From NCBI GenBank assembly GCA_013215775.1, contig JABSQO010000016.1:1-37761 (forward strand): a stretch of 37,761 nucleotides of DNA, given 5' to 3'. Within the stretch, counting starts at the first letter, position 1, and every line of letters begins with the position of its first letter. Below are positions 1 to 37,761 of the stretch, in pieces. Below the pieces are notes generated by a model that made no database searches, was not told where the DNA came from, and saw only the letters and a program-made list of their open reading frames with translations. Source of the DNA: Piscirickettsiaceae bacterium. Its GTDB lineage: Bacteria; Pseudomonadota; Gammaproteobacteria; Nitrosococcales; Methylophagaceae. Position numbers and translations under genes: made by a program.

Positions 1-2
1 CA

Positions 3-674
3 CTTCCTAAAGTAGTACCGGCCGGTCCTGATAATCCACTTGGCGCTTATGCTATGCGGTTGGGAATGCCTGGCTATTTATTACATGGCACTAATCGACC
101 GTTTGGTGTGGGATTGCGGGTGAGTCATGGTTGTATTCGTCTTTTCCCTGAAGATATTGAACATATGTTTGGTGTTGTTCCCATTAATACGCCGGTGGAA
201 ATTCTCTATCAGCCTTATAAAGCAGCACTGCATCGTGGGCAACTTTATCTAGAGGCTCATAAGATCCAAGAGGATATTGATACTCGTGAAGGTAATAATA
301 TGACACCGATGGTATCAGCCATTTTAAACGCTCAAGATAAGATATTATCTGATGAACACTGGCCTTTTGCAGAAGAACTGGTTCGGAAGCATCAAGGGAT
401 TGTTAAACTGGTTAACCAACAAGAAACTGAGATTATTGAAGATGTTTGGTTTGTTCATGCTGGATTAGCACAAGATGCGAAAACGCAGTTAGCACAAGCG
501 TTAACGACATTAACGATGGATGATTATTTCTTGCCATTACGAGGAACGGCTGAGGGTGAGGTGTTAATTGGTCCTTTTGATAATCAAGAACAGGCTGAGC
601 AAATGAGTCGGGAGATAAATCGATTGACGGATATGTCTGTTTGGATTGCATTAATTAGTAGCGACATACTGTAA
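3..674 (+). CDS. L,D-transpeptidase, YkuD family (3' part)
   Basis: This is the C-terminal 223 residues of a gene that begins before the window; the frame is open from base 3. It contains the YkuD catalytic signature: a histidine in LLHGTNRP and the nucleophilic cysteine in VSHGCIRL (Cys codon at 132-134). Enzymes of this family are periplasmic and make 3-3 peptidoglycan cross-links or attach Braun-type lipoprotein to peptidoglycan. After the catalytic domain comes a tail of about 150 residues ending in a stretch (VLIGPFDNQEQAEQM) that resembles a SPOR repeat, a peptidoglycan-binding module; that reading is tentative. A convergent gene just downstream encodes an Lpp-like lipoprotein, a plausible substrate of an ErfK/YbiS-type enzyme. 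The exact paralog cannot be decided because the N-terminus is missing. Confidence 0.9.
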   Translation, partial: LPKVVPAGPDNPLGAYAMRLGMPGYLLHGTNRPFGVGLRVSHGCIRLFPEDIEHMFGVVPINTPVEILYQPYKAALHRGQLYLEAHKIQEDIDTREGNNMTPMVSAILNAQDKILSDEHWPFAEELVRKHQGIVKLVNQQETEIIEDVWFVHAGLAQDAKTQLAQALTTLTMDDYFLPLRGTAEGEVLIGPFDNQEQAEQMSREINRLTDMSVWIALISSDIL

Positions 675-697
675 TAGAACGCTGAAATACTACAAAT

Positions 698-729
698 AAA
701 AAAGGCCGGGATAATCCCAGCCTTTTATT
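698..729. terminator. Bidirectional intrinsic terminator
   Basis: A hairpin GGC-C-GGG / CCC-A-GCC with loop ATAAT is flanked by an A-run on the left and a T-rich run on the right. It therefore works as a terminator in both directions. It sits between the convergent L,D-transpeptidase gene and the lipoprotein gene. Confidence 0.8.
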
Positions 730-750
730 TGTTCGATGATTTAAATTCGC

Positions 751-1050
751 TTATTTGCTCATCGCTTTTTCAAACATACGATCAATTTTTGCACAACATT
801 CATCTACAGAGCTTTGTGCAGACTCAGCCGTACCTTGCGCACTACGTGCTGCAGATTCAGCATCATTTGCAGAGTGTTGCGCTGTATCAGCAGAACCTTG
901 AGCGTTACGAGCGGCTGCTAATGCAGAGTCAGCTGTTGATTGTGCTGCTTCAACAGACGCTTTTAGTGCATCCATTTCAGTTGTGTTTGCACAGGCTGTT
1001 AATAAAGCTAAAGGCAAGATGATTGCCCCTAATTTTGTCAAAGATTTCAT
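751..1050 (-). CDS. Alanine-rich Lpp/OprI-like outer-membrane lipoprotein
   Basis: A 99-residue protein starting MKSLTKLG, with a signal peptide and a lipobox (LLTAC), so Cys is predicted to be lipidated. The mature part is almost entirely Ala/Ser/Gln/Asp in regular heptad-like spacing with repeated SAQ/ADSA blocks, typical of the trimeric coiled-coil Lpp and OprI lipoproteins. It ends in Lys (AMSK), and a C-terminal Lys is what L,D-transpeptidases join to peptidoglycan in Lpp. The start at 1050 is preferred over the in-frame ATG at 1062 because GGAG lies six bases before it. The neighbouring L,D-transpeptidase is convergent, and the two share a terminator. The family call is secure, the attachment function is inferred. 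Confidence 0.82.
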   Translation of the reverse strand: MKSLTKLGAIILPLALLTACANTTEMDALKASVEAAQSTADSALAAARNAQGSADTAQHSANDAESAARSAQGTAESAQSSVDECCAKIDRMFEKAMSK

Positions 1051-1188
1051 TTCATTCTCCATAGAGTTTAATAGGATTTAGCGATTCAACGATATTGCTA
1101 AAGGCAACATACATAGTGAGGCTATCAGGAATTATTTAAGCTGTCCAACGTTGTTGAACTTAAACTGATAAACATCTCAATTTATTGT

Positions 1189-1194
1189 TATAAT
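1189..1194 (+). promoter_or_regulatory. Possible -10 element upstream of suhB
   Basis: A perfect TATAAT lies about 90 bases upstream of the suhB start in the divergent spacer 1051-1283. No good -35 element is found at the right spacing, so this is a weak prediction. Confidence 0.3.
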
Positions 1195-1283
1195 TGCCGT
1201 CTTTAAAATTTCATGTGACAGTAAATTAGTCATAAAATCAGTTGGCTATTCAGCTGATTTATTTGCTCTGGAAAAATTAGTTT

Positions 1284-2087
1284 ATGCATCCTATGCTGAA
1301 TATTGCTGTTCGGGCAGCGCGTAGTGCGGGTAATATCATTATCCGTTCTATACAACATGTCGAACATCTTGAAGTGACCACGAAAGGTCGAAATGACTTC
1401 GTATCCGATGTTGATCGCTTAGCCGAACAAGAAATCATTAATACGATTCATAAGTCGTATCCTGACCATGCTATTTTAGCAGAAGAGTCTGGTCAGCAAG
1501 GTGATAGTGATGCTGAAACTGTATGGATTATTGACCCTCTAGATGGCACTACTAACTTTTTACATGGCTTCCCTCATTATTGTGTGTCCATTGCTGTTAT
1601 GGTTCGAGGAAAAATCGAACATGGTGTGATCTATGATCCTTTGCGTGATGAACTCTTTACCGCAAGTAAAGGTTCTGGTGCTCAATTAAATGATCGCCGT
1701 ATACGCGTAGCAAAACGTAAGGAACTTTCCAATGGTTTATTGGCTACTGGATTTCCATTTAAGTATCCACAATATTTAGCGCCCTATTTAGCAACATTTA
1801 ATGCTTTATTTCCACAAGTTGCAGATGTGCGTCGAGGCGGTTCTGCTGCACTTGATCTAGCGTATGTTGCTGCTGGCCGGATAGATGGTTACTGGGAAAT
1901 CGGTTTACAAAAATGGGATCTCGCTGCGGGAATATTACTGATTGAAGAAGCGGGTGGTGTGGTTAGTGACTTTGCTGGAGGCGATAACTATTTTAATCAT
2001 GGCAATTTAGTCGTAGGTAATATCGCGATTCAAAAACAGATGCTAGATAGCATTACACCGCATTTAACTGATGAACTGAAACGATAA
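1284..2087 (+). CDS. suhB: Inositol-1-monophosphatase family protein SuhB
   Basis: At 267 residues this is exactly the usual SuhB length. It carries the metal-binding motifs of the Mg-dependent inositol monophosphatase family: an acidic EES site after AILA, then DPLDGTTNF, and the C-terminal WDLAAG motif whose Asp completes the metal site. The family hydrolyses inositol phosphates. In enterobacteria SuhB also binds RNA polymerase/NusA and takes part in rRNA antitermination. It is a cytoplasmic housekeeping protein. It is followed by typA after 56 bases, with no obvious terminator between, so they may be cotranscribed. Confidence 0.93.
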   Translation: MHPMLNIAVRAARSAGNIIIRSIQHVEHLEVTTKGRNDFVSDVDRLAEQEIINTIHKSYPDHAILAEESGQQGDSDAETVWIIDPLDGTTNFLHGFPHYCVSIAVMVRGKIEHGVIYDPLRDELFTASKGSGAQLNDRRIRVAKRKELSNGLLATGFPFKYPQYLAPYLATFNALFPQVADVRRGGSAALDLAYVAAGRIDGYWEIGLQKWDLAAGILLIEEAGGVVSDFAGGDNYFNHGNLVVGNIAIQKQMLDSITPHLTDELKR

Positions 2088-2143
2088 TAATTCATCTGCT
2101 TTAAACTTAACATATAAATACACAATCTATAGAACTGAAATCA

Positions 2144-3976
2144 ATGACAATTACTACTAGAAAATTACGCAACATTGCAATTATTGCCCACGTCGATCAT
2201 GGAAAAACAACATTGGTCGATCAATTATTACGTCAGTCTGGCACATTTAGTGACCATGAAGAATTACAAGAGCGGGTAATGGATTCCAATGATCTTGAAA
2301 AAGAGCGTGGCATCACTATCCTCTCTAAAAATACGGCAATTCGCTGGAATGACTATCATATTAATATCGTCGATACTCCAGGCCATGCTGATTTTGGTGG
2401 TGAGGTTGAACGTGTTTTATCGATGGTTGATTCGGTATTACTACTTGTTGATTCATCTGAAGGTCCAATGCCTCAAACACGATTTGTAACACAAAAAGCG
2501 TTAGCCTTAGGTTTAAAGCCAATTGTTGTTATTAACAAAATTGATAAACCTAGTGCGCGTCCTGGCTGGGTGCTTGATCAAACGTTTGATTTGTTTGCCA
2601 ATCTTGATGCAACGGATGAGCAATTAGACTTTGAAGTCATTTACGCTTCGGGTTTAAGTGGTTATGCAGGTTTAGAAGAAGACGTTCGTGATGGCGATAT
2701 GACACCATTGTTTCAAATGATCATAGATAAGGTGAGTGCACCTGATGTGGACACGGAAGGTCCTTTCCGTATGCAAGTGTCATCATTAGATCACAACAGC
2801 TATGTTGGGGTTATCGGTGTCGGTCGTATTGAGCGTGGTAAAGTCAAAACAAATACGCCTGTTACCGTTATTGATACTGAAGGTAAAACACGTAATGGTC
2901 GTGTTTTAAATATTATGGGCTTTATGGGCTTAAAACGTGAAGAAGTCGAAACGGCCCAAGCGGGTGACATTATTGCCTTTACCGGCTTAGATCCACTGAA
3001 TATCTCCGATACATTATGTGATCCTACAGCCGTGGAAGCCATGCCTCCACTATCTGTTGATGAGCCAACAGTTACCATGACTTTCCAAGTGAACAATTCA
3101 CCGATGGCGGGTCAAGAAGGTAAGTTTGTCACAACACGACAAATTAAAGAACGTCTTGATCGTGAATTGATACATAACGTGGCATTAAAAGTCGAACAAG
3201 TTATTACCGACCCAGATAAATTTAAAGTATCTGGTCGTGGCGAACTACATTTATCAGTGTTGATCGAAAATATGCGCCGTGAAGGATTTGAAATGGGTGT
3301 ATCTCGCCCTGAAGTTATTATTCGTGAAGTAGATGGCGTGCGTCAAGAACCTTATGAAGCGGTAACTGCCGATGTTGAATCGGATCATCAAGGTACTATC
3401 ATGGAAAAACTAGGTGAGCGCGGCGCACAATTACAAGATATGGTGCCCGATGGCAAAGGTCGTGTGCGTTTAGACTTTATTATTCCGTCACGCGGCTTGA
3501 TTGGCTTCCGTACTGAATTCCTAACGGCTACCCAAGGCACGGGATTAATCTTCAGTGTGTTTGATCATTATGCACCTGTTAAAGAAGGCGATTTTGGTAA
3601 GCGTGGCAATGGCGTAATGATTGCCAACGGTATGGGTAAAGCCGTTGCATTCTCTATCTTCAATTTACAAGAACGTGGACGTATGTTTATCGGCCACAAT
3701 GATGATGTGTATGAAGGTATGGTTATCGGCATTCACTCTCGTGATAATGACTTGGTTGTTAATCCACTGAAAGGTAAGCAATTAACCAATGTTCGTGCAT
3801 CTGGTACTGATGAAGCGATTAACTTAACACCACCGATCAGAATGAGCTTAGAGCAAGCTCTTGAATTTATCGGTGATGATGAATTATTAGAAGTCACACC
3901 ACAATCATTACGTATTCGTAAAAAACTATTGCTTGAACATGAACGTAAGAGTGCTTCACGTGTTAAGAAAAAATAG
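2144..3976 (+). CDS. typA: Ribosome-associated GTPase TypA/BipA
   Basis: A 610-residue translational GTPase, close to the usual 600-615 length. The G1 loop AHVDHGKTT is at residues 15-23, G3 is DTPGHADF, and G4 is NKIDK near residue 130. The EF-Tu-like beta barrel, the EF-G-like domains III and V and the BipA-specific C-terminal domain follow. BipA binds the 70S ribosome and helps 50S assembly and growth under stress or cold. The gene ends at a clear intrinsic terminator. Nothing unusual is seen. Confidence 0.97.
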
Positions 3977-4001
3977 TAGACACTAAAGCATGCATTAACA
4001 G

Positions 4002-4036
4002 AAAAGGGTATCCTACATGGATGCCCTTTTTTATTT
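4002..4036 (+). terminator. Intrinsic terminator after typA
   Basis: The stem GGGTATCC / GGATGCCC (one G-T pair) with loop TACAT is followed by TTTTTTATTT. It lies 26 bases after the typA stop. Confidence 0.85.
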
Positions 4037-4051
4037 GTATGAGGTTTAACT

Positions 4052-4270
4052 ATGCGCATTTTGATTTTAATTGCAATCGGTTTATTACTGTATGTGATTA
4101 TAGGTAATTTATTGCGTAGAAATAAGCTGAAATCACCGACACTTCTAACAGAAAAAATGGTGAAATGTCAGCATTGTGGCCTACATATTCTTGAGCAAGA
4201 AGCAATTCAATCGGGCGATGCTTATTATTGTTCACAAGAACATCTTGAGAATCATTATCAAGCTAAATAA
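4052..4270 (+). CDS. Small membrane-anchored zinc-ribbon protein, PP0621-like
   Basis: A 72-residue protein with one N-terminal membrane helix (residues 2-20) followed by a cytoplasmic or periplasmic treble-clef-like motif: CQHCG, then C in YYCSQEH. This resembles the PP0621 family, often encoded next to pilS-pilR in gammaproteobacteria. The metal ligands seen are three Cys plus likely His. Its stop overlaps the start of pilS by one base (TAATG), which indicates translational coupling and one operon. The molecular function of the family is unknown. Confidence 0.8.
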   Translation: MRILILIAIGLLLYVIIGNLLRRNKLKSPTLLTEKMVKCQHCGLHILEQEAIQSGDAYYCSQEHLENHYQAK

Positions 4271-5865
4271 TGTCATTGTTTAGCTCTAATACCAGCACCA
4301 TAGTGGCACCATGGCGAGAGTTAACGTTATTTTCAGCATATCGTTTATTTTTGGCTGTTATGTTGTTTTCGGTTTTTTATTTAAAATTACCACCGGAATT
4401 TTTGGGTCAATCAAATCCACGGATATATAGCTGGATTAGTCAGTTTTATATGCTGACCGCATTAGTCTTAATGATCTTCACCGCTAAACGATGGGGAGAA
4501 TTTCAATCTCAAGCAAGTATTCAATTAGTGATGGATATTGTTGTTATTACAATAATCGTGCATGCGAGTGGTGGTCTTGTAACGGGTTTGGGATTATTGT
4601 TGGTCGTAATAGTGGTGGCGGGTGGAGCAATCATTCCGGGACGGATAGCTATTTTTATTGCTGCGATTGCCGCCATTGCCGTCTTGCTAGAAGTAACGTA
4701 TTCACAAATTGCAGGAGATAATATCACCAAATATAGCCATGCAGGTATGCTGGGTGCGACATTTTTTGCTACGGCATTATTAACACAAATTTTATCAAAG
4801 AAAATACGTGTCAGTCAGGAACTTGCAGCGCAACGGCAAGAAGATGTAAATAAGTTAGCACTACTTAATGAACACATTATAAGTAGAATGCAAACAGGTG
4901 TGTTGGTTGTTGAACCTTCGGGAATAGTAAGATTAAGCAATCAAGCCGCCCGCAATTTATTAGGGTTAAGTCAGCTTAGTATGGGGGCATCATTAAAAAA
5001 ATGCGCACCTGAATTAGCACGTCAACTGTGGGCATGGACACAGCATCAGGTAAATGCATTTGAACCTTTTCAAGCGCGAGAGTATTTACCTCAAATATTA
5101 GTCGGTGCCATGTCATTAGAAAGTGGCGAAACGGTTTTATACATAGAAAATACATCGGCAATGGCACAGCAGGCACAGCAGTTAAAATTAGCTTCACTAG
5201 GAAGATTGACCGCGAGTATTGCACATGAAATTCGCAATCCACTAGGTGCGATTAGTCATGCCGGCGAATTGTTAGCTGAAGCAGGTAATGGCGATCAAAA
5301 TATTAACAAATTAACCGATATCGTTTTACGACATAGTGCTAGGGTGAATGGTATTATTGAAACTATTTTACAAATGAGTCGGCGTAAAAAAGTGCAGCCG
5401 ATGGTGGTGATATTAGCTATTTGGTTAGAACAATTTGTTGATGAGTTTTGTGAATATAAGCAGTTAGAACGTGATGATATTTCATTAGTTATCTTGGAGC
5501 CATTAGCAAAAGTGTATATTGATGTCGGACAATTGCATCAAATTGTCTGGAATTTGGTCGATAATGCATGGCATTATTCTGATCCTGATAAAGCATCACC
5601 ACGAGTAGAGATTAAATTATCAAGGCCTGATTCAGAAATGATTATTGATATTATTGATAATGGACCAGGTGTCTCAGACAGTGTTTTACCAGACTTATTT
5701 GAACCTTTTCATTCAGATAGGCAAGAGGGAACTGGTTTGGGTCTCTATTTAGCCCGTGAGTTATGTCAGGCGAATGGTGCAAGATTAAATTATCTTCCTG
5801 ACGAAGAATATAGAAGTCGTTTTAGAGTGAGTTTACCTATGGATAGACACGAGAGTTTGCAATGA
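4270..5865 (+). CDS. pilS: PilS-type sensor histidine kinase
   Basis: A 531-residue kinase. The N-terminal 180 residues form about six hydrophobic membrane segments, as in PilS. A PAS-like domain follows (about 195-290). The HisKA box IAHEIRNPLGAI has phospho-acceptor His319, and the ATPase domain shows the N box (NLVDNA), DNGPGV and GTGLGL. PilS senses pilin and drives PilR to activate sigma-54-dependent pilA transcription. The stop overlaps the next gene by four bases (ATGA), the usual pilSR arrangement. The membrane topology and partner make PilS more likely than other NtrB-like kinases. Confidence 0.85.
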   Translation: MSLFSSNTSTIVAPWRELTLFSAYRLFLAVMLFSVFYLKLPPEFLGQSNPRIYSWISQFYMLTALVLMIFTAKRWGEFQSQASIQLVMDIVVITIIVHASGGLVTGLGLLLVVIVVAGGAIIPGRIAIFIAAIAAIAVLLEVTYSQIAGDNITKYSHAGMLGATFFATALLTQILSKKIRVSQELAAQRQEDVNKLALLNEHIISRMQTGVLVVEPSGIVRLSNQAARNLLGLSQLSMGASLKKCAPELARQLWAWTQHQVNAFEPFQAREYLPQILVGAMSLESGETVLYIENTSAMAQQAQQLKLASLGRLTASIAHEIRNPLGAISHAGELLAEAGNGDQNINKLTDIVLRHSARVNGIIETILQMSRRKKVQPMVVILAIWLEQFVDEFCEYKQLERDDISLVILEPLAKVYIDVGQLHQIVWNLVDNAWHYSDPDKASPRVEIKLSRPDSEMIIDIIDNGPGVSDSVLPDLFEPFHSDRQEGTGLGLYLARELCQANGARLNYLPDEEYRSRFRVSLPMDRHESLQ

Positions 5866-7217
5866 ATCCACAAGCCTTAATCATTGATGACGAGCCTGAT
5901 ATTCTTGAATTATTAACGATGACGTTGGCTGGGTTATCTGTAGATTGCATCACGGCTGAAACAATTTCGCAGGCTAAACAAGCACTGAAACAACAGGATT
6001 TTGATTTCTGTTTGACTGATATGCGTCTTCCTGATGGCAATGGCTTGGATTTTGTAAAAGCACTACAAAAAACAAACCCTGATCTTCCTGTTGCTGTCAT
6101 TACCGCCCACGGTAATATGGACTTAGCTGTACAAGCATTAAAATTGGGTGCATTTGATTTTGTCTCAAAACCCGTGAAGTTACGAGTATTGAGAGATCTA
6201 GTCTCTACCGCCATTAAATTATCACCATTAAGAACGGATAATAAGAACCGACGTTCACGTAGTCAATTATTAGGTGAGACTGAAGTAATACAAGTCTTAC
6301 GGGGTAAAATTGCTAAATTGGCTCGTAGTCAAGCACCCGTATATATCAGTGGGGAATCGGGAACAGGTAAAGAATTAGTTGCTCAATTAATTCATGATTT
6401 AGGTGTACGTATAGACAAATTATTTGTGCCAATTAACTGTGGTGCGATACCTACTGAATTAGTTGAAAGTGAATTCTTTGGACATAAAAAAGGTTCTTTT
6501 ACCGGGGCTGTTGCAGATAAAGAAGGATTGTTCCAAGCTGCACATGGCGGCACTTTATTTTTAGATGAAGTGGCAGACTTGCCACTTATGATGCAAGTTA
6601 AACTGTTGCGTGCGATTCAGGAAAAAACAATTCGGCCTGTAGGTAGTCATGAGGAAGTGACAATTGATGTCCGTATTTTGTGTGCTACCCACAAGAATTT
6701 AGCAGAATGTGTACAACAAGGAACCTTCCGTGAAGATCTATTTTATCGCCTTAATGTTATTGAATTAGAAGTGCCAGCTCTACGAGATCGTAGAGCTGAT
6801 ATTTCACTGTTGGCGGAATATATTTTGCATCAACTGGCCGATAAAAATGGTGTGACTGCGCCAACTTTAGATAAAGATGCCATCACTGCTTTGGATGAAT
6901 ATTCATTTCCTGGCAATGTCCGTGAATTAGAAAATATATTAGAACGTGCTCTAACTTGGGTGGAGAACGGGACGATTTCTGAACGAGACTTAATGTTACC
7001 GGATAATGTTTACGCCACTAATATTCCATCTGAAAATGAACAACAAAGCGTATTATCAAAAGAAAATGATTTAGGTTCACAACTTGAAGATCAAGAACGA
7101 CAGTTGATTAGTCAAGCATTAGAGACCACCCGATGGAATAAAACAGCTGCTGCTAAAAAACTAGGCATTACATTTCGAGCCTTACGTTACAAGCTGAAGA
7201 AGTTAGACATAGAATAA
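5862..7217 (+). CDS. pilR: PilR-type sigma-54 response regulator
   Basis: A 451-residue NtrC-class activator. The receiver has Asp53 (LTDMRLPDG). The AAA+ domain has Walker A GESGTGKE at 164-171 and the sigma-54 contact loop GSFTGA at 211-216. The commoner form of that loop is GAFTGA, and Ser at this position also occurs in active members. A Fis-type helix-turn-helix is at the C-terminus (NKTAAAKKLGITFRALRYKL). It is the cognate regulator of the upstream kinase and should activate type IV pilus genes from sigma-54 promoters. It is the last gene of the core-like segment before the tRNA-like fragment. Confidence 0.88.
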   Translation: MNPQALIIDDEPDILELLTMTLAGLSVDCITAETISQAKQALKQQDFDFCLTDMRLPDGNGLDFVKALQKTNPDLPVAVITAHGNMDLAVQALKLGAFDFVSKPVKLRVLRDLVSTAIKLSPLRTDNKNRRSRSQLLGETEVIQVLRGKIAKLARSQAPVYISGESGTGKELVAQLIHDLGVRIDKLFVPINCGAIPTELVESEFFGHKKGSFTGAVADKEGLFQAAHGGTLFLDEVADLPLMMQVKLLRAIQEKTIRPVGSHEEVTIDVRILCATHKNLAECVQQGTFREDLFYRLNVIELEVPALRDRRADISLLAEYILHQLADKNGVTAPTLDKDAITALDEYSFPGNVRELENILERALTWVENGTISERDLMLPDNVYATNIPSENEQQSVLSKENDLGSQLEDQERQLISQALETTRWNKTAAAKKLGITFRALRYKLKKLDIE

Positions 7218-7274
7218 TAGTGGCATAGCTGAGAAACGGTACAGAGGCTTTTATATATCGGAAACCGGCGCGTC

Positions 7275-7307
7275 GATAGGGCTTGAATTTACGACTCTCT
7301 GATTACA
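7275..7307 (-). repeat. Degenerate tRNA 3'-half fragment, left copy
   Basis: This 33-base stretch matches the one at 34217-34249 with three mismatches, in the same orientation. Read on the minus strand it begins TGTAATCAG (anticodon loop and stem), then GAGTC (variable loop), then a T-arm-like segment with loop TTCAAGC. The T-stem is damaged (two mismatched pairs) and no acceptor or CCA end is recognisable, so it is a decayed remnant and not a functional tRNA. It sits between pilR and the metal cluster and could be an old attachment site. Confidence 0.65.
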
Positions 7308-7368
7308 GAACCATTTCATTTAATTGACGACACTACACTACAACAGCTAATAGTATTAAACCATTACA

Positions 7369-7746
7369 CTATTGGCCTGTGTGGTTTGCAGCAATATAGT
7401 CACCGCTAAGCGTTAAGAATATATACAGTGTTCTTTTGCTCATATCTTCAAGACCATTATTGACAAAACTAATAACCCATTCCGTACTCTCCATGACGGT
7501 TTTTTGTTCAATTGAATTGGCTGAAATACTGGCCCAACTAGCATCTAATTTCTTTCTTTCAATAAGTAAGGCAATAATGCCAACAGCCTTGTCTTCAGCT
7601 GTGGCTTCGCTCACGGGTTCTTGCACTATAGGGCTGCCGTGATCATGCCCATGTCCATGTCCATGTCCATGGTCGTTACTGCCGGCCATCACTAAAAACG
7701 TACCTGCAGCAAAAACAAGGCCTAGTAATACTATATTTAATCGCAT
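7369..7746 (-). CDS. Exported His-rich metal-binding protein (DUF6488-like)
   Basis: A 125-residue protein with a signal peptide (first ~22 residues) followed by a DHGHGHGHGHDHG tract, a likely Cu/Zn/Ni-binding site in the periplasm. The rest (residues 45-125) is a small domain ending in YIAANHTGQ. It resembles DUF6488-type proteins found beside RND metal pumps; the family name is from memory of similar gene clusters. It is the last gene of the minus-strand metal operon, 12 bases after the HupE-type gene, so it is probably cotranscribed and buffers or presents metal. Confidence 0.75.
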   Translation of the reverse strand: MRLNIVLLGLVFAAGTFLVMAGSNDHGHGHGHGHDHGSPIVQEPVSEATAEDKAVGIIALLIERKKLDASWASISANSIEQKTVMESTEWVISFVNNGLEDMSKRTLYIFLTLSGDYIAANHTGQ

Positions 7747-7758
7747 AATCTAAATTTC

Positions 7759-8925
7759 CTAAAAAAGTGAATCGATACTATCGTGAGTTGTTGAAAGGGA
7801 AGCCTGAATCGGCTCCTGTTTTATATCTAAGCGTTGGTAATCACCCTTTATATTTAAGGTGATGGTAACCGGAGCTGTACTACTATTTTTCCAATACCAA
7901 CCATGTGTCCCGGCAAAAGAGGTGGTTAATGAGCCACCTGCCTGATTGTTGGTGTTCTTGGCATAACTTTTAAAATAGCCTGTGGTATCACCAGCAGGTT
8001 CACCATGAAAATCAAAGAATACATCGGCACTATCCGACTGCCACTGATAGTCCAATACCGCTCCATTTTCTAGGAATAATTTGTATTCCGTATAGTCACG
8101 AGCATCAATCGTAATGGTGATGGTATCTGTCCACGGTATTACTGTTGAGTCAGTTATGACTACTATTATCTGTTCATTCTTTTTTTCAATTGTTGCTGTG
8201 GTAGCGGTGAATTCTTCAGCATTAGTACTGTGTTCATAACCGTGCATTTGCATAAGGAATAGAAAGCTACCTAATGCGATAAGGGCATAGTTGGCGACTA
8301 GGCTAAACGTTTTAAAACGGCGACTTTTTCGCCATGCAGCAATCACAATCAACATAAGTGCAAGCGCACTGATCTGGCCTAATTCGATACCCACATTAAA
8401 TGAGATAATATTCAGTAATAGTTGGTCTTCACTCAAAGGAAGTTCTTGTAAGCGAGTGGACAAACCAAAGCCGTGTATGAGACCTAGACCAATAATCATC
8501 AACAGCATATTAGGCGGCGAGACATTGAGATATTTACGGAAACCATCAATATTAGAAAAAGCGATATAACAAACACTCAAAGCAATCACGGCATCAATTA
8601 AAAAGTAATTCATTTGAATAGCGCTAAAAGTCGCAAAGATCAAAGTAACACTATGACCCAAGGTAAAGGCAGTCACGTACTTAGCAATATCACGGAATGT
8701 AGTTAGGAAAAAGATAATGCCGAATACAAAAGCCAAATGGTCATAGCCTGATAGCATGTGCGTGGCACCTAGCCACATATAGCGTAAATTCCCACCTTCG
8801 ATAATGGATAGTTTTTCGGCATCAGACATGCCATGAGCAAAGGCCATCTGTGAAAATAGCCCCAGCAATATTAATCCTACTGTTATGTAGGTAATACGGT
8901 TTAAAAAATAGGATGTGGATAACAT
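7759..8925 (-). CDS. HupE/UreJ-type metal permease fused to a periplasmic domain
   Basis: A 388-residue protein. A signal-like first helix is followed by a HupE/UreJ-2-type membrane domain up to about residue 225, with the histidine motif HMLSGYDHLAF and a second motif LIHGFGLS. HupE/UreJ proteins are thought to move nickel, cobalt or related metals. After a last membrane helix (LIALGSFLFLMQMHG) comes about 150 residues of soluble beta-rich sequence (YDYQW-like, FDFHGEP, THGWYWKN). This resembles the separate 'transmembrane anchor protein' gene found next to hupE-like genes in related metal clusters, so a fusion is likely. A good AGGAG precedes the start. Confidence 0.82.
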   Translation of the reverse strand: MLSTSYFLNRITYITVGLILLGLFSQMAFAHGMSDAEKLSIIEGGNLRYMWLGATHMLSGYDHLAFVFGIIFFLTTFRDIAKYVTAFTLGHSVTLIFATFSAIQMNYFLIDAVIALSVCYIAFSNIDGFRKYLNVSPPNMLLMIIGLGLIHGFGLSTRLQELPLSEDQLLLNIISFNVGIELGQISALALMLIVIAAWRKSRRFKTFSLVANYALIALGSFLFLMQMHGYEHSTNAEEFTATTATIEKKNEQIIVVITDSTVIPWTDTITITIDARDYTEYKLFLENGAVLDYQWQSDSADVFFDFHGEPAGDTTGYFKSYAKNTNNQAGGSLTTSFAGTHGWYWKNSSTAPVTITLNIKGDYQRLDIKQEPIQASLSTTHDSIDSLF

Positions 8926-9035
8926 CTATTATTCTCCTGAGATGAAGTCTATTGTTTATTTAGCGGATAGCCTAAGTAGAAGTAATGGTGTTTTGTACCT
9001 TACTTCCACTTTGACTATGGGCGTTAAAAGTTGGC

Positions 9036-9344
9036 TTATAAATGACCGCTTTGTTCTACAGAGGTGACCCAGTAAAGACCTTTATGTTCAAGTCCTTTTC
9101 TTGCAGATCGTAGGGTATTAAGTACAGGCTCAACATCACCGTCTTCAAGTAAAATATCTACTCGGATCCGTGGTGTATAGCCCACTACTTTGTCTCGTGC
9201 AGAGAGAAAGGGATCATTCTCATCTTGTAAGCCATGACCTTCAACAGGGCTAAAGCTGAATCCTGAAACCTGCTCCATATTACGTAACTGATCGGCGAGA
9301 TCTTGTTGTAAACTGGTGCGAACAATCAGTGTTAGATTTTTCAT
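9036..9344 (-). CDS. PII-like regulator associated with a heavy-metal RND pump
   Basis: A 102-residue protein with the ferredoxin-like alpha/beta fold pattern of PII and CutA-type trimers (NLTLIVRTSLQQDLADQL; RIRVDILLEDGDVEPVLNTL). It lacks the PII uridylylation loop signature and fits the PII-NG group encoded in CzcA-type operons. It starts inside the end of the RND pump gene (four-base overlap), so the two are translationally coupled. A role in sensing metal or nucleotide and adjusting the pump is inferred; no experiment on this group is assumed here. Confidence 0.82.
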   Translation of the reverse strand: MKNLTLIVRTSLQQDLADQLRNMEQVSGFSFSPVEGHGLQDENDPFLSARDKVVGYTPRIRVDILLEDGDVEPVLNTLRSARKGLEHKGLYWVTSVEQSGHL

Positions 9345-12300
9345 GATAAGGTCTCCAGCTTGGTTTTATCATCTGATGCGCCTTCTAGCCACGCATATAA
9401 GGTGGGCAATAAAATTAAGGTTAATAAGGTCGAGGTAATAAGGCCACCGATAACGACAATAGCCAGTGGTCTTTGCAGCTCAGAACCCGGACCGGTTGAG
9501 AACAATAATGGCAAAAGTCCAAGGCTGGCAATCAGTGCAGTCATTAATACGGGACGAAGCCGTCGCTCGGCACCTTCTTGCACCGCTTGTAAAACACTAC
9601 GGCCCATTTCACGTAATTGATTAAAGTAGCTCACCATGACCACGCCGTTAAGTACAGCGACACCAAATAAAGTGATAAACCCTACAGAAGCGGGCACGGA
9701 TAGGTATAAGCCGGAGTAATACAAACTAATGACACCACCAATCATTGCAAACGGAATGTTCAGAATGATCAGGCCAGCTTGACGTAAGGATCGAAACGTA
9801 GTGAACAGCATCACAAAGATAAGAGCAATGCTGATAGGGACGACCAATGTAAGTCGAGCAGCAGCACGTTGTTGATTTTCAAACTGGCCACCAAAAGTAA
9901 CGTAATAACCTGAAGGTAATTGTATTTCACGGGCAATAGCAGCCTGCACTTCATCAACAAAACCGACTACATCACGCCCTTCAACATTGGCTTGCACCAC
10001 CACTTGTCGTTTACCAGATTCACGGGTGATGGCAACCGGCCCATCAACCTCATGAATATCAGCTAAGCTATGGAGTGGTATTTTTTCTCCATTAGGCGTT
10101 TCTACCCAGAGGTTAGCTATTGCATTTGGGGTATTGCGAGCCTGTTCAGGATAACGAAGTAGCACGCCAATACGTTGATTTCCTTGTATTACTTCTGTCA
10201 CAACACGGCCAGCAACCGCCACTTCTATAAGTTGATTAATATCATCGACATTAATGCCAAACCGAGAAATCGCTTGCGGTTTAATATCAATTTGCAGATA
10301 AGTTTGACCTGAAAGTTGGCCACGAAACACATCGACAGCACCAGTAATATCATTCACTAAGGCTTCGATTTGTTTCGATTTCTCTTCCAGAATATTAAGA
10401 TCATCACCATAGAGTTTAATCGCCATTGCTGCACGTACCCCAGTGAGCATTTCCGACACGCGCATATCAATAGGTTGAGTGAAGGCATAGTCGATACCAA
10501 TAAAGCCATCGAGTTTTTCACGCAACTTGCCTTGAAACTCTTCAAGGCTAATCGTCCACTCATTACGAGGCTTGGTAATCAAAAAATTATCTGTTTGATA
10601 AAGGTCCATCGGATCAAGACGTAACTCATCAGCACCGGTGCGAGATACCACACCAATTACTTCAGGAATTTCCATCATGGCTTTTTGATAAGGCGCATCC
10701 AGTTCTAATGACCGCTCAAGCGAGATGCTCGGTAATTTCTCAATAATCACCACGGTATTACCTTCATCCATGACCGGCATGAATTCTTTACCAATTAAAG
10801 GGAATATTGCAATCGCAATCAACAAGCCAACCAGTGCACTGGCAACGGAAGTTTTACGGTATTTCAGCGCCCAGCGCATTACCGGCAAATAGACTTTTTT
10901 TAATGCTCTTGATAGTAGCCCATCTTCTTCATGTCCTCCACGCATTAATAAACCTGCAATGACGGGTATAACCGTCAGTGACAGTAGCAATGAACCGATG
11001 AGCGCAAAGGATATGGTCACGGCTAATGGGGTGAACATTTTGCCTTCTAATCCTTGCAGGCTAAATAGCGGTAGGAAGACAACAATAATGATAAGGACAC
11101 CGACAATAACCGGTGTCGCCACTTCCAATACTGCACGGTAAATCATGTGGATACGACTAACGCCTTTTGGAGCTCGACTCAATTGAGTATGAATATTCTC
11201 AACCACAACGACAGCGGCATCAACTAGAATACCGATGGCAATTGCCAAGCCGCCCAAAGACATTAGGTTGGCAGTAACGCCGAAGAACCGCATCATAATA
11301 AAGGTGAATAATACTGATAACGGTAAGATCATTGCCACCGTTAAAGCAGCACGCAGATTACCCAGCATAATAATTAATACCAGTAATACTAATACGACGG
11401 CTTCGCCCAATGCTTTTTCTACGGTGGCTATCGCCTGAGTCACTAAGTCAGTACGATCGTAAAAAGGCACAATGGTGACACCTTCTGGTAGTGCAGATTG
11501 CAATGCCTCCAATTCACGCTTAACACCTTCAATGGTGTCTCGACTATTCGCACCTTTACGCATGAGCGCTAGTCCGGTTACGATTTCTCCCTCACCATCA
11601 GCCGTTACGGCACCATAGCGAGTAAGTGAATTAATGCGTACTTCGGCAACATCACTAATATGGATAGGAAGGCCGTTACGGTTGGTAATCGTAATGCTGG
11701 CAATATCATTTAAATCTTGCAGTTGTCCTACGGTTCGTACCAATAAGACTTCATTATTACGATTAATACGATCACCGCCGGCATTACGGTTATTACTTCT
11801 TAAGGCGCTTTCTAAGTCATTTAGGTTTAAGCCATAGGCCATTAAGCTCTCTGGATTAGCAACCACTTCGAAAACTTTAACTTCACCACCCAGTGAATTA
11901 ACATCCGCCACACCGTCGACAGTGCGTAGGCGTGGACGGATCACCCTATCTTGTATGCGTCGTAGTTCTTGGTTGCTATAACCTTCACCTTCGACTCGAT
12001 ACATATAGCCTTCACCTAGAGGCGATGTAATGGGCCCTAGCCCACCTTCAACCCCAGCAGGGAGTTCGCTCCACACTAGGTTTAATCGTTCAGCAACTTG
12101 TTGCCGAGCCCAGTAAATATCAGTGCCATCCTCAAAATCGAGAGTAATAATACTTAATGCATTTTTAGTGGTAGAACGTAATACGGTCTGTCGCGGAAGA
12201 CCTTGCATTTCAACTTCAATGGGGAAGGTAATACGATTTTCCACTTCCGTGGGTGATAAACCTGGCGCTTTAACGATGACTTGGACCTGTGGTGAGGCAA

Positions 12301-12424
12301 TATCAGGAAAAGCATCAATAGGTAGGCTTTTAAATGCCCATAAGCCGGTTACGATCAATGCCGCAGCAAGTAGCAGGATCATCAAGCGTTGAGTTAATGA
12401 AAAACGAATTAAAGCAGCAATCAT
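9341..12424 (-). CDS. CzcA/CusA-family heavy-metal RND efflux pump
   Basis: A 1027-residue inner-membrane proton/metal antiporter of the HME-RND family, normal length for the group. Twelve membrane segments flank two large periplasmic loops. Motifs seen include the N-terminal LPIDAFPD, DFEDGTDIYWARQQV, and the helix-4 proton-relay segment AIAIGILVDAAVVVVEN. That segment differs from the DFG-x3-DGA form of CzcA proper and looks closer to the CusA-like subgroup, so Cu/Ag is possible, but the substrate cannot be fixed. The periplasmic stretch PIDMRVSEMLTGVRAAM is rich in Met. It follows the adaptor gene after three bases and is part of a TolC-adaptor-RND operon. Confidence 0.93.
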   Translation of the reverse strand: MIAALIRFSLTQRLMILLLAAALIVTGLWAFKSLPIDAFPDIASPQVQVIVKAPGLSPTEVENRITFPIEVEMQGLPRQTVLRSTTKNALSIITLDFEDGTDIYWARQQVAERLNLVWSELPAGVEGGLGPITSPLGEGYMYRVEGEGYSNQELRRIQDRVIRPRLRTVDGVADVNSLGGEVKVFEVVANPESLMAYGLNLNDLESALRSNNRNAGGDRINRNNEVLLVRTVGQLQDLNDIASITITNRNGLPIHISDVAEVRINSLTRYGAVTADGEGEIVTGLALMRKGANSRDTIEGVKRELEALQSALPEGVTIVPFYDRTDLVTQAIATVEKALGEAVVLVLLVLIIMLGNLRAALTVAMILPLSVLFTFIMMRFFGVTANLMSLGGLAIAIGILVDAAVVVVENIHTQLSRAPKGVSRIHMIYRAVLEVATPVIVGVLIIIVVFLPLFSLQGLEGKMFTPLAVTISFALIGSLLLSLTVIPVIAGLLMRGGHEEDGLLSRALKKVYLPVMRWALKYRKTSVASALVGLLIAIAIFPLIGKEFMPVMDEGNTVVIIEKLPSISLERSLELDAPYQKAMMEIPEVIGVVSRTGADELRLDPMDLYQTDNFLITKPRNEWTISLEEFQGKLREKLDGFIGIDYAFTQPIDMRVSEMLTGVRAAMAIKLYGDDLNILEEKSKQIEALVNDITGAVDVFRGQLSGQTYLQIDIKPQAISRFGINVDDINQLIEVAVAGRVVTEVIQGNQRIGVLLRYPEQARNTPNAIANLWVETPNGEKIPLHSLADIHEVDGPVAITRESGKRQVVVQANVEGRDVVGFVDEVQAAIAREIQLPSGYYVTFGGQFENQQRAAARLTLVVPISIALIFVMLFTTFRSLRQAGLIILNIPFAMIGGVISLYYSGLYLSVPASVGFITLFGVAVLNGVVMVSYFNQLREMGRSVLQAVQEGAERRLRPVLMTALIASLGLLPLLFSTGPGSELQRPLAIVVIGGLITSTLLTLILLPTLYAWLEGASDDKTKLETLS

Positions 12425-12427
12425 TTT

Positions 12428-13528
12428 CTATTCTCCTCCTTGATATTGTAAATGAGACTTAAGTTCAGCAACGCCACTACTGACGATAACTGCATTCTCA
12501 TTAATACCACTAATGATTGCGATCCAGTCTCCGGTATTGTGGCCTAGTTCAACCGCTATCGATTCAAAACTATCTTTATCCACCACCTGAAATACATAAT
12601 TTTTCTCACCCATGTTAAACACTGCACTAGCAGGCACCATTAAGGCTTCAGTGGTTTCATTGGCAATACTAATTTCAGCATACATGCCCGGTCGTAACGT
12701 ACCCTCGCTATTATCCAAGACGATTCGCCCAGTCACCGTTTGACTTTGTGGTTCTACTTCACTACTCAATGATTCAAGTGTGCCTAAATAATGTTTGTTA
12801 GGCGTAGCCTGAACACGAATTTCAGTCTCACTGCCTATTTTGACTTGAGCTAAGCTCGCGACAGGGATGTTAACCATCGCCCAAAGTGTACTTAAATCAT
12901 CAACATGAAAGGCTGCTTGTCCCTCATTGAGTCGTTGCCCTGATTCAATATCAACTGCAGTGATAACACCATTAATCGGACTGATAAGTTCAAATTTGGC
13001 CAAGCGATTAGGTTGTTTAATTAACTGTTGAATCTGTGTTTTAGACAAGCCAGTTAAGGATAATAAACGTTGCCTTGAGTTTAAGGTGGCACGTGCAGAT
13101 TTATATTCACTATCAACCTTTAACCAACGGCTCTCAGCTACAATACCTTCTTGCCACAAATCCTTGATCCGAACACGTTCAGATTGAGTCAGTTCAAATC
13201 GGGCTAAGGCTTCAAGATAATTAGCCTGTGCTTGACCTAAACTATTACTGATCAGTGTTGCCAAGACTTGGCCTTTGCTTACTCTGTCATGAGAAACGAC
13301 ATTTAACGACGTCACCACGCCATCGATGACGGGGGCGACGCGATATGTTTTACGTTGATCAGCCGCCAAAATACCATTTAGTTTTAGCTGTAAAACACCT
13401 TCACGAACCATTACTTTAGTGGTCGTCAAACTGACATTTTCTAGTTGTGTTGATGTCAGTTGTATTTGTCCCGCATTGCTCAAAAGAGGCAGTAATAAAA
13501 AAGATAAACTAATTAAATGTTTGTTCAT
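12428..13528 (-). CDS. Efflux RND periplasmic adaptor (membrane fusion protein)
   Basis: A 366-residue protein starting MNKHLISLSF with a signal peptide (cleavage near SNA). It shows the usual adaptor order: barrel-sandwich lipoyl halves (APVIDGVVTSLNV and FELISPINGVITAV) around an alpha hairpin (residues ~95-150), then the beta-barrel and membrane-proximal domains. It links the RND pump to the TolC-type channel. The start at 13528 is chosen because AGGA lies upstream inside the end of the tolC-like gene; an ORF extending to 13597 would lose the signal peptide. No long His- or Met-rich N-terminus is seen. Confidence 0.9.
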   Translation of the reverse strand: MNKHLISLSFLLLPLLSNAGQIQLTSTQLENVSLTTTKVMVREGVLQLKLNGILAADQRKTYRVAPVIDGVVTSLNVVSHDRVSKGQVLATLISNSLGQAQANYLEALARFELTQSERVRIKDLWQEGIVAESRWLKVDSEYKSARATLNSRQRLLSLTGLSKTQIQQLIKQPNRLAKFELISPINGVITAVDIESGQRLNEGQAAFHVDDLSTLWAMVNIPVASLAQVKIGSETEIRVQATPNKHYLGTLESLSSEVEPQSQTVTGRIVLDNSEGTLRPGMYAEISIANETTEALMVPASAVFNMGEKNYVFQVVDKDSFESIAVELGHNTGDWIAIISGINENAVIVSSGVAELKSHLQYQGGE

Positions 13529-13530
13529 AA

Positions 13531-14817
13531 TTATGAGTCCTGTTTGTTTACAAGAGATTGTCCAGCAATAAGGCGAACTTCCGACGCTTCTAGCCAAGCT
13601 TCTTGTAGTAATTCTAGGTAACGTTCATGAGAGTTAAAATAAGTGTTATTGGCATCGATCAAAGACAGAATTTCCACTTCACCACTGGTATAAGCTTTTC
13701 TGGTGAGATCAAATACCTGTTGGGCGGGTTCTAAAACGCGTGTCCGATAATGCTCGCCCTGCTGAACAAGATGACTTAAATGCAAATAACTTTGTTGTAA
13801 TTGGCTTTCTAAGTCACGAATGATGACTTGCCTATCCGTTTGGCTTTTAATGACACGTGCTTGAGATTCCTTGATGCGGCCTTTTTTATTGTCCCAAAGA
13901 GGAATGGTAATTCCGATACCGATTCCTAACGCACTTTGTTGGCGACCATTAAGTAAATCTTGATCATAAAATAAACGTAAAGTCGGATCAGGCAAACGCT
14001 CTGATTTTGCTAAGTCCACATGATAACGAGCTGCATCCACTTGATATTGAGCGACTTGAAATAAGGCATGTTGTGACTGCTGTTGCTGCAATGATTGCAG
14101 CGAGGCTATAGCGTTAAACGTCTTGAGAGATTGCAGTTCGGGTTGAGATTCAGATGACAGGTTTAAATAAGTACGAAATTTAGCCAATGCTTCATTATAA
14201 GAACCCTCTGATTTGTCTAATATCTGTTGTGCAGACTCACGAATAAGATCTAAACGTAGTTTTTCTAAATGAGAGAGTTCGCCTGCTTGTGCACGGCGTT
14301 GGCCAATATGTTGTAACTTTTTTGCCAGCTCTAATCGTTGCTCTGCAAGTAGCATGCGTTCTGATGACAATTGTAAATGATGATAACGCTGTGCAACTTG
14401 ATACTCGATAACGACACGTTGATAAGCATGTTGGGCTTGGGCGGCATTAAGTTCTGATTTGGCGACAGCTTGTTGATGGCCAATACGACCACTAATAGGT
14501 AAAGGCTGGCTATAGGCAAACTGAGTAAAGTCAGCACCGCTTGAACCCTTATCTTTACTGATTTTATTATCTACACGTAATTCAATCTGAGGGTTGGGCC
14601 AAGCGCCAGCTTGTGTTAAAGCGCCTTGTTTGGCGTTAACAGTGGCAACGGCACCTTGTATTTCAGGTGAAATATCAATACCCCGTTCAATACTACTTTC
14701 TAAAGTCCAATTATTTTGTTGTGCAAAAACAGCTACTGGCAAGCTGCTATATAAAACTATACCTAAGAACAGGCTCAAGGCTTGCTTGAAACCTTGTCGG
14801 GTTATAACAATTAACAT
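13531..14817 (-). CDS. TolC-family outer-membrane efflux protein (CzcC/CusC-like)
   Basis: A 428-residue protein with an N-terminal signal peptide (cleavage near VFAQ), two tandem OEP repeats with long helices rich in Gln and Ala, and the repeat signature PLWDNKKGRIKE near residue 290. It forms the outer-membrane channel of the three-part pump. It is the first gene of the operon; the start has AGGAG eight bases upstream, and a hairpin lies immediately before that ribosome-binding site. Confidence 0.92.
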   Translation of the reverse strand: MLIVITRQGFKQALSLFLGIVLYSSLPVAVFAQQNNWTLESSIERGIDISPEIQGAVATVNAKQGALTQAGAWPNPQIELRVDNKISKDKGSSGADFTQFAYSQPLPISGRIGHQQAVAKSELNAAQAQHAYQRVVIEYQVAQRYHHLQLSSERMLLAEQRLELAKKLQHIGQRRAQAGELSHLEKLRLDLIRESAQQILDKSEGSYNEALAKFRTYLNLSSESQPELQSLKTFNAIASLQSLQQQQSQHALFQVAQYQVDAARYHVDLAKSERLPDPTLRLFYDQDLLNGRQQSALGIGIGITIPLWDNKKGRIKESQARVIKSQTDRQVIIRDLESQLQQSYLHLSHLVQQGEHYRTRVLEPAQQVFDLTRKAYTSGEVEILSLIDANNTYFNSHERYLELLQEAWLEASEVRLIAGQSLVNKQDS

Positions 14818-14827
14818 GAATCACTCC

Positions 14828-14854
14828 TATGCACTTCGTGTATGCGAAGGCATA
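14828..14854 (-). promoter_or_regulatory. Hairpin in the leader of the efflux operon
   Basis: An inverted repeat TATGC-A-CTTCG / CGAAG-GCATA (one bulged base, loop TGTATG) lies directly upstream of the ribosome-binding site of the TolC-type gene. It could be an operator or an RNA structure near the ribosome-binding site. Function is inferred from position only. Confidence 0.45.
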
Positions 14855-14937
14855 AATAACATCTTAAATTAAGACACAATTGTTTAATGCAAGCGAAAAC
14901 TACCGCTCTGTAAACAAACTTTTATTGGGAAGGAGTG

Positions 14938-15348
14938 TTAAAAAGGAGGTGCGCGTAAAGGGGGGGAAAATAAGTAGCGTCGAACAGAAGCAACATTGTT
15001 GTTATCTCGACGGTGAACTATTCCTGGTGAATAACCGCTATCTATTAGCAAGGTAACGACTGAGGCTAATATCGCCAAGATAGTGTTATTACTAGAGGCG
15101 TTCTTTAGTAGTGCTTGGTGATTGGTGTTGAGCTCTGAAATCACTTCACCGTGGTGATCAGAATGAGAGCTATCTTTAGCTAAATGAATTGTATTTTGAT
15201 GTGAATGTTGCGCAGCTATTTCGGGGGCAATACTGTCATGTGAGTCGTGGCCTGAACCAAAGCTGTGTACATGCAATACTGATCCCTGTGCAGATATGAC
15301 TGCGATAGACAGCAGTAATACCCACAGAAATAAAGTTCGTTTTTGCAT
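14938..15348 (-). CDS. Exported His-rich protein, CzcI/CopL-like (DUF2946 type)
   Basis: A 136-residue protein from the ATG at 15348 (MQKRTLFLW), which gives a clean signal peptide; an in-frame GTG at 15366 is the alternative. The periplasmic part has many His residues (HVHSFGSGHDSHD, SHSDHHGE), followed by a hydrophobic helix and a C-terminus ending PPLRAPPF, a tail seen in CzcI, CopL and DUF2946 proteins. These are small metal-responsive periplasmic proteins placed in front of Czc- or Cop-type operons. It is 120 bases upstream of the tolC-like gene on the same strand. Confidence 0.75.
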   Translation of the reverse strand: MQKRTLFLWVLLLSIAVISAQGSVLHVHSFGSGHDSHDSIAPEIAAQHSHQNTIHLAKDSSHSDHHGEVISELNTNHQALLKNASSNNTILAILASVVTLLIDSGYSPGIVHRRDNNNVASVRRYLFSPPLRAPPF

Positions 15349-15538
15349 GTATCGGGAAAAATTCACTTCGAAACTATATTAGAAGATATTATCAAAAGCA
15401 AGGAATTAAAACCTTGTGATTTAGCTTCAACTTGAATTTCTTCAGCAAATCGCTCGAAAATAATTCTCCACAGCTGAGACGTTAAATATTGTTGATGATG
15501 AGCACGAACAAAAATAACAGTTGATTTTTCTTTCTTTA

Positions 15539-15562
15539 TTCTCTATATTTTCTCATAGAGAA
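15539..15562. promoter_or_regulatory. Palindrome upstream of lexA, candidate operator
   Basis: A perfect inverted repeat TTCTCTAT-N8-ATAGAGAA is centred 24 bases before the lexA start. Its arms differ from the enterobacterial SOS box (CTGT-N8-ACAG), but the half-site spacing and location fit an autoregulatory operator. Confidence 0.5.
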
Positions 15563-15574
15563 CGGAGAGAGAAC

Positions 15575-16186
15575 ATGATAACGCAACGTCAACAAGATAC
15601 GCTAGATTTTATCCGTAATTACATGGCTGATTATGGTAAGGCTCCATTAATAAATGAGATCGCGGAAGGCTTAGGCATTACTTCTCGTGGCACTACACAT
15701 CGCTATATTCAAGTATTAGTTGATGCTGGTTTACTCCATCGACAAGTTGGTCGTGAACGAGGCCTTAGTCTAGTTGAACAGAGCTTTAATTATGATGAGC
15801 CTAACTCCTTAAAATTACCGGTGTTAGGCAAGATTGCAGCAGGTCGATTGATTGAAGCAATACCAGATGAATCAGAAATTGATTTAGGTGAGATGTTTGC
15901 TGGTAAAGATCGCTTTGTACTAAAAATAAATGGCGAATCAATGATTGATAAAGGCATTCTGGATGGTGATTATGTTGTTATTCAATCTCAACAAACAGCC
16001 AAGCATGGTGACATTGTAGTGGCACTCGTCGATGGCTATGATGCTACCTTAAAAACAATGCTCCTGAATGAGGATGAAACCATTACCTTAATGCCCGCTA
16101 ATGTGAGTTATGAACCGGTTACGATTGAAGCGAAGCGCTTAGCTATTCAGGGTGTTGTCGTGGGTCAAATGCGTACCTACCATTAA
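15575..16186 (+). CDS. lexA: LexA-type SOS repressor
   Basis: A 203-residue protein with the LexA layout: an N-terminal winged helix (MITQRQQDTLDFIRNYM...), the Ala89-Gly90 self-cleavage bond, nucleophile Ser122 (NGESMI) and Lys160 (DATLKT) of the S24 peptidase domain. It represses SOS genes and cleaves itself when stimulated by RecA filaments. The start at 15575 has GGAGAG upstream and fits the family N-terminus; the ORF is open further upstream. The recognition helix region (TSRGTTHRYIQVLVDAGL) differs from E. coli LexA and suits the non-standard palindrome upstream. It may be a second LexA; the window cannot tell. Confidence 0.88.
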   Translation: MITQRQQDTLDFIRNYMADYGKAPLINEIAEGLGITSRGTTHRYIQVLVDAGLLHRQVGRERGLSLVEQSFNYDEPNSLKLPVLGKIAAGRLIEAIPDESEIDLGEMFAGKDRFVLKINGESMIDKGILDGDYVVIQSQQTAKHGDIVVALVDGYDATLKTMLLNEDETITLMPANVSYEPVTIEAKRLAIQGVVVGQMRTYH

Positions 16187-16213
16187 ACCCTGTGAGATAA
16201 GTAGAATAATCGT

Positions 16214-16236
16214 GGCCAAGAGTTATTATCTTGGTC
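16214..16236. terminator. Hairpin between lexA and the AAA+ gene
   Basis: Stem GGCCAAGA / TCTTGGTC with a seven-base loop, 28 bases after the lexA stop. It lacks a T-run of its own and probably acts together with the next palindrome. Confidence 0.45.
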
Positions 16237-16246
16237 GATATGAATT

Positions 16247-16277
16247 ACTATTTTTTAATAGACTATTAAAAAATAGT
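16247..16277. terminator. 31-base perfect palindrome, bidirectional terminator
   Basis: Two 15-base arms (ACTATTTTTTAATAG and its complement) flank a single A. Each arm contains a run of six T or A, so the structure can stop transcription from both sides. It overlaps the stop codon of the AAA+ gene (16266-16268). Confidence 0.65.
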
Positions 16278-17081
16278 ATCAATCATCTCATGTAATAATG
16301 TTTTGGTTTCATCGTCATCAGTTATTGAATCTGCAATTGCACACTTACATGCTATGTCTGACTTAAAACCACGATTAATTAGTTTTGCTGTATGAACAAG
16401 TAAACGTGTACTTGCACCTTCTTCTAGTCCGTTGCCAACGAGATTTCTTGTCATATTTGCTAATTTAACAAGATGCTCACATTGCTGAATAGATAGTCCT
16501 GATTCTTCATGAACTATTATTTTTTCAACTTCCTCAGTTGGATAACTAAAATTTATGGCAATAAAACGTTGTCGCGTACTTGGTTTGAGATCTTTCACTA
16601 CACTTTGATAACCAGGATTGTAGGACATTGTAAGGCAAAAATCAGGTGATGCTTTTAGAAGCTGACCTAACTTTTCAAGAGGTAATATTCGTCTGTCATC
16701 ACACAATGGATGGATAACTACTATTGTATCTTTGCGGGCCTCAACAATTTCATCTAAATAACAGAAACAGCCATTTCTAACAGCTGTTGTTAATGGCCCA
16801 TCTTGCCAAACAGTACTATTATCTTTGATCAAATATCGGCCGACTAAATCAGCAGTTGTTAAGTCATCATGACATGAAACGGTAATCAATGACCGTTTAT
16901 GATACCAACTCATATATTCCATAAAACGTGTTTTACCACAACCTGTGGGACCTTTAAGTAGAACAGGTATATTTTCAGCCAATGCGGCATTGAATATCTC
17001 AACCTCGTTAGCTATAGGTAGATAGTAGGGTTTCTCATGAATGATATATTCTGAGTTATTAATGATAGTATTTGTATTCAT
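16266..17081 (-). CDS. NorQ/CbbQ-like MoxR-class AAA+ ATPase
   Basis: A 271-residue ATPase with Walker A GPTGCGKT at residues 44-51, Walker B CYLDEI near 106-112, and the sensor stretch MSYNPGY. It has the full CbbQ/NirQ/NorQ pattern, including the C-terminal EGASTRLL sensor-2 region. Relatives form hexamers that work with a VWA partner to activate or insert metal in enzymes such as Rubisco (CbbQ) and nitric oxide reductase (NorQ). It is ten bases downstream of the VWA gene on the same strand, which is the reverse of the usual Q-then-D/O order. No rubisco or nor genes are nearby; the nearest metalloenzyme is the divergent AlkB-like hydroxylase. Confidence 0.88.
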   Translation of the reverse strand: MNTNTIINNSEYIIHEKPYYLPIANEVEIFNAALAENIPVLLKGPTGCGKTRFMEYMSWYHKRSLITVSCHDDLTTADLVGRYLIKDNSTVWQDGPLTTAVRNGCFCYLDEIVEARKDTIVVIHPLCDDRRILPLEKLGQLLKASPDFCLTMSYNPGYQSVVKDLKPSTRQRFIAINFSYPTEEVEKIIVHEESGLSIQQCEHLVKLANMTRNLVGNGLEEGASTRLLVHTAKLINRGFKSDIACKCAIADSITDDDETKTLLHEMIDTIF

Positions 17082-17091
17082 AGTAGTTATA

Positions 17092-19182
17092 TTATGTCGT
17101 TAATTGTTTATAAATAGTTGAAATTTGAATAGGTAACATAGTGATATCCGATATCAGTCGGAAATGTTTCTTCCCAAGCATGTGAGGCAAATAATCCATA
17201 GCTTCTTCGTCAAACGTCAATACAAATGGAGTAATGTGAAGGGCTTTTGCTTCATTAAATGCACGGCGAGTATCTTCAATGCCGTAATGTCCACGATAGC
17301 CATCAATATCATCAGGCTTACCATCTGTAAGAACGAATAAAATTTTAGTTTTAGCATCGGTCTGTTTTAAGGTTTTACTTAAATGCCGGATAGCGGCCCC
17401 CATTCGTGTATATTGCTGTGGTTTAAGAGAAAAAATGCGTTGTTTGATATCATTATTATAGTTTTCGTCAAACTTCTTAACTGGATAGATATGACAGTGT
17501 TCACGTCCCGAACCGGAGAATGCATAGATAGCGTATTGGTCATTTAGATTAGCTAATGTACGTGATAGCAACCATGTTGACTGTTTGATGATCTTGTTCT
17601 TCCAACCCGCTGTTGAACCACTAATATCAACTGCAAATAAAATAGCAATACTACGACCATTTTTATTGTTTCTAATATAGATGTTTTGAAAATCATCAGC
17701 ATGTTTCGTTTTATTAGACTTAGCAGCTACCCATGCATCAATATCGATGTCATCTCCGTCAGCTTGATAGCGAATAAGTTTTTGATCATTAATAATTAGA
17801 TCTAATGATTTTTTTATACGTTTTTCAAAAAACCTCAACTCAAGGTCATCTGTGATGTGTGTTTCATTTATATTTTGGTCGATAGCGATTTCTTCAATTC
17901 GACACCAATTATTTCGATATTGTTTTAGTGAAATGTCCCATTCCGGATATAAATAACTATTTTGTTTTTGCTCATCCCTCAATATTTCCTGTTTTACGTG
18001 ATGATGCTCTATGGTTTCGGCTAAATTTTGCCAAATATCAGTATGAGAGTGATTTGTAGAAATGGAGGGTTCTGATTTGGTGTTGTGTTTAAAATAGATA
18101 CGTTCTGGAACCTGATTATTATTTTTGTCCTCAGTTATTTCACTGTTATTTTCATATATATTCATCATGAGAGGAGGAGGCTGAACCGAACTTGTGTCAG
18201 CTGTATTTTGTGATAACTTTTCAGGTGAAAAATCACTTTGATATGGGAATGAGTCAAAAATCTTTTTTTTAATACCAAACTGTCTTATCCAAGCTAAGCT
18301 ATCAAAAACAGTAGTCGCGGTATGTTCAGAAAAAATATACTCCGGATAAGTATCTATAGTTAATTTTTCATGTATTGAGAGGATGTTTTTCCAAATGCCA
18401 GGAAATTTCTTTTTAAGATAATGATTTATTCTTAAGGTTTCTAGTGTGGAAAATATATCAAGAAAATGATCACCGTATTCAATAACACCTTCTTTAATGT
18501 CTTTTAAGGCACTATTTGTTTGTAATTCAATTTGCCCAAGTAGTTGAAAAGTCATGATTTTATAGAGCAAGTAATTATCTTGATAATTGTCAAATAAACT
18601 AATTGATTCAGGCAAGAAAATGCTTTTTCCATTTGTATATGGACGCTGGTCACTAGAGGGATCTAAACGAATTAAAGACAACTCTTGTTGAGTTATTGAA
18701 AAGATAAGTTTTTCTAATACATCAACGACATTTGAGAATGAAGTGGTTGACTTATTTATTTGTAAGTTGAATTCTGAATAGTTTTTAATTAATCTATTGG
18801 CTTCGTCTAGCTGACTAGAACTTAAGGCCAGTATGATTTGTTCCATCCATTGCTTATGTTCATCTCTATCCATACTATTTATAGCAGGTGTATATACCAG
18901 CATTACTGAATAAGCATGAGACATAGACAGTTCTGATAATTTAGAAAGTTGGGCTAAAAATTGAGTCTGTAACGCATGACTAAGGCCTGCTAGTTGGGTA
19001 ACTGAACCCATAATTGAGTCTTTAGTTTTAATTCCATCCAATATTAATTCAATACGAATTTTTAATTCCGTAGTACTCATTCCACCACACGACCCTGTTT
19101 GCCTAGACTCTAGCAATGTGGGCTTTATCATCTTCTGAGATGGTTTCGTTTGTTTTTTAAACCAAGCACTCATGAACTTCAT
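17092..19182 (-). CDS. NorD/CbbO-like VWA-domain protein
   Basis: A 696-residue protein. The first ~480 residues are helical with little recognisable motif content and a low-complexity central linker rich in Asn, Gln and Glu. The C-terminal ~190 residues form a von Willebrand A domain with the MIDAS motif DISGSTAG (DxSxS) and a TDGKPDD loop. This layout matches NorD and CbbO, which pair with NorQ/CbbQ ATPases and bind the client through the MIDAS metal. The start is ATG 19182 or ATG 19173; neither has a strong ribosome-binding site. It is divergent from the hydroxylase gene with a 313-base spacer. Assignment as a maturation factor of that hydroxylase is inference. Confidence 0.85.
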   Translation of the reverse strand: MKFMSAWFKKQTKPSQKMIKPTLLESRQTGSCGGMSTTELKIRIELILDGIKTKDSIMGSVTQLAGLSHALQTQFLAQLSKLSELSMSHAYSVMLVYTPAINSMDRDEHKQWMEQIILALSSSQLDEANRLIKNYSEFNLQINKSTTSFSNVVDVLEKLIFSITQQELSLIRLDPSSDQRPYTNGKSIFLPESISLFDNYQDNYLLYKIMTFQLLGQIELQTNSALKDIKEGVIEYGDHFLDIFSTLETLRINHYLKKKFPGIWKNILSIHEKLTIDTYPEYIFSEHTATTVFDSLAWIRQFGIKKKIFDSFPYQSDFSPEKLSQNTADTSSVQPPPLMMNIYENNSEITEDKNNNQVPERIYFKHNTKSEPSISTNHSHTDIWQNLAETIEHHHVKQEILRDEQKQNSYLYPEWDISLKQYRNNWCRIEEIAIDQNINETHITDDLELRFFEKRIKKSLDLIINDQKLIRYQADGDDIDIDAWVAAKSNKTKHADDFQNIYIRNNKNGRSIAILFAVDISGSTAGWKNKIIKQSTWLLSRTLANLNDQYAIYAFSGSGREHCHIYPVKKFDENYNNDIKQRIFSLKPQQYTRMGAAIRHLSKTLKQTDAKTKILFVLTDGKPDDIDGYRGHYGIEDTRRAFNEAKALHITPFVLTFDEEAMDYLPHMLGKKHFRLISDITMLPIQISTIYKQLTT

Positions 19183-19495
19183 TATATATTGCCAATAACT
19201 TATTGTATCGACAGCATGAAGGATAGTAGATGATATGTTGATACGTAATTTTACTTATGAATTAAGGCGATTTTAATTATAATTACAACTTCATAAAATA
19301 GTGTAAGCCATTGAAAGCAGACAATAATAAACCCTCACAAAAACACTAGGGATATATACGTATATCCAAAATCTCAATAGAAACTTAAAGTACATCTCAG
19401 TTGGAAAACTTTCGACTAGAGAGAATTGTTGGTAATCAGACTGGCAAGCTCCAATGTAAATTCATAACGACAATTGTTGGGGAGAACTGAATGTC
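19183..19495. promoter_or_regulatory. Divergent control region, VWA gene / hydroxylase gene
   Basis: This 313-base AT-rich spacer has no gene. It holds an inverted repeat GGATATA-TACG-TATATCC at 19350-19367, a candidate operator, and a TATAAT at 19278-19283 with a poor -35 (TTATGA) at 17-base spacing, as often seen in activator-dependent promoters. Just before the hydroxylase start, GGAG (19481-19484) is ideally spaced to an ATG at 19491 that opens a two-codon ORF (ATG TCA TGA) overlapping the true start. Confidence 0.45.
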
Positions 19496-20680
19496 ATGAA
19501 AAAGATTTTAATTAATATTAGGTACTTTATGGCGCCAATACTCATTCTGGTGAGTATGATGGGCGTATTAATTGGTGGGCCATTAGCTTGGACCGGAGTA
19601 GTGTTGTTTGGAGTGGGCGTTCTATTAGATACCTTGAGTATACCCTTTCATCCAAAGGGCGCTGGTTTTGATGAGAATGGCGAAACAAATGGAATCGCTG
19701 GATTACAAAATGCAGTAATGTACACAATGTTGCCAGTGTTTGTGCTTTTACAGCTTGTAATGGCATGGCGAATATTTCAATACGTAAATGGTGTTCCTAT
19801 TGAGCCAGGTATGTTTATGGGTATACCTATTCAAATGGGTGTTTCAGGAGCTGAACTAATCGGTGCAACCTTATCAACAGGTATTTTTGCTGGTATCGGG
19901 ATTATTTTTGGTCATGAATTAGCACATACAAAAGGCTTTAGTTTCATACTTTCTCGTTTAATGATGGGTTTAAGTGGTTCATCACACTTCTGTTATGCAC
20001 ATGTATACAACCACCATCTAGAATTAGCGCATCAAGACGATCCTGCAACATCACCACGCGGTCGTTCCCTCTATAGACATTTTTGGTTATCTCACATGGG
20101 TCAATCAAAATTTTTATACAAAATGGAACAAGTACGATTAGCCAAGTTAGGAAAATCATTTATCTCTTTAGATAATCGTTGGATTCGTGGTTACCTTATG
20201 AGTTTACCAACAATGATTCTGTTCGCTTGGGTGGGTGGTCCGATTGGTATTGCATGTATGTTCTTAATTTGGACTGTATCAAACTTCGAGCTAGAAGCAC
20301 TCAACTACATGGAGCATTATGGTCTTATTCGAGAAAAAGGTCAGCCAATTGATTATCGCCATTCATGGGATAACGATAATATGTTTACAGCTTGGTTCTT
20401 TATCGAAATTGGACGGCAAGGTGATCATCATGACCGTGGTGAAACGCATTTCTGGGAGTTGGATGAAGTAGGTTCTCCAAATCCAGGGTGGGGATATTTC
20501 ACTGAGTTGATGATTGCATGTGTCCCACCACTTTGGCACTCAGTTTATAAGAAAAAACTGGCGACATGGGATAGGGACTTTGCTTCAGAGGGTGAACGAG
20601 CTATTGCACAAAGAATTAATTCTCAAGCAAATTATGAAGTTAATGAGGATGTCCCCTCATCATACGCAAAAATCTCGTAA
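19496..20680 (+). CDS. AlkB/XylM-like membrane diiron hydroxylase
   Basis: A 394-residue inner-membrane protein with about six membrane helices. It aligns well to alkane 1-monooxygenase AlkB: HELAH (His140, His144), HVYNHH (His169, His173, His174) followed by the AlkB-like DPATSPRGRSLYR, and NYMEHYG (His274). The last box, HSDHH in AlkB, reads QGDHH here: Gln308, His311, His312. So one of the nine expected iron-ligand histidines is Gln. The family inserts oxygen into terminal C-H bonds or alkenes of hydrophobic substrates, using electrons from a rubredoxin or a XylA-type reductase. A XylA-like reductase is encoded four genes on. Substrate unknown; XylM/CymA-type oxidation of methyl groups is equally possible. 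Confidence 0.87.
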   Translation: MKKILINIRYFMAPILILVSMMGVLIGGPLAWTGVVLFGVGVLLDTLSIPFHPKGAGFDENGETNGIAGLQNAVMYTMLPVFVLLQLVMAWRIFQYVNGVPIEPGMFMGIPIQMGVSGAELIGATLSTGIFAGIGIIFGHELAHTKGFSFILSRLMMGLSGSSHFCYAHVYNHHLELAHQDDPATSPRGRSLYRHFWLSHMGQSKFLYKMEQVRLAKLGKSFISLDNRWIRGYLMSLPTMILFAWVGGPIGIACMFLIWTVSNFELEALNYMEHYGLIREKGQPIDYRHSWDNDNMFTAWFFIEIGRQGDHHDRGETHFWELDEVGSPNPGWGYFTELMIACVPPLWHSVYKKKLATWDRDFASEGERAIAQRINSQANYEVNEDVPSSYAKIS

Positions 20681-20683
20681 CAA

Positions 20684-20727
20684 TAGTGTGACAAAGATAG
20701 TCGGGATTTATCCCGGCTATCTCACTA
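20684..20727 (+). other. Long intercistronic hairpin after the hydroxylase gene
   Basis: Nested arms TAGTG...CACTA, AGATAG...CTATCT and CGGGA...TCCCG around loop TTTA form a strong hairpin four bases after the stop. No T-run follows, so it may be an mRNA-stabilising or processing element that sets different expression of the hydroxylase and the downstream genes. A partial terminator is the alternative. Confidence 0.55.
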
Positions 20728-20750
20728 TCACGAACTTTAAGAGGTGAAAT

Positions 20751-21113
20751 ATGAGTGAAGAAAGTTTATACGACAGATTAGGTGGCCATGATGGTATTGA
20801 GTCTTTAGCAACCACCACATTTAATAATCATTGCAAGAATGAAGCTATTAAAAATAGATACGCAAATAGTGATGCCGAAGAAGTTATAAGAAAAGTAACA
20901 GAGTTTATGTGTGCTGGCTTTGGCGGCAAAGAGGAGTACACCGGAGACGATATGTTAACAGCCCATACGGGGATGAATATATCAGAAGAGGAATTTAATG
21001 CGGTTGTTGATGATGTCTTAAAGGCACTCGAAACACACAATGCAGGCCAAAAAGAAAAAGATGAAATTCTAGCTGCGCTCTGGTCAATGCGCCCTGAAAT
21101 AGTTCATGTCTAA
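20751..21113 (+). CDS. Cytoplasmic truncated haemoglobin, group 1
   Basis: A 120-residue protein with the 2-over-2 haemoglobin start SLYDRLGGHDGI and the proximal-His segment LTAHTGMNIS (His72). No signal peptide. TrHb1 proteins bind O2 and NO and can detoxify NO or serve in O2 delivery. The ribosome-binding site (AGAGGTG) is good. It is paralogous to the exported protein at 23660-24148 (shared FNAVVDD and QKE-DEILA segments). Its position just behind a diiron oxygenase suggests O2 supply or NO protection of that enzyme; this is inference. Confidence 0.9.
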   Translation: MSEESLYDRLGGHDGIESLATTTFNNHCKNEAIKNRYANSDAEEVIRKVTEFMCAGFGGKEEYTGDDMLTAHTGMNISEEEFNAVVDDVLKALETHNAGQKEKDEILAALWSMRPEIVHV

Positions 21114-21134
21114 TTTATTCAAAAGGGGAATAAC

Positions 21135-21314
21135 GTGAAAGTAAACTGGGATGAAAACGTATGTCAACACGCTGGAGTATGCGTCACAAATTACTCATCG
21201 TTGTATAAAGTTGAAGATGGAAAGTTTGTCATTAGCACTGAAAATGCGACCGACGAACAGATAAAAGAAAGTATCGCAAAGTGTCCATCTGGTGCATTAA
21301 CAAGCGAAGACTAA
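21135..21314 (+). CDS. Small Fe-S protein (divergent 4Fe-4S mono-cluster type)
   Basis: A 59-residue protein starting at GTG 21135 with AGGGG upstream. It has C10-QHAGV-C16 and C50-PSGAL, the pattern of the Fer4_19 '4Fe-4S mono-cluster' family. Only three Cys are visible, so a 3Fe-4S cluster or a fourth ligand from His12 is possible. It lies between the haemoglobin and GST-like genes in the hydroxylase operon, where it could carry electrons or act as a maturation scaffold. It replaces the rubredoxin AlkG expected beside a true alkB. Confidence 0.8.
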   Translation: MKVNWDENVCQHAGVCVTNYSSLYKVEDGKFVISTENATDEQIKESIAKCPSGALTSED

Positions 21315-21355
21315 ATCATTTTTAAACCTAAAAATATAAAGGTAGGAGAGAGATA

Positions 21356-22042
21356 ATGGCTATTGGTGATAATTTAGCAAATGCAAAAGTACTTTATGGT
21401 GTTACTGGATGTGCAAATACAAGTAAATGTTTATTTGCGGCAGCTGAAAAAGGAATTGATATTAATGGTATAGGTATTGACCCTAACCAGGATTCAGATT
21501 TAGCTCAAATCAAAGACGGTTCGCCTTTCGGTAGTTTACCTATGCTTAAAGATTCCGATTTCTATGTGTATGGAACAGAGGCTATCTTGTCATATCTTGA
21601 TGACAAAGGTTTCGGTAACTCACTAATTCCAAGAAATGCTGTAGCAAGAACACAACTATATCAATGGGCGCATGTTGCTCAGAAGGTGTTTGCACCAGAA
21701 GTAAAAAAAATCAGTGATGGTAATTCAGATGCTACTGCTCTTGAAGCAGTTAAAACTATATTGTCAAAACTGGAAAATCAGCTCAAAACAAAAGTTCAAC
21801 GTGGTGATTATATTGTGGGTGACTTCAGTCTAGCTGATATTCACTGGGCACCCTATATTCATGCGTGCTGCCTGTATGGTAATGAGGCGTTGATTGATGC
21901 CTTACCTGCCGTCAAAACATGGTGGTCTCATATGAAAGTAAGAAAGAGCACAAGTAAAGAAAACTACGTTGCTTATACGGTATTACCTTCACTCGATGAA
22001 ATAAGCAATAACAAAATGCGTTCTGTCAGTATTAATGCGTAA
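21356..22042 (+). CDS. Glutathione-S-transferase-like protein, copy 1
   Basis: A 228-residue protein with a GST layout: a thioredoxin-like N-terminal half (residues ~10-85, with GSPFGSLPML and the YGTEAILSYL segment that normally holds glutathione) and an all-helical C-terminal half with GDFSLADIHWAPYI. The usual catalytic Ser/Tyr position carries GCANTSKC; a Cys in the KC pair is shared with the copies at 32675 and 33365. The tail TVLPSLDEISNNKMRSVSI resembles that of copy 3. It follows the Fe-S gene with a good AGGAGAG site. Conjugation of an epoxide or reactive product to glutathione is one possibility; a structural role is another. Confidence 0.78.
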   Translation: MAIGDNLANAKVLYGVTGCANTSKCLFAAAEKGIDINGIGIDPNQDSDLAQIKDGSPFGSLPMLKDSDFYVYGTEAILSYLDDKGFGNSLIPRNAVARTQLYQWAHVAQKVFAPEVKKISDGNSDATALEAVKTILSKLENQLKTKVQRGDYIVGDFSLADIHWAPYIHACCLYGNEALIDALPAVKTWWSHMKVRKSTSKENYVAYTVLPSLDEISNNKMRSVSINA

Positions 22043-22082
22043 TATCGAAATATCTCATCTTAATTAACAAGAAGTAGCCACC

Positions 22083-23165
22083 ATGTTTGGATTTTTTAAA
22101 AATAAAAAGCAAGATTACGAAACTAAAATTAACTCAGGCGAGATGCTCATAGTTAGAGCCGGAGACAATTTACTAAAAGCAGCCTTAGAAGCAGATATTG
22201 CATGGCCTCATGATTGTCGTGTGGGTAGCTGTGGTACATGTAAATGCAAACTGGTTGATGGAAAGATAAAAGCACTCGCTGACTTTAGTTATGTATTGGA
22301 AGGAGATGAGTTACAAGATGGCTATATCTTGGCATGTCAAACGCAATTAAGATCTAATGTAACAATCGAAGTTGATTTACTTGACGATAGCCAAAAACAA
22401 AATCACTGGGAGTCGGATGCAGTAATTACAGAGATAAATGATCTCACTCATGATATTAAAGAGGTCATCATTGAAATTGATCCTAATGATTTACCCAAAG
22501 GAGTAAGTCTGTTCCATGCGGGTCAGTATGCAGATCTCAAATTGCCAGACTTAGAAGGTAGAAACTATTCATTTGCAACAGCACCACATGCAGATCAGAA
22601 CCAATTTAAATTTTATATTAGAAAGGTTCCAGGTGGAGAATTCACTGAATGGTTGTTCAAAGAAGAACGAACTGGCCAATCTCTAAAAATGTCAGGGCCA
22701 TATGGTTTGTTTGGTTTAAAAGAAGATGAGCTACCAATGCTATGTATCGCTGGTGGTAGTGGAATGAGCGCAATCATCAGTGTTTTGCAGCAAGCATTGG
22801 AGTCTGGGGTTAAGCGAGATGTTCGTTTTATCTTTGGAGCGAGAACGGAGGCTGATCTCTATTGTGGCGATTTGATCAGTCAATTAGCTGTAGATTGGGA
22901 AAAAAATAATCTAGGAAAGTTTGTCTATATACCCTGCCTTTCGCAGGAAAAAGAAGATAGCTCATGGGAAGGTCGAATGGGTTCTTGCATAGATTGTATT
23001 CTCGATGATGGCGTTGCACTGTCTGGACAGGCATACCTGTGTGGACCGCCTGGAATGATAGATGCAGCGATAGATGTTTTAGTGAAAAACGGCATGAGTA
23101 ATGATGAAATTTTCTTTGATAAATTTCTGGATAAAAGTAATGCTAATCCTATTGCAAGTGCATAA
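22083..23165 (+). CDS. XylA-like ferredoxin-FAD-NAD(P)H reductase
   Basis: A 360-residue electron-transfer protein. A plant-type 2Fe-2S domain comes first, with cysteines 45, 50, 53 and 85 (CRVGSCGTC...C). An FAD domain has RNYSFA at 160-165, and an NAD domain has GGSGMS at 224-229 and a later CGPPGMID. This is the fused layout of XylA, the reductase of xylene monooxygenase, so it is the probable electron donor of the hydroxylase at 19496. The N-terminus (MFGFFKNKK) recalls that of the GST-like protein at 32675 (MGFFSFGRKK). It is cytoplasmic or membrane-associated. Confidence 0.92.
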   Translation: MFGFFKNKKQDYETKINSGEMLIVRAGDNLLKAALEADIAWPHDCRVGSCGTCKCKLVDGKIKALADFSYVLEGDELQDGYILACQTQLRSNVTIEVDLLDDSQKQNHWESDAVITEINDLTHDIKEVIIEIDPNDLPKGVSLFHAGQYADLKLPDLEGRNYSFATAPHADQNQFKFYIRKVPGGEFTEWLFKEERTGQSLKMSGPYGLFGLKEDELPMLCIAGGSGMSAIISVLQQALESGVKRDVRFIFGARTEADLYCGDLISQLAVDWEKNNLGKFVYIPCLSQEKEDSSWEGRMGSCIDCILDDGVALSGQAYLCGPPGMIDAAIDVLVKNGMSNDEIFFDKFLDKSNANPIASA

Positions 23166-23201
23166 GTTAAATATATAAATTATTAGTTTTGGAGGTAAAA
23201 A

Positions 23202-23405
23202 ATGGCTTCATTTAAAGCAATAGTCGTAATGGCTATATGGACTGGAATCGTGGGTTATGGGCTGTATGACATAGGCGCATTAGAAAATTTTCGTCAACCA
23301 CTTTGGGCAGTTGGAATTGGTACGGCTTTATTGGTAACACATTTAGTCAATATGTCGATTTATTTCAAAGTGGCCGGTGAAAAACCATATGAATGGTTTA
23401 ACTAA
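23202..23405 (+). CDS. Small two-helix membrane protein
   Basis: A 67-residue protein with two predicted membrane helices (residues ~4-24 and ~33-53), the second ending before a charged tail GEKPYEWFN. An AGGT ribosome-binding site is present (TTTTGGAGGTAAAAA before ATG). It somewhat resembles DUF1145-type small membrane proteins, but I cannot confirm that. Its place directly after the reductase suggests it could be a small subunit or membrane anchor of the monooxygenase complex. Function unknown. Confidence 0.72.
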   Translation: MASFKAIVVMAIWTGIVGYGLYDIGALENFRQPLWAVGIGTALLVTHLVNMSIYFKVAGEKPYEWFN

Positions 23406-23458
23406 AATCAATCTTAATTACTCATAAACCTAAACAATAGAGTAATTGAATAGCCGTC

Positions 23459-23631
23459 ACTCAAAATTTAAGAGGCTTAGGCTTTGATGGCACATTAGGT
23501 GCTGTTAACTACTGTATCAGGCATTGGCACAGAGTTTCGTGATAATCGAAAAAGGTGATTACGGTACATATACCAATGAAGAAGTTAGTTCGTGGCATGT
23601 TGGGTTTGGTCTTACATGGCATTTTGAATAA
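23459..23631 (+). pseudogene. Decayed outer-membrane beta-barrel gene fragment
   Basis: Three overlapping reading frames give a continuous barrel-like sequence: LRGLGFDGTLGAVNY, then GIGTEFRDNRK, then GDYGTYTNEEV and SSWHVGFGLTWHFE-stop. The last part has the alternating, aromatic-ended pattern of a C-terminal strand of an outer-membrane protein. Two single-base frame changes and no start codon show it is a remnant. It may be the former outer-membrane uptake porin of the operon (AlkL/OmpW- or FadL/XylN-like); the family is not decided. The in-frame start at 23555 extending the haemoglobin ORF is rejected for this reason. Confidence 0.5.
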
Positions 23632-23659
23632 ACGTTACATTTACTATAGGAAATTAAAC

Positions 23660-24148
23660 ATGAAAAATTTTATTAAAAGCATAGCCATTGTTGGCGTTCT
23701 ATGTTCTTCACTTGCATCAATGAATGTAATGGCTGATGAAGCAGTAACGGCAGCTCCAGCAGGTCCAACGCTTTATGAACGCATTGGTGGTGAAAAGGGC
23801 ACTAGAGCAATTGTAGAAGATGTTTGGACTAATCATACTAACAACCCAATTATAAAAGCACGCTTTCTTTATAGTGATCCAGTACGTGTCAAACAAGTTG
23901 TGTTCGAAATATTTGCAGTAGCAACGGGTGGCGATGTTGAATATACAGGTATGGATTTAGCTGAAAGACATAGCAATATGAACATCAGTGAAATGGAGTT
24001 TAATGCAGTTGTTGATGACATTATGGATGCATTGACTAAGAACAATGTTGCACAAAAAGAACAAGATGAAATATTAGCAGTTTTATGGGCTACACGTCCT
24101 GCTATTGTCAACGGTAATATGACAACTCAAGCACTGACTGCTAAATAG
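23660..24148 (+). CDS. Exported truncated haemoglobin, group 1
   Basis: A 162-residue protein starting MKNFIKSIAIVG with a signal peptide cleaved near NVMA (residue 25), then a TrHb1 domain from LYERIGG to the proximal-His segment AERHSNMNIS (His104) and QKEQDEILAVLWA. It is a paralog of the cytoplasmic protein at 20751 and is predicted to be periplasmic. Secreted truncated haemoglobins are uncommon; a role in O2 or NO handling at the periplasmic side is inferred. A start at 23555 is rejected, as it would read through the pseudogene out of frame. A terminator follows. Confidence 0.88.
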   Translation: MKNFIKSIAIVGVLCSSLASMNVMADEAVTAAPAGPTLYERIGGEKGTRAIVEDVWTNHTNNPIIKARFLYSDPVRVKQVVFEIFAVATGGDVEYTGMDLAERHSNMNISEMEFNAVVDDIMDALTKNNVAQKEQDEILAVLWATRPAIVNGNMTTQALTAK

Positions 24149-24171
24149 AATATCAGCAGTAATAGAACACT

Positions 24172-24212
24172 AAAATCAGCCCTGCAATATAACGGGCTGA
24201 TTTTATTTGTTT
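24172..24212 (+). terminator. Intrinsic terminator closing the hydroxylase operon
   Basis: The arms AAAATCAGCCC and GGGCTGATTTT, loop TGCAATATAAC, are followed by ATTTGTTTT. It ends the run from 19496. Confidence 0.85.
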
Positions 24213-24292
24213 TAACACTAAAGTGTATACAGTAAGAAATTAATCAGAACACTGGTTATATAAACGTAAATTATAATTACAAAGGACTAAGT

Positions 24293-24562
24293 ATGCCTAA
24301 ATTTATTATTGAAAGAGAGATCGATGGAGCAGGGGATTGGACACAAGAAAATATGGCTGAAATTACACAAAAATCTTGTTCAATCTTAAAAGATATGGGC
24401 CCGGAAATAGAATGGATTCATAGTTATGTAACGGATAACAAAGTCTATTGCCTATATAATGCGTCTAATAAAGAAGCTATTTTGTCTCATGCTGAAAAAG
24501 GTGGTTTTCCCGCAAATAAAATCAGTGAAGTAAAAAACATGTTGAATCCAACACCAGTTTAA
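24293..24562 (+). CDS. DUF4242 (SCO4226-like) small protein
   Basis: An 89-residue protein with the DUF4242 pattern: MPKFIIEREIDGAG at the start, QKSCSILKDMGPEIEWIHSYVT, CLYNASN and HAEKGGFPANKISEV. The family forms ferredoxin-like dimers, and one Streptomyces member binds nickel. It begins the second run of plus-strand genes after a terminator; a small palindrome ACACT-AA-AGTGT at 24215-24226 lies in front. AAAGGA provides a ribosome-binding site. The function of the family is not known. Its Cys and His residues could bind metal. Confidence 0.85.
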   Translation: MPKFIIEREIDGAGDWTQENMAEITQKSCSILKDMGPEIEWIHSYVTDNKVYCLYNASNKEAILSHAEKGGFPANKISEVKNMLNPTPV

Positions 24563-24588
24563 TTTTTACAAACATCAATTAAACTAAA

Positions 24589-25653
24589 ATGCTTACTAAT
24601 ACTAGTTTCACGGAATTAGTCGGGATTCAATGGCCAATAGTCCAAGCCCCAATGGTAGGAGGCTATAGCAGTCCAGAAATGGTTGCTATAGTTTCTAATT
24701 TAGGGGGGTTAGGAACATTGGCATTAGGCAACTTAACACCAGAACAAATAAAACAACAATGTAACCAAACCTTATCACTCACTGATAAGCCTTTTGCAAT
24801 TAATTTATTTGCAAGACAAAAACAAACCATTCCAAGCCTAAATAAAAATTCGGAAGAAATTAAAGCATTAATACCATACTATCAACAGCTAGAAATTGAT
24901 GAGTCAGTACTATTCAACCAGAAAATAGCTAACTTACCCGATTTAAACTTACAGATAGACGCTATTCTTAATACGGAAGTTCCAATTGTTACTTTCACTT
25001 TTGACATTCCAAGCCCTGATATTGTCGAAAAACTTAAACAAAGTGGCAAAATTGTAATTGCAACTGCAACAAGTACTGACGAAGCAAAACTAGTTCAAAA
25101 TGAGGGTTTTGACGCTGTAATATTGCAAGGGAGCAATGCCGGCGGTCATCGTGCATCATTTCTAACAGATGGCAACGGTGGCCCAGAAACGCAGTTACTT
25201 CTCAAGCAAACAAAACAAGCTGTATCCATTCCCATTATTAGCTCAGGCGGGATAATGAACGGCCAGCAAATAGTCCAACATATTTCAAATGGAGCAGATG
25301 CCTGTCAGTTGGGTACAGCATATTTATTTACAGATGAAGCTAAAGTAGAAAGCTACTACCTTGAAGCACTGCTACAGCATCAAGTAGAAACATGTCTTAG
25401 TGATAGTTTTACAGGGAAATATGCTCGTGTACTTAATAATAGATTTGCAAAAGAGATGAAGCCGTATCGAGCAGCATCTTTTCCATATCAAGGTCAATTA
25501 ACATCAAGTATACGTTCTAAAGCAGCTGATATTGGTCGATATGAATATCTACCCTTTTGGGCTGGTGCTTCCTACTCATTAGGTCGGCGACAAACAGCAG
25601 CATCTCTAACGAAAACATTAATCGACGAGTTAAAGTTTTCAATGTCTTACTAA
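24589..25653 (+). CDS. Nitronate monooxygenase (2-nitropropane dioxygenase family)
   Basis: A 354-residue FMN TIM-barrel protein. It has the N-terminal signature PIVQAPMVGG, the GSNAGGHR motif containing His187 (the catalytic-base motif of class I nitronate monooxygenases) and GADACQLGTAYL in the FMN phosphate-binding region. The enzymes oxidise alkyl nitronates, such as propionate-3-nitronate, to aldehydes or keto acids, using O2. It follows the DUF4242 gene by 26 bases. Whether nitro compounds are its real substrate here is unknown; it could instead oxidise another product of the cluster. Confidence 0.9.
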   Translation: MLTNTSFTELVGIQWPIVQAPMVGGYSSPEMVAIVSNLGGLGTLALGNLTPEQIKQQCNQTLSLTDKPFAINLFARQKQTIPSLNKNSEEIKALIPYYQQLEIDESVLFNQKIANLPDLNLQIDAILNTEVPIVTFTFDIPSPDIVEKLKQSGKIVIATATSTDEAKLVQNEGFDAVILQGSNAGGHRASFLTDGNGGPETQLLLKQTKQAVSIPIISSGGIMNGQQIVQHISNGADACQLGTAYLFTDEAKVESYYLEALLQHQVETCLSDSFTGKYARVLNNRFAKEMKPYRAASFPYQGQLTSSIRSKAADIGRYEYLPFWAGASYSLGRRQTAASLTKTLIDELKFSMSY

Positions 25654-25776
25654 TCAGATTAGTTGATACGACAAAAATCTTTACACAGTTTAATTTATCA
25701 TAATCAGGTATGAAGAATTACATTTAATCAATTCTAAACAGACCATTTCCTTTTAATTATTTCACAAAATTCATTT

Positions 25777-26961
25777 ATGACAGATCTTATATTACATAAG
25801 CATGAAAAGTATATTACTGAAGACTTAAATTATTATTTATCTGCCAAAAGAGATGTAAACAATCAAATTCAACCGAATGAAGATATCTACAACTTAACCC
25901 TAAACTCTCAACATTTTAATATTGATTTTAATGATGGAAAGGTGGGCAGCATATTTTTCCCATTCCCTGCTTTTTCTATTGAGCGAATATATATAGGACC
26001 CAGCTTCCCATTATTTGCAAATAATTGGGGCACATCTTTTCTTCGATACTTACTGACAAGGATAAAACCAAGTGGTTGTATAATTTTACCTGTATATCCT
26101 GAAATGCAGGCTGCAGAAAAAAACCTATGGTCTAGAAGTATATTGGAGAGTTTATTTCTTAGTCGTAGCCGCTGGAAAGGGACAAGTAATATCTGGGCTG
26201 AAAATGATGGTGTTATGTCGATGAGAGTAGGCAGAAAATGGCCTGCAATGACTAGGAGTACAGCAAAGTATTTTTTTGCCCAAGGTGCAAATATTGTTAT
26301 CCGCCAAAGTATGCAAAATAGCTCAATTAGTACTTGTGAATCATTATTTAAGTTGGGGCAAATATACTGGAATAACTCAAATAATTCAGCAATTGTAGAA
26401 AAGATTATTCAAGATTGTTTTGGCAGAAAACAAGCAGTTTCACTATGCGATGTAGGTAATAGTAATGGCCTTCTTGGAATTGAATGCCTTTTGAGTAATT
26501 ATATCAAAATAAAACAGACGATATGTTTCACCATAGAAAACCAGTCTTTGCTTGATTATAAGCTGTTAGTTAATAGTTTTTATCATGAAATTCATGACCG
26601 TTATATACCTGTAAATAACGGTGAAATAGAGACGTTAAACTATTTGCCAGATTACGATATTGTCTGTCTAATCGATTGTTTATCAGACAAAACATCAAAA
26701 GAAAAAATGGCTACGCTTGTATTAAAAGCATGGGAGAGAGTAAAACCCGAAGGGATTTTAATTATTAATGATGATCAAGAGGTAATGGACAATATATCCT
26801 CATTATTAGAGTCCTTTGGCAGAATAAATTATTATTCGTCAATAGTCGCATCAAAAATAATCGAAGGTGAAGTGATTTCCCACTATAGCAATGCAATAGA
26901 GCAAGAATTAGTGATAGAGAGGCGTGATAAAAATAAAGTCTTCAGGGTTATTCAAAAATAA
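25777..26961 (+). CDS. Unknown protein, possible tandem methyltransferase-like
   Basis: A 394-residue soluble protein I do not recognise. Residues ~225-240 (CDVGNSNGLLGIE) resemble motif I of Rossmann methyltransferases, and KPEGILIINDD near 330 resembles the later strand. In the N-terminal half IKPSGCIILPVYP is a similar strand-turn, so the protein may be two half-domains. Glycine-rich motif I is degenerate, so S-adenosylmethionine binding is uncertain. It is flanked by the nitronate monooxygenase (122 bases) and the MetX-like gene, in the same direction. No signal peptide or membrane segment is seen, and it is lower in GC than its neighbours by eye. Confidence 0.6.
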   Translation: MTDLILHKHEKYITEDLNYYLSAKRDVNNQIQPNEDIYNLTLNSQHFNIDFNDGKVGSIFFPFPAFSIERIYIGPSFPLFANNWGTSFLRYLLTRIKPSGCIILPVYPEMQAAEKNLWSRSILESLFLSRSRWKGTSNIWAENDGVMSMRVGRKWPAMTRSTAKYFFAQGANIVIRQSMQNSSISTCESLFKLGQIYWNNSNNSAIVEKIIQDCFGRKQAVSLCDVGNSNGLLGIECLLSNYIKIKQTICFTIENQSLLDYKLLVNSFYHEIHDRYIPVNNGEIETLNYLPDYDIVCLIDCLSDKTSKEKMATLVLKAWERVKPEGILIINDDQEVMDNISSLLESFGRINYYSSIVASKIIEGEVISHYSNAIEQELVIERRDKNKVFRVIQK

Positions 26962-27232
26962 CATCAACAAGACTGTACCAGTTCAACTTGCTATAACGCT
27001 GCAATGAATACTAGCTTTAATAGGTTCTTTCATTCCACAATTTAACTAATAGATAAAATAGAGTCATGAAATTTTACCTTTGTACATTACTTGCTTTAAT
27101 CTAAGAAAAAGCAATAAGTAGAAATACGGGTTAGTAAATTGATGAATAGTGTCTATTGTTCATATGTTAGAACATAGTAGAAAAAATCTAAATATAGAGT
27201 TTACATTACCTAATTATAGAGGGAGAAAAAAT

Positions 27233-28282
27233 ATGTCAGACAATAACTATTACACATCGGAACAGCATGGTGATTTTGAAGTTTATGAACTTGGTGATTT
27301 TGTATTGGAAGGTGGTGAAACACTTCGAGGAGCAACGTTAGCCTATACCTGTTATGGGAAACTTAATTCCCAAGGTGATAATGCAATTCTGTTTCCAGTA
27401 ATGTTTTCTGGTACACATTCAGCCATGGCACCTTATGTTGGTGAAGGATTGGCATTAGATCCTGAAAAATATTTTATTGTGATTCCTAATCAATTAGGTG
27501 GGGGATTATCAACATCACCGCATAATACCAATGGTCCTTATCAAGCAGGATACTTTCCAAATTTATCTATTGGCGATGATGTAAGAGCACAAAATCAATT
27601 GCTCACTCATCTTGGTGTTAAACATTTACAGTTAGTCACTGGTTGGTCTATGGGCGCACAGCAAACCTATGAATGGGCTGTTCGCTACCCCAACATGGTT
27701 GAGCGCGCAGCACCTATAGCTGGAACGGCAAAAACTACACCACATTGCTCGTTATATGTAGATGTATTTTGTGAAGCATTAACATCAGATCCAGCATGGA
27801 ACAATGGTGCATACAAAGAATCATCAGACGTAGAAGTGGGTTTACGACGACTGTCCCATGTTTTTGCAATGATGGGTGTTTGTCAAAACTTTTATAATGA
27901 TGAGCTTTGGGCAGATTATGGTTTTTCTTCTAAAGAAGACCTACTTAAAGGTTTGTGGGAAAACTGGTTCTTACCAATGGATCCCAATAATTTGCTTTGT
28001 ATGGCGAAGAAATGGAATTCAGGAGATGTAAGTTTACATACAAATGGAGACTTATCCGCAGCCTTGGCGAGTATCACGGCTAACGTTTTTGTTATTTCTT
28101 TCGAGCAAGATATGTTTATATCTCCTGCGGATAGTATGAAAGAGCAACAAATGATTCCTCGGAGTGAGTTAGTTTCAATCCCATCACCGTGGGGTCATTT
28201 TACTATGCTAGGCATTTCTCCTGAAGACTTCAAAGCTATTGATAGCAGCTTGAAAAGACTGTTAGAAACAGAAAGCCTTTAG
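27233..28282 (+). CDS. MetX-like alpha/beta hydrolase (homoserine acyltransferase family)
   Basis: A 349-residue alpha/beta hydrolase-fold protein of the MetX family. The nucleophile elbow is GWSMGAQQ (Ser139), the acid Asp is in FEQDMF, and the His is in PWGHFT, which completes a Ser-Asp-His triad. MetX acylates homoserine or serine; several relatives act as other hydrolases. Start 27233 is preferred: GGGAG lies upstream, and the extension to 27149 adds an atypical N-terminus. A true methionine biosynthesis role is doubtful because the gene sits in an oxidation cluster; hydrolysis or acyl transfer of a degradation intermediate is possible. Confidence 0.82.
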   Translation: MSDNNYYTSEQHGDFEVYELGDFVLEGGETLRGATLAYTCYGKLNSQGDNAILFPVMFSGTHSAMAPYVGEGLALDPEKYFIVIPNQLGGGLSTSPHNTNGPYQAGYFPNLSIGDDVRAQNQLLTHLGVKHLQLVTGWSMGAQQTYEWAVRYPNMVERAAPIAGTAKTTPHCSLYVDVFCEALTSDPAWNNGAYKESSDVEVGLRRLSHVFAMMGVCQNFYNDELWADYGFSSKEDLLKGLWENWFLPMDPNNLLCMAKKWNSGDVSLHTNGDLSAALASITANVFVISFEQDMFISPADSMKEQQMIPRSELVSIPSPWGHFTMLGISPEDFKAIDSSLKRLLETESL

Positions 28283-28412
28283 GAAATAAGATAATTAAAT
28301 ACTTTTCCAATTTCCATTTATAGAATATAGACAACTTTATAAATTGCTAGATAGCTATCATAAGAGTGATAATGGTTGACGTTTAAACTGTATATAAAGG
28401 AGTAAATAATCT

Positions 28413-29576
28413 ATGTATTCGGAAACTTCTAAACTTTTAGAAAAAGTTGAAGAGATTAGTAGAACAGTTATTGCAAAAAATGCTGTTAAAACTGATAAAA
28501 ATGCAGAATGGCCAGAAGAAGGAATTCGTGCCTTACTGTCAGCAGGCTTCGGCGGCCTTACAGTACCACTGGAATATGGTGGTTTAGGGCATGGCACTGA
28601 AACTTTGTCCAAGGTATGTGAAATTATTGGTCAATATTGTGCCAGCACATCTATTTGTTATGGTATGCATTGTGTAGGTAGTGCGGTGATTGCTTCAAAA
28701 GTAACCCGCTATCAGCAGGAAAAATATTTAACTCCTATATGTGAAGGCAAGCATATCACCTCATTATCGCTTAGTGAAGTAGGTTCTGGCTCTCATTTTT
28801 ATCTACCACAAACAAAAATGATCAGTACTACTGATGGAAGTTATCTCATTGATGGCGCCAAGTCTTTTGTCACGAATGGTGGCTATGCAGATTCATACGT
28901 GGTGTCTGTAGTTACAGAAGAGCCAAATCAGTCATCAGGTCGATTTAATTGCATTATTATATCCGCAGATAGTCCAGGTGTTGAATGGGGGCCAGTATGG
29001 GCTGGCTTAGGTATGAGAGGTAATAGTTCACGTAATTTATCATTAAACAATGTGAAAATCTCAGATCAAGAAATCTTGGGTAATATCGGCGATCAAATTT
29101 GGTATATATTCAATATTATTACACCGTATTTTTTAACGGCGATTACAGGTGCATATCTGGGTTTAGGGCGTGCAGCAATTGAAGAAATAAGAGCTCATGT
29201 AATGCAACGGAAGTTTTCATATAATGACAAAACAATAGCATCTTCATCAGTGATACAGCACAAAATAGGGGTTTTATGGGCAAAATATGTTCGAACTAAG
29301 GCATTAATATACTATTCAACACAGCGCTATGACAAAGGCATCGAGGATAGTCAGCTAGACTTATTTTCTGCAAAGGCAGAAGTGGCTGACAGTGTAATAG
29401 ATATTGTCAATGAAGGAATGACGCTTTGTGGTGGTAGCATGTATCGTGCAGATTCTAATCTCAATAGAATGTTACGAGATGCACGTGCTGCTCACATAAT
29501 GTCACCAACAACAGATATGCTAAGGATTTGGACGGGAAGGTCAATTCTTGATCAACCGTTACTTACTGATACTTGA
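28413..29576 (+). CDS. Acyl-CoA dehydrogenase-like flavoprotein
   Basis: A 387-residue protein with the ACAD fold: the N-terminal helical domain, SLSEVGSGSHF at the FAD/acyl site, the middle beta domain (WGPVWAGLGMRGNSSRNL), and the C-terminal helices with GGSMYRADSNLNRMLRDARAAHIM. In typical ACADs a catalytic Glu follows there (as in YEGT), but here the stretch reads SPTTDML, so Glu is replaced by Ser. The superfamily also contains nitroalkane oxidase and flavin monooxygenases such as DszC, which lack that Glu. The true reaction is undecided. An AGGAG ribosome-binding site precedes the start. Confidence 0.82.
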   Translation: MYSETSKLLEKVEEISRTVIAKNAVKTDKNAEWPEEGIRALLSAGFGGLTVPLEYGGLGHGTETLSKVCEIIGQYCASTSICYGMHCVGSAVIASKVTRYQQEKYLTPICEGKHITSLSLSEVGSGSHFYLPQTKMISTTDGSYLIDGAKSFVTNGGYADSYVVSVVTEEPNQSSGRFNCIIISADSPGVEWGPVWAGLGMRGNSSRNLSLNNVKISDQEILGNIGDQIWYIFNIITPYFLTAITGAYLGLGRAAIEEIRAHVMQRKFSYNDKTIASSSVIQHKIGVLWAKYVRTKALIYYSTQRYDKGIEDSQLDLFSAKAEVADSVIDIVNEGMTLCGGSMYRADSNLNRMLRDARAAHIMSPTTDMLRIWTGRSILDQPLLTDT

Positions 29577-29577
29577 T

Positions 29578-31551
29578 ATGAGTAGCCGAATTTCATTGTT
29601 TTCTACTAATGATGAACCTCTTTTAGAATATTTAAATCTTAATCTAAGTGCCGGAGTATTTTTAGAACATATTGACACCATTGATGACTTATATAGTCGT
29701 ATGGAAAATAACTATGGTATTCCTGATATTCTTATTTTAGGATTAGCAGTTCAAGAGCCAATTAGAATTGCTGAACACACGCATCGAATTTCAAAATCCA
29801 CTAAGATAATCATCTTTTGTTTATCAAATCAGGAAGATGTATTACGAGAATCAATACGGTTTTCTCCATTTTTAAGTTCTGATGTTTCTGCTTATATTTT
29901 TAAGGAGAAAGAAGAGTTTTTAACTATTCTTCAAAATCAAGTAAATGTAATTGAAAATCAACGCAACTATCAAGCCACGATGGTAGAAGTTGAGAAAGAG
30001 CGATTGGCATCAATAACTAATCAACCGCTCGTCGCTAATTACTTAGATAAACTCTTAGATAGAATACCAATAGGGATCTTGAATATAGATTCTAAAGGTA
30101 AGATTCTAAACCTAAATCCTAGTGCTCAAAGATTACTCAACCATGATGAAAGAAGTCTTATAGGTACCTATTTATTTAATCTCTTCCCACAAAAAGAATT
30201 AATTGAAATCAAAGGGTTGATTAATGATGTAGTAAATGATGACAATAGAAATGACAATAGTAGTGAGATTTTTTGTTTCAAAGACCCGAGTGGAAACCTG
30301 TATTTTGAGATGACAATCTCAATACTATCTTATACGCCCATTGAGCCTATATTGAATGTGATTTTGCAAGAGGTCACTCTTAAAGTACAAGAAGAATCTA
30401 AGCGTCTTATAGTAGAAAAGGCACTTCACCAGAGTGAACAACAGCTAAAATTAGTTATTAATGCAATACCTGAACTTATTGCTTATGTAGATCAAGATCT
30501 GAGATTTCAATTTAATAATAAAGCATACGAAAAATGGTTTGGACGAACTCGTGAAGAAATTATTGGTAAAAAGGTTTGGGAAGTAATTGGTGAGAAATCT
30601 TATAAAATTATCGAGCATTATGTAAAACGGGTATTGTCTGGCGAAACGGTAACATTTGAAGAAAAGTTAGCATTTGAAGAAAAATTAAATTACCCACAGA
30701 AACGTGAAGTATTCATTCGTAGTACTTACATCCCCAACTTTTCTGAAACGGGTGATGTTATCGGTTATGTTCTATTAACCTCGGATATCACGCAATCAAA
30801 AAGGGATGAGGAACTCGAAAAGAAACATATGCTTGAACTAGCACACACTTCACGGATAATTACGATTGGTGAAATGAGCTCACAACTAGCCCATGAGTTA
30901 TCTCAACCACTGACATCCATAGAAGCATATAGTCGTGCATGTATTACGTTGATTCAAAAAGATCAAACAACTGAAGGTGAAATTTTAAATGCATTGGAAA
31001 ATGTATCTAGTCAGGCGATTCGTGCTCAAGAAATAATGCATGAGTTACGAAACTTTGTGAAAAAAGAGGATTCACGAAAATGTATTTGTATAAATGATCT
31101 GATTAAATCAGCCATAAAGTTATTACAACTAGAATTCCAAGAAAATGATCCAGCGATTGAATTAAATCTAAGAGGTGACTTGCCTGAGGTATTTGCAGAT
31201 CGTATTCTGATTGAACAGATATTGATCAACTTAATCAAAAATGCAATAGAGGCAATGCGAACGTTAGCTGTGTCAGAACGACGATTACTAATTGAGTCTT
31301 CGAAGAGTCAAAATGGTGAAGTTTCTGTTTCTGTGCACGATAGTGGTCCTGGATTAAGTGAATATGAAATAAATAAAATTTTCGAACCATTCTATACAAC
31401 AAAACCAGAAGGTATGGGAATGGGGCTTGCTATTACACGCTCGATTATCCACTCCCATGGTGGAGATTTAATAGTTAACCAAAATTCACACGGTGGTACA
31501 ACATTTAAATTTACATTACCTGTGGAAGATATAGAATTTTTAGGAGAGTGA
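29578..31551 (+). CDS. PAS sensor histidine kinase, FixL/TodS-like
   Basis: A 657-residue cytoplasmic kinase without membrane segments. Residues ~1-115 look like a receiver-type fold (PDILILGLA) without the phospho-Asp, then come two PAS domains (PIGILNIDSKGKILNLN at ~165 and AIPELIAYVDQDLRF at ~305). The FixL-type H box is AHELSQPLTSIEAY with His439, followed by NLIKNAIEAM, VHDSGPGL and GMGMGLAITRS. ATG 29578 directly follows the upstream stop; a TTG at 29548 with GAAGG upstream is an alternative. With the response regulator three bases downstream it forms a pair that could sense an aromatic ligand, oxygen or redox state through its PAS domains. Confidence 0.88.
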   Translation: MSSRISLFSTNDEPLLEYLNLNLSAGVFLEHIDTIDDLYSRMENNYGIPDILILGLAVQEPIRIAEHTHRISKSTKIIIFCLSNQEDVLRESIRFSPFLSSDVSAYIFKEKEEFLTILQNQVNVIENQRNYQATMVEVEKERLASITNQPLVANYLDKLLDRIPIGILNIDSKGKILNLNPSAQRLLNHDERSLIGTYLFNLFPQKELIEIKGLINDVVNDDNRNDNSSEIFCFKDPSGNLYFEMTISILSYTPIEPILNVILQEVTLKVQEESKRLIVEKALHQSEQQLKLVINAIPELIAYVDQDLRFQFNNKAYEKWFGRTREEIIGKKVWEVIGEKSYKIIEHYVKRVLSGETVTFEEKLAFEEKLNYPQKREVFIRSTYIPNFSETGDVIGYVLLTSDITQSKRDEELEKKHMLELAHTSRIITIGEMSSQLAHELSQPLTSIEAYSRACITLIQKDQTTEGEILNALENVSSQAIRAQEIMHELRNFVKKEDSRKCICINDLIKSAIKLLQLEFQENDPAIELNLRGDLPEVFADRILIEQILINLIKNAIEAMRTLAVSERRLLIESSKSQNGEVSVSVHDSGPGLSEYEINKIFEPFYTTKPEGMGMGLAITRSIIHSHGGDLIVNQNSHGGTTFKFTLPVEDIEFLGE

Positions 31552-31554
31552 AAA

Positions 31555-32193
31555 ATGAGCCATATATATATAGTTGATGATGATGATGCCGTGCGAGAAT
31601 CATTATCAATGTTGCTAAGGTCGGAAGATTTTGATGTGGTTGCGTTTGGCAATCCATTAGACTTTGTTTCAAAGGTAGACGATTTAGAGGATGGCTGTGT
31701 AATCTTGGACTTATGCATGCCAGAACTATCTGGCATGGAAGTCATGGAAGAATTAAAACGGCGAGAGTCAAAAATGTCAGTTATTTGTATTACAGGCCAT
31801 GGTGATGTACCTACAGCGGTAAAGGCACTAAAAAATGGCGCCTATGATTTCCTTGAAAAACCATTTGATTCAACAATGCTGATTGATATTGTTAAAGCAT
31901 GTGTGTTTGATCAAATGAATAATCAACACATTGAAGCCTTTAATACTAATGCGAAAGAGGTGATTGCAACCCTTACACCAAGAGAGTACGAGGTGCTGCA
32001 AGGGATGATGGACGGTTTGAGAAACAAGCAAATTGCCTACGATATGGAGATTAGTATACGTACTGTAGAACTTCATCGTGTTCATGTTATGGAAAAATTA
32101 AGTGCTAAATCACTCTCTGACGTTTTGAAAATTGCCATAGCATCTGGCTTTAGTTATGTCGATGTTCCTGCGATTACAGATACTCACCAGTAA
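31555..32193 (+). CDS. FixJ/StyR-like LuxR-family response regulator
   Basis: A 212-residue regulator: receiver with Asp52 (ILDLCMPELSG) and Lys in FLEKPF, then a LuxR-type helix-turn-helix (LTPREYEVLQGMMDG, NKQIAYDMEISIRTVELH). The pattern is that of FixJ, TodT and StyR. It is the partner of the upstream kinase. It probably activates nearby genes, and the inverted repeat at 19350 and the sequences before 32675 are candidate targets; no known StyR/TodT box (ATAAACCATNGTTTAT) is found. Confidence 0.88.
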   Translation: MSHIYIVDDDDAVRESLSMLLRSEDFDVVAFGNPLDFVSKVDDLEDGCVILDLCMPELSGMEVMEELKRRESKMSVICITGHGDVPTAVKALKNGAYDFLEKPFDSTMLIDIVKACVFDQMNNQHIEAFNTNAKEVIATLTPREYEVLQGMMDGLRNKQIAYDMEISIRTVELHRVHVMEKLSAKSLSDVLKIAIASGFSYVDVPAITDTHQ

Positions 32194-32336
32194 ATAAGAT
32201 AGAATTTTATTGAATTAACTTCTACTCAATCAAGTAATCGACAACAAGATACATCACTTAAGCAATATAACTACTGACTAAGTATTATTGGCTGTTTGTA
32301 AGCATAATGTTTAAGAATAGACCACACAAAGCTTAT

Positions 32337-32399
32337 ACAGAATGAAGAGCTTATATTAAGTTTTGGGTACAACACCCAAAGTATAGCTAGTCATTCTGT
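32337..32399. repeat. 63-base imperfect inverted repeat
   Basis: Outer arms ACAGAATGA / TCATTCTGT enclose a second inner hairpin TTTGGGT-ACAAC-ACCCAAA, with a partly paired AGCTTATA / TATAGCT section between. It can fold into one long hairpin and lies 144 bases after the regulator stop. It may terminate transcription (a T-rich stretch follows) or be a small mobile-element remnant. Confidence 0.5.
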
Positions 32400-32470
32400 G
32401 TTTAGTTTTGTTCATAAATAAGAAGAATGACCTTCTTTCTATTCATTTTCCCTAATTAAAGAAATATTTA

Positions 32471-32484
32471 TTGATCTAGATCAA
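32471..32484 (+). promoter_or_regulatory. FNR/ANR box upstream of the GST-like pair
   Basis: TTGATCTAGATCAA matches the FNR/ANR consensus TTGAT-N4-ATCAA exactly. The -10-like CAATAT at 32506-32511 has the spacing of a class II (-41.5) FNR-dependent promoter. It would link the GST-like genes to low oxygen, provided an FNR homolog is present. Confidence 0.6.
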
Positions 32485-32674
32485 GTTAATTTCATTATTT
32501 CTTAACAATATATGAAAAATTACGTAGATGAATTTTCAGGGAAAATGGTTACTATTAAATCCTCAAATAAGACGCGGGCATGTCGACAGCAATGAGTTAA
32601 TAACTTATGTGAGTACGCTGTGAAAATATTAGCCAGTTTTATTGATGTAAATAACTTATATAGAGGTGAAAATA

Positions 32675-33340
32675 ATGGGTTTTTTTAGTTTTGGTAGAAA
32701 AAAAGATATAAGCACTCAGGAGATAGAGCTTACGGGTATTAGTGGTCATGTAGCAACATTGAAATGCTTGATACTCGCTGGCATTAAAGATGTTCCATTA
32801 AGTACAACCCTTGCGTCTTATGATGTTGGTGTTGATCAGGTTAATAGTTATCAATATTTAGAGTCATCTAAGATAGCGCCGACAATAAAACAAGGTGATT
32901 TTACAGTTTCAGGAACGCGTGCAATTCTTACTTATATAGATATTCGTGGTAAGGGAGCATCTCTAACACCAAGAAAAGCGCGAGTACTAGGCCAACAAAA
33001 TTATTGGATTGATATTTGTTATGAATTATTAGGTCCAGTTACACAGGCGGTTACTACTGGAACCGCTACTGATGACGATAAAAAACTCTTAGACAAAATG
33101 TTGACTAGTTTAAATAATTTATTAAGTGAAAGTTTGTATGTCGCAGGTCCAATGACGTTTGCTGACCCACATGTTGCTGCATATATTTATGCGTTAGGCT
33201 GCAGTGGCGTGGATATGGCTTCATATCCAAAAATAGGTGAATGGATTACAAGACTAGAAACTGATATGGGTGGCCCATTAAAGATTGAATATTATCTTAT
33301 GGATCCTTCGCAACAAACTGTTACTACTCAAGTAGCATAA
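32675..33340 (+). CDS. Glutathione-S-transferase-like protein, copy 2
   Basis: A 221-residue GST-like protein. The N-terminal thioredoxin-like half has SGHVATLKC and SGTRAILTY, the helical C-terminal half has SLYVAGPMTFADPHVA. The Cys in LKC is shared with copies 1 and 3, while the usual catalytic Ser/Tyr is not evident. The N-terminal tag MGFFSFGRKK is not typical of GSTs and resembles the start of the reductase at 22083. ATG 32675 with AGAGGTG upstream is chosen over GTG 32666. Copy 3 follows 24 bases later. Confidence 0.75.
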   Translation: MGFFSFGRKKDISTQEIELTGISGHVATLKCLILAGIKDVPLSTTLASYDVGVDQVNSYQYLESSKIAPTIKQGDFTVSGTRAILTYIDIRGKGASLTPRKARVLGQQNYWIDICYELLGPVTQAVTTGTATDDDKKLLDKMLTSLNNLLSESLYVAGPMTFADPHVAAYIYALGCSGVDMASYPKIGEWITRLETDMGGPLKIEYYLMDPSQQTVTTQVA

Positions 33341-33364
33341 ATCACTAAAATTTAGAGGTAAATT

Positions 33365-34144
33365 ATGATGGACATATTTGATAAACATGCACCGATCGGT
33401 GAAGAAGTGTACGGTAGCTCTGGTGACATGAAAAAAACGCAATATATGCTACAGCTATTAGGAACACCATGGGATGCTAATACACTCAAGTGTATTATTG
33501 CAGCAGCCGAACAAGGTATGGAATTGCATAGTGGCTATTTAGATGTTCTAAATAATGAACAAGATACAGAATCATATCGAAGCATTTTCGAATTTGGTAC
33601 TTATCCAGGAATGAAAGAATTAGACTATAATCTAGCTGGTGCATCAGGCATATTAGCCTTTATAAATGCGAGAGGTTTAGGTTATTCATTAACACCTAAA
33701 AATGTTAATGAAGCTGCGACTCAAGACTACTGGGTTGATCTCGCTATTACAGAAGCTACACCATCTGTTAATACTCTCGTTCAAGAAAAAATTGTTAAGC
33801 CAATGGTTGATGCTAGCTATTCGCAAGATACCAAAGCGGTTGATGAAGCAAAATCTAACTTAGGGCCAATCCTAGATTTATTAGATAAACAAATGATCGG
33901 AAATCAATATATTATTGGTAAATACACTTTTGCTGACGTACATTGGACAGCACTAATACATTTATTAGTATTGAGTGATTGTAGTGATCTAGTTCAGTCG
34001 CACTCACAAATTAATCGTTGGTATAGTGCTCTTGCTACACGTAAGAGTAATTGTGGCCAAAGTATTGTTTCATTTTCATTGTTACCTAATATAGAAGATA
34101 TCAAACAGAAAAAACTTTCGTCAGTAAAGATTGATGATTTCTAA
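33365..34144 (+). CDS. Glutathione-S-transferase-like protein, copy 3
   Basis: A 259-residue protein with the same layout: LGTPWDANTLKC, then GASGILAFINARG, and GKYTFADVHWTALI in the C-terminal half. Its last 25 residues (FSLLPNIEDIKQKKLSSVKI) resemble the tail of copy 1, so the three are paralogs with copy 2 lacking this tail. It has a 30-residue N-terminal extension (MMDIFDKHAPIGEEVY). A terminator follows. Function as for copy 1, unproven. Confidence 0.75.
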   Translation: MMDIFDKHAPIGEEVYGSSGDMKKTQYMLQLLGTPWDANTLKCIIAAAEQGMELHSGYLDVLNNEQDTESYRSIFEFGTYPGMKELDYNLAGASGILAFINARGLGYSLTPKNVNEAATQDYWVDLAITEATPSVNTLVQEKIVKPMVDASYSQDTKAVDEAKSNLGPILDLLDKQMIGNQYIIGKYTFADVHWTALIHLLVLSDCSDLVQSHSQINRWYSALATRKSNCGQSIVSFSLLPNIEDIKQKKLSSVKIDDF

Positions 34145-34169
34145 TTAAAAATAAGCAACTATACAAGGT

Positions 34170-34202
34170 GAGCATGGTAGTAATGCCATGCTCATTTTTT
34201 TA
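34170..34202 (+). terminator. Intrinsic terminator after the GST-like pair
   Basis: GAGCATGG / CCATGCTC stem, loop TAGTAATG, followed by ATTTTTTT. Confidence 0.9.
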
Positions 34203-34206
34203 TATC

Positions 34207-34251
34207 TGGAGCCGGAGATAAGACTTGAACTTACGACTCTCTGATTACAAA
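34207..34251 (-). repeat. tRNA 3'-half fragment, right copy
   Basis: On the minus strand this reads an anticodon loop TTTGTAA (TGT, a threonine-type anticodon), stem TCAGA, variable loop GAGTC, T-arm GTAAG-TTCAAGT-CTTAT with all five pairs possible, acceptor 3' strand CTCCGGC, then T and CCA. The 5' half of a tRNA is absent upstream (34252 onward does not fold), so it is not a functional gene. It matches 7275-7307 in direct orientation. A tRNA 3' end is the usual target of site-specific integrases. Confidence 0.7.
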
Positions 34252-34430
34252 GTATGACTGTGGCGTTCAACTTATTGATAATAAAATATATATATGTCGT
34301 TCGTTGCGATACTTACACCGCTATGCATAACAGTTCACGACTGATCCAAGCAAAATTCACGAATTATTATTTACCTGAAAATTAAATTCAAAATAACTGT
34401 TTCATGGGTAACAACTAAGGAGTGTTCAAT

Positions 34431-34602
34431 ATGAAAGCATGGTTATTAACAACCTTTCCTCTAGTCCTATTTATCAATTCAACAAGTTACTATAGGTTTG
34501 CAATGGATTCATCAGAAATGGGTTTTAGAAGGCGGGGTCATCAACGATCTTAATAACACCCATGATAGGCGTTATCTCATGAGTACCCGTTTCCACTTTT
34601 AA
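34431..34602 (+). pseudogene. Decayed outer-membrane protein gene (deleted, frameshifted)
   Basis: A signal-peptide start (MKAWLLTTFPLVLFINSTS) with AAGGAG upstream is joined out of frame to a barrel-like C-terminus (QWIHQKWVLEGG...YLMSTRFHF-stop, ending at 34602). In the start's own frame the ORF is only 40 codons (34431-34553). The end is a typical aromatic C-terminal strand, so most of the middle of an outer-membrane gene seems to be lost. It lies beside a metal-sensing pair, so a metal-related porin is possible. Confidence 0.5.
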
Positions 34603-34627
34603 GCTAAAAAGAATTATTTTTGGTTTT

Positions 34628-36013
34628 TTAGTCCGTGATAGGAAAGATAATCTGAAATTGTGTTTCTGCCTCATTTGAGGTGACGGTAATAGTGCCGCTA
34701 TGAGTTTCAATGATTGATTTGGTAATCGCTAAACCTAAACCGGTACCTTCACTGGTACGCTGACGTGATGGGTCAATTCGATAAAAGCGATTGAATAGTT
34801 TTGGTAAATGCTCTGAAAGGATTGGTTCGCCAGGATTTTGAACAACAATGCTGACGTGATTATCATGTGTTTCAAGTTTAACTGTCACTGTATGTTTTTT
34901 TGGTGTATGTCTGATAGCATTAGATAGTAAATTACTTAATGCACGCCTTATCATCAAACGATTACAGTGAATCCGAGCTTGTCCTTCAAGAGATAAAAAA
35001 ACAGCTTTGTCTTCTGCCCAGGCTTCATAATAGTCGAAGAGACTTCTTATTTCATCGTATAAATCAATATCCTCTATATCAAGAGGAACAAGGTTATTAT
35101 CCGTTTTTGCTAAAAACAACATATCAGCAATCATTTGAGATAAACGCTCAAATTCTTCCATATTAGAATAGAATATTTCCTGATACTCTTCTATGGTGCG
35201 AGTACGTGACAGGACTACTTGAGTTTGAGTCATTAGGTTTGTGACTGGTGTACGTAACTCATGGGCAATATCCACAGAAAAATTGGATAATTGGGCAAAT
35301 GCCTTATCCATTCGTTGCAATAGGTCATTGAATGATATTGCTAGTTCAGAAAGTTCAGCAGGGATGCTTTCAGGATTAAGCCGAGTGCTTAATTCATTAC
35401 TGCTGATATGGCTGATCTGATCTGTTATGTGGCGTAAAGGTCGGTGGCCATATCGTACTGCAAGCCAACTCATTAGACTCATCACAATAATGCCCGCAAC
35501 TATCATCCCCCATAGAATAATGCGAAAATGTGCTAGAAAGTGCTGATGAAAATCGGTGGCAATAGCAATGGTAATGGTATAAGGAATGCTATTGTTTCCA
35601 GTAAGCTGTTGGGTGAGAATGCGGTAATTATTATTAGTATTACTTCTCCATTGTTGTACTTTTTCTTTATAGGGATACTCGGCTGATGGCATAGTAATCA
35701 GAGTCAGATCTAGTTCCAAGCTGTTATATATCAGTTTACCGTTAATATCTGTAATACGGAGCAAGGGGTGGTGATGACCAACCAGAATATCATCAAAACG
35801 TTGTTTTATTTGCAACAGATTCTGATTGGGTCGTAGAGACTTGAGTGGTTGTTTAATCGCATCGGCAATTAATCTGAGTTCCTTAAGATCGCCCAATTCA
35901 AAGTGTTTTTCAATTGATCGTTCCATTAGCCAACCAAAAGATAGAAATACGATGGTTGCAACTATACTGAATAAAAAGGTAAGGCGTAAAGTAAGCGAAA
36001 CTGGATGCTTCAT
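34628..36013 (-). CDS. CusS/CopS-like heavy-metal sensor histidine kinase
   Basis: A 461-residue kinase with an N-terminal helix (residues ~8-30), a periplasmic sensor domain of about 125 residues, a second helix (~165-190), HAMP, then HisKA (SVDIAHELRTPVTNL) and ATPase boxes (NLLSNAIRH, GTGLGLAITKS). It is the cztS/silS/copS type. Metal ligands may include the HHHP near residue 80. It starts one base inside the stop of the regulator gene (TAATG), so the pair is coupled. Confidence 0.88.
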   Translation of the reverse strand: MKHPVSLTLRLTFLFSIVATIVFLSFGWLMERSIEKHFELGDLKELRLIADAIKQPLKSLRPNQNLLQIKQRFDDILVGHHHPLLRITDINGKLIYNSLELDLTLITMPSAEYPYKEKVQQWRSNTNNNYRILTQQLTGNNSIPYTITIAIATDFHQHFLAHFRIILWGMIVAGIIVMSLMSWLAVRYGHRPLRHITDQISHISSNELSTRLNPESIPAELSELAISFNDLLQRMDKAFAQLSNFSVDIAHELRTPVTNLMTQTQVVLSRTRTIEEYQEIFYSNMEEFERLSQMIADMLFLAKTDNNLVPLDIEDIDLYDEIRSLFDYYEAWAEDKAVFLSLEGQARIHCNRLMIRRALSNLLSNAIRHTPKKHTVTVKLETHDNHVSIVVQNPGEPILSEHLPKLFNRFYRIDPSRQRTSEGTGLGLAITKSIIETHSGTITVTSNEAETQFQIIFPITD

Positions 36014-36699
36014 TATGAATTGTGTCCCGTTATGTCGAGCATATACCCCATACCTCGCACGGTATGAATCAGTTTGGGTTCGAAGTCATCATCTATCTTG
36101 GATCGTAAACGGCGAATAGCAACATCAATAATATTGGTATCACTGTCAAAATTCATATCCCAGACTTGAGATGCGATTAATGAACGAGGTAGCACTTCCC
36201 CTTGGTGGCGAATCAGTAGTTCCAGAAGTAAAAATTCTTTTGCAGTGAGGTGAATGCGTTGACCTGATCGGCTAACACGATGCCGAGTTAGGTCCATATC
36301 TAGATTTGCAATAGTTAAAATTAATTCACTTGTCGAGCTTGTACCACGACGTATTAAGGTACGAACACGTGCCAGTAATTCAGCAAAGGCAAAGGGCTTC
36401 ACTAAATAATCATCAGCACCAAGTTCTAAACCTTTCACTCTATCATCAACGCTATCACGAGCTGTAAGAAATAATACAGACACATTATTATTCGCTTCAC
36501 GTAGCGATTTGAGGATCCGCCAACCATCCAAACCTGGCAGCATGACATCCAAGATCAGTAAATCATAAGACTCTGTCATCGCTTGATGATAACCATCCAG
36601 GCCATCATGGAGAAGATCAACGACAAAGCCAGCTTCGTTTAAGCCTTGTTTAAGGTATTTACCTGTTTTGATTTCATCTTCAACGATTAAGATTTTCAT
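36013..36699 (-). CDS. CusR/CopR-like response regulator
   Basis: A 228-residue OmpR-class regulator: receiver with acceptor Asp51 ([13 protein letters not shown]) and the Lys in YLVKPFAF, then a winged helix ([27 protein letters not shown]). It is the partner of the kinase and should activate copper or silver genes. A CusR-like box at 36861 lies upstream. Start ATG at 36699. Confidence 0.9.
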
Positions 36700-37140
36700 T
36701 TGTTATTGATTACCACATTTATTTCGATGGTTGTTGCTATATCCACCAGTCAAGATAAGTATCAAAGCTTAGCGATGGCTCATTATATTGCCGGTGATCA
36801 CGGTTAAAACCGGTATCAATTAGAGTAACTTATCGTTACTAATATTAATATGGCAGCAGTATTACAAAGTTGTAATGATCATGTCATCTGTTAGACATGA
36901 CGTAGAGCTTATTCTGTCTATTAAATAATTTCTACGGTGAATCACGCCCATGATAACAATCGGAAGAAAATTGTTTAATATGAGTATCGTCTGGGTGGTC
37001 GTGATAGGTGTAATGATCTGGTTATATCCCATACATGCAAGTTAATTGAATTGAATCAAACCCAGAATTAAAAATGGGTTACTAGCATTAACCGTATAAA
37101 CAATTACTAATATATTTACAAATTTAAGGAACATATTACT
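36700..37140. promoter_or_regulatory. Divergent control region with CusR-like box and inverted repeat
   Basis: This 441-base spacer holds ATTACAA-AG-TTGTAAT (36861-36876), similar to the CusR box TGACAA-N2-TTGTCA, and an inverted repeat TCATGTC-N8-GACATGA (36879-36900) beside it. A short ORF at 36950-37045 is described separately. Nothing else is recognised. Confidence 0.55.
36950..37045 (+). CDS. Possible 31-residue single-helix membrane peptide
   Basis: MITIGRKLFNMSIVWVVVIG... reads as one hydrophobic helix. It has no strong ribosome-binding site and no recognised family, and lies between the CusR-like box and the DUF2231 gene. It may be a leader peptide, a lost gene's signal sequence or chance. 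Confidence 0.25.
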   Translation: MITIGRKLFNMSIVWVVVIGVMIWLYPIHAS

Positions 37141-37761
37141 GTGCCAGATATCATCCCCAACCTTCATCCAATCTTTGTACATTTTAGCGTTGCGTTGTTG
37201 TCGCTTGCCGTTGTACTTTCTATTGTGTTGCCATTCATCAAATCCTCACCATTAAAAGATCAATGGGAGATCGTTGCTCGTTGGGCATTATGGTTTGGTG
37301 CAGGCTTCGGAATCATTACTGGCCTCGCCGGTCTATATGCTTACAATACGGTTGCTCACGATACGCCATCTCATTTAGCCATGACCGATCACCGAAATTG
37401 GGCTGTAATCACGATAATACTATTTGTAGCACTTGCCGCTTGGTCTATTACTTGGGAACGTAAGAACAAAAAACTAGGGGCACTTTATCTGGTCTGCATG
37501 GCTGTCGCTGGTTCTGTATTAGTGTCAACCGCATGGCATGGCGGAGAAGTTGTTTATCGTTATGGCATAGGGGTCATGTCGTTACCGAACGTAGAAGAGG
37601 GGGCTGATGGACATAACCATAGTCATAATACCGCACCGAAAGCCGGCAGTGAATATCAACCTGTAAGTAGTAATATATCTACACAGCACGATGACCATTC
37701 TCACTCGGCTAATGACGTGAAATTGATTGAACCATCGAAAGCAGCAGATGACACTCACTCG
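37141..37761 (+). CDS. DUF2231 membrane protein (5' part)
   Basis: The gene starts at GTG 37141 with AAGGA ten bases upstream and is open to the window end (207 residues). It has four predicted membrane helices with the DUF2231 start IPNLHPIFVHF, and conserved histidines (LAMTDHRN, STAWHGGE). After the membrane part comes a His-rich tail (DGHNHSHN, HDDHSHS), likely periplasmic and metal-binding. The location beside a CusR-like box and CusRS pair suggests it is part of the copper/silver response. Confidence 0.85.
   Translation, partial: MPDIIPNLHPIFVHFSVALLSLAVVLSIVLPFIKSSPLKDQWEIVARWALWFGAGFGIITGLAGLYAYNTVAHDTPSHLAMTDHRNWAVITIILFVALAAWSITWERKNKKLGALYLVCMAVAGSVLVSTAWHGGEVVYRYGIGVMSLPNVEEGADGHNHSHNTAPKAGSEYQPVSSNISTQHDDHSHSANDVKLIEPSKAADDTHS

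Follow-up and report, generated by a model that had tools for sequence, protein, structure and literature searches.

AlkB-type hydroxylases start much of aerobic alkane breakdown. How membrane enzymes receive the iron of their buried sites is broadly understood for nitric oxide reductase. We know of no maturation factor for any enzyme of the AlkB/membrane fatty-acid desaturase superfamily, and none appeared among the matches listed in our literature search. The closest described systems combine a MoxR-type AAA+ ATPase with a VWA protein. According to two reports, NorQ and NorD are required for insertion of the non-haem iron FeB into the membrane enzyme cNOR (PMC9976466; PMC13036017), and the first describes NorD as an N-terminal domain and a flexible linker preceding the VWA domain (PMC9976466). 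The rubisco activase CbbQ/CbbO has the same AAA+/VWA architecture.

A pair of this type stands back to back with an AlkB-like operon in the window, the 37,761-nucleotide stretch of Piscirickettsiaceae DNA analysed here (Table 1). The genes of the pair and operon that the original prediction had named are all open frames in the places given, with Pfam support above curated cut-offs, and a Pfam scan of the small membrane protein TM67 gave no match; NCBIfam matches to the reductase fall under their cut-offs. For the haemoglobin predicted to be exported, the Bac_globin assignment held and the start did not, as judged by eye the ATG at 23660 is more likely than the longest-frame start at 23555. The genes up to 24148 are present, but the conserved island does not end there as first proposed and extends to about 34144. 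Within this extension the 394-aa protein matches neither Pfam nor NCBIfam, the family support for GST2 and GST3 is weak, and the alpha/beta hydrolase is one that we label MetX-like. The literature searched yielded, among the matches listed, no description of an AlkB-type hydroxylase with a NorQD-type pair; the original prediction, too, knew of no described hydrocarbon monooxygenase system of this composition.

Table 1. Features of the AAA+/VWA pair, the AlkB-like operon and the remainder of the island (positions in the window; G numbers denote genomes compared).
Feature	Position	Strand	Pfam	Remarks
NorQ/CbbQ-like MoxR AAA+ ATPase	16266..17081	-	AAA_5 + CbbQ_C	271 aa
NorD-like VWA protein	17092..19182	-	VWA	696 aa
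Conserved element	19346..19365	+		CTAGGGATATATACGTATAT; holds 12-bp palindrome ATATACGTATAT at 19354-19365
AlkB/XylM-like membrane diiron hydroxylase	19496..20680	+	FA_desaturase	394 aa
Glb1, truncated haemoglobin	20751..21113	+	Bac_globin	without signal-like start
Small 4Fe-4S protein	21135..21314	+	Fer4_19	
GST1, GST-like protein	21356..22042	+	GST_N/GST_C	
XylA/BenC/MmoC-like 2Fe-2S-FAD-NAD reductase	22083..23165	+	Fer2 + FAD_binding_6 + NAD_binding_1	
TM67, membrane protein	23202..23405	+		67 aa; beside AlkB in several subclades
Glb2, truncated haemoglobin	23660..24148	+	Bac_globin (on frame from 23555)	signal-like N-terminus (by eye)
SCO4226-like, nitronate-monooxygenase-like and 394-aa proteins	24293..26961	+		syntenic in G417, G420
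Alpha/beta hydrolase and acyl-CoA dehydrogenase	27149..29576	+		same island
PAS sensor kinase and response regulator	29548..32193	+		regulator with LuxR-type (GerE) DNA-binding domain
GST2 and GST3, GST-like proteins	32666..34144	+		island end as conserved in G417, G420

The ATPase carries the defining features of the NorQ/CbbQ family of MoxR AAA+ proteins, as AAA_5 and CbbQ_C are accompanied by an intact Walker A (GPTGCGKT) and a Walker B ending in LDE, both constant across 11 aligned NorQ/CbbQ rows except for one T-to-S change. By sequence, its nearest solved structures are NorQ (9qhd) and a CbbQ/NirQ/NorQ-domain protein (5c3c), and that of the VWA protein is NorD (9qhd_G). The C-terminal VWA domain of the latter has a complete MIDAS (DxSxS, T, D), with D519, S521, S523, T592 and D620 invariant in 33 NorD/CbbO rows, which places it in the NorD/CbbO partner family. 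The structure predicted from these 33 rows (mean pLDDT 75.4, against 40 with an earlier alignment of 9 rows) consists of a mostly helical region at residues 37-324, a low-confidence stretch at 327-384 and then the VWA domain. Residues 408-696 match NorD 9qh6_G (Z 30.5, rmsd 5.0, 281 aligned), the segment in which all fold matches of the model lie, with the N-terminal part barely covered. The pair shares with cNOR NorQD the CbbQ_C-bearing AAA+ family and a VWA domain bearing a MIDAS, and the layout predicted ahead of that domain resembles the one described for NorD. The known client of NorQD, cNOR, is like AlkB integral to the membrane and contains a non-haem iron site.

The hydroxylase has the FA_desaturase domain and conserved histidine boxes of the AlkB/XylM membrane diiron enzymes, with His 140, 144, 169, 173, 174, 195, 274, 289, 311 and 312 invariant in 27 rows (gaps ignored). 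Its nearest solved structures by sequence are those of the AlkB alkane 1-monooxygenase (8sbb and 8f6t), and across 52 plasmid records that gave AlkB, XylM or desaturase matches its identity to the best-matching place is 23-37%. AlkB proper takes its electrons from rubredoxin; the island partners of the hydroxylase are a 4Fe-4S protein and the XylA-like reductase, and no rubredoxin was found among the island proteins scanned. XylM/XylA of the TOL plasmid pWW0 likewise combines an AlkB-like hydroxylase with a 2Fe-2S reductase encoded next to it; however, the hydroxylase is 31% identical to XylM over 55% of its length, and the 5.6 kb of pWW0 that were read hold no AAA+/VWA pair. XylM joins two XylM-like rows on a separate branch (100/100), away from the island AlkB clade, a placement that is weak because long branches were flagged in the AlkB tree and only these three XylM-type rows were included. 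Acidic AlkB residues peculiar to the pair-linked enzymes were confined to one column (226), too thin a basis to use.

The arrangement recurs across the order. Among 63 genomes, 11 encode the alk-type NorD (E <= 1e-75) and 11 a close AlkB (E <= 1e-100), with both present in 10, a co-occurrence (Fisher p = 9e-10, relatedness ignored) whose significance is inflated by kinship among the genomes; by our estimate, independent acquisitions may number only two or three. With the set restricted to the 42 genomes of at least 90% completeness and no more than 5% contamination, NorD and AlkB occur in the same 8. Both genomes that break the pattern, G014 (81%) and G026 (84%), are incompletely assembled, and in the latter a 6-kb contig ends about where alkB would start, with the intergenic element still present. 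The search for AlkB genes with an adjacent MoxR-VWA pair, which the original prediction had proposed, found AlkB and NorD-NorQ as divergent neighbours in all ten genomes having both, the neighbouring alkB being cut by a contig end in four of them (G011, G018, G024 and G025). This neighbourhood is not chance. NorD at this threshold is absent from the other 52 genomes of the order and is therefore not a housekeeping gene there. In our genome samples the arrangement is limited to one family: 11 of 398 genomes in a phylum sample have both an AlkB-like and a NorQ-type protein, and among the matches listed only the window's own lie within 100 kb of each other.

The converse does not hold, as three genomes (G169, G378 and G282) have a close AlkB with no NorD (E <= 1e-10) and no NorQ (E <= 1e-40) match. 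In G169 and G378, which are 94-99% complete, this AlkB lies within an Fe-S/GST/reductase/TM67-like operon, while the AlkB copies of G282 are cut by contig ends. Two further genomes with a close AlkB, G148 and G274, have NorQ and NorD rows that group with nor and cbb rows. The pair is thus not generally needed, and some lineages probably produce such an AlkB with no pair of this type. The sensor-regulator genes and the acyl-CoA dehydrogenase also travel with the island, so that co-occurrence alone does not single out AlkB.

The gap between the divergent genes contains a conserved element positioned 131-160 bp before alkB in the 10 loci compared. Its core pattern matches once in the window's genome, and of 17 genomes searched, 10 have exactly one match to the 17-bp element, without exception in the shared gap; these are 10 of the 11 with the pair; the eleventh, G013, has a variant with no exact match, and the six tested genomes that lack the pair have none. 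The palindrome on its own is not rare, with at least one match in 19 of 100 window shuffles (one mismatch allowed), so what speaks for the element is how well it is conserved and where it lies. Scans of 19100-19560 gave two promoter-like sigma-70 sites, against 2.3 in shuffles, and no terminator-like site. We consider the element to be putatively regulatory, with the island response regulator as a candidate to act on it. The pair itself is under purifying selection, with dN/dS of 0.045-0.14 for NorD (3 pairs) and 0.03-0.09 for NorQ (2 pairs), one additional pair of each being saturated.

That the pair is the organism's own nor or cbb pair, displaced, might be entertained on the grounds that the protein families are the same and that, as originally noted, the window contains no nor or rubisco genes. 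The same genome, however, has both on other contigs: a cytochrome c and COX1-family gene pair that we read as norCB, with its own NorQ and NorD (L059), and a rubisco large subunit gene with its own CbbQ and CbbO (L060). The alk-type NorQ and NorD each fall into a single clade (100/100) that is distinct from the nor and cbb rows, and the neighbour of the pair is a membrane hydroxylase gene in place of norCB or rubisco genes. Thus, the pair has not strayed from nor or cbb, and we reject this explanation, which is scarcely credible, as far as sequence can; likewise, the concern that such pairs belong beside nor or cbb genes and adjoin alkB only by chance was not borne out, given the separate clades and the uniform divergence. 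Within the alk-type clades, G000, G027, G417 and G420 group together at 100/100 in the NorQ and NorD trees and at 84/97 in the AlkB tree. The nearest relatives of the pair belong to a widespread gammaproteobacterial clade that we call third-clade NorQD, a label of our own from no source, found by NorD (E <= 1e-80) in 57 of 366 genomes outside the genus, with membership assigned by score and 22 rows checked in the NorD tree. In the loci read, none of these relatives adjoins AlkB, and 6 of 17 loci (L172-L188) lie beside HdrA2/HdrC-like genes. Their NorD occurs in 5 of 10 genomes with close AlkB versus 52 of 356 others (p = 0.01, ignoring relatedness, and with the more distant AlkB of G165, G256, G278 and G375 counted among the 356). 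The branching of the pair with this clade would fit a passenger or substitute, a third-clade NorQD with another role that was carried along and still does its older job. We regard this as improbable, since the absence of such a NorD from the other 52 genomes of the order, the one conserved element kept in the gap, and the long stem branches of the alk-type clades (2.32 changes per site for NorD and 0.74 for NorQ), as expected of a changed role, all speak against it.

Co-occurrence, constant divergence, the single-copy element, purifying selection and separateness from the nor and cbb pairs together give good support to the view that the pair and the AlkB-like operon are functionally linked. 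This upholds the linking half of the original proposal that the pair matures or reactivates the diiron hydroxylase, whereas AlkB as the target, and the act performed on it, are what we infer. The pair could instead serve another metalloprotein of the island, for example a haemoglobin, the reductase or the Fe-S protein; several metalloproteins share the operon, and G000, G417 and G420 have most of the island in synteny. Yet of the genes compared it is AlkB that adjoins the pair in 10 of 10 genomes, even in the rearranged clusters of G013, G018, G023, G024 and G025, where the sensor-regulator genes and the acyl-CoA dehydrogenase are found on the other side of the pair. In addition, the G023 cluster, although uncut from AlkB to TM67, showed no first globin. 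We think such a client unlikely, if a little less so than the passenger. Somewhat stronger than either, though still a minority view in our assessment, is that the pair does act on AlkB, though to repair or reactivate it by removing an inhibitor or dead-end state and not to load the first metal. CbbQO acting on rubisco offers a precedent, and the close AlkBs without NorQD matches are easier to reconcile with a dispensable aid than with metal insertion that AlkB must have. On the other hand, the island indicates no AlkB inhibitor, and the characterised membrane client, cNOR, is served by metal insertion (PMC9976466; PMC13036017).

The back-to-back pair in some gammaproteobacteria suggests a dedicated activator for an AlkB-type enzyme. 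That a dedicated NorQD-type machine serves the AlkB-like diiron enzyme, by either iron insertion or repair, is in our judgement evenly poised; by analogy with cNOR, its act on AlkB would probably be iron insertion. A hydrocarbon-oxidation island may have acquired and retained a NorQD-type pair for itself, which would be the genome's third paralogue after the NorQD of nitric oxide reductase and the CbbQO of rubisco. A NorQ hexamer with a NorD finger in its pore would work as in NorQD, the N-terminal domain and MIDAS face of NorD could grip the membrane hydroxylase, and ATP-driven twisting might then open AlkB so that iron enters the buried diiron site or damaged iron is replaced. More broadly, and tentatively, as we lean slightly against it, AlkB-family integral-membrane diiron hydroxylases in at least one lineage would have an ATP-driven machine devoted to inserting their iron. 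It would form a third functional class beside NorQD and CbbQO, and a single divergent control region would co-regulate machine and client.

With a compact island and a conserved element in one gap, this case is easy to test. If the proposal is true, the pair would be, to our knowledge, the first maturation factor for any enzyme of the AlkB/membrane fatty-acid desaturase superfamily. A dedicated pair could help to explain why some AlkB-like enzymes show poor activity in foreign hosts. It would also give the MoxR AAA+/VWA machines a further type of client, in addition to nitric oxide reductase and rubisco.

Every reading frame named in the original prediction exists, and each except that of the 67-aa membrane protein (TM67) carries the expected domains. 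From 19496 the plus strand reads AlkB-like hydroxylase, truncated haemoglobin, Fer4_19 protein, GST-like protein, 2Fe-2S-FAD reductase, TM67 and a second haemoglobin. By sequence, the nearest solved structures are AlkB 8sbb and 8f6t for the hydroxylase, NorQ 9qhd and the CbbQ/NirQ/NorQ-domain protein 5c3c for the ATPase, and NorD 9qhd_G for the VWA protein. The Walker A and Walker B motifs of the NorQ-like protein are intact, and the MIDAS residues of the NorD-like protein (D519, S521, S523, T592 and D620) are invariant across 33 NorD/CbbO rows; in Paracoccus NorD, the MIDAS variants T534V and D562N are described as abolishing cNOR activity with NorQ binding kept (PMC9976466). The NorD model, built from 33 rows (mean pLDDT 75.4), begins with an N-terminal part made up largely of helices, is of low confidence over 327-384 and ends in the VWA domain, and its residues 408-696 match NorD 9qh6_G with Z 30.5 and rmsd 5.0 over 281 aligned residues. 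In unsaturated pairs dN/dS is low (NorD 0.045-0.14, NorQ 0.03-0.09, AlkB 0.04-0.09), the comparison of G417 with G420, two genomes of another genus in the same family, being saturated for NorD and NorQ.

Features of the AlkB locus and its divergent NorQD-like pair
Feature	Position	Strand	Remark
NorQ-like ATPase	16266-17081	-	downstream of NorD-like, 10-base spacer
NorD-like VWA protein	17092-19182	-
Element in alkB-norD gap	19346-19365
AlkB-like hydroxylase	19496-20680	+
Truncated haemoglobin	20751-21113	+	kept in G417 and G420
GST-like protein	21356-22042	+
TM67	23202-23405	+	no Pfam match in this copy
Second truncated haemoglobin	23660-24148	+	kept in G417 and G420; signal-like start, judged by eye
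GST-like protein	32666-33340
GST-like protein	33365-34144

GST-like proteins recur next to AlkB copies, often paired (also at loci L054-L058, L088 and L092). TM67, aligned from the window and 16 loci (L045, L052, L054-L058, L087, L088, L090, L092, L097, L099, L100, L203 and L204), is a membrane protein of 67-90 aa that adjoins AlkB in several subclades and families and is not seen beside some AlkB copies; TM67 is a candidate small subunit for AlkB enzymes of this class.

The pair beside AlkB is conserved within the order. Among 63 genomes, alk-type NorD (E <= 1e-75) and a close AlkB (E <= 1e-100) were each found in 11, both in 10 and neither in 51 (Fisher p = 9e-10, uncorrected for kinship), and the two are divergent neighbours in all 10 genomes with both, the neighbouring alkB being cut by a contig end in G011 (62 residues left), G018, G024 and G025. 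The exceptions are G014, an 81% complete assembly with AlkB and no pair, and G026, 84% complete, with the pair on a contig that stops about where alkB would begin. Among the 42 good genomes (>=90% complete, <=5% contaminated), both genes occur in the same 8. Several genomes carry extra AlkB copies away from the pair.

The conserved island exceeds the operon first proposed, its far end in the window lying at 34144. The order common to the window, G417 and G420 is NorQ, NorD, AlkB, globin, Fer4_19, GST1, reductase, TM67 and globin 2, followed by SCO4226-like, NMO-like, a 394-aa protein, MetX-like, acyl-CoA dehydrogenase, PAS kinase, response regulator, GST2 and GST3. Between TM67 and globin 2, G417 and G420 have one extra gene, whose product is an outer-membrane protein of the FadL/TodX type (matching Pfam Toluene_X in G420); the window leaves no room for it at that place. 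Five other genomes of the window's genus (G013, G018, G023, G024 and G025) carry the regulator, kinase and acyl-CoA dehydrogenase genes on NorQ's other side, and G026 has the regulator and kinase there up to its contig end; the contigs of G027 and G011 stop before any of these genes appears. The island order is thus reshuffled between genomes with the divergent AlkB-NorD adjacency kept throughout. In the rearranged clusters, a metallo-beta-lactamase-fold protein adjoins acyl-CoA dehydrogenase (L045:15153-16103, with same-start frames in L043, L044, L047 and L048); the L045 protein resembles 'quinoprotein relay system zinc metallohydrolase' with a score under the curated cut-off.

Alignments of the shared gap revealed the element CTAGGGATwTATACGTATwT, which contains a 12-bp palindrome and lies 131-160 bases upstream of alkB in 10 loci, slightly altered in G013; it is present before norD in G026 too. 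Across 17 whole genomes, RGGATWTATACGTATWT has exactly one match in each of 10, always in the alkB-norD gap, and none in the other seven, namely six genomes that lack the pair and G013, which has the altered form; the reversed control pattern has zero matches. The palindrome alone is not rare, as 19 of 100 window shuffles match it at <=1 mismatch. The element is a putative control site, with the island's LuxR-type response regulator as its candidate regulator.

The pair might have been a nor or cbb pair placed here by chance. On the sequence evidence this is rejected, since the genome's nor-like and rubisco loci carry pairs of their own and the tree clades are separate. On contig C1 (L059), a cytochrome c and a COX1-family protein, which we read as NorC and NorB, are accompanied by NorQ and NorD; on C12 (L060), a rubisco large subunit, putatively form II by our reading, is accompanied by CbbQ and CbbO. 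The window's 2.2-Mb genome combines a nor-like cluster, rubisco with CbbQO and the hydrocarbon island. The 11 alk-linked rows group as a single clade (100/100) both in the NorQ-type tree (36 rows; stem of 0.74 changes per site) and in the NorD-type tree (41 rows; stem of 2.32 changes per site), the stem being long in each. Both trees join it to a separate gammaproteobacterial NorQD group, here the third clade, away from the nor and cbb rows, with the deep order of the NorD tree unsure because long branches are flagged there.

Third-clade genes are frequent across the class: NorD at E <= 1e-80 occurs in 57 of 366 genomes outside the window's genus, 22 of these rows being verified in the tree. 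Its NorQ/NorD genes adjoin HdrA2/HdrC-like (Qmo-like) genes, recognized by NCBIfam matches below cut-offs, at six of the 17 loci L172-L188 (L175, L176, L179, L181, L183 and L187); such neighbours occur at none of eight orphan NorD or NorQ loci (L122-L126, L169-L171). Hdr-like proteins are a possible further client of the NorQD machine family.

Among 369 genomes sampled from the class, AlkB at E <= 1e-60 occurs in 17: three of the window's genus, ten close ones outside it and four more distant. Five of the ten (G066, G071, G207, G212 and G314) carry third-clade NorQ and NorD that do not adjoin AlkB; the distance between a NorQ and one AlkB copy in G212 is about 6.6 kb. In G148 and G274, the NorQ/NorD rows cluster with nor and cbb rows. 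Searches for NorD at E <= 1e-10 and for NorQ at E <= 1e-40 find nothing in G169, G378 and G282, which are 94-99% complete. Beside AlkB, G169 and G378 have Fer4_19, a GST, a reductase and a protein with weak resemblance to TM67; the AlkB copies of G282 are cut by contig ends. Because the clade's AlkB occurs in genomes without the pair, the pair is not generally required. AlkB residue 226 is acidic in 11/11 main-clade rows, Q or S in six rows from G148, G274, G169 and G378, Q or K in five paralogues of the window's genus, and Q in five rows from third-clade-pair genomes; as a single column, this pattern may be due to chance.

AlkB-type enzymes hold their diiron site inside membrane-embedded helices, and the original prediction had the pair mature or reactivate this hydroxylase. 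NorQD is described as needed to insert the non-haem FeB into cNOR, an integral membrane protein; recent structures are reported to support a finger-in-pore mechanism of twisting and stretching, with NorD proposed to grip its client at two points (PMC13036017; PMC9976466). By analogy, the most economical reading is a NorQD-like service, in which the window pair would act on AlkB as NorQD acts on cNOR. The chief rival has the pair repair spent AlkB in a CbbQO-like manner, which suits the dispensability suggested by the other lineages better than NorQD-like insertion does.

Among open-licence papers, we found none linking NorQ/NorD or MoxR/VWA to an alkane monooxygenase/hydroxylase and none on Methylophagaceae, alkane and AlkB; in a wider open-licence search, no paper among the matches listed was, from its title and abstract start, apparently on such a pair. 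A Cycloclasticus MAG is reported to carry an AlkB (PMC12510462). A lead from elsewhere comes from Methylococcus on methane, where NorD MCA2754 and NorQ-type MCA2746 appear in a table of the greatest CRISPRi growth-fitness effects, with MCA2754 interpreted in that study as a putative rubisco activase (PMC13108547). Across 398 genomes sampled from the phylum, AlkB-like proteins (E <= 1e-25) occur in 47, NorQ-type proteins (E <= 1e-60) in 126 and both in 11; among the places listed, the two are close only in the window's genome (3.2 kb; next closest 160 kb). The link between pair and AlkB looks like a lineage-specific invention rather than a general AlkB rule.
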